Shown here piece after piece: positions 1 to 64,000 of a stretch of DNA of 64,000 nucleotides. The number at the start of each line of letters is the position of its first letter. Within the stretch, counting starts at the first letter, position 1. The position numbers and the translations under genes are program-made. A model generated the notes under the pieces. That model saw nothing but the letters and a program-made list of their open reading frames with translations. It had not been told where the DNA came from and made no database searches. Origin of the DNA: Echinarachnius parma (taxonomy: Eukaryota; Echinodermata; Echinoidea; Clypeasteroida; Echinarachniidae); contig JBAMJV010008096.1 of NCBI GenBank assembly GCA_037951105.1, forward strand, positions 62,001 through 126,000. The letters are read 5' to 3'.

Positions 1-365
1 TGAATAAGATATCAGTATCAGAGTGACACTCATGTTTTACAGTTCAACATCATAATACGCATTATGTTGTGTCACTGGTTTAGAAACTTTTGGTCAATGT
101 TTTGTAATCTATCATTAGAGGAACATTGTTTTATAGTTCACATTGATGTTTATATGAATATACAATACATGTTAAGGATATACTTTTACAATCATGATTG
201 TATAAATTGTGTATCTTTTTATATTTTACCATGTTCATTTCATTGATTTAATCTTTGTTTCAATGGATGTGAATAAAAGGCCATTGATAGGCACTATATC
301 CTATAACATTTAATAATACGTATTTGCCTATATAAATTAGATGCACTAATCATGCAATTTTCAGT

Positions 366-909
366 TGCGGGAAGAATACAAGTCATTGCACTTACTTGCG
401 CCGACTGGTTTGGCGTTTGTTAGGAGAGGGATGCACACCACCCACAGGAACACAACTGGGAGCGTTGACTTCCAGAAAACTGGTATTCCCACAGAACTGC
501 AGGAGTAGAAACCTTGGCACCGTGACAAGGACCGTGATGTAACATGGCTTGGATGTGACAGTGTCTCCGCCCGTTCAGGTTGTAACGTGGCATCTTCATA
601 CTGCGACAGGGCATGTTCATGATGCGATGTGTCACGTTTGTGACGTGACCGTAATGTGACATGGTCTGACCTTGATGTGGTAAGTTCATACATTAACGTG
701 ACGTGTTTGCGACGTGATCTCGACTTTACATGTTCAGACATCGGTGCTTTATATTCGGACCGTAAATGTGTGATTTCGTGATGTGACTTTGCATGTTTTG
801 GACGTGACAGGAGGGCGGGCGGTCGCACGTAGTGCCAGTGCTCGTCGATGCACCGTGGTCCTTGAAGTTCTTTTTGAAGAGCGACGGTTGCACTCGAAGA
901 TGACGACAT
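366..909 (-). CDS. Possible first coding exon of a membrane or secreted protein (unrecognised)
   Basis: An open frame of about 180 codons begins at an ATG in a good initiation context (ACC before ATG) at 909 and reaches a GTAAGT splice donor near 365. The first 130 residues are hydrophilic and rich in Ser, Arg and His, with loosely repeated SRSxHVTL-like units, so they may be repeat-derived. The last 35 residues contain a hydrophobic stretch (PVVFLWVVCIPLL) followed by TNAKPVGA, which resembles a signal peptide or signal anchor with a cleavage site. A CAG acceptor-like site near 503 allows a shorter exon (about 366-502) carrying only the hydrophobic part. The rest of the gene would lie to the left of the window. 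I do not recognise the family. A chance open frame in repeat sequence is the main alternative. Confidence 0.28.
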
Positions 910-1756
910 GGTTCGCCGATACGCATAACGTTATATGTTTCCTCATATCACAATGATGCGAGCATTCGCATTATATTCATCAACACTGTTTTATCTATCG
1001 TGTAGTTTACTTTGTCACATCTTCGGAACGAATGTTATCTACTTGATTCCTTGTGGGGTTGGGTGACGATCCAGTAGCGTACTCGTTAGTTGAAATCCCG
1101 AAGTCTTGTCAGCAAAGTTGTTCACCGGGAATGATCTGCAGAAAGTGGCAATAAGGGAGACAGTGATATCATGATAATTGAATGAGTAAACAAAAATGTA
1201 TGTAGTACGCTTGGTAACATGTCGTCATTCAGTCATTAATATCATCGGGTCATCTCTATCTATTTGCATTCCAATTAGATAAGTGATTCTTCCACGTGCA
1301 TGACGTGAAGGGGATTTAATGGGAAACGGGAAAAATAATACATTAATATGAGTAGAATGAGTATATAAGGAGACAGTTGTATATGTTTATTGTTATGTAT
1401 TAACCAGTTAACTGTATTAACTGGTTTAAAAAATACTCTGGCTTGTCTATACGGAAAATGTATACCGTACCAAAATCGAATCGTCTCGAATGGGTTTTGT
1501 AAAACAACCAATTCAGTATAAGCTATTTTTCAAAAATGATGTGAGAAGAAATGACATGCATTGTTTACAGTATGTTGTTTAGTACAAGACAACTCATGTT
1601 CTTTCGCGTTTACATACATAGTTACAATGTTTGTTCTGCCTGGTGGCACTTTACCCTTTACAACGCTGTGATTAACATTATAACGCCACCTGCATCTCAA
1701 GTAGTTTTAACCAGAATAGGCCCTGAAGTGATACTCGAGTCCGTCATTCATGTCAT

Positions 1757-2132
1757 TGGAGAAGGAGAAGGGAGGGGGCGATGAGGGGTTAGGGTGGGTG
1801 CAGGGAAATAGTGCAGTGCATTGCGTAGTCAGGGCATGGGAGAAGGAGGGGGCGAGGAGGGGTTAGGGTGGGTGCAGGGAAATAGTGCAGTGCATTGCGT
1901 AGTCAGGGCATGGGAGAAGGAGGGGGCGAGGAGGGGTTATAGGGTGGGTGCAGGGAAATAGTGCAGTGCATTGCGTAGTCAGGGTATGGGAGAAGGAGGG
2001 GCGAGGAGGGGTTAGGGTGGGTGCAGGGAAATAGTGCAGTGCATTGCGTAGTCAGGGCATGGGAGAAGGAGGGGGCGAGGAGGGGTTAGGGTGGGTGCAG
2101 GGAAATAGTGCAGTGCATTGCGTAGTCAGGGC
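1757..2132. repeat. 74-bp G-rich minisatellite, five copies
   Basis: About five tandem units of 73-76 bp, near identical. The phase marker CAGGGAAATAGTGCAG recurs at 1801, 1875, 1951, 2024 and 2098. Every unit carries GGGGTTAGGGTGGGTGCAGG, continuing with one more G, which is a perfect four-run G-quadruplex motif. Confidence 0.9.
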
Positions 2133-2339
2133 AATATTAAATTTGTCCATGACATTGCATGAGTTGGAAACATGTGCAGAAAATGAAATACTTGAGCCAT
2201 TCGGATAATTTGTAGTTTCTGTTGTTGTTTTGCTGTTATTATTCAAATGGAATATTAACGACATAATACTAAATCCTTCAAAAACACATAAATAATACAT
2301 AATAATAATTTATCAATTTGCAATCATATTTTATTGGAG

Positions 2340-2470
2340 CACCATACACATTACTGCTTGTCATTTGGAGGGAGGTAAGAGGGAGGAGGTAAGAGGGAGG
2401 AGGGAAAGGGGCGAGGAGGGAGGGTGGGATATGTGAAAGAATGCAGTGGGGGAGGGGGGGGGGGGGCAAT
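2340..2470. repeat. G-rich low-complexity tract
   Basis: GGGAGGAGGTAAGAGGGAGG-type purine runs end in a run of about 15 G near 2452-2466. No gene is seen here. Confidence 0.7.
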
Positions 2471-2559
2471 GTTTGCCATAATGGAGTAACCTGTACAGGA
2501 GATATATTTTTAAAATCTATTTCTCTATTTTGTTTTTGTCGGGGTGGGGGTGGGGACAT

Positions 2560-5500
2560 CGCGGAGTGAACCGGCTTAAAGCTGAGCGCGACGCATCAAA
2601 AGAGAAAACAGATAGAAGGATGGAGGAATCTGGTTGGAACTTGGAAGATCACTGGTGGTGCCCCTACGGCCAGGTGAGGTGAGAGGGGATGGGGATGAAA
2701 CGAATTTGACATAAGGAAAGTGACGCTTTATATACGCCATTGACATAAAAGGACGCGGATGAGATTCTTGTCTTCAAGGATCTATCACTTAACGAGCAAA
2801 CCAAAGCTCCGTCGTGAATGACTTGTTTGCCTGTACCGAGCTAGCTATAGATCTCCTTGCTTGTACGAGGTGTCATCGAGTACCCTTGGTAAACATGATT
2901 AGGATAGCAAATACTTGACAGTTCTTAGTTTCCCATCATTATCATCATGCGTAAACTAACCAGGTTTGGGCTCTGGAACATCTCACCTTTTACATTTTCT
3001 GACAACATTGTATCATACCCCGGCAGTGAGGTGATGAATTTGTTTTGAAGTGTTTTTAGGTGAACAGAGAAAGAAATCAAGGGTGATCTTCAGGCCAAGT
3101 AACCCAGCGGCCGGGCCGCCCCCCCCCCCCCCCCCCCCCCACCCGGAAAAATTCCCCCGTTTGCATTGTCCGTGACAAATATACACTAAATGTACCTTGT
3201 TTGTCTTGATGAAGTCACATTTTTATTATCGATAATTAAGGAGGTGGGTGGTGACCCCAACAACTTGATTAAACAATACAAACATAAGGGGATAAAAATA
3301 CAGAATTTACATAAATTGTGTCCAAAACAAGGGATCCCTTCGAATCGAAAAGGTTGAAAACATGACCGATAATTTGCATGCATTTTGTTTCTGTTCAAAC
3401 AGTTACATTGTAAGTATGCTAAGTTGGTCGCCAAGTACCGTGAATATTACTTAAACACGTTGCAACCACTGGTTGTTGTCTTGTTGATCAATATTGAAGG
3501 ATTACATGAGATTAAAAGCATCGATTTCCCCTTCTTAGCGATGTTAGCCCAGCTTAATAGCTAAAAGATTTAATCTCGGAAACATACTAGGTTCTAAGTA
3601 ATGGGGGTGTATTCGTTAACTTAAAATGGTTTATTGGCAAATTTGGTAACAACGTTGAACTTGTTAAAACTCTCCGCCCACAAACCATGATTACTGAAGG
3701 ATTTCATGCAAAGGCTCAAAACATCGATGTTCACTTCAAAACTCTGCTTATAGCTAATTCCAGAAAAGTGGGGTGTACAAAGAATAATGGGCAAGGGAAG
3801 TTAATTTGTTCAACCTGCATTTTATGACATATCAGCTTTCAGCTTAGTAATGCTGATCTGATTTTCTAACGTTCTTGATTTCTTAATTCTTGACCAAGTA
3901 CTACTAACTGTATGTTTTAATTGATCAGTGCTGAATAAATGAAACCGAAATAAATCTATTTTCAATATGTTTTGTGACTGGTTTTCCACTGAGACTCCAT
4001 GATAGAAAATGCCACATTTATCAAAGAAAACCCGATTTAACATAATATTTAGATGTAATATTTATTTCTGACACAAGATGGAAATGAATTCCCGTCCAAC
4101 GTAAATCCTGTGTGTACAAGATTGTAAAAATATCGATTTTTATAATATGTACTGTTTATTATGTGCAGTTGGTCTACAAGTAATCATTAATGTATTCTTG
4201 CTCACGACAGGGGGTCATGGAATATAACTCTTCTTAATTTAGCACAATGTCTCCTAAACACAGTGACAAGATCATGACAATGTGCTCTAGTCTCCAGCGA
4301 TAATGCTCCGAAAGTGTATAACCACGTTTTTAGCGAAAGTTAGAGTTGTGGTTAGCTTTAGGTTTAGGAATGGGGTGGAATAATGGATAGTGTTACGAGT
4401 TTAAAAGTTTAGGTTATATAGATGTCTGTTTTGGTTTATGGCGAAAAATTAATGGAGATTCAATCGTCGCCAGAGCTAAACGATATGTAATCATTCAGCG
4501 TACAGTCATGTATCATCATGAGAGAATTATTGATTAATATACGGGCATAAATTTAATTTGACCGTACGACATTAATTATTATCAGTATAATTTTCTGTTT
4601 CAGTTCTTGTATAAGTGTTTATATCATAAGTTCACGATGCCTCAACAAAATGGGGTTTATAATTTGCAGACCCACAAACCATTTTAGAAAGCGGATTTAT
4701 AGCATTGTTAACTTGACTTGAGTCGTCCTTATTCGAAATGGACGTTCTGTATTATTACGTTATGTATTGATATACAGTAACAGACCAAAGTATACATTTG
4801 AAGAATACAAGCCCATTTATAGCATATTATAACCTACCCTTTTTCAACGTATGGGAGCAAGATACAGAAATGTATACGTATAAGGTTTTTCTCGACGATT
4901 TTATATATATACATACGTTTAAGAATTATAGTACCATTAACATAATTATAATTTTATACTTGGTTGGTAGGTATTCCTCCAAAAGATTCCTAGTGGAATT
5001 TAAACTGGAGTTCGTTTTTCTCTAAAACGTTTTTCTCTAAAATAGTGTATGATTACCCAATTACATTAACATCAAATACTACTGTATGTACAATGTAGGA
5101 CAAACCATCTGATATGACAAGACATATAAAGTAACTTGTGTATCATTATAATTGCAATCGAAATGATAACACTTATTTAACGAAACGATAACTCAAAAGA
5201 ATCTAGGAAATTGTAATAGTTATTATTCTCTTTAACGATGTTTGTTAATATGTTCATAGACGGGATGGCCACACCAGGCGTTTGTACAGAAACAAGGAGA
5301 AGCAGAAACAACATTTTTGATTAAACCTACGGTGTTCCACCCTCTCCAATTAATGAAATATAAATATTTACACCCATCAACTGTTCAAATACAATTTAAT
5401 CGTTATCTTATATAAGATATAACTAGTGTATTAAGTACTCACCGTTTTCTTTAATATTGATGTCATTCCAGAAATATGACCAAATATAAATCCGAATCCT

Positions 5501-6550
5501 AAAGCCGAAAGCAAACCGCCCTTAGTCGATCAACGCGTTGTACCAGTGCAACAATATAATCCATGTATGAACAACGCATTCAAATCCCTGCTCACCATTG
5601 TGTTTCGACATCTAAAAGCGTCTAGTGCCACTATAAGGACCGTGTAGCTCGCCTTAGGACCTATTCTTGCTTCATGGTCCAGGACCCAGGCCTCCTTTCA
5701 GACCCGGTTGTCATGGGCCTCTCACCGATCAATGAGAATTATTGTAAACCTTTTCTCTCCCTCTGTTCCTCTTTGTCTGCGAGACAATTTGACTGTAGCG
5801 TTCCATCAGCGCTCGGGGACTAGAATTCGTGGCTCGATCGTCTCATCTTCTATCGGTCAACAATTGCCCCAGATATTCACTTCCTCTAGCAAGACATTTT
5901 TAAAATGTATTTTATCGTTATGCTTGTTTTTATATTATTGCTCTGTTAATATCGTAATATTCCCTATGTATTGGAAGATATGTATGATGAGAATTAAGGT
6001 TCACTTGCGCAAATCTTAGAAGTTAGTTTGCCAGTGGAAGTTGTCCAGAAGACAGCTCTTTGTATTTGGGTGTTTTTCAGTCGTTTGCGAACCATTCGAC
6101 ATATCGATTGATTTATTGACGCCTGTTTTATTTCTTTCCTTTGATGTACTAGTTGTGATAAAAGCAGAAACACTCGCTTTCACATTGATTGGGATCTCCT
6201 TAGAGTAAATAGGTTTTCTTGTCACATTTTACAGCAATGCGTCCATCTTTTCTCACGCAAATTTAAAACGTTCTATTATTTTGTAAAGACTTTTCTTTCG
6301 CTTGGGGAGAACATAATGCTTGTTAAAAATAATTATGTGTAGAATGCTTTGCATATGGGCTACAAGCACATTCAAATGTTACATCAGCTCCTTCAGTTAT
6401 GGATATTGTCATATTGATTTCATACATCCACTAGCTAATTTGTATGCTGAAGTTACAAACGGAAGAGAATCAATCAGTCTGATCGATTTTAGCATTTAGT
6501 AAAATAATCTAATTTGTTTGTCTTTAGTAGATATACACACAAACAAATAC
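2560..6550. other. No gene recognised; AT-rich intergenic DNA
   Basis: I read this stretch on both strands and found only short open frames without family resemblance. A run of 22 C lies at about 3119-3140. No tRNA, rRNA or convincing exon pair was seen. Confidence 0.5.
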
Positions 6551-6551
6551 G

Positions 6552-6553
<2 letters not shown>

Positions 6554-6628
<75 letters not shown>

Positions 6629-6690
6629 ACACACACACAAACGCACGCGCACGCACACACAACACACAAACACACACACACACACGCGCG
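6554..6690. repeat. (AC)n microsatellite
   Basis: Almost pure CA dinucleotide repeat of about 75 bp, then an imperfect ACACGC-type tail. Open frames made of Thr-His or Cys-Val across it are artefacts of the repeat. Confidence 0.95.
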
Positions 6691-7134
6691 CACATAATTT
6701 ATAGGCAAAACCCATTTAGCTTTCTTAAAATGGTGAGAATGGATAAGAAACTGAATAAAAAGATTTAGACACTGCTTTCTGTTTTTAAATCGAACTATAC
6801 CGTTTTGACTTGGAAACCATGCATATGCGGGGATAAGAGTGTTGCTCTTAACAACACAAAAGAACAAACAGAAGAAGGAACAGATCAGACTTACATTTTC
6901 TGAAAAAGTCCTTCTATCTAAACAGGTCGAATTTGATAGACCGTACTATAGGGGCGCCACCAGTGGCCTGGCAACCTTATTCAATATATAGTCCTTCTAT
7001 AAACCTTTTTGTAGAGCATCGGACAATGAATGATACTTATTTGTATGATTTCAAAGGGACTCTATAAGACACCCAAAGTGAGAGTATACAATTATTAGTT
7101 AAAACACATACGATGGACCTTATACGGTTTAATA

Positions 7135-7335
7135 AAATTGCAATGTTCGTTGATGATGAGGGCGATGAAAATGGTAATGATAATGATAATCATTATCACG
7201 AATGTGATGATGATGATGATGATGATGATGATGGCCTGATGGTAATGGCGGCGACGACTATGATGATGACAATGAAGACGACGACCGACCGTGATGATGA
7301 TGATGACGACGACGGCTATAATGATGACGATGCGC
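7135..7335. repeat. (GAT)n trinucleotide-rich tract
   Basis: GATGAT repeats, purest at about 7205-7234, with degenerate flanks. The polyaspartate open frame across it is not taken as a gene. Confidence 0.8.
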
Positions 7336-8294
7336 CCTGCACCCAGAATAATGATGTCTCCCTTTTTTCATACTACCATCTAATAGCTTGATCCATGTCA
7401 ACGCATTCCTTCCGCGCCGTTAGGACTTCTATTCGGATTAAGCGTTTCTTGGAGAAGACAAGTGATCTGTGAAGCCCCCAGGCTACAGTATATGGAACGT
7501 TCAGCGATGTGAATCTCTGGATACGATAACGCCTATAGCTGCCCCTTGACAGCTACTGACAGGCTACTGACTGCCATATCCGTGCATCTCAGTGGCTGAT
7601 TGGCGGGTAGCGGGTTGGGTAGTTACAATGTAGCTACTTTTTGGTGGGGGCGCACTTTATTTCTGAATTTCCCCCCTTATTGTTATTTTATTGGGGCACG
7701 TCCCTCAGAGACAGTGAGATCAACGTCTCTGGCTCATAAAGGAAAGTAATATTTGAAGGCAAAGACATATTCCCGTGATTTAGTGGACAGAACCCATGAA
7801 CGATTAACACAAACATATAGTTATCCGCAAGTGTGCTTCAACTCTTGACCAAGCCATACCAAGGAGGTACTAGTCCAGTCATTTAAATATGTGGTGCCCT
7901 GGCGTATGCGTCATCGTCCATGCACTGTTGCATGCAAATGATCAATGATCACTTTTGAAGCTGTACCTAGGAGAAAGAGAGAACAAACAACATTTTTACG
8001 TTTTTACATTCTATGCCATGTGTTGACTTAGGGGCAGGGCCAATATTTTTAAAACTACACCTAATACAAATACTTGACGATATATTCGACGAAGGGTGGA
8101 AGGGAAAGGGGTAATTGTTTTTATGTTGCATGTATGCTATGATTATAAAAAATAAGGGTATCACTCGAGTCGTCGAGAATATTCCAGATTTGTTATAGAA
8201 GAGCAATCCAACCTGCTTCATGAACATTTTCCGCCTATTTCACGAGCAATTAATATTATGCTATGGAATTTATAGGCAATAAGTTGTAAATTAT

Positions 8295-8368
8295 TTTGTG
8301 GTAGTATCGGATAGCTATATAGGCGCTTGTCTTCCAATCACGGGGGCTCCAGTTCGAGACCAATACTC
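8295..8368 (+). repeat. Possible tRNA-derived SINE head
   Basis: GTGGTAGTATCGGATAGC resembles an A box, and CCAGTTCGAGACC about 45 bp later resembles a B box. No cloverleaf with a paired acceptor stem can be drawn, so this is a SINE remnant rather than a tRNA gene. Weak call. Confidence 0.35.
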
Positions 8369-8556
8369 CGCCATTTATGTAGTCAGCAAGAGTGATATAT
8401 TATGTACCGTGAGTCTCAAAAACATGGTAAAATCAGACAATTAATTTAGATAAGATAATTTGAAAATATGTAAGCTTTGGTGTCATATTAAAGGGAAAAA
8501 GTGCTTCGTTTTACGTATTTTCTTTCGGTGGATCCCGAAATATTGCGAATTTCACA

Positions 8557-8675
8557 AAAACGCATTTGTGCCGATTTCAGTATTTGCGATGAAAGTGGAA
8601 TAGCTATCTTGAATATAATGAATATATCTATTCCATTTTCATCGCAAATACTGAAATCGGCACAAAATGCGTTCA
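8557..8675. repeat. Near-loopless inverted repeat (hairpin MITE)
   Basis: Arms of about 55 bp (core TTTCAGTATTTGCGATGAAA) face each other with only a few bases between them. They differ at a handful of positions. Confidence 0.8.
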
Positions 8676-8747
8676 TCACACTCACAGTAAGTTATGACAT
8701 GATAACGATTGAATAATGACTATTACATTTGCCCTGGAGGGGGGTTA

Positions 8748-8960
8748 TGTACACAGTAAAAAATAAATAAACAACTTTTTAAACAACCACAAACGCTGTT
8801 TAAGCCGGTCCCTCTAACAACATTGTTTAAAAATTTGAACAACCAAGATCTTGGTTGTTCAAATTTTAAACAATTTTAAACAACGTTGTTAGAGGGACCG
8901 GCTTAAACAGCGTTTTTGGTTGTTTAAAAAGTTGTTTAATTTTTTGTTACTGTGTATGTG
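8748..8960. mobile_element. Foldback MITE with about 95-bp arms
   Basis: The left arm begins ACACAGTAAAAAATAAATAA and the right arm ends TTTTTTGTTACTGTGT. The arms include AAGCCGGTCCCTCTAACAAC and its reverse complement and meet around a central AAGATCTT. No coding capacity. Confidence 0.85.
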
Positions 8961-9763
8961 GGTAGAGATGATTTGTGTTTGCATATCAAAACCGTGACCC
9001 TGCAGATTGCTTCCTCAAGATGTCGATGGTGAACTGATTTTGAGATGCATCCGAGGCTCACATCGGCCATCGCAGTAACACGCAGTGGTGATCAAACACA
9101 TCTTCATTAGAAGAATCGTTGAAGTTTTTGCAAAGCTTCTGCATGGGATGGGATGTAATCGTCATATTTAGCCCAATGAATGAGTACGTAATACATTTTG
9201 CGCTTTTATATATTGCTTTAAAACTAAAGTATTGGAAATTCATACAATGCACACATCGTAAATCAGCACAAAGTGGATTTCGGTGTAGCCTATACTGCAA
9301 AAATCGATTATAGTTGACAAACCCAATTGAGCTGAAATACAAAATAATCGGGAAGGGTTATTCTGGTTATTCTTCTTCAAAGTAGCTATATCATGTTTTT
9401 ATCTTTAACATGTTTTTCGAGGCACACTGTATAATCATCTAAAATGTGCAAATCTTATAACACAATAATATAACCCTTTAAAAACGGGTAGTGTATTATT
9501 GGCCAGGAGAGAATTAGCTCCAATTTGGGTGTGGACGTTTGCTCAGATAGAGAGATCGAGGGTGTGCTTTGAGACTGAAGCAATGGGGTGTAACGTTCGA
9601 AAGCCATTGCACTGGGTGCGAAACATGATGCCTTATGACGTGACGAAACGTACACAGATCGGCAGTGGTATACTGTATCCAGGGGAGAAGGGGGGGGGGG
9701 GGGGATGTCCGTGCCCAACGTGAGGGAATCCGTGCTTATCCACTAACATCATCGATCCATTAG

Positions 9764-9890
9764 CCTAGTTCTGTTTGGACCGTGGCGAATTTATTTTATC
9801 TCTGTCTGCTCTTGCCTGCTAGATGGCGACAAACCCCACATATCCACTTTTACGAGATAAATTTTTTTTGCCATGGTCCAAACTGGACTA
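9764..9890. mobile_element. Small inverted-repeat MITE
   Basis: GTTTGGACCGTGGC at the left pairs with GCCATGGTCCAAAC at the right. The arms extend through AT-rich DNA (ATTTATTTTATCTC and GAGATAAATTTT). Confidence 0.6.
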
Positions 9891-10079
9891 CCATTAGTAT
9901 AGCCCCATGTGGAAACCACAGCCTATAGGCATTTGTGCGTGTGTATCATTCGATACCCAACTACTATTTTGTTTTAATCCCGTCTACCTTGCCACTTGAT
10001 TTGCTTCTGCAGATGTGTAGTCCTCAGTTGTACTCATGGGCGTACAAGCCCTCACCTCCCTTTTTTGGTTAGAGAGAGA

Positions 10080-10103
10080 GAGGGGGGGGGGGGGGGGGGG
10101 GGG
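10080..10103. repeat. Poly-G run
   Basis: GAGA repeats run into about 22 consecutive G. Similar G or C runs occur at 9690-9704, 10287-10298, 10761-10772 and 10788-10803. Confidence 0.9.
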
Positions 10104-10332
10104 CGCTGACCCGGCTTCTTATGGACGAACTAAAATTGTTTTGCCCAATGTTATATGCCTGGGAAAGCAAAAAGTTGATTTAGTAAAACTCTCAAGCTGA
10201 AATTGTATCTGGTGACAAAAATTCCAGAAATATACAAAATATATATATATATAATATATTTATTTATGGGGGTGGAGTGGGAAGGGGGGGGGGGGGGCTT
10301 CAACCCCCAAGCCCTCTCAAATATACTAGTGG

Positions 10333-10415
10333 TTGTGTACACACACCCAAACTCACACACGCACACACACACACACCCACACACGCACGCACGCGCGCGC
10401 GCACACGCACATGCA

Positions 10416-10467
<52 letters not shown>

Positions 10468-10490
10468 AACACACACAAACCCTCAAGTAC
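10333..10490. repeat. (AC)n and (GC)-interrupted microsatellite
   Basis: CACACA and CACGCACGCGCG repeats, the second long AC array of the window. Confidence 0.95.
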
Positions 10491-10799
10491 ACTCACATAC
10501 AGACGCAAATGCCTCACTATCTGGGTTTTTATACACATACATAAATTGCTTTTATTTTGGCATGTATTATATCATCAATATATCTCAAGAACAGAGCATG
10601 CAGATATATACAAAAGCTATTGACATAAAAAGCTGAGACAACACCATGTTCAATGCTAGTTTCCATAATGTATTTTACGTCACCATTATCTCTCAAAAGT
10701 ACTATATGTGCCACTGGCCTAGATCTATACATAAGTGATACATTATTGTTCAAGGTGGGAGGGGGGGGGGGGATCTATTCATTCAAACCCCCCCCCCCC

Positions 10800-12690
10800 C
10801 CCCACTCCGAACAATAGGTAATTACATAAAGATCTACACAACCAATGTTCCAAACTGATATTTTAAGTATCTTCTTACTCAAACTAACAATTACATTTAT
10901 TATCCATACAAAACATATTTTAAAAAGCTGCTGTTATTTATCAGTATTTGCAATGTGAGGCACGTTAAGAACATGGATTTATTTTATGTAGAGCAAGAAC
11001 ATGAACAGGAAATGCAAGGGAAATACATGTTGTGCTAAATTCAGAAGTAGAATGAAAGACAATCAAATGTTAAGTTTATTTCAAATAACTAATTTTTCAT
11101 GTAGCATCAAGAAATTGTGAAATGTTATAACTCATTTGAGTAATATCTTTACACTTTTAATAATGATAGTAATAGTGATAATAACAGTATAAAGTGCTCA
11201 AGGCGCTGTCTTATGCTCTTGACTACAATATAATCAATACAGCTAAATTACAGTACATTACATATGATTTGAGAGTTGTAGAAAATTGCTAGTCTATAAA
11301 TGCATTTAAACAAAGACATATCTTTATATGAACAAACATGTACTAACTAAATCAAAAGTACATTCCTGCAGTTCATATTAATTGATTCCAACCTAAAGAA
11401 ATAACAAAATTAAATAGGTTGAAATTAATATTTCGACTGTTCATACCTTTATTCAAGGCAGTCATCTTTACCGATTTAAATGTTAATACAATCAATAAAA
11501 TTGTAAATATAGCGATTTTAATGCATTGCTTCTTATAAACAAAATTACAATTTCAAAATAAGAATAGCCTTATTTGATCATTCCAGTAATATCTGGTATG
11601 CAAGATTAGTAGTTTTATGTTGCACGCACTCCGTGTTCTAGTTATGTTTCCTCTTGGGTAGAATGAAGGAGAAAATGTGAAAATACAAGTCAGACAATAT
11701 AGAAATGTAACAATGACAGAATGTAACTATTACAGTTTTCATGGACAAAATGTCTGATAAGTTTCCTTGGAGGTAAAGAATATCACATATATACAACAGA
11801 TATAAACAAATATAATACACACTTGTCATTTGTTTTTAAATCAATTAAATAATACATGTAGTAGTCTGTATTGGAGGTGTTTTGTAAAGATTTTAGTATT
11901 AATTTTAAAGGGTACCACCACCCAAAAATAATTTTCTTATGAAAGAAAGGTAACATTTTGGGTAGTCCATTCCAACCCCAAAATCAGAAAAATAGGTTTT
12001 CAGAAGAAAAAAATATAATTGGGAAAAAGCGTCATCATACTACAACATGTGTTCAGGGGTCTGCATACGAAGACTACCTTTCGTCTAGGAAGAACGCATC
12101 GTCCGTGATATTATTGTCTCCAAACACTTACGCATGAATAGAATTGGCGCAAATTAATGAATTACACAACCCTTTGCAAAATGTTGGGGATCTATTTGAT
12201 ATCACACAACGGTACCAAAACATATAAGTATGGTGGTCCCCTTTAAATTTTGAGTTAAACGTAACATCATATTAGGCCATTTGTAGTCTTTAATATTCCA
12301 AAGTAAAAATGCAAATATTTCAATAGATTCATAATATTGATAAGAGGATCGTTAGGTGCTATCGTAATCAGGACTTTGCTGCCGAGAATGACTGATAGGT
12401 GATATTCAAACTTCTTCCCTCGCATACTGTAGTAGCAATAGTTTCAAGGTCGCACACTTTTCATGCATTTTCATTTGGGATGGTTTCTTTTAAGTTCAAT
12501 TTAAATCATTTGCGAAACACCCCCTGGAATGATTCATGGTTGATGCCGTACTTTGTAAGCAGTAAATTCAAACTAATTAGACCACACACGAACAAAAAAT
12601 AATATGAAACTAGATGGATCTTTGATTGCGCGCAATCGAAAATTATGCCTCCGCTATCACGCGATTTTAATATCAAGCCCAAATTAACAT
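10800..12690. other. No gene recognised; AT-rich
   Basis: Only short, non-conserved open frames. A stretch at 11910-12260 (begins AAAGGGTACCACCACCC, ends GGTGGTCCCCTTT) looks like a TTAA-type inverted-repeat element because its ends are roughly reverse complements. Confidence 0.4.
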
Positions 12691-12719
12691 GCACTGATTT
12701 AATTTGTAAAAATATTTTT

Positions 12720-13600
12720 CATATATTTTGAGTCCTGCGACCTTGACCATATGACCCCAATCTTTGATGGCTCCCTAAAAAACATTCAGGTACCAACTTT
12801 GATTGAAATCTGACATTTAGTTCTTGAGATTTTGGCATTACAAGCTTTTTTGCATGTATAATGAGTGCCGTGACCTTGACCTCAACCTCATGACCCCAAC
12901 ATTTTATGGCTACGTTGACTCTTTATGATACATTCAGGTACCTAGTTTGATTGAAATCTGACATTCAGTTCTTGAAATTTTGCAATTACAAGCCATTTTC
13001 GCATATATATGGAGTCCTGTGACCTTGACCTTTGACCTCATGAACCCCAAATCTAATCAGATCATTGCTACCCCGATATGTACACTCATACCAAGTTTGA
13101 AATTGATCCGTTAACCGGTTCTTGAGATATCGCAAGAACGAGGCATTTTTACACATATATTGAGTCCTGTGACCTTGACCTTTGAACTCATGAACCCCAC
13201 AATCTAATCGGATCATTGCCACCTCAAATTTTACACTCAAACCAAGTTTGAAATTGATCCGTCAACCGGTTCTTGAGATATCGCGAGAACGAGGCATTTT
13301 TGCATATATATTGAGTCCTGTGACCTTGACCTTTGACCGCATGACCCCTAAAATCTAATCAGATCATTGTCACCCCAATATGTACACTCATACCAAGTTT
13401 GAAATTGATCCGTCAACCGGTTCTTGAGATATCGCGAGAACGAGGCATTTTTGCATATATATCGAGTCCTGTGACCTTGACCTTTGACCTCATGACCCCT
13501 AAAATCTAATCAGATCATTGTCACCCCAATATGTACACTCACACCAAGTTTGAAATCGATCCGTCCACCGGTTCTTGAGATATCACGAGAACGAAAACGG
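12720..13600. repeat. About 150-bp tandem repeat array with GTGACCTTGACC units
   Basis: About six units. The landmark GTGACCTTGACCT recurs near 12869, 13019, 13169, 13320 and 13471, with a degenerate copy near 12739. Each unit also has AAGTTTGAAATTGATCCGTC and TTCTTGAGATATCGCGAGAA. The array runs directly into a (GGAC)n tract and then a short hairpin. Confidence 0.9.
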
Positions 13601-13710
13601 GACGTACGGACGGACGTACGGACGGACGTACGGACGGACGGACGGACGGACGGACGGACAACCCGAAAACATAATGCCTCCGGCCACTTCGTTGGCGGAG
13701 GCATAAAAAT
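13600..13710. repeat. (GGAC)n array and terminal hairpin
   Basis: GGACGGACGTACGGACGG repeats, then AATGCCTCCGGCCACTTCGTTGGCGGAGGCATAA, whose halves GCCTCCG and CGGAGGC pair. A sister of this hairpin end (ATGCCTCCGGCTACTTCG) is at 49258-49286, so it belongs to a dispersed element. Confidence 0.8.
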
Positions 13711-14381
13711 GTATCATGTACATAATTTGATAGCAAAGATTCATATATTTTGTCAATGTACACTAAAAGAACAAAAATATCCACACTATCTTTCTTTGTC
13801 TTTCAACTTCTTAAAAAAAAGACAGACTACTATCTAACTGTATTTATAAGAGGGCATAGGCCTAAAATATCATAGGAATATGTAAAATCATATGGCAAGA
13901 TAAACTTACTGCTCTCATATAATTTTGTCTTGATTTCCAATTTGTTTAATTCTTCTATTTTTATCAACCTTCCATATTAATTTGGATGCACCCCCATAGC
14001 AACAACACAACACTTCCCCCTACATAATTTTTATTTATAAGATGATGATGATGATGATTTATTCCTTGAAATGATTGATGCGCCAGCAAGGCAGCTCGGC
14101 TGCAGTCATGTAATAATGTACTGTACAGTATTATAATGCGCCTCGAAATAGAATTGCTATGAATGATGGTGCTGGTCTATAATTAGAATTATTATGATGA
14201 TTGATGATGATTATTCGATAGTAAAGATATTGATCATAATAATAGATAACTCGTATATAGCGTTTTATACTAATGTTTCAAAGTGATATACTGTTTACTA
14301 AAGCTTGTACGTAATTATTTAATATAATTATTTCTTGAAGCACCCTATAAACCCAAACTGTACCATCCCTTTAAATCAGAC

Positions 14382-14623
14382 TAGCTCTGGCAAAAGCAGG
14401 CTATTGCCAGCAACTCATATTTGGCAGAAATGGGCTTTTATTAAAGTGAAAAGATGTTTTTATCTCAATAAGTCAGCATAATTTGAATGCGTCATCATAA
14501 TTTGAAGCATAATTATGCCAAATGTAGTCAGTTTTAAAGTAAATCGGGTATTCTGCAACTATATACGAATCTCAAATGTTATTTTTGCGGACTAAAGCCT
14601 GATTTTGCCCGAGCCAGTCACAT
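14382..14623. mobile_element. Diverged copy of the TGTGACC/TATAGCAAAACCC MITE family
   Basis: Starts with GGCAAAAGCAGGCTATTGCC and ends with TTTTGCCCGAGCCAGTCACA. Its ends match the better copies at 17302, 23141, 26005 and 42322. It lies downstream of the RBCK1 stop. Confidence 0.5.
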
Positions 14624-14818
14624 GCATAATAGATAACACGTTAGAAGATGAAACACAATGTCAAGGCTGCTCTTCACACTGCAAGTTGCATAATGACGGT
14701 CTTGAGATGTTCTGAAGGACGCACGATATACAGGAAGGTCACCACAAGGTTAAAATATGTCGAGGAAGGTCATCATAATGTCACAAGATGTCGTGGAAGG
14801 TCATCACAAGGTCAGAGG

Positions 14819-14899
14819 TCAGTGACAGTTATGACAGTTGGGGTGGCACTTGTCACCGTTCACACGGCAACGACAGCCTCCACTGATGTCACCAGTACC
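14819..14899 (-). CDS. RBCK1: RBCK1 exon 13: C-terminal zinc cluster and stop
   Basis: 26 codons plus [23 protein letters not shown] then NCHNCH, the HOIL-1 tail that helps form its extra zinc cluster. Acceptor is a T9-AG tract. Too short to show as a long open frame. Confidence 0.95.
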   Translation of the reverse strand, partial: GTGDISGGCRCRVNGDKCHPNCHNCH

Positions 14900-17800
14900 C
14901 TAAAAAAAAAGACAGATATAGGTCATTGCAATAATAAACTTGCACGGATTCAGACAGGTTTATTTATTTACTTGGAGTATACCTTTTTTTCTTCTCTGAC
15001 TCGCATCTCCTTCTCGCTATTACACACTTATATACTGTACTCTTAATCTTGATATGTATTTAGAAATAATGTTATTTCATTGTTTACTGTAACTAAGGAT
15101 ATGCATAACTTTTAATATAAAGGATATGGCGATGTCTCAAGCTTCCAGCTTATACTGAACTCTGTGTGTTTCCATTTCATATTTATATATGCAATGTATT
15201 GTTGTGATCATGTGAATGGTACAAAAAATGGTTTAAGTAATAAAGTACCTATTGTAGGTGAGTGAAAAGTGGAAATCACATTTGCTAATATCTAATGATA
15301 TGGCTTTTGTGCTTGCTAGATTGAGTAGAGTAGATCATTACCATTACAAGAACTCACCCCTTTCCCCCAGCGAGCCTGCTTGGTGACCCAGCAGATCTCA
15401 GTCTGACACACGGAGCAACGCAGCCAATCACATCCTCCCTTCTTCTGCACGATGATGCTGCATTGTGGGCAATGCATCGCCTCACCAGTCTGCACCAGAG
15501 CCTGGATGAAAACAAAACAGACAAAAAACATAAATAACACTATTGTGCTCTAGCTAGCATCCTCTGGTGGCCATGGCAACTGGACCACCACTTGGAGCAA
15601 GCCCTGCAACCAATATCTTACAGGTTTTGCTTTTTGGGGTTACCCGTATTCACATTAGGCTGCAGAACTTCTCCCTGATTGATTATGTAATTTCTATTGT
15701 TTTATTGTAGATCTGTGCATTTCATATTGTATTGTTGTTGAAATGAATATATTGCTTTATTTCATTGTCAGAATGATTTATGATTGTGAAATATGAAAAT
15801 CAAATCATATCATATTTCATATATCAAATCATATCATATCATATTAATTTTATTTCAATCTTTATTCCAATTCATTAAAAATACAACAAACAATCTAACA
15901 ATTTTACATAATCTTCATGGTACAAAATAAATACATTTACTCTATCAATAATATTTAATCAATAATAATAATAATAATATACATATCATATCATATCGAA
16001 TCAAATCAAATCAAATCAATTAAAATCAAATGGAATCAAATTTAATCAATTCAAATAAAATAAAATCAATTCAATTTGAATCAAATCAAATCAAATCAAA
16101 CAATACCTGTAGGGTGTCCTGGGTCTGCTTTGCAGCCACGTCGTTCTGGGCCCGGATCTTGAGATCCTCCTGGTACTGCTTGCAGTTGATTCCCTCATGG
16201 ATGGCTTTGCAGGTCAAGCAGTTGGTGCGATGGCACAGCGGGCAAGGGAAGAAATTGTTATTGTCCTCGTAGAAGCAGAAGCCCGTGCAGTCGGTGGATT
16301 TGCAGTGGAAGCTGTTTGCCGCTGTTGCCTCTGCGCTCCGCAGACTCCGCTCAAGAAACTTCTGGTAGTCTCCGACTGCAAGAAGCTGAAAGGAAGAGGA
16401 TATAAATTTGGGTTTCATGTAAGTTTATTACTTGATTATTGACATGAAAACTTGATGAAGCAGAACCCTTTGCATTTGGGCATTTTGCAGTGGAAATTAT
16501 TCCTAGCCATTGCCTCTGGACTCGGTGAATGTTGGTCAAGAAACTTCTGGTAATCTTCTGGTAAAAGAAGTTGAGGGAAGAGGATATAAACTTTTGTTTC
16601 AGGAAAATTACATGACTTTATTATTGGCAAGAAAAGTAATTATATCATCATTGAAGCAGAACCCCATGCAGTCGGTGGATTTGCAGTGGAAACTGTTTGC
16701 TGCCGACGCCTCTGCGCTTCGCAGACTTCGATCCAGAAACTTCTGATAGTCTTCAATGGAAAGAAGCTGATAAGAAGATGATACAAATTTGTGTTTCAGG
16801 TAAGTTTGTGACTTAATTATTGACATGAAAGTTTATAAAAGCAGAACCCATTGAAGCTGGGCATTTTGCTGTGGAAACTGTTCATCACCTTTGCCCTTGT
16901 GCACTCTTCTGGTAGTCTTCAGATGAAAGAACCTAAATAGAGAACACGACATAAATTTAAGTTTAGTGTTAAGTCACAACTTCATTGAACAAAACTGTAT
17001 GATTATACCAAACAAGAGAAACCTTATTGGGAATACAACATAAATTTAGGTTTAATGTAAATTCACAACTTCATTGAACAAAATTAAATGATTTACTAGA
17101 CAAGAGAAACCATCATTATGGACACAGGACCAGTTGCAGTTGTTGATTTGCAGAGTGCTGAATAGATTAATTGTATGATGGATCATTTGCCAGTTGTGCT
17201 TCAAAATGTGTAACTATGTTTTTATGAAATGAATAACAAAACAGTATATGTGTAATCACTATATCATAGTACATTGATAATTAATGAATTTGGGAGTAAT
17301 ATGTGACCCGCTATATAGCAAAACCCTGCACTTGTCAGTAATTCATGTTTTGAAGAAATGGGCATTTTAAATTCACATAATGTGTGTAAAAGACTTATGA
17401 TTGTAAAAATTGAAACACTTATATATCTTCGCCAATTATTGACCATTTTGTTAGAACTACGGATCAACTGAAAGCTTGTGATAATGCCTTTCTAATGGTA
17501 TCAAAATCTACATTTCGATTTTTACAAAGTCCAGGGTTTTGCTATAGCCGGTCACATATAATACATCATCGTAACAAACTTTTTTCAGATAAATTTTTGG
17601 AAGAACTCACTGCTTTGATTTCCCTCTCCAGAATAGACTCGGTGCAAGGAACTCCGTGGTCCATACCTGGGCACTTGACCAATGCATCTGTAGAGTGGCG
17701 CACATGCTCACTCAGGCATTCCCTGTAGCAAACGAAACCAGAGAAACAGCACATATGGTTATGTAGGGTTCAACACTAGCCTAATGAAACAGGTTAATAA

Positions 17801-20800
17801 ATATTTATGTATGGCCGGTAAATTGTTATAAAAGTAAAATTCGCTGGATCTAATAAAAACTAGATTTTCAAAAATGACAATGGCAGAATGAGAAACTCTT
17901 GTGTTTTCAATGTCAAGCCTTATCTATTATTCTGCAGGTTTTGGACAAAAGGGAGCCGTCATTATGTATAATACAAAGTTTACCAATAATATGGGGGACA
18001 GTAAATTTTATGTGGAGGTTTGGAATAACAAATCCGCTTTTGATATCTTACCTGCAGAACGTATGAAGGCACTCCCTAAGACTTACCTGCAGAACGTATG
18101 AAGGCACTCCCTAAGACTTACCTGCAGAACGTATGAAGGCACTCCCTAAGACGTACCTGCAGAACGTATGAAGGCACTCCCTAAGACTTACCTGCAGAAC
18201 GTATGAAGGCACTCCCTAAGACTTACCTGCAGAACGTATGAAGGCACTCCCCAAGACTTACCTGCAGAACGTATGAAGGCACTCCCTAAGACGTACCTGC
18301 AGAACGTATGAAGGCACTCCCTAAGACTAACCTGCAGAACGTATGAAGGCACTCCCTAAGACGTACCTGCAGAACGTATGAAGGCACTCCCTAAGACGTA
18401 CCTGCAGAACGTATGAAGGCACTCCCTAAGACTAACCTGCAGAACGTATGAAGGCACTCCCTAAGACGTACCTGCAGAACGTATGAAGGCACTCCCTAAG
18501 ACTAACCTGCAGAACGTATGAAGGCACTCCCTAAGACTTACCTGCAAAACGTATGAAGGCACTCCCTAAGACGTACCTGCAGAACGTATGAAGGCACTCC
18601 TAAGACTTACCTGCAGAACGTATGAAGGCACTCCCTAAGACGTACCTGCAGAACGTATGAAGGCACGCCCTAAGACTTACCTGCAGAACGTATGAAGGCA
18701 CTCCCTAAGACTAACCTGCAGAACGTATGAAGGCACTCCCTAAAACGTACCTGCAGAACGTATGAAGGCACTCCCTAAGACTAACCTGCAGAACGTATGA
18801 AGGCACTCCCTAAGACGTACCTGCAGAACGTATGAAGGCACTCCCTAAGACGTACCTGCAGAACGTATGAAGGCACTCCCTAAGTCTTACCTGCAGAATG
18901 TATGAAGGCACTCCCTAAGACTAACCTGCAGAACGTATGAAGGCACTCCCTAAGACGTACCTGCAGAACGTATGAAGGCACTCCCTAAGACGTACCTGCA
19001 GAACGTATGAAGGCACTCCCTAAGTCTTACCTGCAGAATGTATGAAGGCACTCCCTAAGACGTACACCCTCTCCGTTCTCAATTTCCAGGAAACACACAG
19101 AGCAATCAAAGGGCTCCTGGTTTGGGACCAGGTCTTGCTCGTCCACCTGGAGCAGTTCCTGGTAGTTCAGGGCCTGCTGCTGCTGCTCCATCTGGGAAAG
19201 AATCAATTGAACTACATTTGAATTTGAATCAACAAATTAGGTAATACTGATGCTATGATAATATCGAGGTTGCCTGGCTGGAATACTTCCCAGGGAGTGG
19301 AAATGTGCAGTATGTTTTCGTTAACCGGGGTCATAATAGTGATGTTCTGCAAGTGTCAAAAGACGGAAAGTATGCTATATAAGTAGCCACCATTATTATT
19401 ATGACTATAGGCGCACGAGGCAGGGGGCTCGGGGGGTTGCAGACTCACCCCCCCCCCCCCCCCAACCCCTTTCCCCAAGAGATTTGAAAAAGGGGCGATA
19501 CCCAGGCAAAAGATATCTCATATTAGGGCAAGGTCATCAGATATGTGAGCAAACTCATTTTATATTCAATGTAATTTTGGGGCAAAACGTGTCATATTTG
19601 AGAAAAACAATAAATCATCTAGAAATCGTAGTGGTGAAGACTTTTGTTTCCTGCTTGTCAGCAAAAAATGGAAAGGATGATAACATGGGTAAAAGAATGA
19701 TGATATCATAATTTTATATGACCAATAAAGAAACTTAAGTTTAGGATAAGGGATTAGAATCGGGAATGGGATTTGTTTCGTGTATGGTTTAGCTTAGTGT
19801 TGAGGGACAAGTGTGTAGTTGGGAAAATAAGAGTTTTTTAGGCATCATGTGATATACAAAATGGGACATAGACAAAATGGAATTGCAATTTGAACTAACC
19901 AAATGTATATTGTAGGTTGACAATTCAACATACCTCCTTTAAAGCCTGTTCATTGGCCTGCATTCCTTCCAGGTAGAAGTTTTCAGATGGATCCAAGACG
20001 TAAGAGCCCTTGTCTGGTATTCGGTACCCCACTGGTCTCTCCGCCATACATGCCTGGCAGCCTGGTATTAGAGGGGGGTTTACTAGAGTACACTGGGAGC
20101 ACTTCCAACCAACCTGAAAGAAAAAGTTAAACATTTCAACATTTTACTTTTACACTTATGACATTTTAGATCAACTAAAACTCAAAGATATCATAAACCT
20201 TCAATGGTGGATTGTACCCTTCTAGTCTCTCTGCCATGCAATACATGCCAGGCAGCCCGGTATTAGAGGGGGGTTTACTAGAGTACACTGGGAGCACTTC
20301 CAACCAACCTGAAAGAAAAAGTTAAACATTTCAACATTTTACTTTTACACTTATGACATTTTAGATCAACTAAAACTCAAAGATATCATAAACCTTCAAT
20401 GGTGGATTGTACCCTTCTAGTCTCTCTGCCATGCAATACATGCCAGGCAGCCCGGTATTAGAGGGGGGTTTACTAGAGTACACTGGGAGCACTTCCAACC
20501 AACCTGAAATAAAAAGTTAAACATTTCAACATTTTACTTTTACACTTATGACATTTTAGATCAACTAAAACTCAAAGATATCATAAACCTTCAATGGTGG
20601 ATTGTACCCTTCTAGTCTCTCTGCCATGCAATACATGCCAGGCAGCCCGGTATTAGAGGGGGGTTTACTAGAGTACACTGGGAGCACTTCCAACCAACCT
20701 AAAACATTAAAAGAAACAAGTTTAACATTTAAACATTTTAATCATGTACACTTATGACACTTTAGATCATTTAAAACTCTACGACATTGTAAACCTTCAA

Positions 20801-23800
20801 TGGTAGATTGTACCCTACTGGTGTCTCAGCCATACATGCCTGGCAGCCCTGTATTAGAGGGGGGTTTACTAGCTCGAGTACACTGCGAGCACTTCCAACC
20901 AACATAAAGGTAGTTTAGTTTTGGTAAGGCTGAACTTTAGTAGCTAAAACCTGCACAGTAACATTATAAACTAATAGTTATAACTCCACCATGCTCAAAA
21001 GGTATACAAAATTACAAACGACTAAGTAAAAAGCCTGTTATCATTCAAAAAGAGCCATTAAAACACAAGAGGGCGCTTTTTAAAAAGGCATTGGTTTCAA
21101 CCATTTTTCATACAAAATTATGCATGTGATGTTTTATTGATATAATGATTAAATAGCGAGATCATCAACAACTATTTAAAAAACGCTTTTGAAATTTTTT
21201 GAAAAAGTGCAAGCATTTAAAAAAAAATTTTCTAAAAATCATCTTATTATTTGGGCCCCAAATAATTATAAGATCAGATATATTTATTGATATTTCAGCC
21301 GTTTCTGGGTCGATTTTGACCAAATAAAGTTTATTCTGCCATTAAAAGTGCATGTTCTCTCAGATTCGACACTCAGTTTTTCATTACCTCACAAACAAAT
21401 TGTGATGTGCAGCGCCCTCTCTACCAAAACTAAACTACCTCTTTAAAAGAAAGGGTTTCACATTTCAACATTTTAATCTTGTATTGGCAAAATTTGTGTC
21501 AACTAAAATTCAAAAGACATTGTAAATCTCCAATGGTTTGATGGTATATGGTACCCTTCTGGCCTTAGAGGTTGTCCTGGTGCCATCTGTAGAGGCCTTC
21601 CGTCACCACCTGACGGAAGGAATCAAGCAACTACTGGACTAGACTTTTACTTGCACTTTGTAAATAAGCATCTGCGCACCCTGGCACCCCTGTGTCTGCA
21701 TACATACGCACACCAGTATCTGCAAGAATCTTCAGAATCTTCAGTACATAGCATAAGTGCACTTTCAAGGAATTAAAATGTGTTTTAGATTTCAACATTT
21801 AAAGCTCTTGTCAGTTACCTCTGAACAAGTGTAGATTGAAGTTGCAGATGTATTTGGAAAATAATAATCATTCCTACTTACATCAGGTGCTGCTGGCCGC
21901 TTGATTCTACAGAGTCTAGTGACCAATAAACATTACATGCCTGACCAACTTTCTTCTCAAAATATCAATGATAAGTTGAAGATGTATTTGAATTAATAAT
22001 CATTACTACTTACATCCAGGGCTGCTGGAACTTTTCTCTCAGGACGTCTAGATTCTAAGGGGTCTGATGACCGATAAACCCCTGACCCTGAGACCAACGA
22101 TGATCCACTGCTGACCCTCGTAGGACTGGGCACCAGTGGCTGATTCATCTCTCTCGATGTCAGGGTGTCGACTGAAGAGGGCGGTATGACCCTGTCTTGG
22201 AATGTTCTTCTTCGCTGTGTCTCGGCACCAGATGGCCACTGGCCTGATGGGGGTTCTGAAATTGAAATGATAAAATTGATAAATTCCTTTATAGGCACTA
22301 AATCTATGGATTCCTGGTGTGGTCTAAATATAAAAGAGCAAAGTATTACCCTGTCTAATCATGTTCTTCCCGGCAGGGGGTGTATTCTGAAAACAATTTT
22401 TAAGTTAAAATTTATCTATGTCACCAAAACATTTCGAGCCAAATCAGTATTCTGAAAACAGTACTAAATGAATACAGATTTGCTTTAAATATTTAAGTGA
22501 TGTAGATACAATAAATTTTAACTTAAAGTGATCCGTGTAAAGTGTCAGATTGCACAAACTGAGATTTGAGACTTCAATCCTATATCAATATCATTGTAAA
22601 ATAGAATTGAAAGATTTGTGAAAGTTTGAAAGAAAACGAACACTGTTTACCTAGTGAAAAAAACGAATATTGAGTTCATATTTTATCACCGAATACTGAT
22701 GGTCTGTTGTAGATTTGTCGCAGTAATAATCATCCGTTTGATCTTGACGATATCCGCACCCGTGTATACAGCTACAGACGGTACGTAATTCATGGAATTT
22801 GCGCACGCTAGGCTCAAAGTTCAGTGGGTCGGGAAAATTTCCCACGCGCGCTGGCAGGACGTGTTCAGCGACGACAATTGTACTTTTTATCAAAACCGTT
22901 AGCTAACGCTTTTGAAATAATGATTTTCAATGATAATTATCTTCATACTAAAGGGACATTTGAAAAAATCAAACCCTATTTTATTCTTCTCTTACCATAA
23001 GCTAAACAACACGGCAGAAGAGAAACGAGGAAGCTCCAAGTATTTTTCATGGAGTTAGACACTTTACCTGGATCACTTTAAAATAGTTTTCAGAATACAC
23101 CCCCTGATGGCCACTGACAATTATAACAACAGAAACCATATGTGACCCACTATAGCAAAAACCCGGCACTTGTCGGTAGTTAATGTTTTGGAGAAATGGG
23201 CATTTAAAGTTCACACAATGTGTGTAAAAGACCTATGATTGTAAAATTTAAACAATCATATCTCTGCCAACTATTGACCAATTAGTTAGAACAAAGCATC
23301 AAATGAAAGCTTGTTATGAGGCCTTTTAAATGGCATTAAAATCTACATTTTGATTTTTACCGACAAGTGCCGGGTTTTGCTATAGCCAGTCACATATTAT
23401 ACCTATCCTTGCAACCAAGGGTGAATAATTCCCACTAAACACTCTCCACTGTTACTTCAATGTTCTTACCAGTTCCCATCCAATCATGCAATCTAGGATG
23501 AATAGTTGAAAGCTAGAAATTCTCTCAAAAGTACAAATTTAAATTCAATATTTCTTGTTACTTCAGAAGATTTGTTGTGGAATCATTCAGTGGCAACTTT
23601 TTAACATGATACAAAGAGAGTTAAGTGATTGTACCTCTTGATGCTTTGCGTCGCTGATTCTTATTTTTCTCAATGAGGGCGTGCTTCTCTATTTCCACAT
23701 CCTGCCTGCTGAGGGCATTCTTTTCTGCGCTGGTAAGATACAGATACAGCGTCGCCCCAGATGATGTGATCTGGTTCTGACCTAACGACTCGTTGTCTTT

Positions 23801-26800
23801 CAGTATCCTTCCATTGATGATCCAGTTCTGCACTTGAATCGGAAGGTCGTAATTGATAAATGTCTGCAAAGGATATGAAGAAAGAGAATAATGGGGGAAA
23901 GGTGACAAATTAGTTACAATAAGACAAGTGTGACTTCGTACACTACGTTATATTTACAGGAAAGACTTAACAATTCCATTCATAACATTAAGTGAATCAT
24001 GTCACTATTGAATTGTGTTGACAGAAAACAGAATTTAATTGAACACATTAGACGAGATCATTAAATACATGTACAGGTTTAAAAACAGAAACCTTATATA
24101 CTTACCAGTATTGGCTATTCTGCTGGCAATGCAATAACACAAGTATATTAGATACCACTCTATAACAACATGCATAATTTTGACTCAATGATACCCTAGG
24201 TGTTATTGACAGGAAGGACTTAATGATTCCATTTTAATATAGCTTAGTTCACAAACAGTATCATAGCCAAAAAAAGACGAGATGGAAATTCACAGATAAT
24301 TCACATGTATCTGATTCAAATTACTTGCCAAAACATCTTAAAAGTAATTTTAAGCTGAATTACGTTACTTTTATCTTTTTTTCTGTGCTCATTTTCAATT
24401 ATTCAATTTCAATCTGGTAAGGTTCCTATATTTTACAAAATAAAAAGCTGCAATGCTTTGCATGATCCCTCTCACTTTCCTTATAAAAGCTGATTTCATT
24501 ATCCTTGGATAAGTGTCAGGTATAGCTTCTGAATATTACGAGCATGGGGGAACTTCCCCCATTCAAGGGTCTTTGTGGCTCGATGGTTGAGCACCGGTCT
24601 AGCAATCTGGAGGACTTGGGCTTGATTCCTGGTGAAGCCTTTTTTCCTTTGCTCATTTTCAATTATGTTAATTTGTATACCATAACTGACCATTTTCTTC
24701 AATCCAGCGATGGTGATGGTTGGGGGTACGGTCATCCTCAGCTTCAGCTTGGATGCTTGTCTGTCTTCCACCTGCACCTGGATCCTGCAAAGTCAATCAT
24801 AACAAAATGGTTGCCAAAGTAAAAACAACATGTAAAGAGAGATCATGCATATGGAATATGATTACATAATGAGGGATCAAAGAAAATATAGAATATGATA
24901 TGATGAAGGGTCAAAACCGACAATATACAATATATTTACAATCAAATTGCCTGTAGCTTTGATGGGCAAGCCTGAGACATCTCAATTTGGTGTCTGTAGA
25001 AAAAGTGAATTATACCAAAATAATTATCTTGAACAGAAAAATATACTTCATAACTTAAATTCTCTGACAAGAAATTCATGAACATTTACCAAGTTCTAAA
25101 TCATAAAACCAGATGTGACATTTAATGAGAAGAAAACAAGCACTTACGATATGTCACCATTACTTTGAGGTGGAGGACCACCAGATGTTTCCACCAGAAT
25201 GCTGAGCTTGGGTCTCTGTTTTGCCAGGTTCCTTGCAAAAACTACAGCATTCTCCTCGTCTCCACCTTCTATTGATGCCTTCAAACATTCCACCAAAGTA
25301 TCTGTGTAAAGTTTGAGGCAGACATGATTTAAATATGACGTCAATCATTCATTATTCTCCTTCCTCTGCTCCTGCTCAGATCTTAGCCTTATAAACCATG
25401 ACGCCTTTCATGGCAAGCCATTGGCGCCAATATCAGCTCCACCACACAATTTAAAATGTATGTATATTTTCATGTTTGTATTTCATATGGTTAAAAAAAT
25501 AAGGTGAAAATACATGTAATTCAATACCAAGGATTGTGGCCATTGCTTAATTGCAATACACAAACAATCAGCATAATGAATACAATGGTGGAACAAAACA
25601 AAGGTTTAGAACTAGACAACAATCTGTCCAACTCTCCCATAATCAGCTAGCACCTCTCGTTGGTTTTGCACTCCATGCACCCTCCTCTTCCTACCACCAT
25701 ACACATACCAGTAAATGCAATTAGTGCTCAATTGCAATAGAAATAATAACATACAAATAGGCAATATGAATGCAAACGGTGAAAGACATAGATTTCTAGA
25801 CTTACGGACATCCATCTGTTCTACTCTCCCATTATCGACCGGAACCTCTCGTCTGGTTTGCTCTGCCTTCTCCTCAGGTTTTTCTGTTGTAACAGTTTCT
25901 CCCCCTCCTCCTCCCAGTAGTCTGCTCATCCCTTGCATTCCAGGGAACTTGGCTGCCATAGAGGCTATTCCCCGTTTAGCTGCACAAGGACAAATTATAC
26001 AAAATGTGACCAGTTATAGCAAAACCCTGCACTTGTCTGTAATTCATGTTTTGAAGAAATGGGCATTTTAAGTTCACATAATGTGTGTAAAAGACTTATG
26101 ATTGTAAAATTGAAACAATCATATCTTTGCCTATTATTTATCAATTTGTTAGAACAAAGCATCAAATGAATGCTTGTGATGAGGCCTGTCTAATGGTATG
26201 ACAATCTACATTTTGATTATCACTGACAAGTGCAGGGTTTTGCTGTAGTCGGTCACAAATATCACTATCCATTGCCAATTTTGATTTAATTTGATTTTTT
26301 TTTTACATTTTGAATTACTTAAATATTCTTTCTATTCCTCTCTACATGTAGGTTTCCTTTCTAAGTGCATTGAGACATAATTGTAATATTTTGTGTTATA
26401 ACTTTATAAGAATAGTTAAAATAGAAATGTTATCTTCTAATCAAGAGTTCTTGATCCCATAGAGTTAAAAGAAGAATTATAATCATTGAGATAAAGATGC
26501 AAAATAAAAATTCATACAAATTAATTTTCTGACTTTTTTTTGTGCAAGTTACTAAGAAAAAAAAAACTTGCTCCAAAACATATTACTTACCTTAAATTGT
26601 ATCATATTGAATTCTATAATATTTTTAAAATGACCATTCAATTTTTCACTCTCTAAGAGCACTACAATACATTGAGCAACAAGTAGCTGTACGTATTATA
26701 TAATCCTGAAACATTCAACATTTTCTGATAACAATTTGCGTCTAGATTTCTTACCCTGGTCGGACAAAGTCAATTGTTTTTCCCAACCATAAATATTAAT

Positions 26801-29160
26801 TATAATGCAAGTATGTACCTGATGCCATTTTAGGTTGTTCTTGAGTCTTCACTGCGGTAAAAATAGCCAGAAATTGTTGTCCGTCGGTCTGATTGCTAAA
26901 AGTCATAACATGCCTGCTGCCATCTTTGTTCAGTACAAAGTCAAATTCTCGAGCTGTCTGATGAAGGACGGATATCTCGGAGATATCCTCATTTATCAGC
27001 GGTGATGTTCGCTGCAGCAAAGAAATCAAATGGAGAAAACAAACTCTCAATATTAACACTTTCCTCATAATTTCATGGGAACAAGTTCAAGACATAAAAT
27101 GCAAATTAGCAATTGCATACTTGTACTTCTAGTCAGAAATAGATGCAACTGCCAGTACATTTTGTTTACACTCCACGCATCTAGCAGGGGCAATCAGTGA
27201 GAATATACTTAGCAGTTACACCACTTGCTTTATGTTCAATGAATGTAATTTGACTCAAACTTGCCACTTTGAGGGGGGGGGGGGGGGGGGGGGGCTGTAG
27301 ATCAGCTACTAGCTGAACCATTCCATACAAATAAATCATTTGAAACCTTTAACTTTTCTTCCCATATTTGATTTTTAAAAAACATAAATAGGATGTGAAT
27401 GGATATGAATGTGGTGTGGCAAGATTGGTAGAGCGCACGCTTTCCGATCATGAGATCCCGAGTTCGAACCCTGCCCACTGCCTTTGTCCTTCAGCAAGAC
27501 AATTTATCCACAATTGCTGCTCTCTACCCAGGTGTATAAATGGGGACCCGGTAGGAGGTGAAAGCCTAGATATGTGATGGATCTTCTCAATGCCTATGAG
27601 CCGCTTGGAAGGAATGCTCCCCAGGGAGTGGAGATGTGTACACAATGTGTGCTGGTTTGCACAAGTATCCTAGCTATGACCGGGGGTAATATTATCATTA
27701 TAAAGCGCTTAGAAATGATTATCAATCATATTAGGCGCTATATAAACCGAGTATATTAATATTATTATTAAATAATCAACGAGTAATGGAACGATCCTCA
27801 AAATCCAATACGTCACTGATGCCATACTATGTACGTTTCTCGTGAAAATCACTGTTGGCCAATCTACTATGTAAAACCATACATGAAATATAAAATATAT
27901 GATGCCACACGCAGTACCCCGGGGTACCGTTGTACCCCGGTATCCCGCGTTGTGCAGTGCCATCTTGTGTCCACTCGAAGTACAACCGTATTGCGTTGTG
28001 CATGCCGTGCAGCGCGCGATTGTATGCACGCTATACCTATAGTACAGCCTATATTAAATAAATAATTAAACAAAATGGCGGATGTTCGTCTGGTACCCCA
28101 GGGTACCGTTTATGTCATCATATATTAATTCATGATTTTCTTCCTATTTGCTCGCTACAAAAATAGACAAGAACATTACAAATAATATCCGCAATATCAA
28201 CAATAAAATTACCCGAAATGTGGTGGCATACTTTGATACAATCTTTAGCAAATTACGACAAAATTGGTAACTCTGCACGTCCCCTCATAGACCCCCGTTA
28301 ATGGAGCACACGCACTACATAAACAGACACAAAACCTGAGAGAAAGTAATTTACCTCGTTTACTTCGCAATTCTTAGTTACTCAATTGACCTAACAAACA
28401 AGATTTCTTTACTTTAAAAAGGTAAGTTTGTACCAGGCCTGGTTTGTACGGGCCAAGACATCAAATTTTTTGAATACATCCTTGTCATGCTTGTCCGAAG
28501 TTTGGCATATTCATGATCGATACAGTATCAGCAGTTCACAAAGGGTAATTGTGCGCGAACAACCGAGTACAAAGGTCATGTCTGTACATCAATGACGTTA
28601 CGACATCCGAGCAGATGGGTTCATTAGCATGTATGTAAACACAAAAACAGGTACTTTTGAAAAACAAATGCAGACTTTATTGGAGGTTATACATTTGATT
28701 TTCTTGTGGAGATCAACCTTTGAGGGTATACAGAACAACATATATATTTTTTAATTCGTCAATAAAGTCTTCTTTTAAGACCAATAAATATGTTGTTTTT
28801 CAGGGCCTCTTTACGTTAAATAAACTGTTAGAAGGGTGTAACTGTAAGGGCTAACACTGTAGTTCTGTTAATGTACAGATGCCCCCAAAACGGCATTTTG
28901 TATATATTTATTTGTCTAGTGTTAAAGATACTTACCACAAACCGATCATCGTTCCTTAATAAGCGTATGGAGTAGCCCCCTTGCCTTGCATTGAGTAGCT
29001 GTATCTTAACTGGGATGGCTGGCCCTGCCTCTGCCCCTCCTGCATGGCGCTTTGGCTGAGTGGGCGATGAGTGCGCCCCTTCAAACGAGGTCAAGAAGCC
29101 ACGCCCTGAGAGGATGACCGAAATTCCTGTGGTTTGACCCCTTGGCAAACTTGCGTGCAT
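14819..29160 (-). CDS. RBCK1: HOIL-1/RBCK1-type RBR ubiquitin ligase with an N-terminal SHARPIN-like PH domain (13 coding exons)
   Basis: The predicted product is a subunit of the linear ubiquitin chain assembly complex (LUBAC), which attaches Met1-linked ubiquitin in NF-kB and cell-death signalling. HOIL-1 itself is an RBR E3 that esterifies Ser/Thr. Thirteen exons with GT-AG borders join without a frame break into 755 codons plus stop (human HOIL-1 is 510 residues, SHARPIN 387). Order: PH-like fold (about 1-130, ending [17 protein letters not shown]), Gly/Glu linker, LUBAC-tethering segment (about 198-235), UBL (about 250-325), basic linker, RanBP2-type NZF (438-465), RING1 (about 525-575), IBR (about 605-660), RING2 (about 685-755). 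The likely catalytic Cys is C705 in GGCDWLRC. The C terminus CHPNCHNCH is HOIL-1-like. The ATG at 29160 has an in-frame stop four codons upstream. An extra 5' non-coding exon is likely but not located. Family call is very sure; exon borders are sure by phase. Confidence 0.93.
15358..15501 (-). CDS. RBCK1: RBCK1 exon 12: RING2 catalytic core
   Basis: 48 codons, [18 protein letters not shown], then [18 protein letters not shown]. The first Cys of CDWLRC is the expected catalytic residue (C460 in human). Donor GTGAGT. Confidence 0.97.
15780..16100. repeat. ATATC/AAATC simple-sequence tract
   Basis: TCATATCATATC and AATCAAATCAAATC pentamer arrays in the RBCK1 intron, right up to the exon 11 donor. 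Confidence 0.8.
16107..16385 (-). CDS. RBCK1: RBCK1 exon 11: IBR domain
   Basis: 93 codons in phase 0 from [11 protein letters not shown] to DTLQ. It carries [33 protein letters not shown] and [16 protein letters not shown], near identical to the human IBR. Three truncated copies of its 5' half lie upstream in the intron. Confidence 0.96.
16453..16570 (-). pseudogene. Partial duplicate of the IBR exon, copy A
   Basis: Repeats the first 40 codons of exon 11 ([28 protein letters not shown]) in the upstream intron. Its acceptor reads CTCAA instead of CAG, so it should not be spliced in. The second half and donor are absent. Confidence 0.85.
16646..16768 (-). pseudogene. Partial duplicate of the IBR exon, copy B
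   Basis: Closest to the real exon: [20 protein letters not shown] and [15 protein letters not shown]. It keeps an intact ATCAG acceptor but has no second half. Confidence 0.85.
16843..16933 (-). pseudogene. Partial duplicate of the IBR exon, copy C (most decayed)
   Basis: TTTAG acceptor, EDYQK and a degraded [19 protein letters not shown] reading with frame damage. Copies A-C and the exon are spaced by about 165-200 bp. Confidence 0.7.
17302..17556. mobile_element. MITE, TGTGACC...GGTCACA family, copy in RBCK1 intron
   Basis: Terminal inverted repeats contain TATAGCAAAACCCTGCACTT on the left and GGGTTTTGCTATAGCCGGTC on the right. About 255 bp, non-coding. TA on both flanks would fit a TA target duplication. 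Confidence 0.85.
17611..17722 (-). CDS. RBCK1: RBCK1 exon 10: rest of RING1
   Basis: Completes the split Arg codon and encodes [21 protein letters not shown] and LEREIKA, donor GTGAGT. Matches RECL...CPF...LLEREIKAL of HOIL-1. Confidence 0.95.
18052..19065 (-). repeat. 35-bp minisatellite made of the RING1 exon end and its splice donor (about 29 units)
   Basis: On the coding strand each unit reads CTTAGGGAGTGCCTTCATAC, then GTTCTGCAG, then GTAAGT, GTACGT or GTTAGT. The last unit is the real end of exon 9, so the array consists of copies of the CLHTFC codons plus the 5' splice site. 35 is not a multiple of 3. Units are almost identical. Confidence 0.95.
19031..19191 (-). CDS. RBCK1: RBCK1 exon 9: first part of RING1
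   Basis: 53 codons plus two bases from MEQQQQAL to CLHTFC. It contains the CSVC and CLHTFC zinc ligands. The 5' splice site is embedded in the last unit of a 35-bp tandem array that copies this exon end (18052-19065). Confidence 0.9.
19245..19415 (+). repeat. SINE 3'-part remnant
   Basis: CCCAGGGAGTGGAAATGTG, AACCGGGGTCATAATAG and GCTATATAAGTAGCCACC with TTATTATTAT match the body and tail of the fuller SINE at 27410-27775. Confidence 0.6.
19934..20113 (-). CDS. RBCK1: RBCK1 exon 8: NZF zinc finger
   Basis: Sixty codons in phase 0. [20 protein letters not shown] followed by AC gives the W-x-C-x2-C-x10-C-x2-C ligand set of a RanBP2/NZF finger that binds Met1-linked ubiquitin in HOIL-1 and SHARPIN. 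Acceptor TTTCAG, donor GTATGT. Confidence 0.95.
20114..20904 (-). repeat. 195-bp tandem duplications of the 5' half of the NZF exon (four copies)
   Basis: The landmark ACTTCCAACCAACCT (end of the exon plus acceptor on the plus strand) recurs at 20101 (real exon), 20296, 20491, 20686 and 20891. Copies keep codons for [19 protein letters not shown] and then diverge to stops. The first three are almost identical; the most distant has lost the CAG acceptor (ATG in its place). Confidence 0.92.
20905..21446. mobile_element. TTAA-type non-autonomous element, family A, copy 1
   Basis: Begins AAAGGTAGTTTAGTTTTGG and ends CCAAAACTAAACTACCTCTTTAA. Shares ACACAAGAGGGCGCT and TTATTTGGGCCCCAAATAAT with the copies at 31287, 53610 and 60404. 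It abuts the outermost NZF duplicate. Confidence 0.85.
21880..21950 (-). pseudogene. Partial duplicate of the 3' end of RBCK1 exon 7
   Basis: CTTACATCAGGTGCTGCTGG and CTAGTGACCAATAAAC repeat the donor end of exon 7 (CTTACATCCAGGGCTGCTGG, CTGATGACCGATAAAC) about 130 bp downstream in transcription. Confidence 0.7.
22014..22255 (-). CDS. RBCK1: RBCK1 exon 7: Ser/Pro-rich linker
   Basis: Eighty codons rich in Ser, Pro and Arg, ending PAALD, donor GTAAGT. Disordered linker between UBL and NZF. Pieces of this exon are repeated in both neighbouring introns. Confidence 0.85.
22340..22372 (-). pseudogene. Partial duplicate of the 5' part of exon 7, interrupted
   Basis: ACCCTGTCT..ATGTTCTTC matches exon 7 text, and its continuation ATGGCCACTG resumes at 23107. 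The two pieces are separated by the inverted-repeat element at 22374-23106. Confidence 0.5.
22374..23106. mobile_element. TIR element, CAGGGGGTGTATTCTGAAAAC
   Basis: The left end CAGGGGGTGTATTCTGAAAA is the reverse complement of the right end TTTTCAGAATACACCCCCTG. About 730 bp. CAGGG ends are common in hAT elements, but I could not see a target duplication. Confidence 0.75.
23141..23394. mobile_element. MITE, TGTGACC...GGTCACA family, second RBCK1 copy
   Basis: TGTGACCCACTATAGCAAAA to GGGTTTTGCTATAGCCAGTC, same interior as the 17302 copy. Confidence 0.85.
23635..23863 (-). CDS. RBCK1: RBCK1 exon 6: second half of UBL
   Basis: 76 codons plus one base. [20 protein letters not shown] and ATLYLYL are the UBL strands (human VLQQWVIGQRL and SAYLYLL). 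The exon ends in a charged Lys/Glu/Arg-rich helix. Confidence 0.93.
24565..24640 (+). repeat. tRNA-derived SINE fragment
   Basis: GTGGCTCGATGGTTGAGCAC is A-box-like and GGGCTTGATTCCTGG is B-box-like. It lies antisense in an RBCK1 intron. Confidence 0.55.
24691..24784 (-). CDS. RBCK1: RBCK1 exon 5: first half of UBL
   Basis: 31 codons, [17 protein letters not shown] to GLKKM, then donor GTCAGT. The split codon TC|G joins exon 4 to give SIQVQVED, like the VSVED strand of HOIL-1. Confidence 0.9.
25148..25301 (-). CDS. RBCK1: RBCK1 exon 4: LUBAC-tethering motif region
   Basis: Encodes [20 protein letters not shown] and [16 protein letters not shown]. This aligns with the N-terminal helical LTM of HOIL-1 (the AVAGGDEQVAMK...LAEQR pattern), through which HOIL-1 and SHARPIN pair beside HOIP. 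Confidence 0.9.
25806..25979 (-). CDS. RBCK1: RBCK1 exon 3: linker
   Basis: Acceptor TTGTGCAG, donor GTAAGT. Contains [15 protein letters not shown], a run of Gly and an acidic/basic segment. No known domain. Confidence 0.85.
26005..26257. mobile_element. MITE, TGTGACC...GGTCACA family, third RBCK1 copy
   Basis: TGTGACCAGTTATAGCAAAA to GTTTTGCTGTAGTCGGTCAC, about 250 bp, intronic. Confidence 0.85.
26819..27011 (-). CDS. RBCK1: RBCK1 exon 2: second half of the PH-like domain
   Basis: 64 codons plus one base. The acceptor is TTTGCTGCAG and the donor GTACAT. It ends with the helix-forming [17 protein letters not shown], which matches the C-terminal helix position of the SHARPIN PH fold. Confidence 0.85.
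27273..27294. repeat. Poly-G run (about 20)
   Basis: Uninterrupted G tract in RBCK1 intron 1. Confidence 0.9.
27410..27775 (+). repeat. tRNA-derived SINE, nearly full length
   Basis: The head contains TGGCAAGATTGGTAGAGCGC (A box) and CCGAGTTCGAACCCTGCC (B box). The body contains CCAGGGAGTGGAGATGTGTA, and the tail GGCGCTATATAAACCGAGTA runs into TTATTATTA. The acceptor stem does not pair, so this is not a working tRNA gene. Confidence 0.8.
27898..28125. mobile_element. MITE with GGTACC-rich palindromic ends
   Basis: Ends TATGATGCCACACGCAGTAC and GGTACCGTTTATGTCATCAT, with internal TACCCCGGGGTACC. The same element in opposite orientation is at 54886-55104. Confidence 0.8.
28936..29160 (-). CDS. 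RBCK1: RBCK1 exon 1: start and first half of the PH-like domain
   Basis: 75 codons from ATG to GTG, then donor GTAAGT. It holds the first strands ([18 protein letters not shown]) of a fold that resembles the SHARPIN N-terminal dimerising PH domain. This part has no counterpart in vertebrate HOIL-1. Confidence 0.8.
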
Positions 29161-29737
29161 TATACACAGTCAATACAAATTATACCGAAGAGTCCTGAAC
29201 TTCCAAAAGACAACAAATTAATTGTATTCCCTTAATCGTCAAATCCACTGATCAATTGCATGGAAGACTGTCAATTTATAGTATAGAAATCCTCCAGTCC
29301 ACAAACTTGAGTTTCCAAAAGACTGTAAATGAATTGGATTCCTAATCATATATCCTGAAGTCCAAATGTTAGTAGGAAGTTAAAAGCTCAGTGTTTCCCA
29401 TGAATGGATCATATCTGTTCAATGTTCCCTTTTGCTAGCTGCCACTGATAAGATTTTGTCACCTCTACTTAATACTTCCTTCCAAATAGTTAAGTATCTG
29501 TCTGGAATGAGTGTTTCCCTCTTCAAAATTTAATTATTCCACAAATAGTATCACTTCTAGTTTCTTTCAGTTTTCAGTCCAAGATGCAAGTACATCAATC
29601 CGTACATTAAGTTATTGATATCAGGTCTTTGTAAGGTATCCAACCATATATTCATGTTATTTCTTGAAGTTCTTTGTAAAGGTCTGGAGAACCAAAGTCA
29701 TGATAATTTTCGCATTAAGTGCCATATATTCTAGATA

Positions 29738-30165
29738 GTGCATAGAGTCAGAAGATGCGGACAACCATACCTGACCTGGACCTGTAAAACAATGGGGAAT
29801 AAAAAAAAATGTATAAGCGTTATCAAAATTAAAACAAACGTTGGAAAACAATCTATATCATATTCAGGACCACATTTGTGGAAACAACTACCGATGAATT
29901 TAAGGGAAAATAATATACGGAAAAGCTTTTGTAATATATTTGTAGTGAGAATATTTAAATAAAAGTATACATTTATTTATTTATCTGCCTATTTATATGT
30001 TTTTTAATTGATACAATTTCAATTAATGTATACAGTGTAAATAAGTTAGTTCAGCTGAAATGTATTTTGTTTGTGTAATTTATTATTTTGCGACTAACCT
30101 CGATTAGCACTGTGCTATTTTGTTAGCCCCTTTTGTCAATTCTTTCTATTGTATTGTTAATTCAA
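29738..30165 (+). mobile_element. 3' end of a non-LTR retrotransposon (LINE)
   Basis: A short frame around 29816-29962 reads GKQSISYSGPHLWKQLPMNL, which resembles the C-terminal end of CR1/Jockey-like reverse transcriptase proteins (KFSFxYxGPxIWNSLP). It is followed by an AT-rich 3' tail. Heavily truncated, not active. Confidence 0.6.
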
Positions 30166-31060
30166 GATGTTTCATTGTAAATTGTAAATATTGAACGTGT
30201 TGGCAAGTAAAAACGAGATTTTTCCAATTCTAGAGGCCCAGCAAAACTTGAATCTATCTGGTGGCCTAAAAGTAAAACAAAGAAAAACATGCAAATGAAA
30301 TTTTGATAAATTTACATTCAGAAAAATACATTGCAATTTATGCATACATGATATACTCATACTCATATTCATAATGATATAGCCCTCCGATTCAAACTTT
30401 AATAAAGTCTAAAGAGTTAGTGTACATTAATAATTACAACATATCATTATCAATATCATAGATTCAATTCAATATACAAAACATTGATATACTAACAGTA
30501 ATCAGTGGTGTGCGCTGCGCACGGCGCATGGTTATAGGTTAATAATATACCTTCTTAGCTGGCACTTGTCACACCTGTCTTGCTCTTGCACTTTGTATTC
30601 TCAGAACTTCGGAACTCGGAAGTATTGCCTCTTGGTCCTCATGTAATTATTTTAATAAAGATTTGATTCAGCAGTGCCAATGTTCAGTTGAATTTGAAAC
30701 TTGAAGTTGAATTGGGAATTAGCAGGGATCACACCTACAAAGTACAATGTATTGTTAAATGATCCTGATTCCTGGCACGGTTTTCAGCAACTCAGTTAAA
30801 AATGTAAAATATATAAGGGCAGGCTATATTAATAAGCCAGGCCAAGTCTTTCAAGCAGCAATGACGAAGTATAGGTACTAGTAGTTCTTCCATACACGAC
30901 ACAATTGACAACATTCAGACTCAGACCAAGCTGACGACATCAATCTGACTCAGACAACTCAGTCAGAGTTCAGTACAATATAAAGCCATTATGTACAAGG
31001 TGCAGAGTCAGAGATGTCGTAATCCCACTGATGGGAATACCAACTCATCATTCTATAGCC

Positions 31061-31070
31061 GGGGATTTCC
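31061..31070 (+). promoter_or_regulatory. Candidate NF-kB site upstream of RBCK1
   Basis: GGGGATTTCC is a perfect match to the kB consensus GGGRNWYYCC, about 1.9 kb upstream of the RBCK1 ATG and next to a CpG-rich patch (31080-31110). Sequence match only. Confidence 0.35.
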
Positions 31071-31286
31071 CGAAAAGCGAGCAGCGCGCGCGCCCGTGCC
31101 GCACGAGCGCGATGTATAGTATAACACATAGAAGTATAACACCGCGCTCGCCACTCGCGCGCTATCCTAGAGGTCGACGGACTATGACCAAAAAACAACC
31201 ATAAGGGGGAAAAACAAGTGCCGCCACCCCCCACACCCCTCATGTTGCCCCTACGGCCGTATTGGCAACATAAAAAGTAGTTTTTG

Positions 31287-31829
31287 AAGGGGTAGTACAG
31301 TTTTGGTAAGGCTGAACTTTAGTAACCAAACCTGGACAGTAACATTATAAACTAATAGTTATAACTCCACAATGCTGGAAAGGCATACAAAATTACAAAC
31401 GACTAAGTAAAAAGCCCATTATCATTATAAAAAAGAGCCATTAAAACACAAGAGGGCGCTCTCTAAAAAGGCATTGGTTTTAACCATTTTTTATACAAAA
31501 GTATGCATGTGATGTTTTATTGAAATCATGATTAAATAGAGAGATCATCAACAACTATTTTTAAAATGCTTTTGAAAATTTTTGAAAAAGTGTATGCATT
31601 TTTTTGATTTTTTGAAAAATTCATCTAATTATTTGGGCCCCAAATAATTATAAGATCATATATATTTATTGATATTTCAGCCGTTTCTGGACCGATTTTG
31701 ACCAAATAAAGTTTATTCTGCCATTAAAATTGCATGTTCTCTCAAATTCGACACTCAGTTTTTCATTACCTCACACAAAAAATTGTGATGTGCAGCGCCC
31801 TCTCTACCAAAACTAAACTACCCCTTTAA
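31287..31829. mobile_element. TTAA-type element, family A, copy 2
   Basis: AAGGGGTAGTACAGTTTTGG to CCAAAACTAAACTACCCCTT then TAA. Same interior as copies 1 and 3. Confidence 0.9.
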
Positions 31830-31869
31830 CCGAATGACACCTAAAATCAACTTGGTGAGCACTTTGGCA

Positions 31870-33306
31870 AGCAACCCGGTATCCCACTGAGCGGCGAACG
31901 TTTGCGAATATAGCAAATTTGGGATTTCGCCAGGATTCGTTAAAGGTTGCAAAAGGTTCGTTAACGGTCGCAAATGGTTGCAAGAAAATTCGCAAACGGT
32001 TTTAATTGTCGCAAACAGTTTTTCTTGTCGCAAAGAAATTTTGGACATGTTCAAAATTTCTTTGCGAATTTATTTTTTCGCAAACAGTTGCAAACGTTCG
32101 CAAACGGTTTTAAGACGGTGTCGCTAACGTTCGCCAATACTAGCGATTACATGACCATAATTGGTTCCTAAATGCAATCGACCCATTGAGCGGCGAATGC
32201 TTACGAACGTTTGCGAATTTTTGGATTCGCCAACTTTTCTGACACATGTTGGCAAAAATCAGGGTGGCAGAGGCAAACCCTGATTTTCGCTAACATTCGC
32301 TAACAATTTTGGATTCGCCAACTTTTCTGGCGAATGTTAGCGAATGTTAGCGAAAATCAGGGTTTGCCTCTGCCAACATTTGTCAGAAAAGTTGGCGAAT
32401 CCAAAATTCGCAAACGTTCGTAAGCATTCGCCGCTCAATGGGTCGATTGCATTAAAGGGGCATTAAAGGGGGTATCCCACTGAGAGGCGAACGTTTGCGA
32501 ACGTTAGCGAATATAGCAAATTTGGGATTTCGCCAGGATTCGTTAAAGGTTGCAAAAGGTTCGTTAACGGTCGCAAACGGTCGCGAGAAAATTCGCAAAC
32601 GGTTTTAATAGTCGCAAACAGTTTTTCTTGTAGCAAAGAAATTTTGGACATGTTCAAAATTTCTTTGCGAATTTATTTTTTCGCAAACAGTTGCAAACGT
32701 TCGCAAACGGTCGTAAGACGGTGTCGCTAACGTTCGCTAATGCTAGCGATTGCATGACCATATGGTTCCTAAATGCAATCGACCCATTGAGCGGCGAATG
32801 TTTACGAACGTTTGCGAATTTTGGATTCGCCAACTTTTCTGACAAATGTTGGCAAAAATCAGGGTGGTAGAGGAAAACCCTGATTTTCGCTAACATTCGC
32901 TAACATTCGCTAACATTCGTCAGAAAAGTTGGCGAATCCAAAATTTGCAAATTTCGCTAACGTTCGCAAACGTTCGCCTCTCAGTGGGATAGCCCCTTTA
33001 GGAACCATATGGTCATGTAATCGCTAGCATTGGCGAACGTTAGCGACACCGTCTTAAAACCGTTTGCGAACGTTTGCAACTGTTTGCGAAAAAATAAATT
33101 CGCAAAGAAATTTTGAACATGTCCAAAATTTCTTTGCGACAAGAAAAACTGTTTGCGACAATTAAAAACGTTTGCGAATTTTCTTGCAACCGTTTGCGAC
33201 CGTTAACGAACCTTTTGCAACCTTTAACGAATCCTGGCGAAATCCCAAATTTGCTAAAATTATTCGCAAACGTTCGCAAACGTTCGCCGCTCAGTGGGAT
33301 ACCCCC
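31870..33306. mobile_element. GCGAACGTT-rich palindromic element (two direct copies and one inverted)
   Basis: Copies begin at about 31887 and 32470 with ATCCCACTGAG..CGGCGAACGTTTGCG, and the right end at 33270-33305 is the reverse complement (CGTTCGCCGCTCAGTGGGAT). The body is saturated with TTCGCAAACGTTCGC-like units in both directions. The open frames across it repeat the same peptide and are not genes. Confidence 0.85.
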
Positions 33307-33309
33307 GTT

Positions 33310-35220
33310 AGAGAAGGCTGGGGACTATTATAGGGGTCCGCTATTTAGTCCCTGTCGGGGCCCATAGGGGGCAGAGTCCCTTCAAGGACTTCAAGTTGAA
33401 GCTTTAGGATAAAATGTCGATATCCAGAACTTCAGAATGATGTTGTTCATAAGTATGTAAATACGTCAAAATAGTTAGCTATCAAATAGTAAGTTATGTA
33501 TAGTTAGCTCAATATTGGTGGGCATAACGGTGTAAGGTATTAGCGGCCTTAATGGGAGTCCAGAGGCGCAGCCCCCGGATAATAATAATGTATCTGATAA
33601 AACCGGGATAAAACCATACGAATGTAATATGAATCAATGCGGTTTATTATGCAACACAAATAAGAAATCGGTGGTTTTATAGTAATATACTTAGAAGAAA
33701 AAACACTTCTGTTGTTGACCGCCCATAACCTCTAGCAAAGTTATGCAGAACATTTCAAATAAAACAAAAGCACGGTGCACTGGGGAAATAACGCGGCTAT
33801 GCCTTATATAAACAATCTATATAGTAGAAGATCATATAAATTAATAAAAACAGAAACATGACGGAGAGTGAGAGGAAGTATAAACCCATGATTACCCATC
33901 ACGTTACTAATCATGTGCAAAAAAACACAACTACATGGGATTGTATTCAGAAGACAACGGTCAAGAAATATCTTGAATTTGAGTCTAATAGTAGCAATTC
34001 AAGATCTGAAAGTTTATTCCCTCATGTTTTGGAACCAAGATGCGGAGAATAATATCAAAGGGATACGATATAGTTGAGTATTGGTACTTCCCGAAATGCC
34101 CCATGACACTAAATTACTTGGTTTTAATTCCATTTGAAAGTTCATTGAATAAAACATGTGAAATGAAAATCATTCCCTTTCAAATGCTCTCATAGTTGTA
34201 AAATTTGATTTCGAAATATTTTATTTATATATCGTCTAGCCAAACGATATCTTTTTGACCTTTTGACCATCGTTTGACCAAAATTCAACTATCCCTTTAA
34301 CAACTTACCAGTTGGTTTGTATACTCCCATTTGATTAATGTTTACTGTAAGGTAATATGGCAGCACTTCAAGCTTCTAACTTATATTGCCAGACCTCTGT
34401 GTATGTCCAATGCTACTTTATTTATACAACGGATTGTTTATTGTTTATTGTGAAACATGCATGCACGTATTACATACGAAAAAAGAGGCCTTGGGCCTTT
34501 ATGTTTCTGGTTATAGTCAGATTTAAGGTTATACATGCATGGTATATAGGCACGGCGTATATAGGTCATGCATTGATACTTCAACTGGGGGGTATGGTCT
34601 ATTCATTCATCCCCCCAGTTGAATAGGTATTACGTAACTCGCTACGCCCGTGGTTTTAGGGCAATTGAGTTTCAGATAATGTACGATAGACCAAGCAAAA
34701 TAAAAAAAATCACACATTAGTTATAAAGCCCATAACGAACTCATACAATTTTGTTGTAAACAAAAATTATTCTGTTATTTCTTGTTAAACTATTTACGGG
34801 CAGAAAATCAAACTGTGCAGACTCGTAACGAGTCTGTCTTGGGGATATAATCTAGTATCACGGGTGGGGAGGGGAGGGGGGGGGGGGGTGGTGGGGTGTG
34901 TGTATACTGATTGGGGTAAATTTTTCGGGGAGGCAGGGGCGGGCATGGGGCCAATTAGAGGATTTAGGTCCGGTGCGAGCTATTTGTGAACCAGTGATCG
35001 AACGGGGTCGGACACGGATACCCCCCCCCCCCCTCGAGAGTGCTGCAGCACCCCCCCCCCCCCCCCTTGAAAACAAAAAACAGATGGGAGTGCTGCAGCA
35101 GGCATCACTGGCTCCCAGGGATCTACATCTAGTGTCCCCGTTCTTCTACCAAGGATACCCGACCCCTCTACTGGTCCCGGCATTCCGTAGATATCACTAG
35201 AAGAGCGATTGTCAACGGTG
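33310..35220. other. No gene recognised; intergenic between RBCK1 and MAF1
   Basis: Contains a 64-codon open frame at 33858-34052 without recognisable family, a CAACTGGGGGG/CCCCCCAGTTG hairpin near 34578-34625, and C or G runs at 34877-34888, 35020-35031 and 35051-35066. Confidence 0.45.
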
Positions 35221-35224
35221 TTAA

Positions 35225-35275
35225 CCTCCAATGACGTCATTACCCTTTTCACACAAATCTAAACAAGATGGCGAC
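35225..35275 (+). promoter_or_regulatory. Candidate MAF1 promoter: CCAAT, CRE and YY1-type motifs
   Basis: CCAAT at 35228, a perfect CRE TGACGTCA at 35232-35239 and AAGATGGCG (YY1-like) at 35265-35273 sit together about 1 kb upstream of the MAF1 ATG. Such a cluster is typical of housekeeping promoters. The start site is not shown by the sequence. Confidence 0.4.
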
Positions 35276-36256
35276 CATTTAAGGCTCTTCGTAAAATATA
35301 ATGATATTTACTTTTTAGAAGTATCTGAGAATCTTTAATCTCTTCATAGATATTGTCAATGTATTTCTTGAATTTCGATTCACAAATAGTATATTTTTAA
35401 AGCAAATTATATGCATTTATAATGTGCTATGCATGATGGGTAATATGAAATACACTATGCGATTAGGGTAAATAACCAAGCGACTCCGTTTCGGCTGCGC
35501 AATAGCAAATCCAATTATCAGCTGTAGTAAGATAATAGGAAGTCGAAGATTCGAATTGGTGTCAACAAAGCGACATAAAATCCATCTTTCTACGATAATT
35601 TGGCAAGATCAAGTCGATCTTTTCGACCAGGCTTAGCCTGCTACCATTTTCTGGGGACTGAGATATATTGCCTTCAATTGGAAATTTGGAGTTCGGGAGA
35701 ATTTGGAGTGTTTTTGTCTGGATCAAAACGAAATTGTTTGCCCCCTTCCGCAATCCAGCTCTATTGCCGCCAATGGCTTGTTGTTGTGAAGCCGGTCTGT
35801 CAACCTCGACCTCATCTTCGAACAGTGAAAGTGCTATGGGTTTCAGACTTAGTCATCACCTACCGAGTCATCACTGTGAAAAGCACTGTAAATTTAACAT
35901 TTGCCATAGTTTGCCTCGAAGTAGTAGTGTTATCATTGCTTAAATTACCCTGTGTGCCAATTGTTTTCGCCAAGCCTTGCCCAGTTCAGCCAAATTATTT
36001 CTTAAATTTATTTTGAAGCATTCAATCAAGACTGATCGGTCCAAGCTGAGTTTAATCTAATTCAATAAGACTTTGTGAATTCAGGAGACAAAGTTTTACA
36101 CTAAGTGTGAGTGATCGTCTATTCGTCTGATCGACCAAGCCGGGCCGAGTCTGAGAAAAATTGTAACGAGATCAGTTGAGCTTAGTTGTACTTGTAGAAC
36201 GCTGCACAGAAATTTGTGTTTTGTAATCTGGGAGTTTAATTCAAGGAAACGTCGAT

Positions 36257-36339
36257 ATGAAGTTGCTGGAGAATCCAAAACTTGAAGCCATCAGTGAAGC
36301 ACTTGCAATGGAGACTGGAGAGTGCAGAATACTTGGAAA
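36257..36339 (+). CDS. MAF1: MAF1 exon 1
   Basis: ATG to GGA AA, 27 codons plus two bases, donor [18 protein letters not shown] is the conserved MAF1 N terminus. The start matches the family start. Confidence 0.95.
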
Positions 36340-39300
36340 GTATGTCATCTTTCTAAACAGTTACTATTTATTAGTATACTAAGTATTAGTATTGAACATG
36401 ATCGATTATGAAATGTTTGAAAATTGTAAAATGAATTTGTGAAGTTTTTTGCAGTTTTATTTTGTTTACATCAAATCTTTCCTACGTAACTTGAAGTTAT
36501 TTTGTTGTAAACATATCCATGAATGCATTAAATGTGAGTCTTAAGAATTAAACTTCTTTCCAAGTTGAATTGGCAATATCATGCAAAAAAGAATTGTAAA
36601 TTGTGAATGATCAAGATTGTAAACTTGTCTGCGGATCAATTTTTTTCATCGTAAAAGTGAAAATGAGGATGTTCCAGTTTGATATTATTTGAATGGCTGG
36701 AAATATTATAATGCACATAATAATAATATCAACTTGAATGCTTTTGTTTAATTTGTATAATTTTGTATTAAAGGAGGGGGGAAATCCCGGCTTTGATTCA
36801 GGTTTATAGCTTTAAATATGTGCCTTTATTGATATACCACAATTAAAAAAAAAAAAGAAATCCTTAAGTTGGGAAAAAAAGGTAAATTTCATGCAACTTT
36901 TTTGCTTTATTTCGCATCGGCGTTCCATGCTCCTAAAAAAAGTCATTTATAGCAGAGCGGGAATGTGCGCACGTGTCGCCCGATTCATGACATCACATGC
37001 AGACCGCAACGCGGAGGAATGTGCATTGTTTACATGCAGAGCCTATGACTTGCTTGTAAAACAAACTCGTTTTTGCTTGTAAATTGAGGTTTTACTGAAA
37101 ATGCTTAAGAATTGCTAAGCAATGAATTGTAGCAGGATGTTCAGCTACACATCTGAGTGTATATCGTCCATGATATAAACCTGAACAAATGTTTGCAAAT
37201 ATTGAAACAAATTGAAATAATATCTCTGTGTCAACGTGAGTATTGCACTCAGCGTGTACGTCTATGACCGAGCTAAACTGCGATTGCCTGCAGGTGACGT
37301 CACAAAGATGACGTCATTTTTTGTTCGCCCGGGACTCAGTTTTTTTACGGGGGTTCCGAAAGTGAATTTACAAGTTGATTTTTTTATTTTACCGGGTTTT
37401 CCCACGAAGAAAATATGTTTGTATTAGTAATCTTCATGAAAATCTGCCTTAGATACAGTAAAACCCAATTTTGAGGCAGTTTTCTTGTCACCATACCTTT
37501 AAGGGGAGACTGTACCTTTTTTTGAAAATTTCATTGTTTGGCCTTTGTTTCTCTTTAAACTTGGCAGAAATGTTTTTTTAGTGACAAAAAGACGATTTCA
37601 ACAGTAATTTTGTATCTTGAGGTCACGGTCAAGGTCACAGGTCATAAAACAAAGGAAAACAAAGCGATTTTGTATTTCCCAAATAACTTTGTCCCTGGTA
37701 CGGAAGATGTTAGTCATCGTGGTGCTAAGATGAAAAAAGAACGAATAGATCGGTTGTCTCACGATGTATACAAACTAGTGTATTGCGACGTTTCGGCTGC
37801 GAACTGCTAGTCTTCATCTGGCAATGAGGACTGAGTGCTGCGCTGCGACTGTGTTATATACCGCCTGCGAGGTTTCTGTACTTTGTCCCTGATAGTCCTA
37901 TTGCTCTGAAATTTGGAGGAAAGCTTCATTATGCATGACTCTACAAGTTGAACTACAGCCATTTCATTACCATTTATAACAACTGATTTATGAAGCATTA
38001 AAGATAAATATTAAAGGCATATATGCGTGGGTTATTAGACGCGTGGATCCATCTTGCGCACTTTTACGCACGGTACGTAATCCCCATTGGCTCAGTTATA
38101 AGTAGCGATCGCAAACTGTCCCCACTTCCGAATACCCGAGTAAAAAATGCATAAAAAATAGTCGCGTTCGGAATGTTTGTACTAGTCGAATGGAGATCCA
38201 TCAGAGATGTTTACGAGCGAAAATATCACGTAACACGCTTAACCGCAAATACTTCAAAGCGCCGCTGTTTGATGTCTTAGGTGACAGCGTGAGAAATTCT
38301 TGCTGCATGCAATTTCATAAGAAGGCCCGTGTTCAGATATTTCGAAGCACCGCTCTTCGATCGATCCAACACATATCGTGAGTTTACCTCGAGAGATTAC
38401 GGTGGAGTCGAGTTGGAATTTGCTGACTACCCTTTATAACCCACGCATATATGGCCCAAAACCACTAAATATGCACCATTAGTGAAAAAGTGTGTCTCCA
38501 GTGATCCTGGTCTTCTAGAGAAGAGATTTAACTTTACACCAGTTAAATTGTACTTTTACTTGATAGTGAGGGTCCTTCTCGTAAAAGTAACCATAAATTC
38601 AAAGTGATTGAAAGTAAAATAAACAATTGACAGGGGATAGAATATGGCCGAGGTATCAAAAACCCCATGTCCCCAAGACAAAATCGTTCAGTTTTTCCAG
38701 GTTTATAAAAAAATAAGAGTACACAGGAGCAAAATAAGTGCGGTTTTACGACAGCAGCACAGTGTTCTATGAAACATAATACAAAATGTTATGATCCCAC
38801 TTTATTTAAAATGTTGATGGCCATTGGAAATGTGTCGCCAAATCTAGTGAAACCTACGTTACCATTATCTTACTAAATAAAGGGATATGGTTAGATGCTC
38901 ACATCTGTACAGTTATCTTATTTTTCTAATGATGAGAACATGGCATACAAGTAAAAACATATTTAAAAGTCAAGACACAAAAGAAATGTGACTGGGAATA
39001 TAAGAAAGAGACGGGATAAAATAGTAGATTTAAGAGGTGTAACATACGTTACCACAAATTTTAAATATAGGTAACCACTATGATGTAAATTACTCTACTG
39101 GAGTTCAGGCCAATGAAGTAGATTGATATCACACAAAAAATGAAAATTAAGTTCAACTAAATGTCGCTTAATCAACCAAATGATGTAACATACGTTACCA
39201 GGTGATGTAACATACGTTACCAGGTGTAAAAAAATGTGTGTGGGATATACTTAATAACTATCTAAATTGATAGCAAACTGGTTAACGCCATCTATATGTG

Positions 39301-42300
39301 GTTAAGGGTGAGCTTAGCAATCATTTTCAAGGCCAAAATTGTATTCAAACAACACTAAATGTAACATACGTGACCAATTTGAAACATACGTTACGGCCAA
39401 ATTACATATCTTTGGAAATCGTTAACGGACACCTGACTAGATGAATGTTCACAAAATATGTTTTAGTGGTTTTATTAACACTTCATTGTTTTTTTTCATG
39501 GTTGTAACATTCAGTTAACAACTTTGAAACTAACTAGCTAACATGTGAAATGTTGATGGTAACGTATGTTACACCTTTTTATCAAAATGAAGCACACATT
39601 TCTTGCACAGTAACATTACGTGCTCATTTTCTCGGAGTATATACTACCAAGTATGCACTTTAGATTGGCATTAAAATCAAACGTTTAGCAAGAACTTTAT
39701 TTTTGACATTTTCTGACTTTTCAGTTGTACATAATTAGTGGTTTTGAGCCATATGCCTTTAATTACGTAACATGATATTGATAATTAAAATATGATTATT
39801 CAAATTATACATAAAAATATGTGACACATATAAGTGTAGTTCAGATTGTTCAGACAGGTGTCCTCTATAAGTGTGCCAATTTTCAGGTGAATTAAAGAAA
39901 CTATAGAGAGTCAGGAAAGGAAACGGTGCCATAACGTTGGCATTATTCAATATCTGAGAAAGAGCCATTTAAAGTTTTGTTTTCTTTATATTTTAAGTAT
40001 GTTCGTCTCATTAATATCACTTTTTGAGGGGTCTAGAATACATATTTTCTGTTCAAACTTTGCAAGATGATAATTGAATGTACAAAGAAGATGGCTAAGT
40101 AAAAATACTTTTTTAGACATAAAATAACATTTTGGGCAAATTTGGGGTACAGTCTCCCCTTAATGTTTGTTCCAGATTATGAATTGTGAACATTTTATTT
40201 TTTGTTTCGGAGTTGAGAGCTCAGACTCGGAGCTAGTAAGTACTGCAAGATGGATAGCATGTGCAGCAAGGCCACTGGGGGAAAATGAGGATATCCATTT
40301 TGATGAGGAATAACGATTAACATGCCTGGAAATAAATCTTGTCCTAAATCCAATGTTATGATGCAAGTTATAACTTGCATTATTTGTTCATCGTAATTCT
40401 CAATTTTGTTATTTATTTTTTATTTAGAGTCGAGAGCTACTCCTGTAAAATGGCCGGCCAGGACAAGCGGCTGTTCAAGCTGCTGAGTCAGGAGAATGGC
40501 CACACTCCCAGTGAGCTGCAGGCTCTGTCCCCACCACAGACTGCTCCCAACCTCAGCCGTAGCTCTGGGGAGGAGTCCGGCCCTGAGGGACCCCTGTGCC
40601 ACACCTGCAGCAGGAAAATGATCTTCTACCTCATCTCCACGCTCAACACTGCATTTCATCCAGACTACGATTTCAGGTAATTTGGCTTCTTTTTCTGTTC
40701 TCAAGGCTGAGGGGATGTGGGGAAGAAGAGGCTATGCCTGATGAGATATCTTGTGCAAGAAAATCAAAATGCACAAATTTATGGTTATAATATTCAGGAC
40801 TAGTCCCGAAACTTCTATGAAAGGTGTCTTGCAGTGTAAAATAATGTGATCAACGTCTTGAACAGGTAACAAAGTTTCAAGGGTTAGTTTTGTTACATAC
40901 ATTAGGGTTCTGACTCAAAATTGCTTGATTATAGAAGAATGTGTTGAAACATGTTCATTTTTAAAATTGTGTACAGTCTTTATATTTGATGTCTTATTTT
41001 AGGATTTTGCAGTCATCAATAATATACCTCAATGATAAAACAATCTTGATAAAAACGTTACTTGCATTTATTCCTGCTTTTCTGAATCTACCCAATAGCG
41101 ACGCCAAGAGTGATGAGTTTAGCCGAGAGCCGAGTCTGGATTGGACCATGAATGCTGTGGATGGGAACCTGTTCTCTGCCGGCGGGGAGCTGTATACCAC
41201 CCAGATCAGACCCAAGCTGTGGGCTGCCATCAATGACGAGATCAGTGCCAATGAGTGTGAAATCTACAGGTAAACAACTAAACATAGACTACAGTAATTT
41301 GGAATTGTCTTTCCTTGAAAGCTTACAATGTATTACCAAAATGGATCATGGCGCCTGGCAGCAACATCAGATTGTTCATGTAATTTATTAATTGTATTGG
41401 TAAATTGGATAGTTAAAACAAATCAACCTCAAGTGTAAAAAGTTATTCGACTATGAATGTTTGATTGTCATTTATAATTTAAAAATACATGTTTTATTGT
41501 GTGAAAGTTTTTGTGTCATAATTGTAGACCTGCATTTCATATTCAGATTCTGATTTCCTTTGAAATATATTTCCCTCAGCTACAACCCCGACCTGTCCTC
41601 GGATCCCTTTGGTGAGGAAGGTGTCCTGTGGTCCTTCAACTACTTCTTCTACAGGTACAACACTTGGACCAGCTTAACCAATACCAGCATGTTCATTTGT
41701 GCAGTAAATGCACTTTACCCCCAGATGTTACATTTCAGAAGTCAAATACTAATTTTCTTTCATTTACCCCCCAGCTACAACCCTGACCTGTCGTCGGATC
41801 CCTTTGGTGAGGAAGGTGTCCTGTGGTCCTTCAACTACTTCTTCTACAACAAGAAGCTCAAGAGGATTCTTTTCTTCACCTGCAGAGCAACAAGGTACGA
41901 GTCTAATTGTCCTTTGCCTCACTTGGTGCATGTTCCTGTTCCTAACTACCACTGCCTAAGCCTAATTATCATTTCCTAGAAAGGGTAAAATAGTCCTCAC
42001 ATGTCATTGTGTGTAAAACAATGACTTATTTTCATTTTTTATGTTCTCTAAAATATTAAGATAAGTGATTTTTATGAGTTCTTTCACATTATTTATTACC
42101 TTTATGCATTGCAGAAATCTGTTGAGTAGCCTCATTTAGTTTGTGAATATTAAAGGTCATAATATATTGATCAAGTCTTTCACTTTCAATTCCACTTCCT
42201 GAAATTGGATTATCATAGTTATCAGGATTGGATATTATATCAAACATGAACTCAAGAAACTCATGTGATAGTCAGCTCATGCATATTTGTACTACAATGT

Positions 42301-44015
42301 TTATACAAAGTTGATTAACTTTCGGCAATAGCAAACCCTGCACTTGTCGGTAAAAATCAAAATTTAGATTTTTAAGCCAATAGAAAGGCCTCATTACAAG
42401 CTTTCATTTGATTTTTTTTCTAAAAAATTGTTGAAAATATTTGGAAAAGATATGTTTGTTAAAATTACAAACATAAGTCCTTTACACACATTATGTGAAC
42501 TCAAAATGCCTATTTCATCAAAACATGAATTACCGACAAGTGCTGGGTTTTGCTATAGCCGGTCACAAATGTTGTTGGCCAGAAGAATAATTTGTGGTGG
42601 CCTTGGGCCAGTGGGCAACTGCTACGTTCGAGCCCTGCAACAAGCCAATAATAACTTACACACATTCAACATTATTTCGCAGGAGAGATATGTGCCATGA
42701 CTCTGGGCTTGGCCAGGACCTTGCATTGAACATCGACGACGATCTCATGATGGACGCCGATGGTGATGACGAGGGTGATGTTGACTACTACAACCAGGGT
42801 GATAGTGATGTGTATGGAAGGAGGTGAGAATCGTTGACTGTAGATAAACAAATCAAACTATTGTAAATTTTCTCTACATAATTCCTGATCAGGGCTCTAT
42901 GTTCATAAATGTTTCCCAGGTATTGTAAACATTACTATGGCACCAGATTGAATGCTCTATTTTAACCCCTTGACTACGGGAACCAAGTGGGTTGTGTACT
43001 AAGTATATGGGGATTTCACAAACTCAAAGGGAAGGAGTCAAGTGGCTGTGAACGCAGTAGTTATTAACTCTTGGCAGAGTTTTATGAAACGGGGGTAGAG
43101 GAGAAATGTAAATCTGGCTGTATAGCGCACGACTATTTTATTCCCATCATTTGTACATAGAAAAAAAGGAAGATTTCTTTGTTTGATCTAAAAGTTGAAA
43201 CTATTCTAAACTGTGATTTTATTTTCACAAGTATAGAGCTTCCTGTTCTCCCTTTCCAAAATAAAAATGGGTAAATGCAATCACGAAAAGATAATGAGGC
43301 TAATGTAGTTCCCCATTGTTACTACAACTCGGTGGACACTTCCAAGATTGATTTCACAATGCAATGCCACACATCTTTATCCATCATATCTGCATATCCC
43401 CAATTTCACACTTGATTTAAGTCCCCTGCAATGCAGTCCATTTAGTTCATCTAGTTCTGCCCAGTATACTATATTTAATTGTATGATTGTTTAAAAATAG
43501 CCGACTATTACTCAGCTCTCCCCCACTGCTGTAGACAGATAGTGAGTAGTGTGACCTCATTAATTAATCTTTAATTCAAAGACCGCAACTGACCCCTTTA
43601 AGGTAACTGATAATGAGAATATCCTGTAACATAATGTAATCAATGTGAACTAATTAGTTCAAATCATGTGAGCATGGTATCATGAGATATCCAGGCAAGG
43701 GCTGTATAATGTAATGATAGAAATTAACTTCATTCTTTGTGGCCAAGTCAGGCAAGTCAAATCAAAGCTGACAAAATTTCAGTTGCTTGAAACCTGCATT
43801 TGCATTGCAAACATTAACAAGTTTGTAATACTTGGTTTCATATTAAGGCTAGTAAAAATGTGCTAGTGTCAAGCCCTGGGTTTATTCGTAAGGAGATATA
43901 ATTATTCAGTAATATGTACATTACTTACATGCTAATTTAATTTTGATAATAAATGTCTTCTGTAACTAATTTTCTTTCATTTTTGTTTCATTGCAGAGGG
44001 ATGGAGGTGTATTAG
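36257..44015 (+). CDS. MAF1: MAF1, repressor of RNA polymerase III (7 coding exons including one partial duplicate)
   Basis: MAF1 binds Pol III and blocks its recruitment to TFIIIB-bound genes under stress or when TORC1 is low. Exons 36257-36339, 40428-40676, 41099-41269, 41580-41654, 41775-41894, 42683-42823 and 43997-44015 have consistent GT-AG borders and phases. Without the 75-bp exon the product is 260 residues (human 256). Landmarks are [12 protein letters not shown] at the start, [62 protein letters not shown] and [20 protein letters not shown], then an acidic tail with runs of Asp and a short YGRRGMEVY end. Exon 41580-41654 repeats the first 25 codons of the next exon; including it stays in frame and gives 285 residues. 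Confidence 0.95.
37503..40159. mobile_element. TTAA-flanked element in MAF1 intron 1 (outer)
   Basis: TTAA at 37499-37502 then GGGGAGACTGTACC; GGTACAGTCTCCCC then TTAA at 40160-40163. About 2.66 kb, containing the next element. No transposase frame is recognisable. Confidence 0.85.
38015..39758. mobile_element. Nested TTAA-flanked element with GTAACATACGTTACC motif array
   Basis: TTAA at 38011-38014 then AGGCATAT; ATATGCCT then TTAA at 39759-39762. The left part (38016-38455) is itself a foldback, GGCATATATGCGTGGGTTAT to ATAACCCACGCATATATGGC. The rest holds seven GTAACATACGTTACC-like motifs. Confidence 0.8.
40428..40676 (+). CDS. MAF1: MAF1 exon 2
   Basis: Acceptor TATTTAG, donor GTAATT. 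Encodes [19 protein letters not shown], the Ser/Pro-rich spacer and [20 protein letters not shown] then YDF. Confidence 0.96.
41099..41269 (+). CDS. MAF1: MAF1 exon 3
   Basis: Acceptor CCCAATAG, donor [26 protein letters not shown] and [20 protein letters not shown]. Confidence 0.96.
41580..41654 (+). CDS. MAF1: MAF1 duplicated partial exon (cassette or decoy)
   Basis: 75 bp with acceptor TTCCCTCAG and donor ACAG|GTACAA. It encodes [20 protein letters not shown] then YFFY, identical to the start of the next exon (two synonymous changes). Length and phase (one base in, two bases out) allow use with or without the next exon in frame. Confidence 0.75.
41775..41894 (+). CDS. MAF1: MAF1 exon 4 (complete version)
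   Basis: Acceptor ACCCCCCAG, donor [26 protein letters not shown] continues into [19 protein letters not shown], the conserved core motif of the family. Confidence 0.96.
42322..42567. mobile_element. MITE, TATAGCAAAACCC family, MAF1 intron copy
   Basis: Ends match the three RBCK1 copies (GCAAACCCTGCACTTGTCGG at left, GGGTTTTGCTATAGCCGGTC at right). Interior inverted relative to them. Confidence 0.8.
42683..42823 (+). CDS. MAF1: MAF1 exon 5, acidic tail
   Basis: Acceptor TTTCGCAG, donor [21 protein letters not shown] and then runs of Asp and Glu, matching the acidic C-terminal tail of MAF1. Confidence 0.9.
43997..44015 (+). CDS. MAF1: MAF1 last coding exon
   Basis: Acceptor TTTCATTGCAG. Completes Arg, then GMEVY and TAG. 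Confidence 0.85.
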
Positions 44016-46275
44016 ACTGAACACTGAAGAGGCTTCACGGCGTCTGATGATGTTTCACTACATTACTGTCTTCATTTGGTCAGCATCCTTCAAGTCTTTG
44101 CATCTTCAGTTTGTAATATATCATGGGCTACAGTAAAACAAAACATATCTGCGGTTGGGCCTAGGTAATTTGCTGAAATTTTACCTTATTTGCGTCTTCA
44201 ACAAAATTGAGCCGATTTGCACAAAATGGGCCAGTTTTTACCGAGATTGAGCTCATTTAGCCTGTATATGGGAGGATTTAACCTGAATATGTGGTGCTTT
44301 TGCCTAAACATATTTTCAAATTCTTGCTCTGCCCCCCCCCCCCCCCTGTGTATCCCTATGATAGTATTAATTCCAGACTTAGTATGTACCAGGACTGTTC
44401 AGATAGTGCATTGACTCCCCAGTTAATACCAATAATGAATATGCATAAACTAGGTGTGCTTGAAAGGATATGAATATTCAGAAATGCATGAATATGCATA
44501 AAGTCTCTGTGTTTTCAAGAATATTACAATGAAAAAATGGTATTTTGTTTCTTTACCTGTAGGATGTGTGAAGTCTTAAGAGACTGATCATCTTTCAGTT
44601 AATGTAACCCTTTTGAAATTAACAAATAACACCATGCTAATGCCATAGACTTGGCGCACACTTGTATAATTGCATACACTGTTTGGGATTTGTAAGGTTA
44701 ATCATTTAGTACAATGTATCCATGCGCATACAACTTGAAGGCACTGTACATTGTAGATGTGTGCGACTTCATTCTTCTGGTCTACCAGTTAAATTGTACA
44801 TATCGTGACTAGTCAATCAATGTTACACAAATATGTAGAGAGAGAGATATATTTATTCTTTTAATACTTCCATGTGTGTACGTTCTTGTAAGCAAAGACT
44901 CGAGGTGAATTCAAGAGTTTTAGGGTTGTCTCCATTTTGTAGCATCATGACTTTGGATTGGTCTTGTTGCAATAATGCAGTGTACACAGTTCTGCTTGTA
45001 CATGAAATAATTTACCTGTTTTATTCATCTCGTCATTGTAAAGAAATGATAGGTTTCTTACTGAGTATTGTATTGAAATTGTATCTTTTTGTATGATTTG
45101 TACATCTCGTTGTACATTGATTGTGGTTGGTCTGTTTAATTTTTATCTTGCGCTCTTAACTGGATAATTATGTACATATTATTAAACTCAAGTTGTGTGT
45201 TTGTATTATTTATTCTTTGTTTGTTCATATGGCAGATGTTATTCATGCACTGAAAAATTCTGAAATTGTGTATCAGTGCAAATTACATGTTTGTACATTT
45301 TGATATTATTTGTGTACTTGTATTTGTAAGGTGAAAAGTTCTACAATGCTAAAAAAAAAGTATCATATGGTAAACAAGAGGATATCTCATTAAACAAAAG
45401 TATAATTATTGAAACTTGTATATCAATTAACAATGAACAACTATATGATGTAATCCATCCCCCTTAATTCATCATTTATTTGACTTTGGGCATCATACTG
45501 TTTTTATAAATGTATGTGTTATAAAGCACTTTCATCATATTCTTTTGGCGAGTACATTGGCGAAATACTGACTGCATGTTACAAATGCATTTTGAGTAGA
45601 TATATGGCTAGTTTGAAGAAAGTTTGCAAGTTTACTACATGCTTTCTCTTTATTGATAGCTTATTTTTTATAATAACACAGAAACTGTAAATTCTCTGCT
45701 AAGTTGCACAGTGAAATTTGAAGTTGGAAACCAAACACATTGCCCCTTTAATTTAGAAAATGTGCGATGACTAGGAAGTAAAAGTTTACTTTGAAGATGA
45801 TTATTGTATTAGAACCTCCCCATTCATTGTTGCATGTATTATTGTATGACAACATCTCTGCCAAATGGCACTCCAAGCACACAAGGTGTTAATCGCCACT
45901 TTCTAATGTTTTAAGACATATATGGTTCATTAAAGATGTGATTTAAAAGTTGTTTTATTTCAAAAATTTAAACTGAAGTACATGTTTATGTGTTTATTTT
46001 TAACGCATGTAAATCTATAAATAATTGCAGGTATTTATACAAAGTAAAACCTTTAAACAAAATTCTTGAAAGTATAACAGCGTTTTTGCTGTGTGTTAGG
46101 CATGTACATTTTAGTGAACTGATTGAAGCAGTGTCCTTTTTTCAGTATATTGTTTGTATAAATGTAAATAATTCTTGTGATCATATCGTGTTGAAGGGGG
46201 CTGTTCTTTCTTCTGTTTCACTATTTGACTTGGTGCACATATTACTAGCAAGAAATAAAGGTTTTATGCAAGATA
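44016..46275 (+). other. Probable MAF1 3' untranslated region
   Basis: AT-rich, no frames of note, a C run at 44332-44346, and an AATAAA signal at 46254-46259 followed by a T/GT-rich stretch. The length of about 2.2 kb is inferred; earlier polyadenylation is possible. Confidence 0.5.
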
Positions 46276-47086
46276 CCTCATCAGTCTCGGTGTACTTTTA
46301 TTTTTAGTGAAATACAGATGAATGTATGTTTACTGCGTTTGTCGCCATTTTTTTACTGCGTGGTTAAACTTTGATTATTTTGTGTTGGTATTTACATCTA
46401 ATGGCCTAGTCCCATTGCACCGTTTCTCCTTCAGTTTCCTAACCGACTAAAATGTGGTGAAACTGTCGGTATCTAGCAAATTTTGAAGTTCCATGACGTT
46501 TCATTTCACGCGAAACCGAAATTGGTCCGCATCATGACATTTCCTGCTATTGTAGTACCTTCCAGACGCAAACACACAGGAAATGGAAGGAGAAATGGTG
46601 CAGTGGGACATGTTGGTGCAGTTAGAATGGGGGACATGAATGAGTATGTTTGCATTTTGAAGGAAAACAAATGTATGTGTATGTATTATGGGAGTATTGT
46701 GTAGGTGAGTTTGTGTAAGATCACAAACAATAATTGACCTGGTACATGTACATGTGTATGTGTGTTTGCTGAATAAAGTAAACTTAGCGTTATCTTATCT
46801 TTGGCATTGGTAGTCTGGACATTCTCAGATAACATGAACAAAGCAAGGACAAAAAACTTTAAAGGGAAGGGAAACCTTGGCTTATTTGTGTGTTCAATAG
46901 AAGAAGTTGACAAGGAGAAATGGTTAACAAATGTAATTTATGACTACCTACCTGTCTACCTATTGCCTTTTCACCTTTTCAGTTGATATGATAACAGATT
47001 TGTCAGCTTTTTAGCCAGGTTTAAAATTTAGCAAATTAACTTCTCCAACGGATAAGATACATCTTTATTTAGTTACTTTCCATGAA

Positions 47087-47219
47087 ACATCATCTGAGCG
47101 TGCACTAACAAAAGCGGATTATGTATAAACGTTGTTCTTGAATCTGCTGATGTGTCCGTGGTTATTAACTGCTTTTGTTAGTGCACACTCGGATGCGCCT
47201 AGATGACGTTTCATATGGT
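47087..47219. mobile_element. Small inverted-repeat element
   Basis: CCATGAAACATCATCTGAGC and TGCACTAACAAAAGCGG pair with CTGCTTTTGTTAGTGCA and GATGACGTTTCATATGG. Confidence 0.75.
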
Positions 47220-47430
47220 ACAGTTGGAAATCATGGCAGCCTCCAGTGCTCGGTCAAAACAGCTGATAATGGTTTCAAAATATAATTTCCATTATTAGTG
47301 AGGAAATACACAACTAGAAGTGACAGTAACAGCAAGCGAAAAATCCAGCGTTTCCTTCCCCTTTAAAGATATGAAAATATCTAGGATATGTTTTCAAGTG
47401 TCACATGATCCCCATAGAGGAACCACATCA

Positions 47431-47646
47431 TAGAGTACCAAAGTAGTGACGTCACATGCTTTTGTTATGGCATAGTAATGGTTCTAAACAACTTTTCCTT
47501 TCATACTGGCATTAAGTAGTGGGTCGGAGTCGGACGATTGCCGTCTTAGAAACCGCTAGATCACCAATTCATTACTTGCCTGACATTGTGTAGAACCATC
47601 ACCCATGGCAATGAATAGCTCTGACGTCACACTTCGGTACTCTATA
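47431..47646. mobile_element. MITE whose inverted repeats contain CRE sites
   Basis: TAGAGTACCAAAGTAGTGAC..GTCAC at left and GTCACACTTCGGTACTCTA at right. Both arms hold the perfect palindrome TGACGTCA. The arms extend for about 60 bp. Confidence 0.8.
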
Positions 47647-48851
47647 ATGACCACAAAATGCTCCTCAGAACAACAGGTTCCTGTTCTTTTTTATGATTTC
47701 ATTTTGTTTGCCATGCCATTTTCATAGAATTTGTTGAAAGCATAGACAGTTGAACCGACATGCCTTCCCCATCCATCTATTTTTAAAATACATGCGAATA
47801 CTAATTTGCCAAGTACCTTTAAAATTTATATTTCGGAATTCAGGATACACAAATAAATCACAATTAGTCATGTTTGCGATATACAAATTGTCAACATTAA
47901 TTTATTATCTCTGAAGATTAATTTTTTCATAGTTCCTAATGTCATAATTGTCATGAATTCCATGTGGTGGGAAATACTTGCTAAATAAATATTTTCCAGA
48001 AAATTATACAGGATTTCAATATTTTTATAGCTGAAAGAAATTCAGTTGTATCCAACAGATCTTATCCCTACAATGATACCTTATTAACAAATTTGTTTTA
48101 AGAAAAAATCCAACAAATGTGTTTTAAAAGACCATCTGACAGATTTTTGAAGTTTAAAACATTTCAGGATTGAAACCCATTTTCAACTCTGTAAAAATAA
48201 AGCGACGGAAGGAAAATGCACACACAAACAACATTATTCTCATATAAAACTGAAGTACACATTGTCCACTTGGTGACTTAAAAAAACTGTACAAACACAA
48301 GCAAACAAAATCACACCCATAAACACTAGCAAATTGCAAAAGATACCTCAAGACATGGAGAGATATGTAAGAATTTAAAATATAATCAAATTATGCTTAG
48401 AATAGGGTAAACCATCCCTGGGCACGTATTTATAAAAACAGCACTAGTTTAGTCGACGTTAGATGACAGGGCTAATTAAGCAATACGTTTTCTTAGTCAC
48501 TAACTGGTTATCTGGGTTTAGCATTTATTACCTACTAAGTTAACCCTAGTTCACAACTAAAAGAATCTCTTGTTCACTAAAATAGATTTAGACTGAAACT
48601 ATAAAGCTTGTGTTGTTTTATGAATACAAGTCTTGATCTCTACAGATATAAGGTCTTTTATCTTGCGACTGGTACAATTACTGAAAATACAGTAATTTGT
48701 GTGGTGTCCTACACTCGTGCAGCACAATGCAGATTTGCACCAAGTGTATGGACAATGTCTAGACTTTTCATAACTCAGGATCAGACCTTGTTTTTACAAT
48801 GGAGCTTGAATACCATGTGGATTTACATGTACAAAACGTACTCGTTCAGTA

Positions 48852-49151
48852 GGGCAATTCCAAGCAAAGCGTCAGTGTTATACAAAATTCACCCCTTTGC
48901 AGTCTGAATCCTCCAAATATCGATATGACATTTCAGTAACAATGAGAACATCAATATTTTAAGGATTCAAATGCCAAAGGGGTTATTTTGTAGAAACACA
49001 GTGACATTTTGTAGAAACAGTGTCATTTTGTAGAAATTAGAAACACAGTGTCATTTTGTAGAAACACAGTGTCATTTTGTAGAAATTAGAAACACAGTGT
49101 CATTTTGTAGAAACACAGTGTCATTTTGTCCACGTTTGCTTGGAATTGCTC
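48852..49151. mobile_element. 300-bp element, TIR GGGCAATTCCAAGC, 4-bp target duplication AGTA
   Basis: AGTA-GGGCAATTCCAAGCAAA to TTTGCTTGGAATTGCTC-AGTA. The interior repeats CACAGTGTCATTTTGTAGAA about six times (48985-49130). Confidence 0.8.
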
Positions 49152-49382
49152 AGTAGCTGATACAAGTTGGACTTTAAATAGTGAATCTTACATGTTATGG
49201 TTTCAAATATTAAAACAATTGTGTATTTCTCAGTCCTCATGCATCCATGGGAAATAATGCCTCCGGCTACTTCGTTGCCGAGGCATACAAAATGTTTGTA
49301 ATGTTGAAGCAAACCAAAGCAAGACTAAAAGAGTGACTGGAGCCATCAAAGTTCTTTATCAAACGAGCAACTGAAGTTGTCA

Positions 49383-49584
49383 TCAATCGTCGTCCATTTC
49401 GAGGTTGATGTTCTTGCCGAATTTGGCGTAAAGCTGGGCCTTGAGTTCAGCGAGCTCAGCCTTGATGGCGTCGCTCACCTTGTCGACGCCGGCAATCTCC
49501 CCCTCCATCCTTGTCTTGGCGTTCTCCACGGACTGAACGGCGTCGTCCAGCCTCTGGTTGAAAAACACCTCTCCGATCTGATAC
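49383..49584 (-). CDS. PFDN4: PFDN4 exon 4
   Basis: Begins after AATCAC. G-TAT-CAG joins the two bases CC of exon 3 to give IPYQIGEVFF, as in the family. Ends NINLEMDDD and TGA. Confidence 0.9.
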
Positions 49585-52494
49585 GTGATTGGTATCGTCA
49601 AGGAATCATTCTTTCATACCTTTTGTAATTTTTGGAGAAAAAATGTTTTTTATCATCTTATTACTGGAGATACTGATGATAAAATCAATTAATTAAATAA
49701 CTAGAAGTTGTTCTAAATTTATATCACAGCTTCCTCTCTATCCCTAATATTATTTCGACACAGAGGACAAGGGGATGGTCAGGGTATCTGGGGGGGGGGG
49801 GGGGGGTGGGGCGGGAGACAATAGATGCTAAAGGAAATTGTAGAGGAGTGATGGAAGGAATAGGGCAGGTCCAAGCTATTTGACTTGTGACGTACGGGAC
49901 ATTCACAGCTTTTAATTGATTATTACTCGGAGGAAGAAGCTATGATTTGGAATATTGTTGGTGCTTTGGGAAGCTACTTGCAGTCCCTTCCTAAAATGCA
50001 AAAAAAATAAATTAAAATCGCTCATTAATATTTAATTATGCTAATTAATATGCAGCGTGACGTATGGGACCAGAGAAATGTTGACTTTTTTGGAAAATTA
50101 TGTATCAAGAAAATGCTCTGAATCTACAGGGCTAATACTAACTAATTTGTAATATATGCATTCAGTAAACATTCAAGTACACACTACCAAAAAATTAATT
50201 AATTCACAACCTTTTTTCCCACGATAATTAATGAAAGATAATAGGTATGCGCGTGACGTATGGGACATTTTTTCCTCACTAAAACTATGTCATTTTTCTA
50301 TTTTAATTTCATAATCTTTCATTTTATTTTGCAATATATTTGTTCTTATTGTATAAATCTAATATTCTGATGAAAAAAAAAAAAAATACTTCTACAAAAA
50401 GTTACGATACGACTTTAAAAAACATGTTAATTAATTAAGCTAATTAATTCCTAATAAACTATTTTATCTGGCATCAATATGTGTAGGTTACATTCTTCTG
50501 ATGTAAATTACTTTTAAATTTGCCAAAAAAGAGATTAATATGAGTAAATTAAACAGAATCATTGAAAATGGGGCAACTTACATGAAATCCCATACATGGG
50601 ACTGTTCAGAAGAATAAGTGATTTATATTTTGTGCCTTTTTAGCACTTTCTTACAGTTTTTGAACCCGTTTGGAAGGTCTTGGTGTACTTAACCAGTGTT
50701 TTCTTCTGATGATCAGCGGTTAAAACACAAACAAATAATTTGTACCTGCCTTGCCATTGTTTTAACACTGAAAATGTCCCGTACGTCACACTTTTGTCCC
50801 GTACGTCACATTTGTCAATTAGCTAATAAAATTAAAACGAAAAATGTTTTTTTCATCAAACTTGGCTAGCAGGTCAGGAGTATGATAAATTAGAACTTAT
50901 GAAAAGAATATGAAAGAAAAAAATTAACTGTTTCATACTGAAATATTAAAAAATGTGCTAATTTTTGTCACGTACGGGACAAAGCATTTTGGACATGCCC
51001 TAATAAGCATAATCAATTAATTTTGAAACTTAAAAATTTGGTCGACTATTGCTAGTAATTAGTTTTACTAGTCTCCAGGCATATATGAAAGTAATGCTTC
51101 ATTGATTAAATAAATATTAGAAATAAAAATGTAATGTCCCGTACGTCACACTAATATTTGAAATATGCAAATAAGATGACCCCTACTCGTTAAATATGCA
51201 GATTATGCAAATTTCCACACTAAAAATCTGAACTTCAGACTATTAGCTTTTAAATGATACCAAACTTGATATGCTAAAATGAAGATGAATTTTCACCATC
51301 AAGGGGGACATTAGCTTGGACCTGCCCAATATCATAAACATATATATTTCAGGTAGTCTGACACTCTGTGCTAAATAACATAGGAAGAAGTGATGGGAAA
51401 GAGTATCAACTATGTACATAGATGATACCCATTCCCATCACTTCTTTCTACGTTTTTTAGCATCTATCTGACTACTAACTACCTACAATTTAAATACATA
51501 CATACATTCAAATTTTAGACTTATGAAATTGGTGTAGCATCATAAGACAAAAGGATATGGTATTAAAGCATCATCATCTGCCAGCACCAGCTCTTCACTG
51601 GCATCTTCAAGGTTCTGCAGGTCCTTCTACATTATGAACACAAGAAAGTAGAGCAATACAAAGACAAACTGTTATAAACATTCATCATAATTTCTTAATC
51701 ACTTGGCTATACATGCTGCCTCACATCAATTTGTGCTTTTGTAGTTTTGTACTACAGCTATGCTTTAATTATGATTTTATTATAATTGAATTTGATTGTG
51801 TATTTTTTTGTTAATGGGAATCGCTGTTCCTTCCAAATTATCATCATTTAAGCAAAATATTTTTGTCAAAATTTAAAAAACAGATCGAGACCAATTCATC
51901 GATGGATACAAATATCAAAATGTATTGTTGATTTTGGTTCATCTATTAAAAGTCTTAAGATTAACTTAAAGTTAACAAGTCAGCATTGTAACTGCTGCCA
52001 TATATATATGTTACTCTCAAACTGAAAATGCCTTTATACTGTACACTGCACTCTTGTTACTAATGAGTAATTATGAACAGGAAAATCACTTCGCTTTGTT
52101 GTATTGGGATTCCTTTAACTAATTCAATTCAATACACAACAAATGTGTTAATTGGGAGAGTAACAATTTATTCTTTATCCTCTTTTTGAAATATTATTTT
52201 TTACATTTTTATCATTGTACTTTAACTTTATAGTTCTTAATGCAGATCAAGAACAGTGTTGTTAATCAATGCTCGAAATTAGCACAGGCCCGATGGCCCG
52301 GGGCCACTAAAAATTGCTGTTGGGCCAGTATTTCCAATGTTTGGTGGCCCGATCGGGCCCTGTATTACGCAAGTTGTTATTTTGCTTACCTTCTTGTTTG
52401 CTATTTCATCCTGCAGTTCTGCTAGTTTGTTGCTCTTGCGGGCAAATATATTGATCTTCTGCTGATCTTCAAACGTGACATTTACATCATCCTC
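49383..52494 (-). CDS. PFDN4: Prefoldin subunit 4 (exons 2-4; first coding exon not found)
   Basis: Prefoldin is the hexameric cochaperone that hands unfolded actin and tubulin to CCT. PFDN4 is one of its four beta-type subunits. Exons 52390-52494, 51559-51626 and 49383-49584 give 124 residues (human PFDN4 is 134): VNVTFEDQQKINIFARKSNK, QNLEDASEELVLADDDALIP, YQIGEVFFNQRLDDAVQSVE and AQLYAKFGKNINLEMDDD. The two coiled-coil helices and the central beta hairpin of the family are all covered. About ten N-terminal residues are missing because exon 1 could not be located between 52500 and 60000; transposon insertions there make a long first intron likely. The last intron uses U12-type signals. Confidence 0.92.
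49585..51558 (-). other. U12-type AT-AC intron of PFDN4
   Basis: 5' end ATATCCTTTT, branch-point consensus TTCCTTGAC at 49605-49597 with its A 13 nt from the 3' AC end. The intron is 1974 bp, mostly made of the element at 49863-51327. Confidence 0.85.
49863..51327. mobile_element. Motif-array transposon, TIR GGGCAGGTCCAAGCTA, 4-bp target duplication AATA
   Basis: AATA-GGGCAGGTCCAAGCTA at left and TAGCTTGGACCTGCCC-AATA at right; 1465 bp without coding capacity. GTGACGTACGGGAC or GTCCCGTACGTCAC occurs at 49887, 50057, 50253, 50776, 50796, 50967 and 51136. Confidence 0.88.
51559..51626 (-). CDS. PFDN4: PFDN4 exon 3, ends at a U12-type AT-AC donor
   Basis: 22 codons plus two bases: KDLQNLEDASEELVLADDDA then LI. 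The exon is followed by ATATCCTTTT, the consensus of AT-AC U12 introns. No GT donor is present. Confidence 0.88.
52258..52365. repeat. GGCCCGATGGCCCG-type dispersed repeat fragment
   Basis: Short GC-rich island with GGCCCGATGGCCCGGGGCCA and GGTGGCCCGATCGGGCCC in an AT-rich intron. Looks like a MITE piece; ends not defined. Confidence 0.4.
52390..52494 (-). CDS. PFDN4: PFDN4 exon 2
   Basis: 35 codons in phase 0, acceptor TTTGTCTTTCAG, donor GTAAGC. VNVTFEDQQKIN is diagnostic. Confidence 0.93.
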
Positions 52495-53165
52495 CTGAAA
52501 GACAAAAGGTGGGAATATTCAATTCTTGCTCTCTGCTTCGCACAAAATTAGTAGACGTTGAAACTACACTAACTAGTACAAGCACCAGAGGCAGAGGTCA
52601 TATGGCAGCAGATTCCTCACTAGACAGAAAAATCCATAGATCTCGTTCTGGAGGGGGGTCCTTTAATATTATGACGTCATACTATCCCCTCCATCCCGAG
52701 ATGGAACTCTAAGGTGTTCGTACTGTGACAGAGCAAACCAACTAATAAGCAGCCGCACGATTATATGACAGGTCAAATATGTGCCGCAGCGCGCGAGCAT
52801 CGATAACACAGGGGTTCAGCACTCGCACGCTTACGTTATGGCGATCATGGAGTGAGAAAGATTTACAGGATATTTACAACGAAAAAGGCGAATGAAATGA
52901 CCAGACAGAGATTGATTTAGTAAGTGAAGAACTTGACTTGTGAATGAATACTTTTACTTTACTTTTGTGACATTTTTGGACATTGTCAATTTGATGTGGA
53001 GAACTGGGATACTTATTACACTTGTCTTCGATTTTGTTTCTTCGAAGGAGCTCCGTCACACAAGCGAATAGGGAAGAATTCAGAGTATGTAGAGAACGGT
53101 TGAGAAAAAAATCGTTAAAGAACCCTCAAAACATTGGCTAATTTTTTGGACTAATTCCTCACTCA

Positions 53166-53265
53166 CTCCACAATGTAGTGTGCTCTTCATCCTTCTTCCC
53201 TCGCACTATCAAAGACTGGAATGCGTCACATCTACAAAGTACATGGTCCACTCGGGTGGACCATT
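53166..53265 (+). mobile_element. LINE remnant (reverse transcriptase C-terminal end)
   Basis: SSFFPRTIKDWNASH resembles the YKxSFFPRTIxDWNxLP signature near the end of many animal LINE ORF2 proteins. Only this scrap remains. Confidence 0.65.
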
Positions 53266-53609
53266 TACACGCAATATACGCTAATACACAGGAGATTAGC
53301 ATACTGCCCATTCGTACACTGTACCGATCATCAGTTGAACGCTATGTGTTAGGACGCATCGGTAAGGAAAACAGACAGGCTTAATCATTTTTTTCCTACA
53401 TTTTGAGGTCTTCAAAACAACAGAGTCGGTACTTATTATCAAAGTATATGAATTGTGGATCACATAAACGATTTTTTTTTGCATTTGCTGGTAAATTGAG
53501 GGAGAAATCGGGCGACAAAAATTGTTTTCGTTTTGGATAATGCAGCAGGCGGAAGAGGTTGATCTCCACACAACGCTATTGTAATGTACCTAGGTGTGGA
53601 ATGCGTTAA

Positions 53610-54142
53610 AGGGGTAGTACAGTTTTGGTAAGGCTGAACTTTAGTAACCAAAACCTGCACAGTAACATTGCAAACTAATATTTATAACCCCACCATGCTC
53701 GAAAGGTATACAAAAATACAAACGACTAAGTAAAAAGCCTGTTATCATTCAAAAAGCGCCATTAAAACACGAGGGCGCTCTCTAATAAGGCAAATGGTTT
53801 CAACCATTTTGCATACAAAATTATGCAAGTGATGTTTTGTTGAAATAATGATTAAATAGAGAGATCATCAACAACTATTTAAAAACCGCTTTTGAAAACT
53901 TTTGAAAAAGTGTAAGCATTTAAAAAAAAAAAAAAAAATCATCGTATTTATTTGGGGCCCAAATAATTATCGATCGGATATATTTATTGATATTTCAGCC
54001 ATTTCTAAACCGATTTTGACCAAATAAAGTTTATTCTGCCATTAAAATTGGATGTTCTTTCAAATTCGACACTCAGTTTTTCATTGCCTCACGAAAAAAT
54101 TGTGTTGTGCAGCGCCCTCTCAACCAAAACTAAACTACCCCT
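53610..54142. mobile_element. TTAA-type element, family A, copy 3 (best ends)
   Basis: TTAA-AGGGGTAGTACAGTTTTGG to CCAAAACTAAACTACCCCT-TTAA; both TTAA copies are intact (53606-53609 and 54143-54146). Confidence 0.92.
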
Positions 54143-54353
54143 TTAAAGATGGATCCTGCAGCCTTCCCATCACTTGATGCATTCAAAGTAGCATTGAGAT
54201 TTGAGGGAAGTCTGCATCCAACGCAAACCAGTGACAAACAAACCCTACCCCTGGCTCTAGTGCTGTAACTGACCTTGATGATCGGATCGGTTGATCGGAT
54301 CGACAACATTTTATCGATGATAGAAGTCGGATCAGAGATCGGATCGGATCGGG

Positions 54354-54411
<58 letters not shown>
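54354..54411. repeat. Poly-A run (58)
   Basis: Uninterrupted A tract within the hAT-type arm. A second run of 63 A is at 59515-59577. Confidence 0.95.
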
Positions 54412-54414
<3 letters not shown>

Positions 54415-54501
54415 GTTTTTTTTCTTCTTTGGAAAATGATCCCAAAAATCATATTTTGGGAAAATAAATGAATACCAAAGCAACATATGATGACATAAAC
54501 G

Positions 54502-54876
54502 GTCTTTGTATTGCTCTACTTTCTTGTGTTCATAATGTAGAAGGACCTGCAGAACCTTGAAGATGCCAGTGAAGAGCTGGTGCTGGCAGATGATGATGCT
54601 TTAAAGGGCATCAAGCGTGGGGATGCTACACAGCGGGTCGCCATTTTGAACTGGGCCAGTTTGCGCGCACCGCATGACACTGAGCTAACGTGCATCACGC
54701 ACCGTGCGCAACGTGTACTTAAGATGGCGCCGCGCATCTGATTTGACGAATCTGAAGTACCTTTAATACCATATCCTTTTGTCTTACGATGCTACACCAA
54801 TTTCATTAGTCTAAAATTTGAATGTATGTACCGTATGTATTTAAATTTTAGGTAGTTAGTAGTCGGATAGATGCTA
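54502..54876 (+). pseudogene. Captured, inverted copy of PFDN4 exon 3 and flanks
   Basis: Matches 51680-51465 on the opposite strand, from TCTTTGTATTGCTCTACTTT through the exon (LQNLEDASEELVLADDDAL) and the ATATCCTTTT donor to GTAGTCGGATAGATGCTAA. The exon is broken by a 158-bp TTAA-flanked insert at 54605-54762. Confidence 0.88.
54605..54762. mobile_element. Small TTAA-flanked insert inside the PFDN4 copy
   Basis: TTAA-AGGGCATC to GTACCT-TTAA; the native locus has a single TTAA here (GCTTTAATACC). CpG-rich interior. Confidence 0.75.
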
Positions 54877-54885
54877 ATAAATGAT

Positions 54886-55104
54886 GACATAAACGGTACC
54901 CTGGGGTACCAGACGAAAATCCGCCATTTTGTTTAATTATTTATTTAATTTTTAGGGCTGTACTGTGGGTATAGCGTGCATACAATCGCGCGCTGCACTG
55001 CATGCACAATGCAATAGCTGCGGTACGGTTGGACACAAGATGGCGCTACACAACGCGGTACCCCGGGGTACAACGGTACCCCGGGGTACTGCGTGTGTCA
55101 TCAT
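54886..55104. mobile_element. GGTACC-rich MITE, second copy (inverted relative to 27898)
   Basis: ATGATGACATAAACGGTACC to GGGGTACTGCGTGTGTCATC. The terminal ATGATGACATAAACGG is also present alone at 54487-54502, on the other side of the PFDN4 fragment. Confidence 0.8.
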
Positions 55105-55106
55105 AT

Positions 55107-55345
55107 GTCCATATGAATAAGCCCAAGGTAATCTTGTATGGGTATGCTTTCATTTCAAACTGATTACCTCTCCTTTTACAAAATTACTTGCGGCGATTCT
55201 GAAAGGTTACGCCAAATTAATCACATAGGACTGAGCTTAGTAACCTTTCAGAATCGCCGCGAGTAATTTTGTAAAAGGAGAGCTAATCAGTTTGAAATGA
55301 AAGCATACCCATACAAGATTACCTTGGGCTTATTCATATGGATAT
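55107..55345. repeat. Long foldback hairpin
   Basis: ATGAATAAGCCCAAGGTAAT and GCGGCGATTCTGAAAGGTTA on the left arm are repeated in reverse complement on the right; arms about 95 bp with a loop of about 45 bp. Confidence 0.85.
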
Positions 55346-55566
55346 TTATTCATATGGATATATGTTGCTTTGGTATTCATTTATTTTCCCAAAATATGTT
55401 TTTTGGGATCATTTTCCAAAAAAATTATTTATTTATTTATTTGTTTTGCCGATCTGATCTTCCGATTTTTCTGCATGATCGGAAATCGGCAGAAACGATC
55501 CCGATCAGGTATGATCGGATCGGGATCGTATGCCGATCCGATGATCGGTTACAGCACTACCTGGCC

Positions 55567-57920
55567 TAGATCGACAAATCTATCGCTTTCATGGCCTTTT
55601 TGACATTATTATTGTTATTTTCACTGTCGGCATTCTAGCGATAGACGCTACCCATACACTTTGCCTTAAGAGCCAAGAACACCGTAACTCTGCAGTAAAA
55701 GTTAGTTACGGAAAATCAGTTGCATTCGAATACAAAACACCACATTCTCACACTTTGAGCGACGCAAAATTAAAATGAGTTGTTTGACTTGACAAACTGT
55801 TAATGTACCGAATAATTATTGGAATCACTGGCCCACAATTATTTGCTAAAAATGTAGCGGTAACAGTCCGTAACAGTTTGTCAAGTCAAACAACTCATTT
55901 TAATTTTGCGTCGTTTTTTTTTTTTTTTTTGTGTGCACGCTAGCGATACCGTACGATGACGTAATTATTGCATCTGTGTACGATAACGGCAGTTTGAACG
56001 GCGAAAGACCGATGAAGAGTGATGGAAAATTGTTGTAAAATCTCCCAAATCGCCGTAATTATAGAATGACATGTATAGCGACTAGGCTTGGGCGTGAGAA
56101 CCGATTACCAGATTCTACTCGACTCCAGAAATTGGAATCGGCCCTCGATTCTTGAATAGCGTAGAACCGAGTAACCGATTCTGTGTCTATTGACTCGCGA
56201 GAAGGGGAGAGTCGGCTCTAATCCCGACTCTCCTCGGTCTTAATCGGAATAGACGCAAACCACACAACACTACATTGTAATGCTGCGCTATACGGGAACA
56301 ATGTGGGACAGTACAAAAAAAGTTTGTCAAAATTTCACACAAAATTCTTATCTTAAATTCAACAAAATCAATCATGACTGGCCCTAAAAATGATACAAGT
56401 GTTATATGAACTTACCAAAATGGTCCAAATTATTCTTCAAATGTCGAAAAAAATGGAAAATCTGCAGTTTTGGAAAATAAAAAGACTGAGAAAATCTCAG
56501 TCGTGATCCCTCTCGAAAGTGTTGCTGCTATCTGGATGACTGTCATGTATTTCCCGCAAGCTTCCCACACCACACGTGTTACCGTATCCGAATTCTGACA
56601 CGGCGTATCCGAATTCTGATACGGCGTATCCGAAATCGGATACGGCGGGCATGCTTGCAGATCGCGAGTTGGCTTGTTTTGGACAATAATAAGCGGCCTC
56701 CGCATGTTGCGGGCGGGCTTTCTTTGTTTACGATGGGACATCGAGCAGGAAGAGAAAGAAATGGAACTTATATGACGATTTTTGTAAGTATGACTTATCA
56801 TTTTGAAAATGAAATTTTGTACAATAAATCATAAAATCAGCTTCAATCTAGGTATGCAATTTTTTACTTTAGATATGCTGTTCTTTTCTCTCTGTTTGTA
56901 GTTCAAATTGTGTCCCGTAGATTTTTACCACTGTGAGCAGTAAATGGTCCATTAGGACCATTTACAATACATTGTAGATGTGACGCAAACTAAATAGCGC
57001 GGCCCGGCATCATTTACTTATTGAACGCATGAAACCGCCGTGTCTCACGCACAGACACACTCTCCTCGTCTCTCGCACACTGCACAGACAGTCTTTCCTC
57101 GTCTCTCCCGTCTTAAATCATTTCAAGAAAACAACGGTGGCGCGCGCGCCAATAGACTAGACGTGTACATGTACTTCAGTACATGTGCGCTGTCGGCCAT
57201 GCCCATATATAGAAGTATGACTCACAGAACATACGAGCATGTACGTTCGTGTATGCAGCATAGCATTGCAAGCGAAGCAAAACTCCGCATGCAATGCTCG
57301 CGCTGGCTCCGATATGGGTATATGTGGTGGCGATGTGCTGTTTATGTCGCTGTTTGCGAACTTTTTAATATATCAGGTAAGAAAATTCTATTTGAATGTT
57401 GTTACTGGTACTTGCAATTGTACCTGCCTTACGCGGTATAGCGCTACTATAAAGTTCACCATTGTACTAAAGGTTATCTCTCGCTCGGAACCGATGTACT
57501 TCCCATGTACACAGAGGGTATGATTGTGTGATTTTGCAGGTATGAATTATGTGTACGATCTGATTGAGAACCGATTCCGCTCAGAAGTGAGACATGGGTA
57601 TGGAACCGGAATCGACTCCAAGCTGGGGCAGAACCGCCCAAGCCTAATAGCGACACACGAGATCGGTGAGTTAAAGTATTATAGTAGCCCTAAATGTATT
57701 ATTGATAGGGCTACAAATGTCGCTCAAAGTGTGAGAATGTGGTGTTTTGTATTCGAATGCAACTGATTTTCCGTAACTAACTTTTACTGCAGAGTTACGG
57801 TGTTCTTGGCTCTTAAGGCAAAGTGTATGGGTAGCGTCTATCGCTAGAATGCCGACAGTGAAAATAACAATAATGTCAAAAACTGAAAAAGGCCATGAAA
57901 GCGATAGATTTGTCGATCTA
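55567..57920. mobile_element. Long-TIR element with 9-bp target duplication (MULE-like)
   Basis: Arms of about 200 bp (TAGATCGACAAATCTATCGC ... GGTGTTCTTGGCTCTTAAGG) face each other. TACCTGGCC occurs immediately before 55567 and after 57920. Long arms and a 9-bp duplication are features of Mutator-like elements. The middle holds a hAT-type insertion and a hairpin at 55757-55912. Confidence 0.75.
56083..57646. mobile_element. hAT-type element, TIR TAGGCTTGGGCG, 8-bp duplication ATAGCGAC
   Basis: ATAGCGAC-TAGGCTTGGGCG at left and CGCCCAAGCCTA-ATAGCGAC at right, both perfect. 1564 bp; no transposase frame recognised. Subterminal AACCGATT motifs occur at both ends. Confidence 0.88.
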
Positions 57921-57929
57921 TACCTGGCC

Positions 57930-59428
57930 CTGACTGAGTGTCATTGCCTGGATTTTGTTTGTGTTTTTTGTGCCGTTTGTTTTTGTTTTGTTTGATTTTG
58001 TTTGCGTTCATTGTTGACTGTATGTGTACCTCACGGCAGTGCATTAATCTTCAGTCATGAAGTCTGCACTATATAGTCTATATACAGAATAAGAATTACA
58101 CAATTAATTTGGAAATGTTTTGAGTAGATTTACGTCCACGTCAGAATGTGAGAATTTCTCCTGTGACCATGGTGACTGTGTGAAAACATGCACTTTGTCT
58201 TTGAGTTTGAGATTAGAAGCTTAGTTATATGGAGAAGTTGAGTAAACACATTTATAAAGAATAATATATCCTATTGCCAATGCCCAATGGTCAAGTGTCT
58301 TACTTGGGCAAGCTCAAAGATAAAAGTTGTTCTAACTTTTGTGTCACTGTGCCATATCCGAATTCCACTACGGCGGTCTAGGAAATTAAAAATGATTTTC
58401 TATCGTGGTGCATGATTACATTTGATCTAATACGAAAAAGGTACAAATTAACATTCTATACTTACGCCGCCAGGTGCTTTCTTCATAGACAGTGCCATAA
58501 CTTGAGAATTATTTACTTCTGTGTCGCCAAAATTTGCAAATTACACTCTTGTTTTCACGTCTCCGAAATCAGTAACGCAGTAGTGGATCTCCACATGTAC
58601 CTTATGCGCATGCGTATTGCATGCATGTGTACGTACGTACGTACATACACTGCATGCATGCACTGATTATTCATTCAGCAATTACAGCGGAACGGCGGTG
58701 GTGTTTTGCGGATGTGGATGTGAACTTGGGAAAGAAAAGCAGAATATGGATACATTATCGTGTCTGGAGAAGCAGAGGGGGCTGAGCTTAATTATAGTTT
58801 TTATAGGTTGTGAGTATTGTTTTTTTAGTCTTATTTTTACTGTAAAATATTGATGTTATACAGACCAAATATTTTGTTTTTGCATCCTGTTTACGACCTT
58901 CCATATGATCAGCAGCAAATTTGTAGGCGCTACTTTCCGCTGCTGTGTTATTGTAGTTAGTCGGGCGGTCAGGTTATATGGACTGAATGGACCTCAGCGA
59001 AATTTTGTGTTGATTGCTTTGCGTGAAATACGCTGCATTTCTTAACCGAAAACGCATTCACGTGCAATTAATGAGGTGATAATCGGCATAAACAAATGAG
59101 AATGTGAAATTTAAAAAAAAAAAAAAAATTTCACTGACAGTGCAAGCAAGATATTTCCATGGTGAAATACTGGAATTCCCCTTGAAAGGGTCATTCCCTC
59201 TTTTGCAAGCCAAATATTAAAAGTTGCGAGGTTATTGTCTTATCTGAAAGAAAATGTCATTTAATAGCATGCCTGAAAAAATTAGGGCTTGAAATCTCTT
59301 TTTCGTGGAGTTATAGACCTAAAAACTAATAAACCGTCGTCCAATTTTAATTGTGCATTATATGTATATTCACCCAGTGAGGAAGTTCGTACATGGATTC
59401 CACGAAGTACTACAACGCTATGCGTGAC
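57930..59428. other. No gene recognised
   Basis: AT-rich with short open frames. ACGTACGTACGTAC near 58630 is a small simple repeat. Confidence 0.4.
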
Positions 59429-59514
59429 TAGAGCTGAGTCCAAACGGTCGGATATCCGATATCCGACCGTGAAGGTCGGATACCGAATACAAATTTTCGG
59501 ATACGAATATCCGG

Positions 59515-59581
<67 letters not shown>

Positions 59582-60001
59582 TTCTTTCTGTTCCCCATTC
59601 GATAGATTCGATTAGAAAATGGCAAATTGAACCCTGCTTATCTAATATCTATTGCTAAAGTTAAAAGTTAAGGTATTTTGCATAAATTTAAAAAAAACTA
59701 AACAAATAATAAACCAAAGGTACTAAGCGGATTAATATACATGTACAAGTGTTATAGTGAGAGCCAAATTTAGCAGAATCTATGATGAGATATCAAAGTC
59801 TTTCATCTTGACAGCAGTTTGTACACTAACATCGCACTGTCCTGCCGATTCTAATTGAAAAAACGGACAGAATATTTATATGTGATTTAACAAAATAATT
59901 TTTTTTTTTTTTTTTTTTTTCAAATTTCGGATATTCGATATCCGACCGTTTTTACACGACTCATATTCGAAATGCAAAATATCCGGTTTGACTCAGCTCT
60001 A
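59429..60001. mobile_element. hAT-type MITE, TIR TAGAGCTGAGTC, 8-bp duplication TGCGTGAC
   Basis: TGCGTGAC-TAGAGCTGAGTCCAAAC to GGTTTGACTCAGCTCTA-TGCGTGAC, both flanks perfect. The inside has GGATATCCGATATCCGACCG near both ends and a 63-A run. Confidence 0.9.
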
Positions 60002-60403
60002 TGCGTGACCCCTCCGTGACCCGCGCTAGCTACGTGACCCGCGCACAAATAAGAATAGCATGACCGCACACTAGGCAAAATAACCAAACCTCGCTTAAAC
60101 TGACTACATGTAATTACATATTCTTCATTTTTGAGATTTTTTTCCGTGAAATACCTTTACAAATGTCGGCTTCACAATACCTTTACAAGAATAAGTACAA
60201 TATTATAGTTGTAATATTATGCTAAATCAGTTAAACTCTTTTGACCGATATATAGTCTAATGGAGGGACGCATTCGTTTTTCGTTCATAGAATCCAAATT
60301 ATAGGGCTGTTCGATCTGATTTTTGTTGTGTGTGTTTCATTCATCCCCATCCTTCAACTGGAAACTGTTCAGACGTTTTGTAAAAGAGGGACTGTCCCTT
60401 TAA

Positions 60404-61321
60404 AGGGTTAGTTCAGTTTTGGTTGAGAGGGCGTTTATAAATCCCATAGTCGTCACATTTCTGAAAATATACCAAAAGTCCAAAATGGTTTTAACATTAT
60501 TTTTGATAATCTCTCTCAATTGAAATAATTATTTTTACCAAACATCCCATTCACATATTTTGATAAAAACTGGTGGAAACTTGAGGTTTCTGGAGGGCGC
60601 CCTCTTGTGTTTAACAGCTGCTTATTGAATGTAAACAGCCCTGTAACTAAGCCATTTATATGCTTTTGAACTTTTAACTAGTGCTGTAACTGACATCGGA
60701 GATCGGATCGGATCGGATCGGATACAAAAATAAATAAATAAAAAATTTCTTTGGAAAATGATCCCAAACAAACATATTTTGGGAAAATAAATGAATACCA
60801 AAGCAACATATATCTATATCTATATTAATTTATTTTCCCAAAATATGTTTTTTTGGGATCATTTTTTTTTTTTTTTTTTTTGCCGATCCGATCTTCAATT
60901 TTTCTGCATGATCGGAAATCTTTATCTTTATCTTTATCTTTTTTTTTAGTGTAAAATAACAAAACTTTGTATTTAATCACAGAACATATTTTAGCCTAGA
61001 TGTAGAATAGCTTGTACATAGTCAACAGTTATTCATATTTATTAATTATATTCTCATTGTTGTGCTACTTATGTGTGTTAATGGTACCAGACACGATTAG
61101 CATTTAATGCTATTTTCTGGTCCCATTTATCCTTTTAATATCTATGTTACACATTCACATTTGATTGTTGTATTGATGTACTTTTTATTTGGATAATAAA
61201 ACATCAAACTCAACTCAAACTCAACTCAAACATGTTCAAGGCTCATTCAATTATACTGTCATTTTTTAATGATAACTAATGGTATACTAAAATTCTGTTT
61301 GACCAAAACTGTACTATCCCT
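60404..61321. mobile_element. TTAA-type element, family A, inverted copy with nested insertion
   Basis: TTAA-AGGGTTAGTTCAGTTTTGG to CCAAAACTGTACTATCCCT-TTAA. GGGCGCCCTCTTGTGTTTAA matches the family interior in reverse. A truncated TAGTGCTGTAAC hAT copy (60679-60920) and a LINE-like 3' tail (ending near 61230 in AACTCAAACTCAACTC) sit inside. Confidence 0.75.
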
Positions 61322-61361
61322 TTAAGACAATTTTATAAAATTCTTTCTCTCTTTTTTGCAG

Positions 61362-61420
61362 GTTTCATTTTATCATGGGATCATCTTGTGAAAGGGAACA
61401 TCATTGAATTAGATGATAGG
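61362..61420 (+). CDS. Orphan candidate exon
   Basis: 59 bp between a strong acceptor (CTCTCTTTTTTGCAG) and donor (GATAG|GTGAGG). One frame is open: GFILSWDHLVKGNIIELDDR. No family recognised and no partner exon found; may belong to a gene continuing to the right. Confidence 0.35.
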
Positions 61421-62091
61421 TGAGGACAAACACAGTACACACTATACACATTTGTATAATGCGTTGTTCAATCTTAAAAGTGATATGACTTTGTAGAAAT
61501 ACTGATTCTTTATTTATAATTATTCTAAATTCCCAATTGTTTAGAACTATTTTGGAATAATTATCACATTTTATGGGTTTAAACTACAAATTGTACTATT
61601 TGAATATTTGCAATATATTCATCAGTTCAAAGTCACTAATCATAGAATAAAACGAGGAAGTATTCAACTTCAAGTATCTGCTTTAAATTTAAGCTACATG
61701 AATGGAAAGGAAGTGATTTTGAGTTTTGCTTCCATGTGGTATGAGGAAGTGATTTTCAATGTGATAATATCATTCTCTCTCTCTCTCTCTCTCTCTTGAA
61801 TATTTCATATCTCTCTCAACCCTCTGGTTAACAGTCATAATGGGAACATGTGTGGGTACTGCTTAACCAGGAAGTTATGTAGTTTGATTGTTTTATGGAT
61901 GTACATTATACATATGGAACTTTTCAAAAATAGATACTATATGCAGTACTATTCTTATTACATTTTCAATAAATTAAAGTTTACAAAGATGAGATTTGTA
62001 ATTAATTATTAGCCATCAAATTGTGTCTTGAGTGGTGCATTTGTAACTCAAATGTAAGTTGCACTAACATAAAAAAGCCAAAGATATATAT

Positions 62092-64000
62092 GGGCAATTC
62101 CGTATGAGAGAAGGCAAAAACACCACATCTCAAAGTTGAGCTATCTTCCCTAAATCAAACTGTTATCGATAGAGGAAAACTTGAATTTTAGGAAACTGAA
62201 AACCATTTGTGTATAGCTCTATTGGTTTTGCAAATATTTCTGCTTGAATTGAACAGAAATTTATGACCTTTTATTCATAAATCAGCTTCATTTCATGAAA
62301 ATGAAGTGAATCTTTTAATTCAATGATTGTTTCTGCTCTTTTTCTCATATTTTCTATACAATGTAGCAACAATCACAAATTGTAAAGCATGGGCAGTAAC
62401 TTCATTGCATTTTTTTTTGGAGAAATTTTTGAAATCTATGCATATTTGATCGTAATTCCGTTACGATAAAACGTAATAAGTTTTTCTCAATATCTTATTA
62501 CTTGTTCTTTAGTCATGTCATTGTGAATTCTCTTCCTTCACCACAGTCCTAAGAACTTCCAACATAATTTTCTGAAATAATGTCACTACTTTTTCCAAAA
62601 TTGGCGTAACGGTATTAGTAATTCCGTTACGTAACGGAATTACACGCACATGGTTTGTAAGGTATTGAATGATATTGCTGAAAATTAAAAAAAATCTTGT
62701 TCTCAATGTAGAAATACCCTTTAAATAGCATGAACTGTAGCCATGTAGACAATACGTCAAATACAAGTACTGTACAATGTTACTTTATGTGACTCGTTGT
62801 ACCCACATGCTTCATATTTTATTGCATCAATGGTGATTTAACTAAATTGATACACGATAGATAATTTCTCTAATCTCTCCATGAACATAATAGAGATGAT
62901 AATGTTCTATCATATAAGTTTCCAGCAAGAACCACTTGACTGAAATTATGAAGATGCAGCAGTTCATGTTTGTACTTTAGAAAGGGAAAAACAAAAACAA
63001 TACAATTTTTTTTTTTAAATATCCAGTGATTAGTATGACACTGGTGCTACATTTGTTTTCTCACATTAATTTACATTCATGTATTTTAAGATATAAATCA
63101 TAGTCATACCTTCAACTTTCAAGGAGATTTAATATTAATAATTTTGTAATTGTACGTAGATTTGAATATCATTGATCAGTTATAGGCTCATAACTTATGA
63201 TTAATTATGTAAATTTGTATTAAACTGAAGCATATAAAATTAAACATAAATACAGAATAGGCTTCAAGATATTCAAAACTAAACATAATACAGGCTAAGA
63301 TACACATGTTGTATTCATTATCATAAAGTCAGAAAACATTGAGTGTTCAGTGTGCTTCTGTATGCAGATCAAAGAAGAATGATGTACAAAGTATTTGCAT
63401 TTTCAAATGGGAATTCCTAAAGGTGTCTTTAATTTTTGGCAATTCCATATTTATATTTTATATGCCAACTTTTTGTTTGAGGATCATACACGTTCATATC
63501 CGATATACATCTATACACGTATTTCATGGAATGGATGAAAACGCATTCCAAATTGATTTGAGAGTTAGTAAATTAAGATCAATTTAGGATGAATTTTTTA
63601 AAGAATGATTTTAGAATATAACAAGAGTTTATATAACAAATCTTGATTTTCTTGTAATTCTGTTACGCACACACATAACTTCAGGATTTGTTCTGGTCCT
63701 TATGTAAGAGCTTGTGATGAACAATGCATACACATTCTTTACTAATGACTATAAGCAGAAAAATGTAAACAAGAAATTGAATTTTCATGGGTGGATTTCA
63801 CAGGCGTAATTCCGTTACAGTGACATTCGTTTGTCTTAAGGTAATTTCAGAGGTTAAAATAGATAATTTCTGGAAAAAAGGATGTACCAAATTCAAGTTT
63901 GTAACTTAAATGATAAGTTTTTATTACCAATGAAGAATTTTTTGTGGTAGCTTTTGCAGAAAACCATTACATAGTTAGTGTTGAATGAAAGACCCCTTTC
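62092..64000. mobile_element. Motif-array element starting GGGCAATTCCG, runs off the window
   Basis: GGGCAATTCCGTATGAGAG resembles the TIRs at 48852 and 49863. TAATTCCGTTACG-like motifs occur at 62452, 62620 (a 24-bp perfect palindrome), 63652 and 63804. The right end is not in the window. Confidence 0.5.

Follow-up and report, generated by a model that had tools for sequence, protein, structure and literature searches.

In mice, HOIL-1 and SHARPIN jointly fold their LUBAC tethering motifs (LTMs) into a single domain with a pseudo-two-fold axis and an Ala–Ala contact, and the HOIP UBA has two sites to which the UBLs of the two proteins bind (Fujita et al., PMC6044281). HOIL-1 is described as the sole RBR protein in which Trp replaces the catalytic His (review, PMC9527308). 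Mouse Sharpin has eight coding exons and Maf1 at its 5′ side (PMC7371178), and for human SHARPIN the coordinate of Ser17 is higher than that of Pro294, which places the gene on the minus strand (PMC8184987). A survey of the mollusc Aplysia identified HOIP and the HOIL1 gene LOC101863809, one of whose four isoforms is SHARPIN-like and without the TRIAD; Table 6 of that survey enters one gene under both HOIL1 and SHARPIN, and its authors suggest that an isoform provides the functional analogue, with no MAF1 link or pre-split gene mentioned in the sections of the survey consulted here (PMC9334734). RNF31 has been reported across metazoans, including echinoderms (PMC12778051), and a 2015 review describes LUBAC expression as restricted to chordates (PMC4765238).

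The window analyzed here (64,000 nucleotides of Echinarachnius parma DNA, contig JBAMJV010008096.1) contains a gene whose product carries an N-terminal domain followed by LTM, UBL, NZF, and a full HOIL-1-type RBR (Table 1). This gene is probably (at a rough probability of 0.7) the single LUBAC accessory-subunit gene and co-orthologous to the vertebrate genes RBCK1 (HOIL-1) and SHARPIN, still located at the SHARPIN address beside MAF1.

Table 1. Features of the HOIL-1/SHARPIN gene of E. parma and of its neighbour (positions are those of the window)
Feature	Position	Strand	Description
Exon 1	28936..29160	-	aa 1-75; start of N-terminal domain (candidate PH, first half); donor GTG/gtaagt, phase 0
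Exon 2	26819..27011	-	aa 76-139; candidate PH, second half; acceptor ctgcag, donor CAG/gtacat, phase 0 to 1
Exon 3	25806..25979	-	aa 140-197; linker; acceptor gtgcag, donor TCC/gtaagt, phase 1 to 1
Exon 4	25148..25301	-	LTM, aa 204-237; Pfam PF25393, E 9e-08
Exon 5	24691..24784	-	UBL, first part; HOIL-1 UBL chain 4dbg over aa 240-328
Exon 6	23635..23863	-	UBL, second part; PDB match to HOIL-1 UBL
Exon 7	22014..22255	-	aa 357-437; linker
Exon 8	19934..20113	-	NZF, aa 440-464, and following stretch; Pfam PF00641, HOIL-1 NZF chain 3b08
Exon 9	19031..19191	-	RING1 start; Pfam RING models, HOIL-1 chain 8eaz
Exon 10	17611..17722	-	RING1 remainder; HOIL-1 chain match
Exon 11	16107..16385	-	IBR; Pfam IBR E 0.00018, below cut-off; PDB match
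Exon 12	15358..15501	-	RING2 with putative catalytic Cys704 and Trp706; motif KKGGCDW, aa 701-707
Exon 13	14819..14899	-	HOIL-1-type C-terminal Cys/His tail and stop; stretch common to chain 8eaz
Three tandem NZF-exon copies	20198..20698 (starts 20698, 20503, 20308)	-	each with TAG after NZF core
MAF1 gene	36257..41880 (end approximate)	+	head-to-head 5′ neighbour of the HOIL-1/SHARPIN gene

The gene model is well-built. As the initial annotation had claimed, the 13 exons join in frame: all 12 introns are of the GT-AG type, the phases agree, and the joined coding sequence, read on the minus strand from 29160 to 14819, comprises 2268 bases (755 amino acids plus stop) with an uninterrupted frame. 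Three codons ahead of the first ATG (29160) lies an in-frame stop, so that the frame cannot begin earlier within exon 1. Exons 1 and 3 are GC-rich, as are exons 4–13, and the codon signal singles out no frame in exons 1 and 3; in exon 2 the proposed frame scores 0.03, vs. −0.28 and −0.24 for the other two. Exons 1–2 (or 1–3) might instead be part of another transcript, with HOIL-1 proper beginning at one of the in-frame Met codons within exon 3, the last of which is directly ahead of the LTM exon. This arrangement is quite improbable, since there is no phase conflict and exons 1–3 have donor and acceptor scores, computed with approximate scoring matrices, that do not fall outside those of the remaining exons. 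Furthermore, exon 2 is open in its frame up to the donor, the interval between exons 2 and 3 holds one ATTAAA (26290) and no AATAAA, and the exon 4 frame has no ATG before the LTM, so that an upstream exon would be needed anyway.

The identification of LTM, UBL, NZF, and a full HOIL-1 RBR in the initial annotation is borne out by Pfam matches (LTM, RING) and by PDB matches. With the whole protein as the query, the LTM reaches 27.5 bits, which is exactly the Pfam cut-off, and the exon 4 frame alone reaches 32.3 bits against the same cut-off. The RING models exceed their Pfam cut-offs, whereas those for ubiquitin, NZF, and IBR are not reached with the whole protein; the exon 8 frame gives E 5.7e-06 and 25.9 bits against PF00641 (NZF), just under the cut-off of 27. 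Assignment of UBL, NZF, and IBR is settled by the PDB comparison, in which matches are clear where the Pfam models stay below cut-off (HOIL-1 chain 8eaz, E 7.5e-107; UBL 4dbg, E 3.4e-14; NZF 3b08, E 6.7e-09). The SHARPIN LTM–UBL chain 5y3t_C is also matched (E 1.3e-08). In pairwise shuffle tests, the LTM–UBL stretch gives z of 18 to 39 against SHARPIN or HOIL-1 (18–30 for SHARPIN), and the NZF gives z of 9 to 14, with a provisional SHARPIN NZF sequence; hhalign probability for LTM–UBL is 97.6–99.3%.

The last 270 residues, which comprise the RBR and the stretch preceding it, are identical to HOIL-1 chain 8eaz at 155 of 270 positions, with 30/33 Cys/His residues kept, and the alignment runs to the last residue of 8eaz, including the HOIL-1-type C-terminal Cys/His extension. 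KKGGCDW (Cys704, Trp706) aligns with KKDGCDW of HOIL-1 chain 7yuj, and the corresponding Cys is Ala in 8eaz; Cys704 is therefore taken to be the catalytic Cys. Judging from the conserved residues, the RBR would have ester-forming activity; the NZF would bind ubiquitin. The order LTM–UBL–NZF–RBR, the catalytic Cys with Trp, and the C-terminal Cys/His tail are thus common to the E. parma protein and vertebrate HOIL-1 (RBCK1), but the LTM lies about 10 residues from the start of HOIL-1 and begins at residue 204 in the E. parma protein. SHARPIN shares with it an N-terminal domain ahead of LTM–UBL–NZF and a MAF1 5′ neighbour, but ends after the NZF, without the RBR that the E. parma protein carries. 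In exon counts, which alone were compared, the eight exons of the E. parma gene through the NZF equal the eight coding exons of mouse Sharpin (PMC7371178).

Residues 1–139 had been proposed to adopt a SHARPIN-like PH fold, which the Pfam, PDB, pairwise, and hhalign sequence tests did not substantiate: a SHARPIN PH domain is not recognizable by sequence in the E. parma protein. The Pfam Sharpin_PH model, which recognizes the human SHARPIN domain at 2.2e-45, gave no match to residues 1–139, with most matches above E 0.1 filtered out, and the PDB search with this segment returned nothing relevant (three irrelevant matches, E 0.1 to 1.6). In 12 shuffle tests against the SHARPIN PH domain (six matrices in local and global mode, 500 shuffles each), z was −0.8 to 2.0 and p was 0.04 to 0.84, and in an earlier run with three matrices and 2000 shuffles, z was −0.9 to 1.7; the best pairwise result was obtained with PAM250 (p 0.04 in the six-matrix run, 0.07–0.08 in the three-matrix run). 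The hhalign probability for residues 1–139 and the SHARPIN PH domain is 0.11%, and 64% of 150 shuffles score equally well.

A home-made hydropathy alignment of this segment to the PH domain (0/200 shuffles at first; z of 2.84 under one null and 2.31 under another) was rejected as not specific, as two of nine unrelated controls came near the PH value under the first null (1.99, 2.27) and one lay above it under the second (2.63). A crude Chou-Fasman pass found strand-rich stretches in residues 1–139, by a weak method that predicts the human PH domain poorly.

Position and context make a PH identity of residues 1–139 a reasonable guess. On the opposite reading, the gene would simply be the HOIL-1 orthologue, extended at its N-terminus by an unrelated segment specific to the lineage, and SHARPIN would have gained its PH domain after the vertebrate duplication. 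The lack of PH similarity by all four methods, next to an LTM–UBL stretch with z of 18 to 39, is what this reading expects; yet the extension occupies the position of the SHARPIN PH domain and is similar in size, and the gene adjoins MAF1 as Sharpin does. In addition, the human PH domain has a high content of Ala, Gly, and Pro and could have diverged strongly, with a possible loss of signal. An unrelated extension is regarded as unlikely.

The adjacency to MAF1 argues for a gene that represents the state before the split of HOIL-1 and SHARPIN. Exon frames of MAF1 are found on the plus strand at 40348–40677, 40965–41270, and 41554–41976 (Pfam Maf1, E 1.6e-19, 1.4e-13, and 8.2e-25, respectively), and the frame MKLLEN.. 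at 36257, which is too short for a Pfam match, is taken by us to be the first MAF1 exon. All four matches to the Maf1 family in the genome, with 11 candidates scored, fall at this locus only. MAF1 and the HOIL-1/SHARPIN gene are arranged head to head, with start codons 7.1 kb apart. Among the 32 open frames of at least 60 amino acids listed between the two genes, two match Pfam at E up to 0.1, both at chance level (0.062, 0.097) and far below cut-off, and the other 30 do not. Human MAF1 is presumed to lie on the plus strand. A given neighbour such as MAF1 would be expected by chance about once in some 20,000, and the adjacency means that the HOIL-1 catalytic half sits at the SHARPIN address. 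CYC1, HGH1, and GPAA1 were not found on the contig with MAF1: CYC1 is on C5083 and C5159, and HGH1 and GPAA1, which we assume to be SHARPIN-side neighbours, are on C3943 and C287, so that the synteny with SHARPIN rests on one gene, MAF1. The argument from the MAF1 locus is new and strong, the literature comparison having targeted the architecture and not MAF1.

Within the MAF1 gene, one exon is present twice, at 41581 and 41776 on the plus strand, 195 bp apart; presumably only the second copy (41776) continues into the next part of MAF1.

The E. parma gene appears to be single in the genome. Whole-protein search of the 1.2 Gb assembly listed 30 matches at E up to 1, with 50 candidates scored; 19 of these are the 13 exons and six exon copies of the HOIL-1/SHARPIN gene, and the other 11 lie elsewhere and match only the part from residue 449 on (E 0.016 to 0.95). 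The Pfam LTM model, which detects human SHARPIN (3.7e-18) and HOIL-1 (3.1e-19) about equally, exceeds its cut-off once in the genome, in this gene, and has one match below cut-off elsewhere. The human SHARPIN query ranks the gene first, yet at E 0.09 only, which means that this query has low power and could, alone, miss a diverged SHARPIN; five of its seven matches lie outside the gene, on C11689 (two), C464, C6299, and C1394 (E 0.29 to 4.9), the row for C6299 being the same as that for C464. With the whole-protein, LTM, and human SHARPIN queries together, no convincing second SHARPIN or HOIL-1 locus was found in the assembly, and a collection of prokaryote genomes gave 18 pattern matches, none of which is a relative. 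As in Aplysia, there is thus a single HOIL1 gene and no individual SHARPIN gene found (PMC9334734), and the existence of a single HOIL-1/SHARPIN gene outside vertebrates is to that extent partly known.

Several candidates were set aside. The LTM match on C542 (17.4 and 18.5 bits, cut-off 27.5), with Pro/Gly/Arg-rich frames and no UBL by eye, is attributed to chance. The C464 frame and one C11689 frame, as candidates for a second SHARPIN, look like NZF stretches of other proteins, and the former resembles what we take to be TAB2/3.

HOIP is encoded at a separate locus on contig C1256 (LDD exons, Pfam 4.2e-7; joined exon frames against RNF31, E 3.1e-22), which makes LUBAC possible in E. parma. 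The mitochondrial code of the assembly is of the echinoderm type: on the COX1 contig (C14600, 19.7 kb), aligned with human COX1, TGA stands for Trp at 13 of 14 positions, ATA for Ile at 13 of 18, and the one aligned AAA for Asn, while AGA faces Ser, Ala, and Gly once each. AAA is common in the long frames, with 18 among the 656 codons of the longest. Flatworms share this code, but the COX1 identity to human (365/476) is far too high for a flatworm; the assembly is thus assigned to an echinoderm, a hemichordate being much less probable.

Over LTM–UBL, human HOIL-1 and SHARPIN are identical at 65/132 positions, the E. parma protein and HOIL-1 at 46/126, and the E. parma protein and SHARPIN at 43/127; for the NZF, the identities of the same pairs are 21/43, 18/40, and 14/40. 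The HOIL-1–SHARPIN distance is the smallest over 166 joint columns and is smaller than the E. parma–HOIL-1 distance in 99.8% of 2000 bootstraps, in a three-sequence comparison with no outgroup that is rate-dependent, is not a tree, and assumes no unusually fast evolution in the E. parma lineage. HOIL-1 is thus not closer to the E. parma protein than to SHARPIN, which argues against a split of SHARPIN before the echinoderm lineage. Had SHARPIN and HOIL-1 already split, with this lineage re-fusing them or losing SHARPIN, a single gene would likewise be found, as expected from secondary loss, but HOIL-1 should then be closer to the E. parma protein than to SHARPIN, the reverse of what is seen. 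Moreover, the protein has one LTM–UBL–NZF set and not two, and in the protostome Aplysia, too, no individual SHARPIN gene was found (PMC9334734). Such an older split is very improbable.

The initial annotation interpreted the gene as the state before the split of HOIL-1 and SHARPIN. MAF1 adjacency, the single gene found, and the closeness of human HOIL-1 and SHARPIN to each other support this interpretation, whereas its further parts, namely that SHARPIN lost the RBR, that HOIL-1 lost the PH domain, and that one protein has the dimerizing function, hinge on the PH identity of residues 1–139. It is somewhat more probable than the contrary that ancestral LUBAC consisted of HOIP and a homodimer of one PH–LTM–UBL–NZF–RBR protein, that the gene beside MAF1 was duplicated to give an obligate heterodimer, that SHARPIN stayed and lost the RBR while HOIL-1 left and lost the PH domain, and that echinoderms remained undivided.

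In this mechanism, the product, with its N-terminal domain, LTM, UBL, NZF, and RBR, would bind HOIP through the UBL, and its LTM would pair with that of a second copy of the same protein, forming a homodimer in place of the vertebrate HOIL-1–SHARPIN heterodimer. The contact Ala of the LTM is conserved in the E. parma protein (three-sequence alignment). The NZF would read linear ubiquitin and the RBR would form ester-linked ubiquitin, and through the LTM homodimer one HOIP may carry the UBL, NZF, and RBR in two copies each. After duplication in vertebrates, SHARPIN would be the copy that remained beside MAF1 and retained the N-terminal domain but not the RBR, and HOIL-1 the copy that relocated and retained the RBR but not the N-terminal domain. 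We infer both the LTM homodimer and the direction of these domain losses.

The gene region also contains repeats and exon copies. The NZF-exon repeat (20046–20903) has a 195-bp unit, and its three copies have intact NZF cysteines and an acceptor, and a small common insertion relative to exon 8. No AATAAA or ATTAAA is present between 20698 and exon 8. The three copies are probably dead, or possibly serve as alternative last exons; if one were used as a last exon, a SHARPIN-shaped protein without the RBR would result.

At 18047–19065, a 35-bp unit is repeated about 29 times and holds the last codons of exon 9 and a 5′ splice site. In 28 copies, TTCTGCAG is followed by GT (12 gtacgt, 10 gtaag, 6 gttagt), so that many candidate donors, almost identical to one another, follow in series at the start of intron 9. 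Intron 10 (16436–16832, minus strand) includes two incomplete and diverged copies of exon 11 (IBR start), and between exons 3 and 4 (25640–25700, minus strand) the end of exon 3 is seen by eye to be partly duplicated.

Elsewhere in the window, frames of a putative prefoldin gene are found at 49386–49613 (minus strand), 52282–52518 (minus strand), and 54541–54738 (plus strand), the first with a Pfam match of 1.1e-10 and the other two with none. The gene looks like PFDN4, to which the last two frames are tentatively assigned. Its expected middle exon is seemingly located upstream on the opposite strand, perhaps as an inverted copy or an assembly error.

The combination of N-terminal domain, LTM, UBL, NZF, and RBR is undescribed in the titles and abstract openings among the matches listed, in a comparison that covers subscription literature thinly, and the consulted parts of PMC12154395, PMC9084887, PMC3897490, PMC3305615, PMC6585023, and PMC9005347 contain no statement on this combined architecture. 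The E. parma gene speaks against a LUBAC confined to chordates (PMC4765238), as do metazoan RNF31 (PMC12778051) and Aplysia HOIP and HOIL1 (PMC9334734). The proposed duplication provides a testable origin for both accessory subunits of LUBAC, which is linked to inflammation and to immunodeficiency. If it is true, the matching LTMs of HOIL-1 and SHARPIN, which form one pseudo-two-fold domain, would be explained by homodimer ancestry (PMC6044281).
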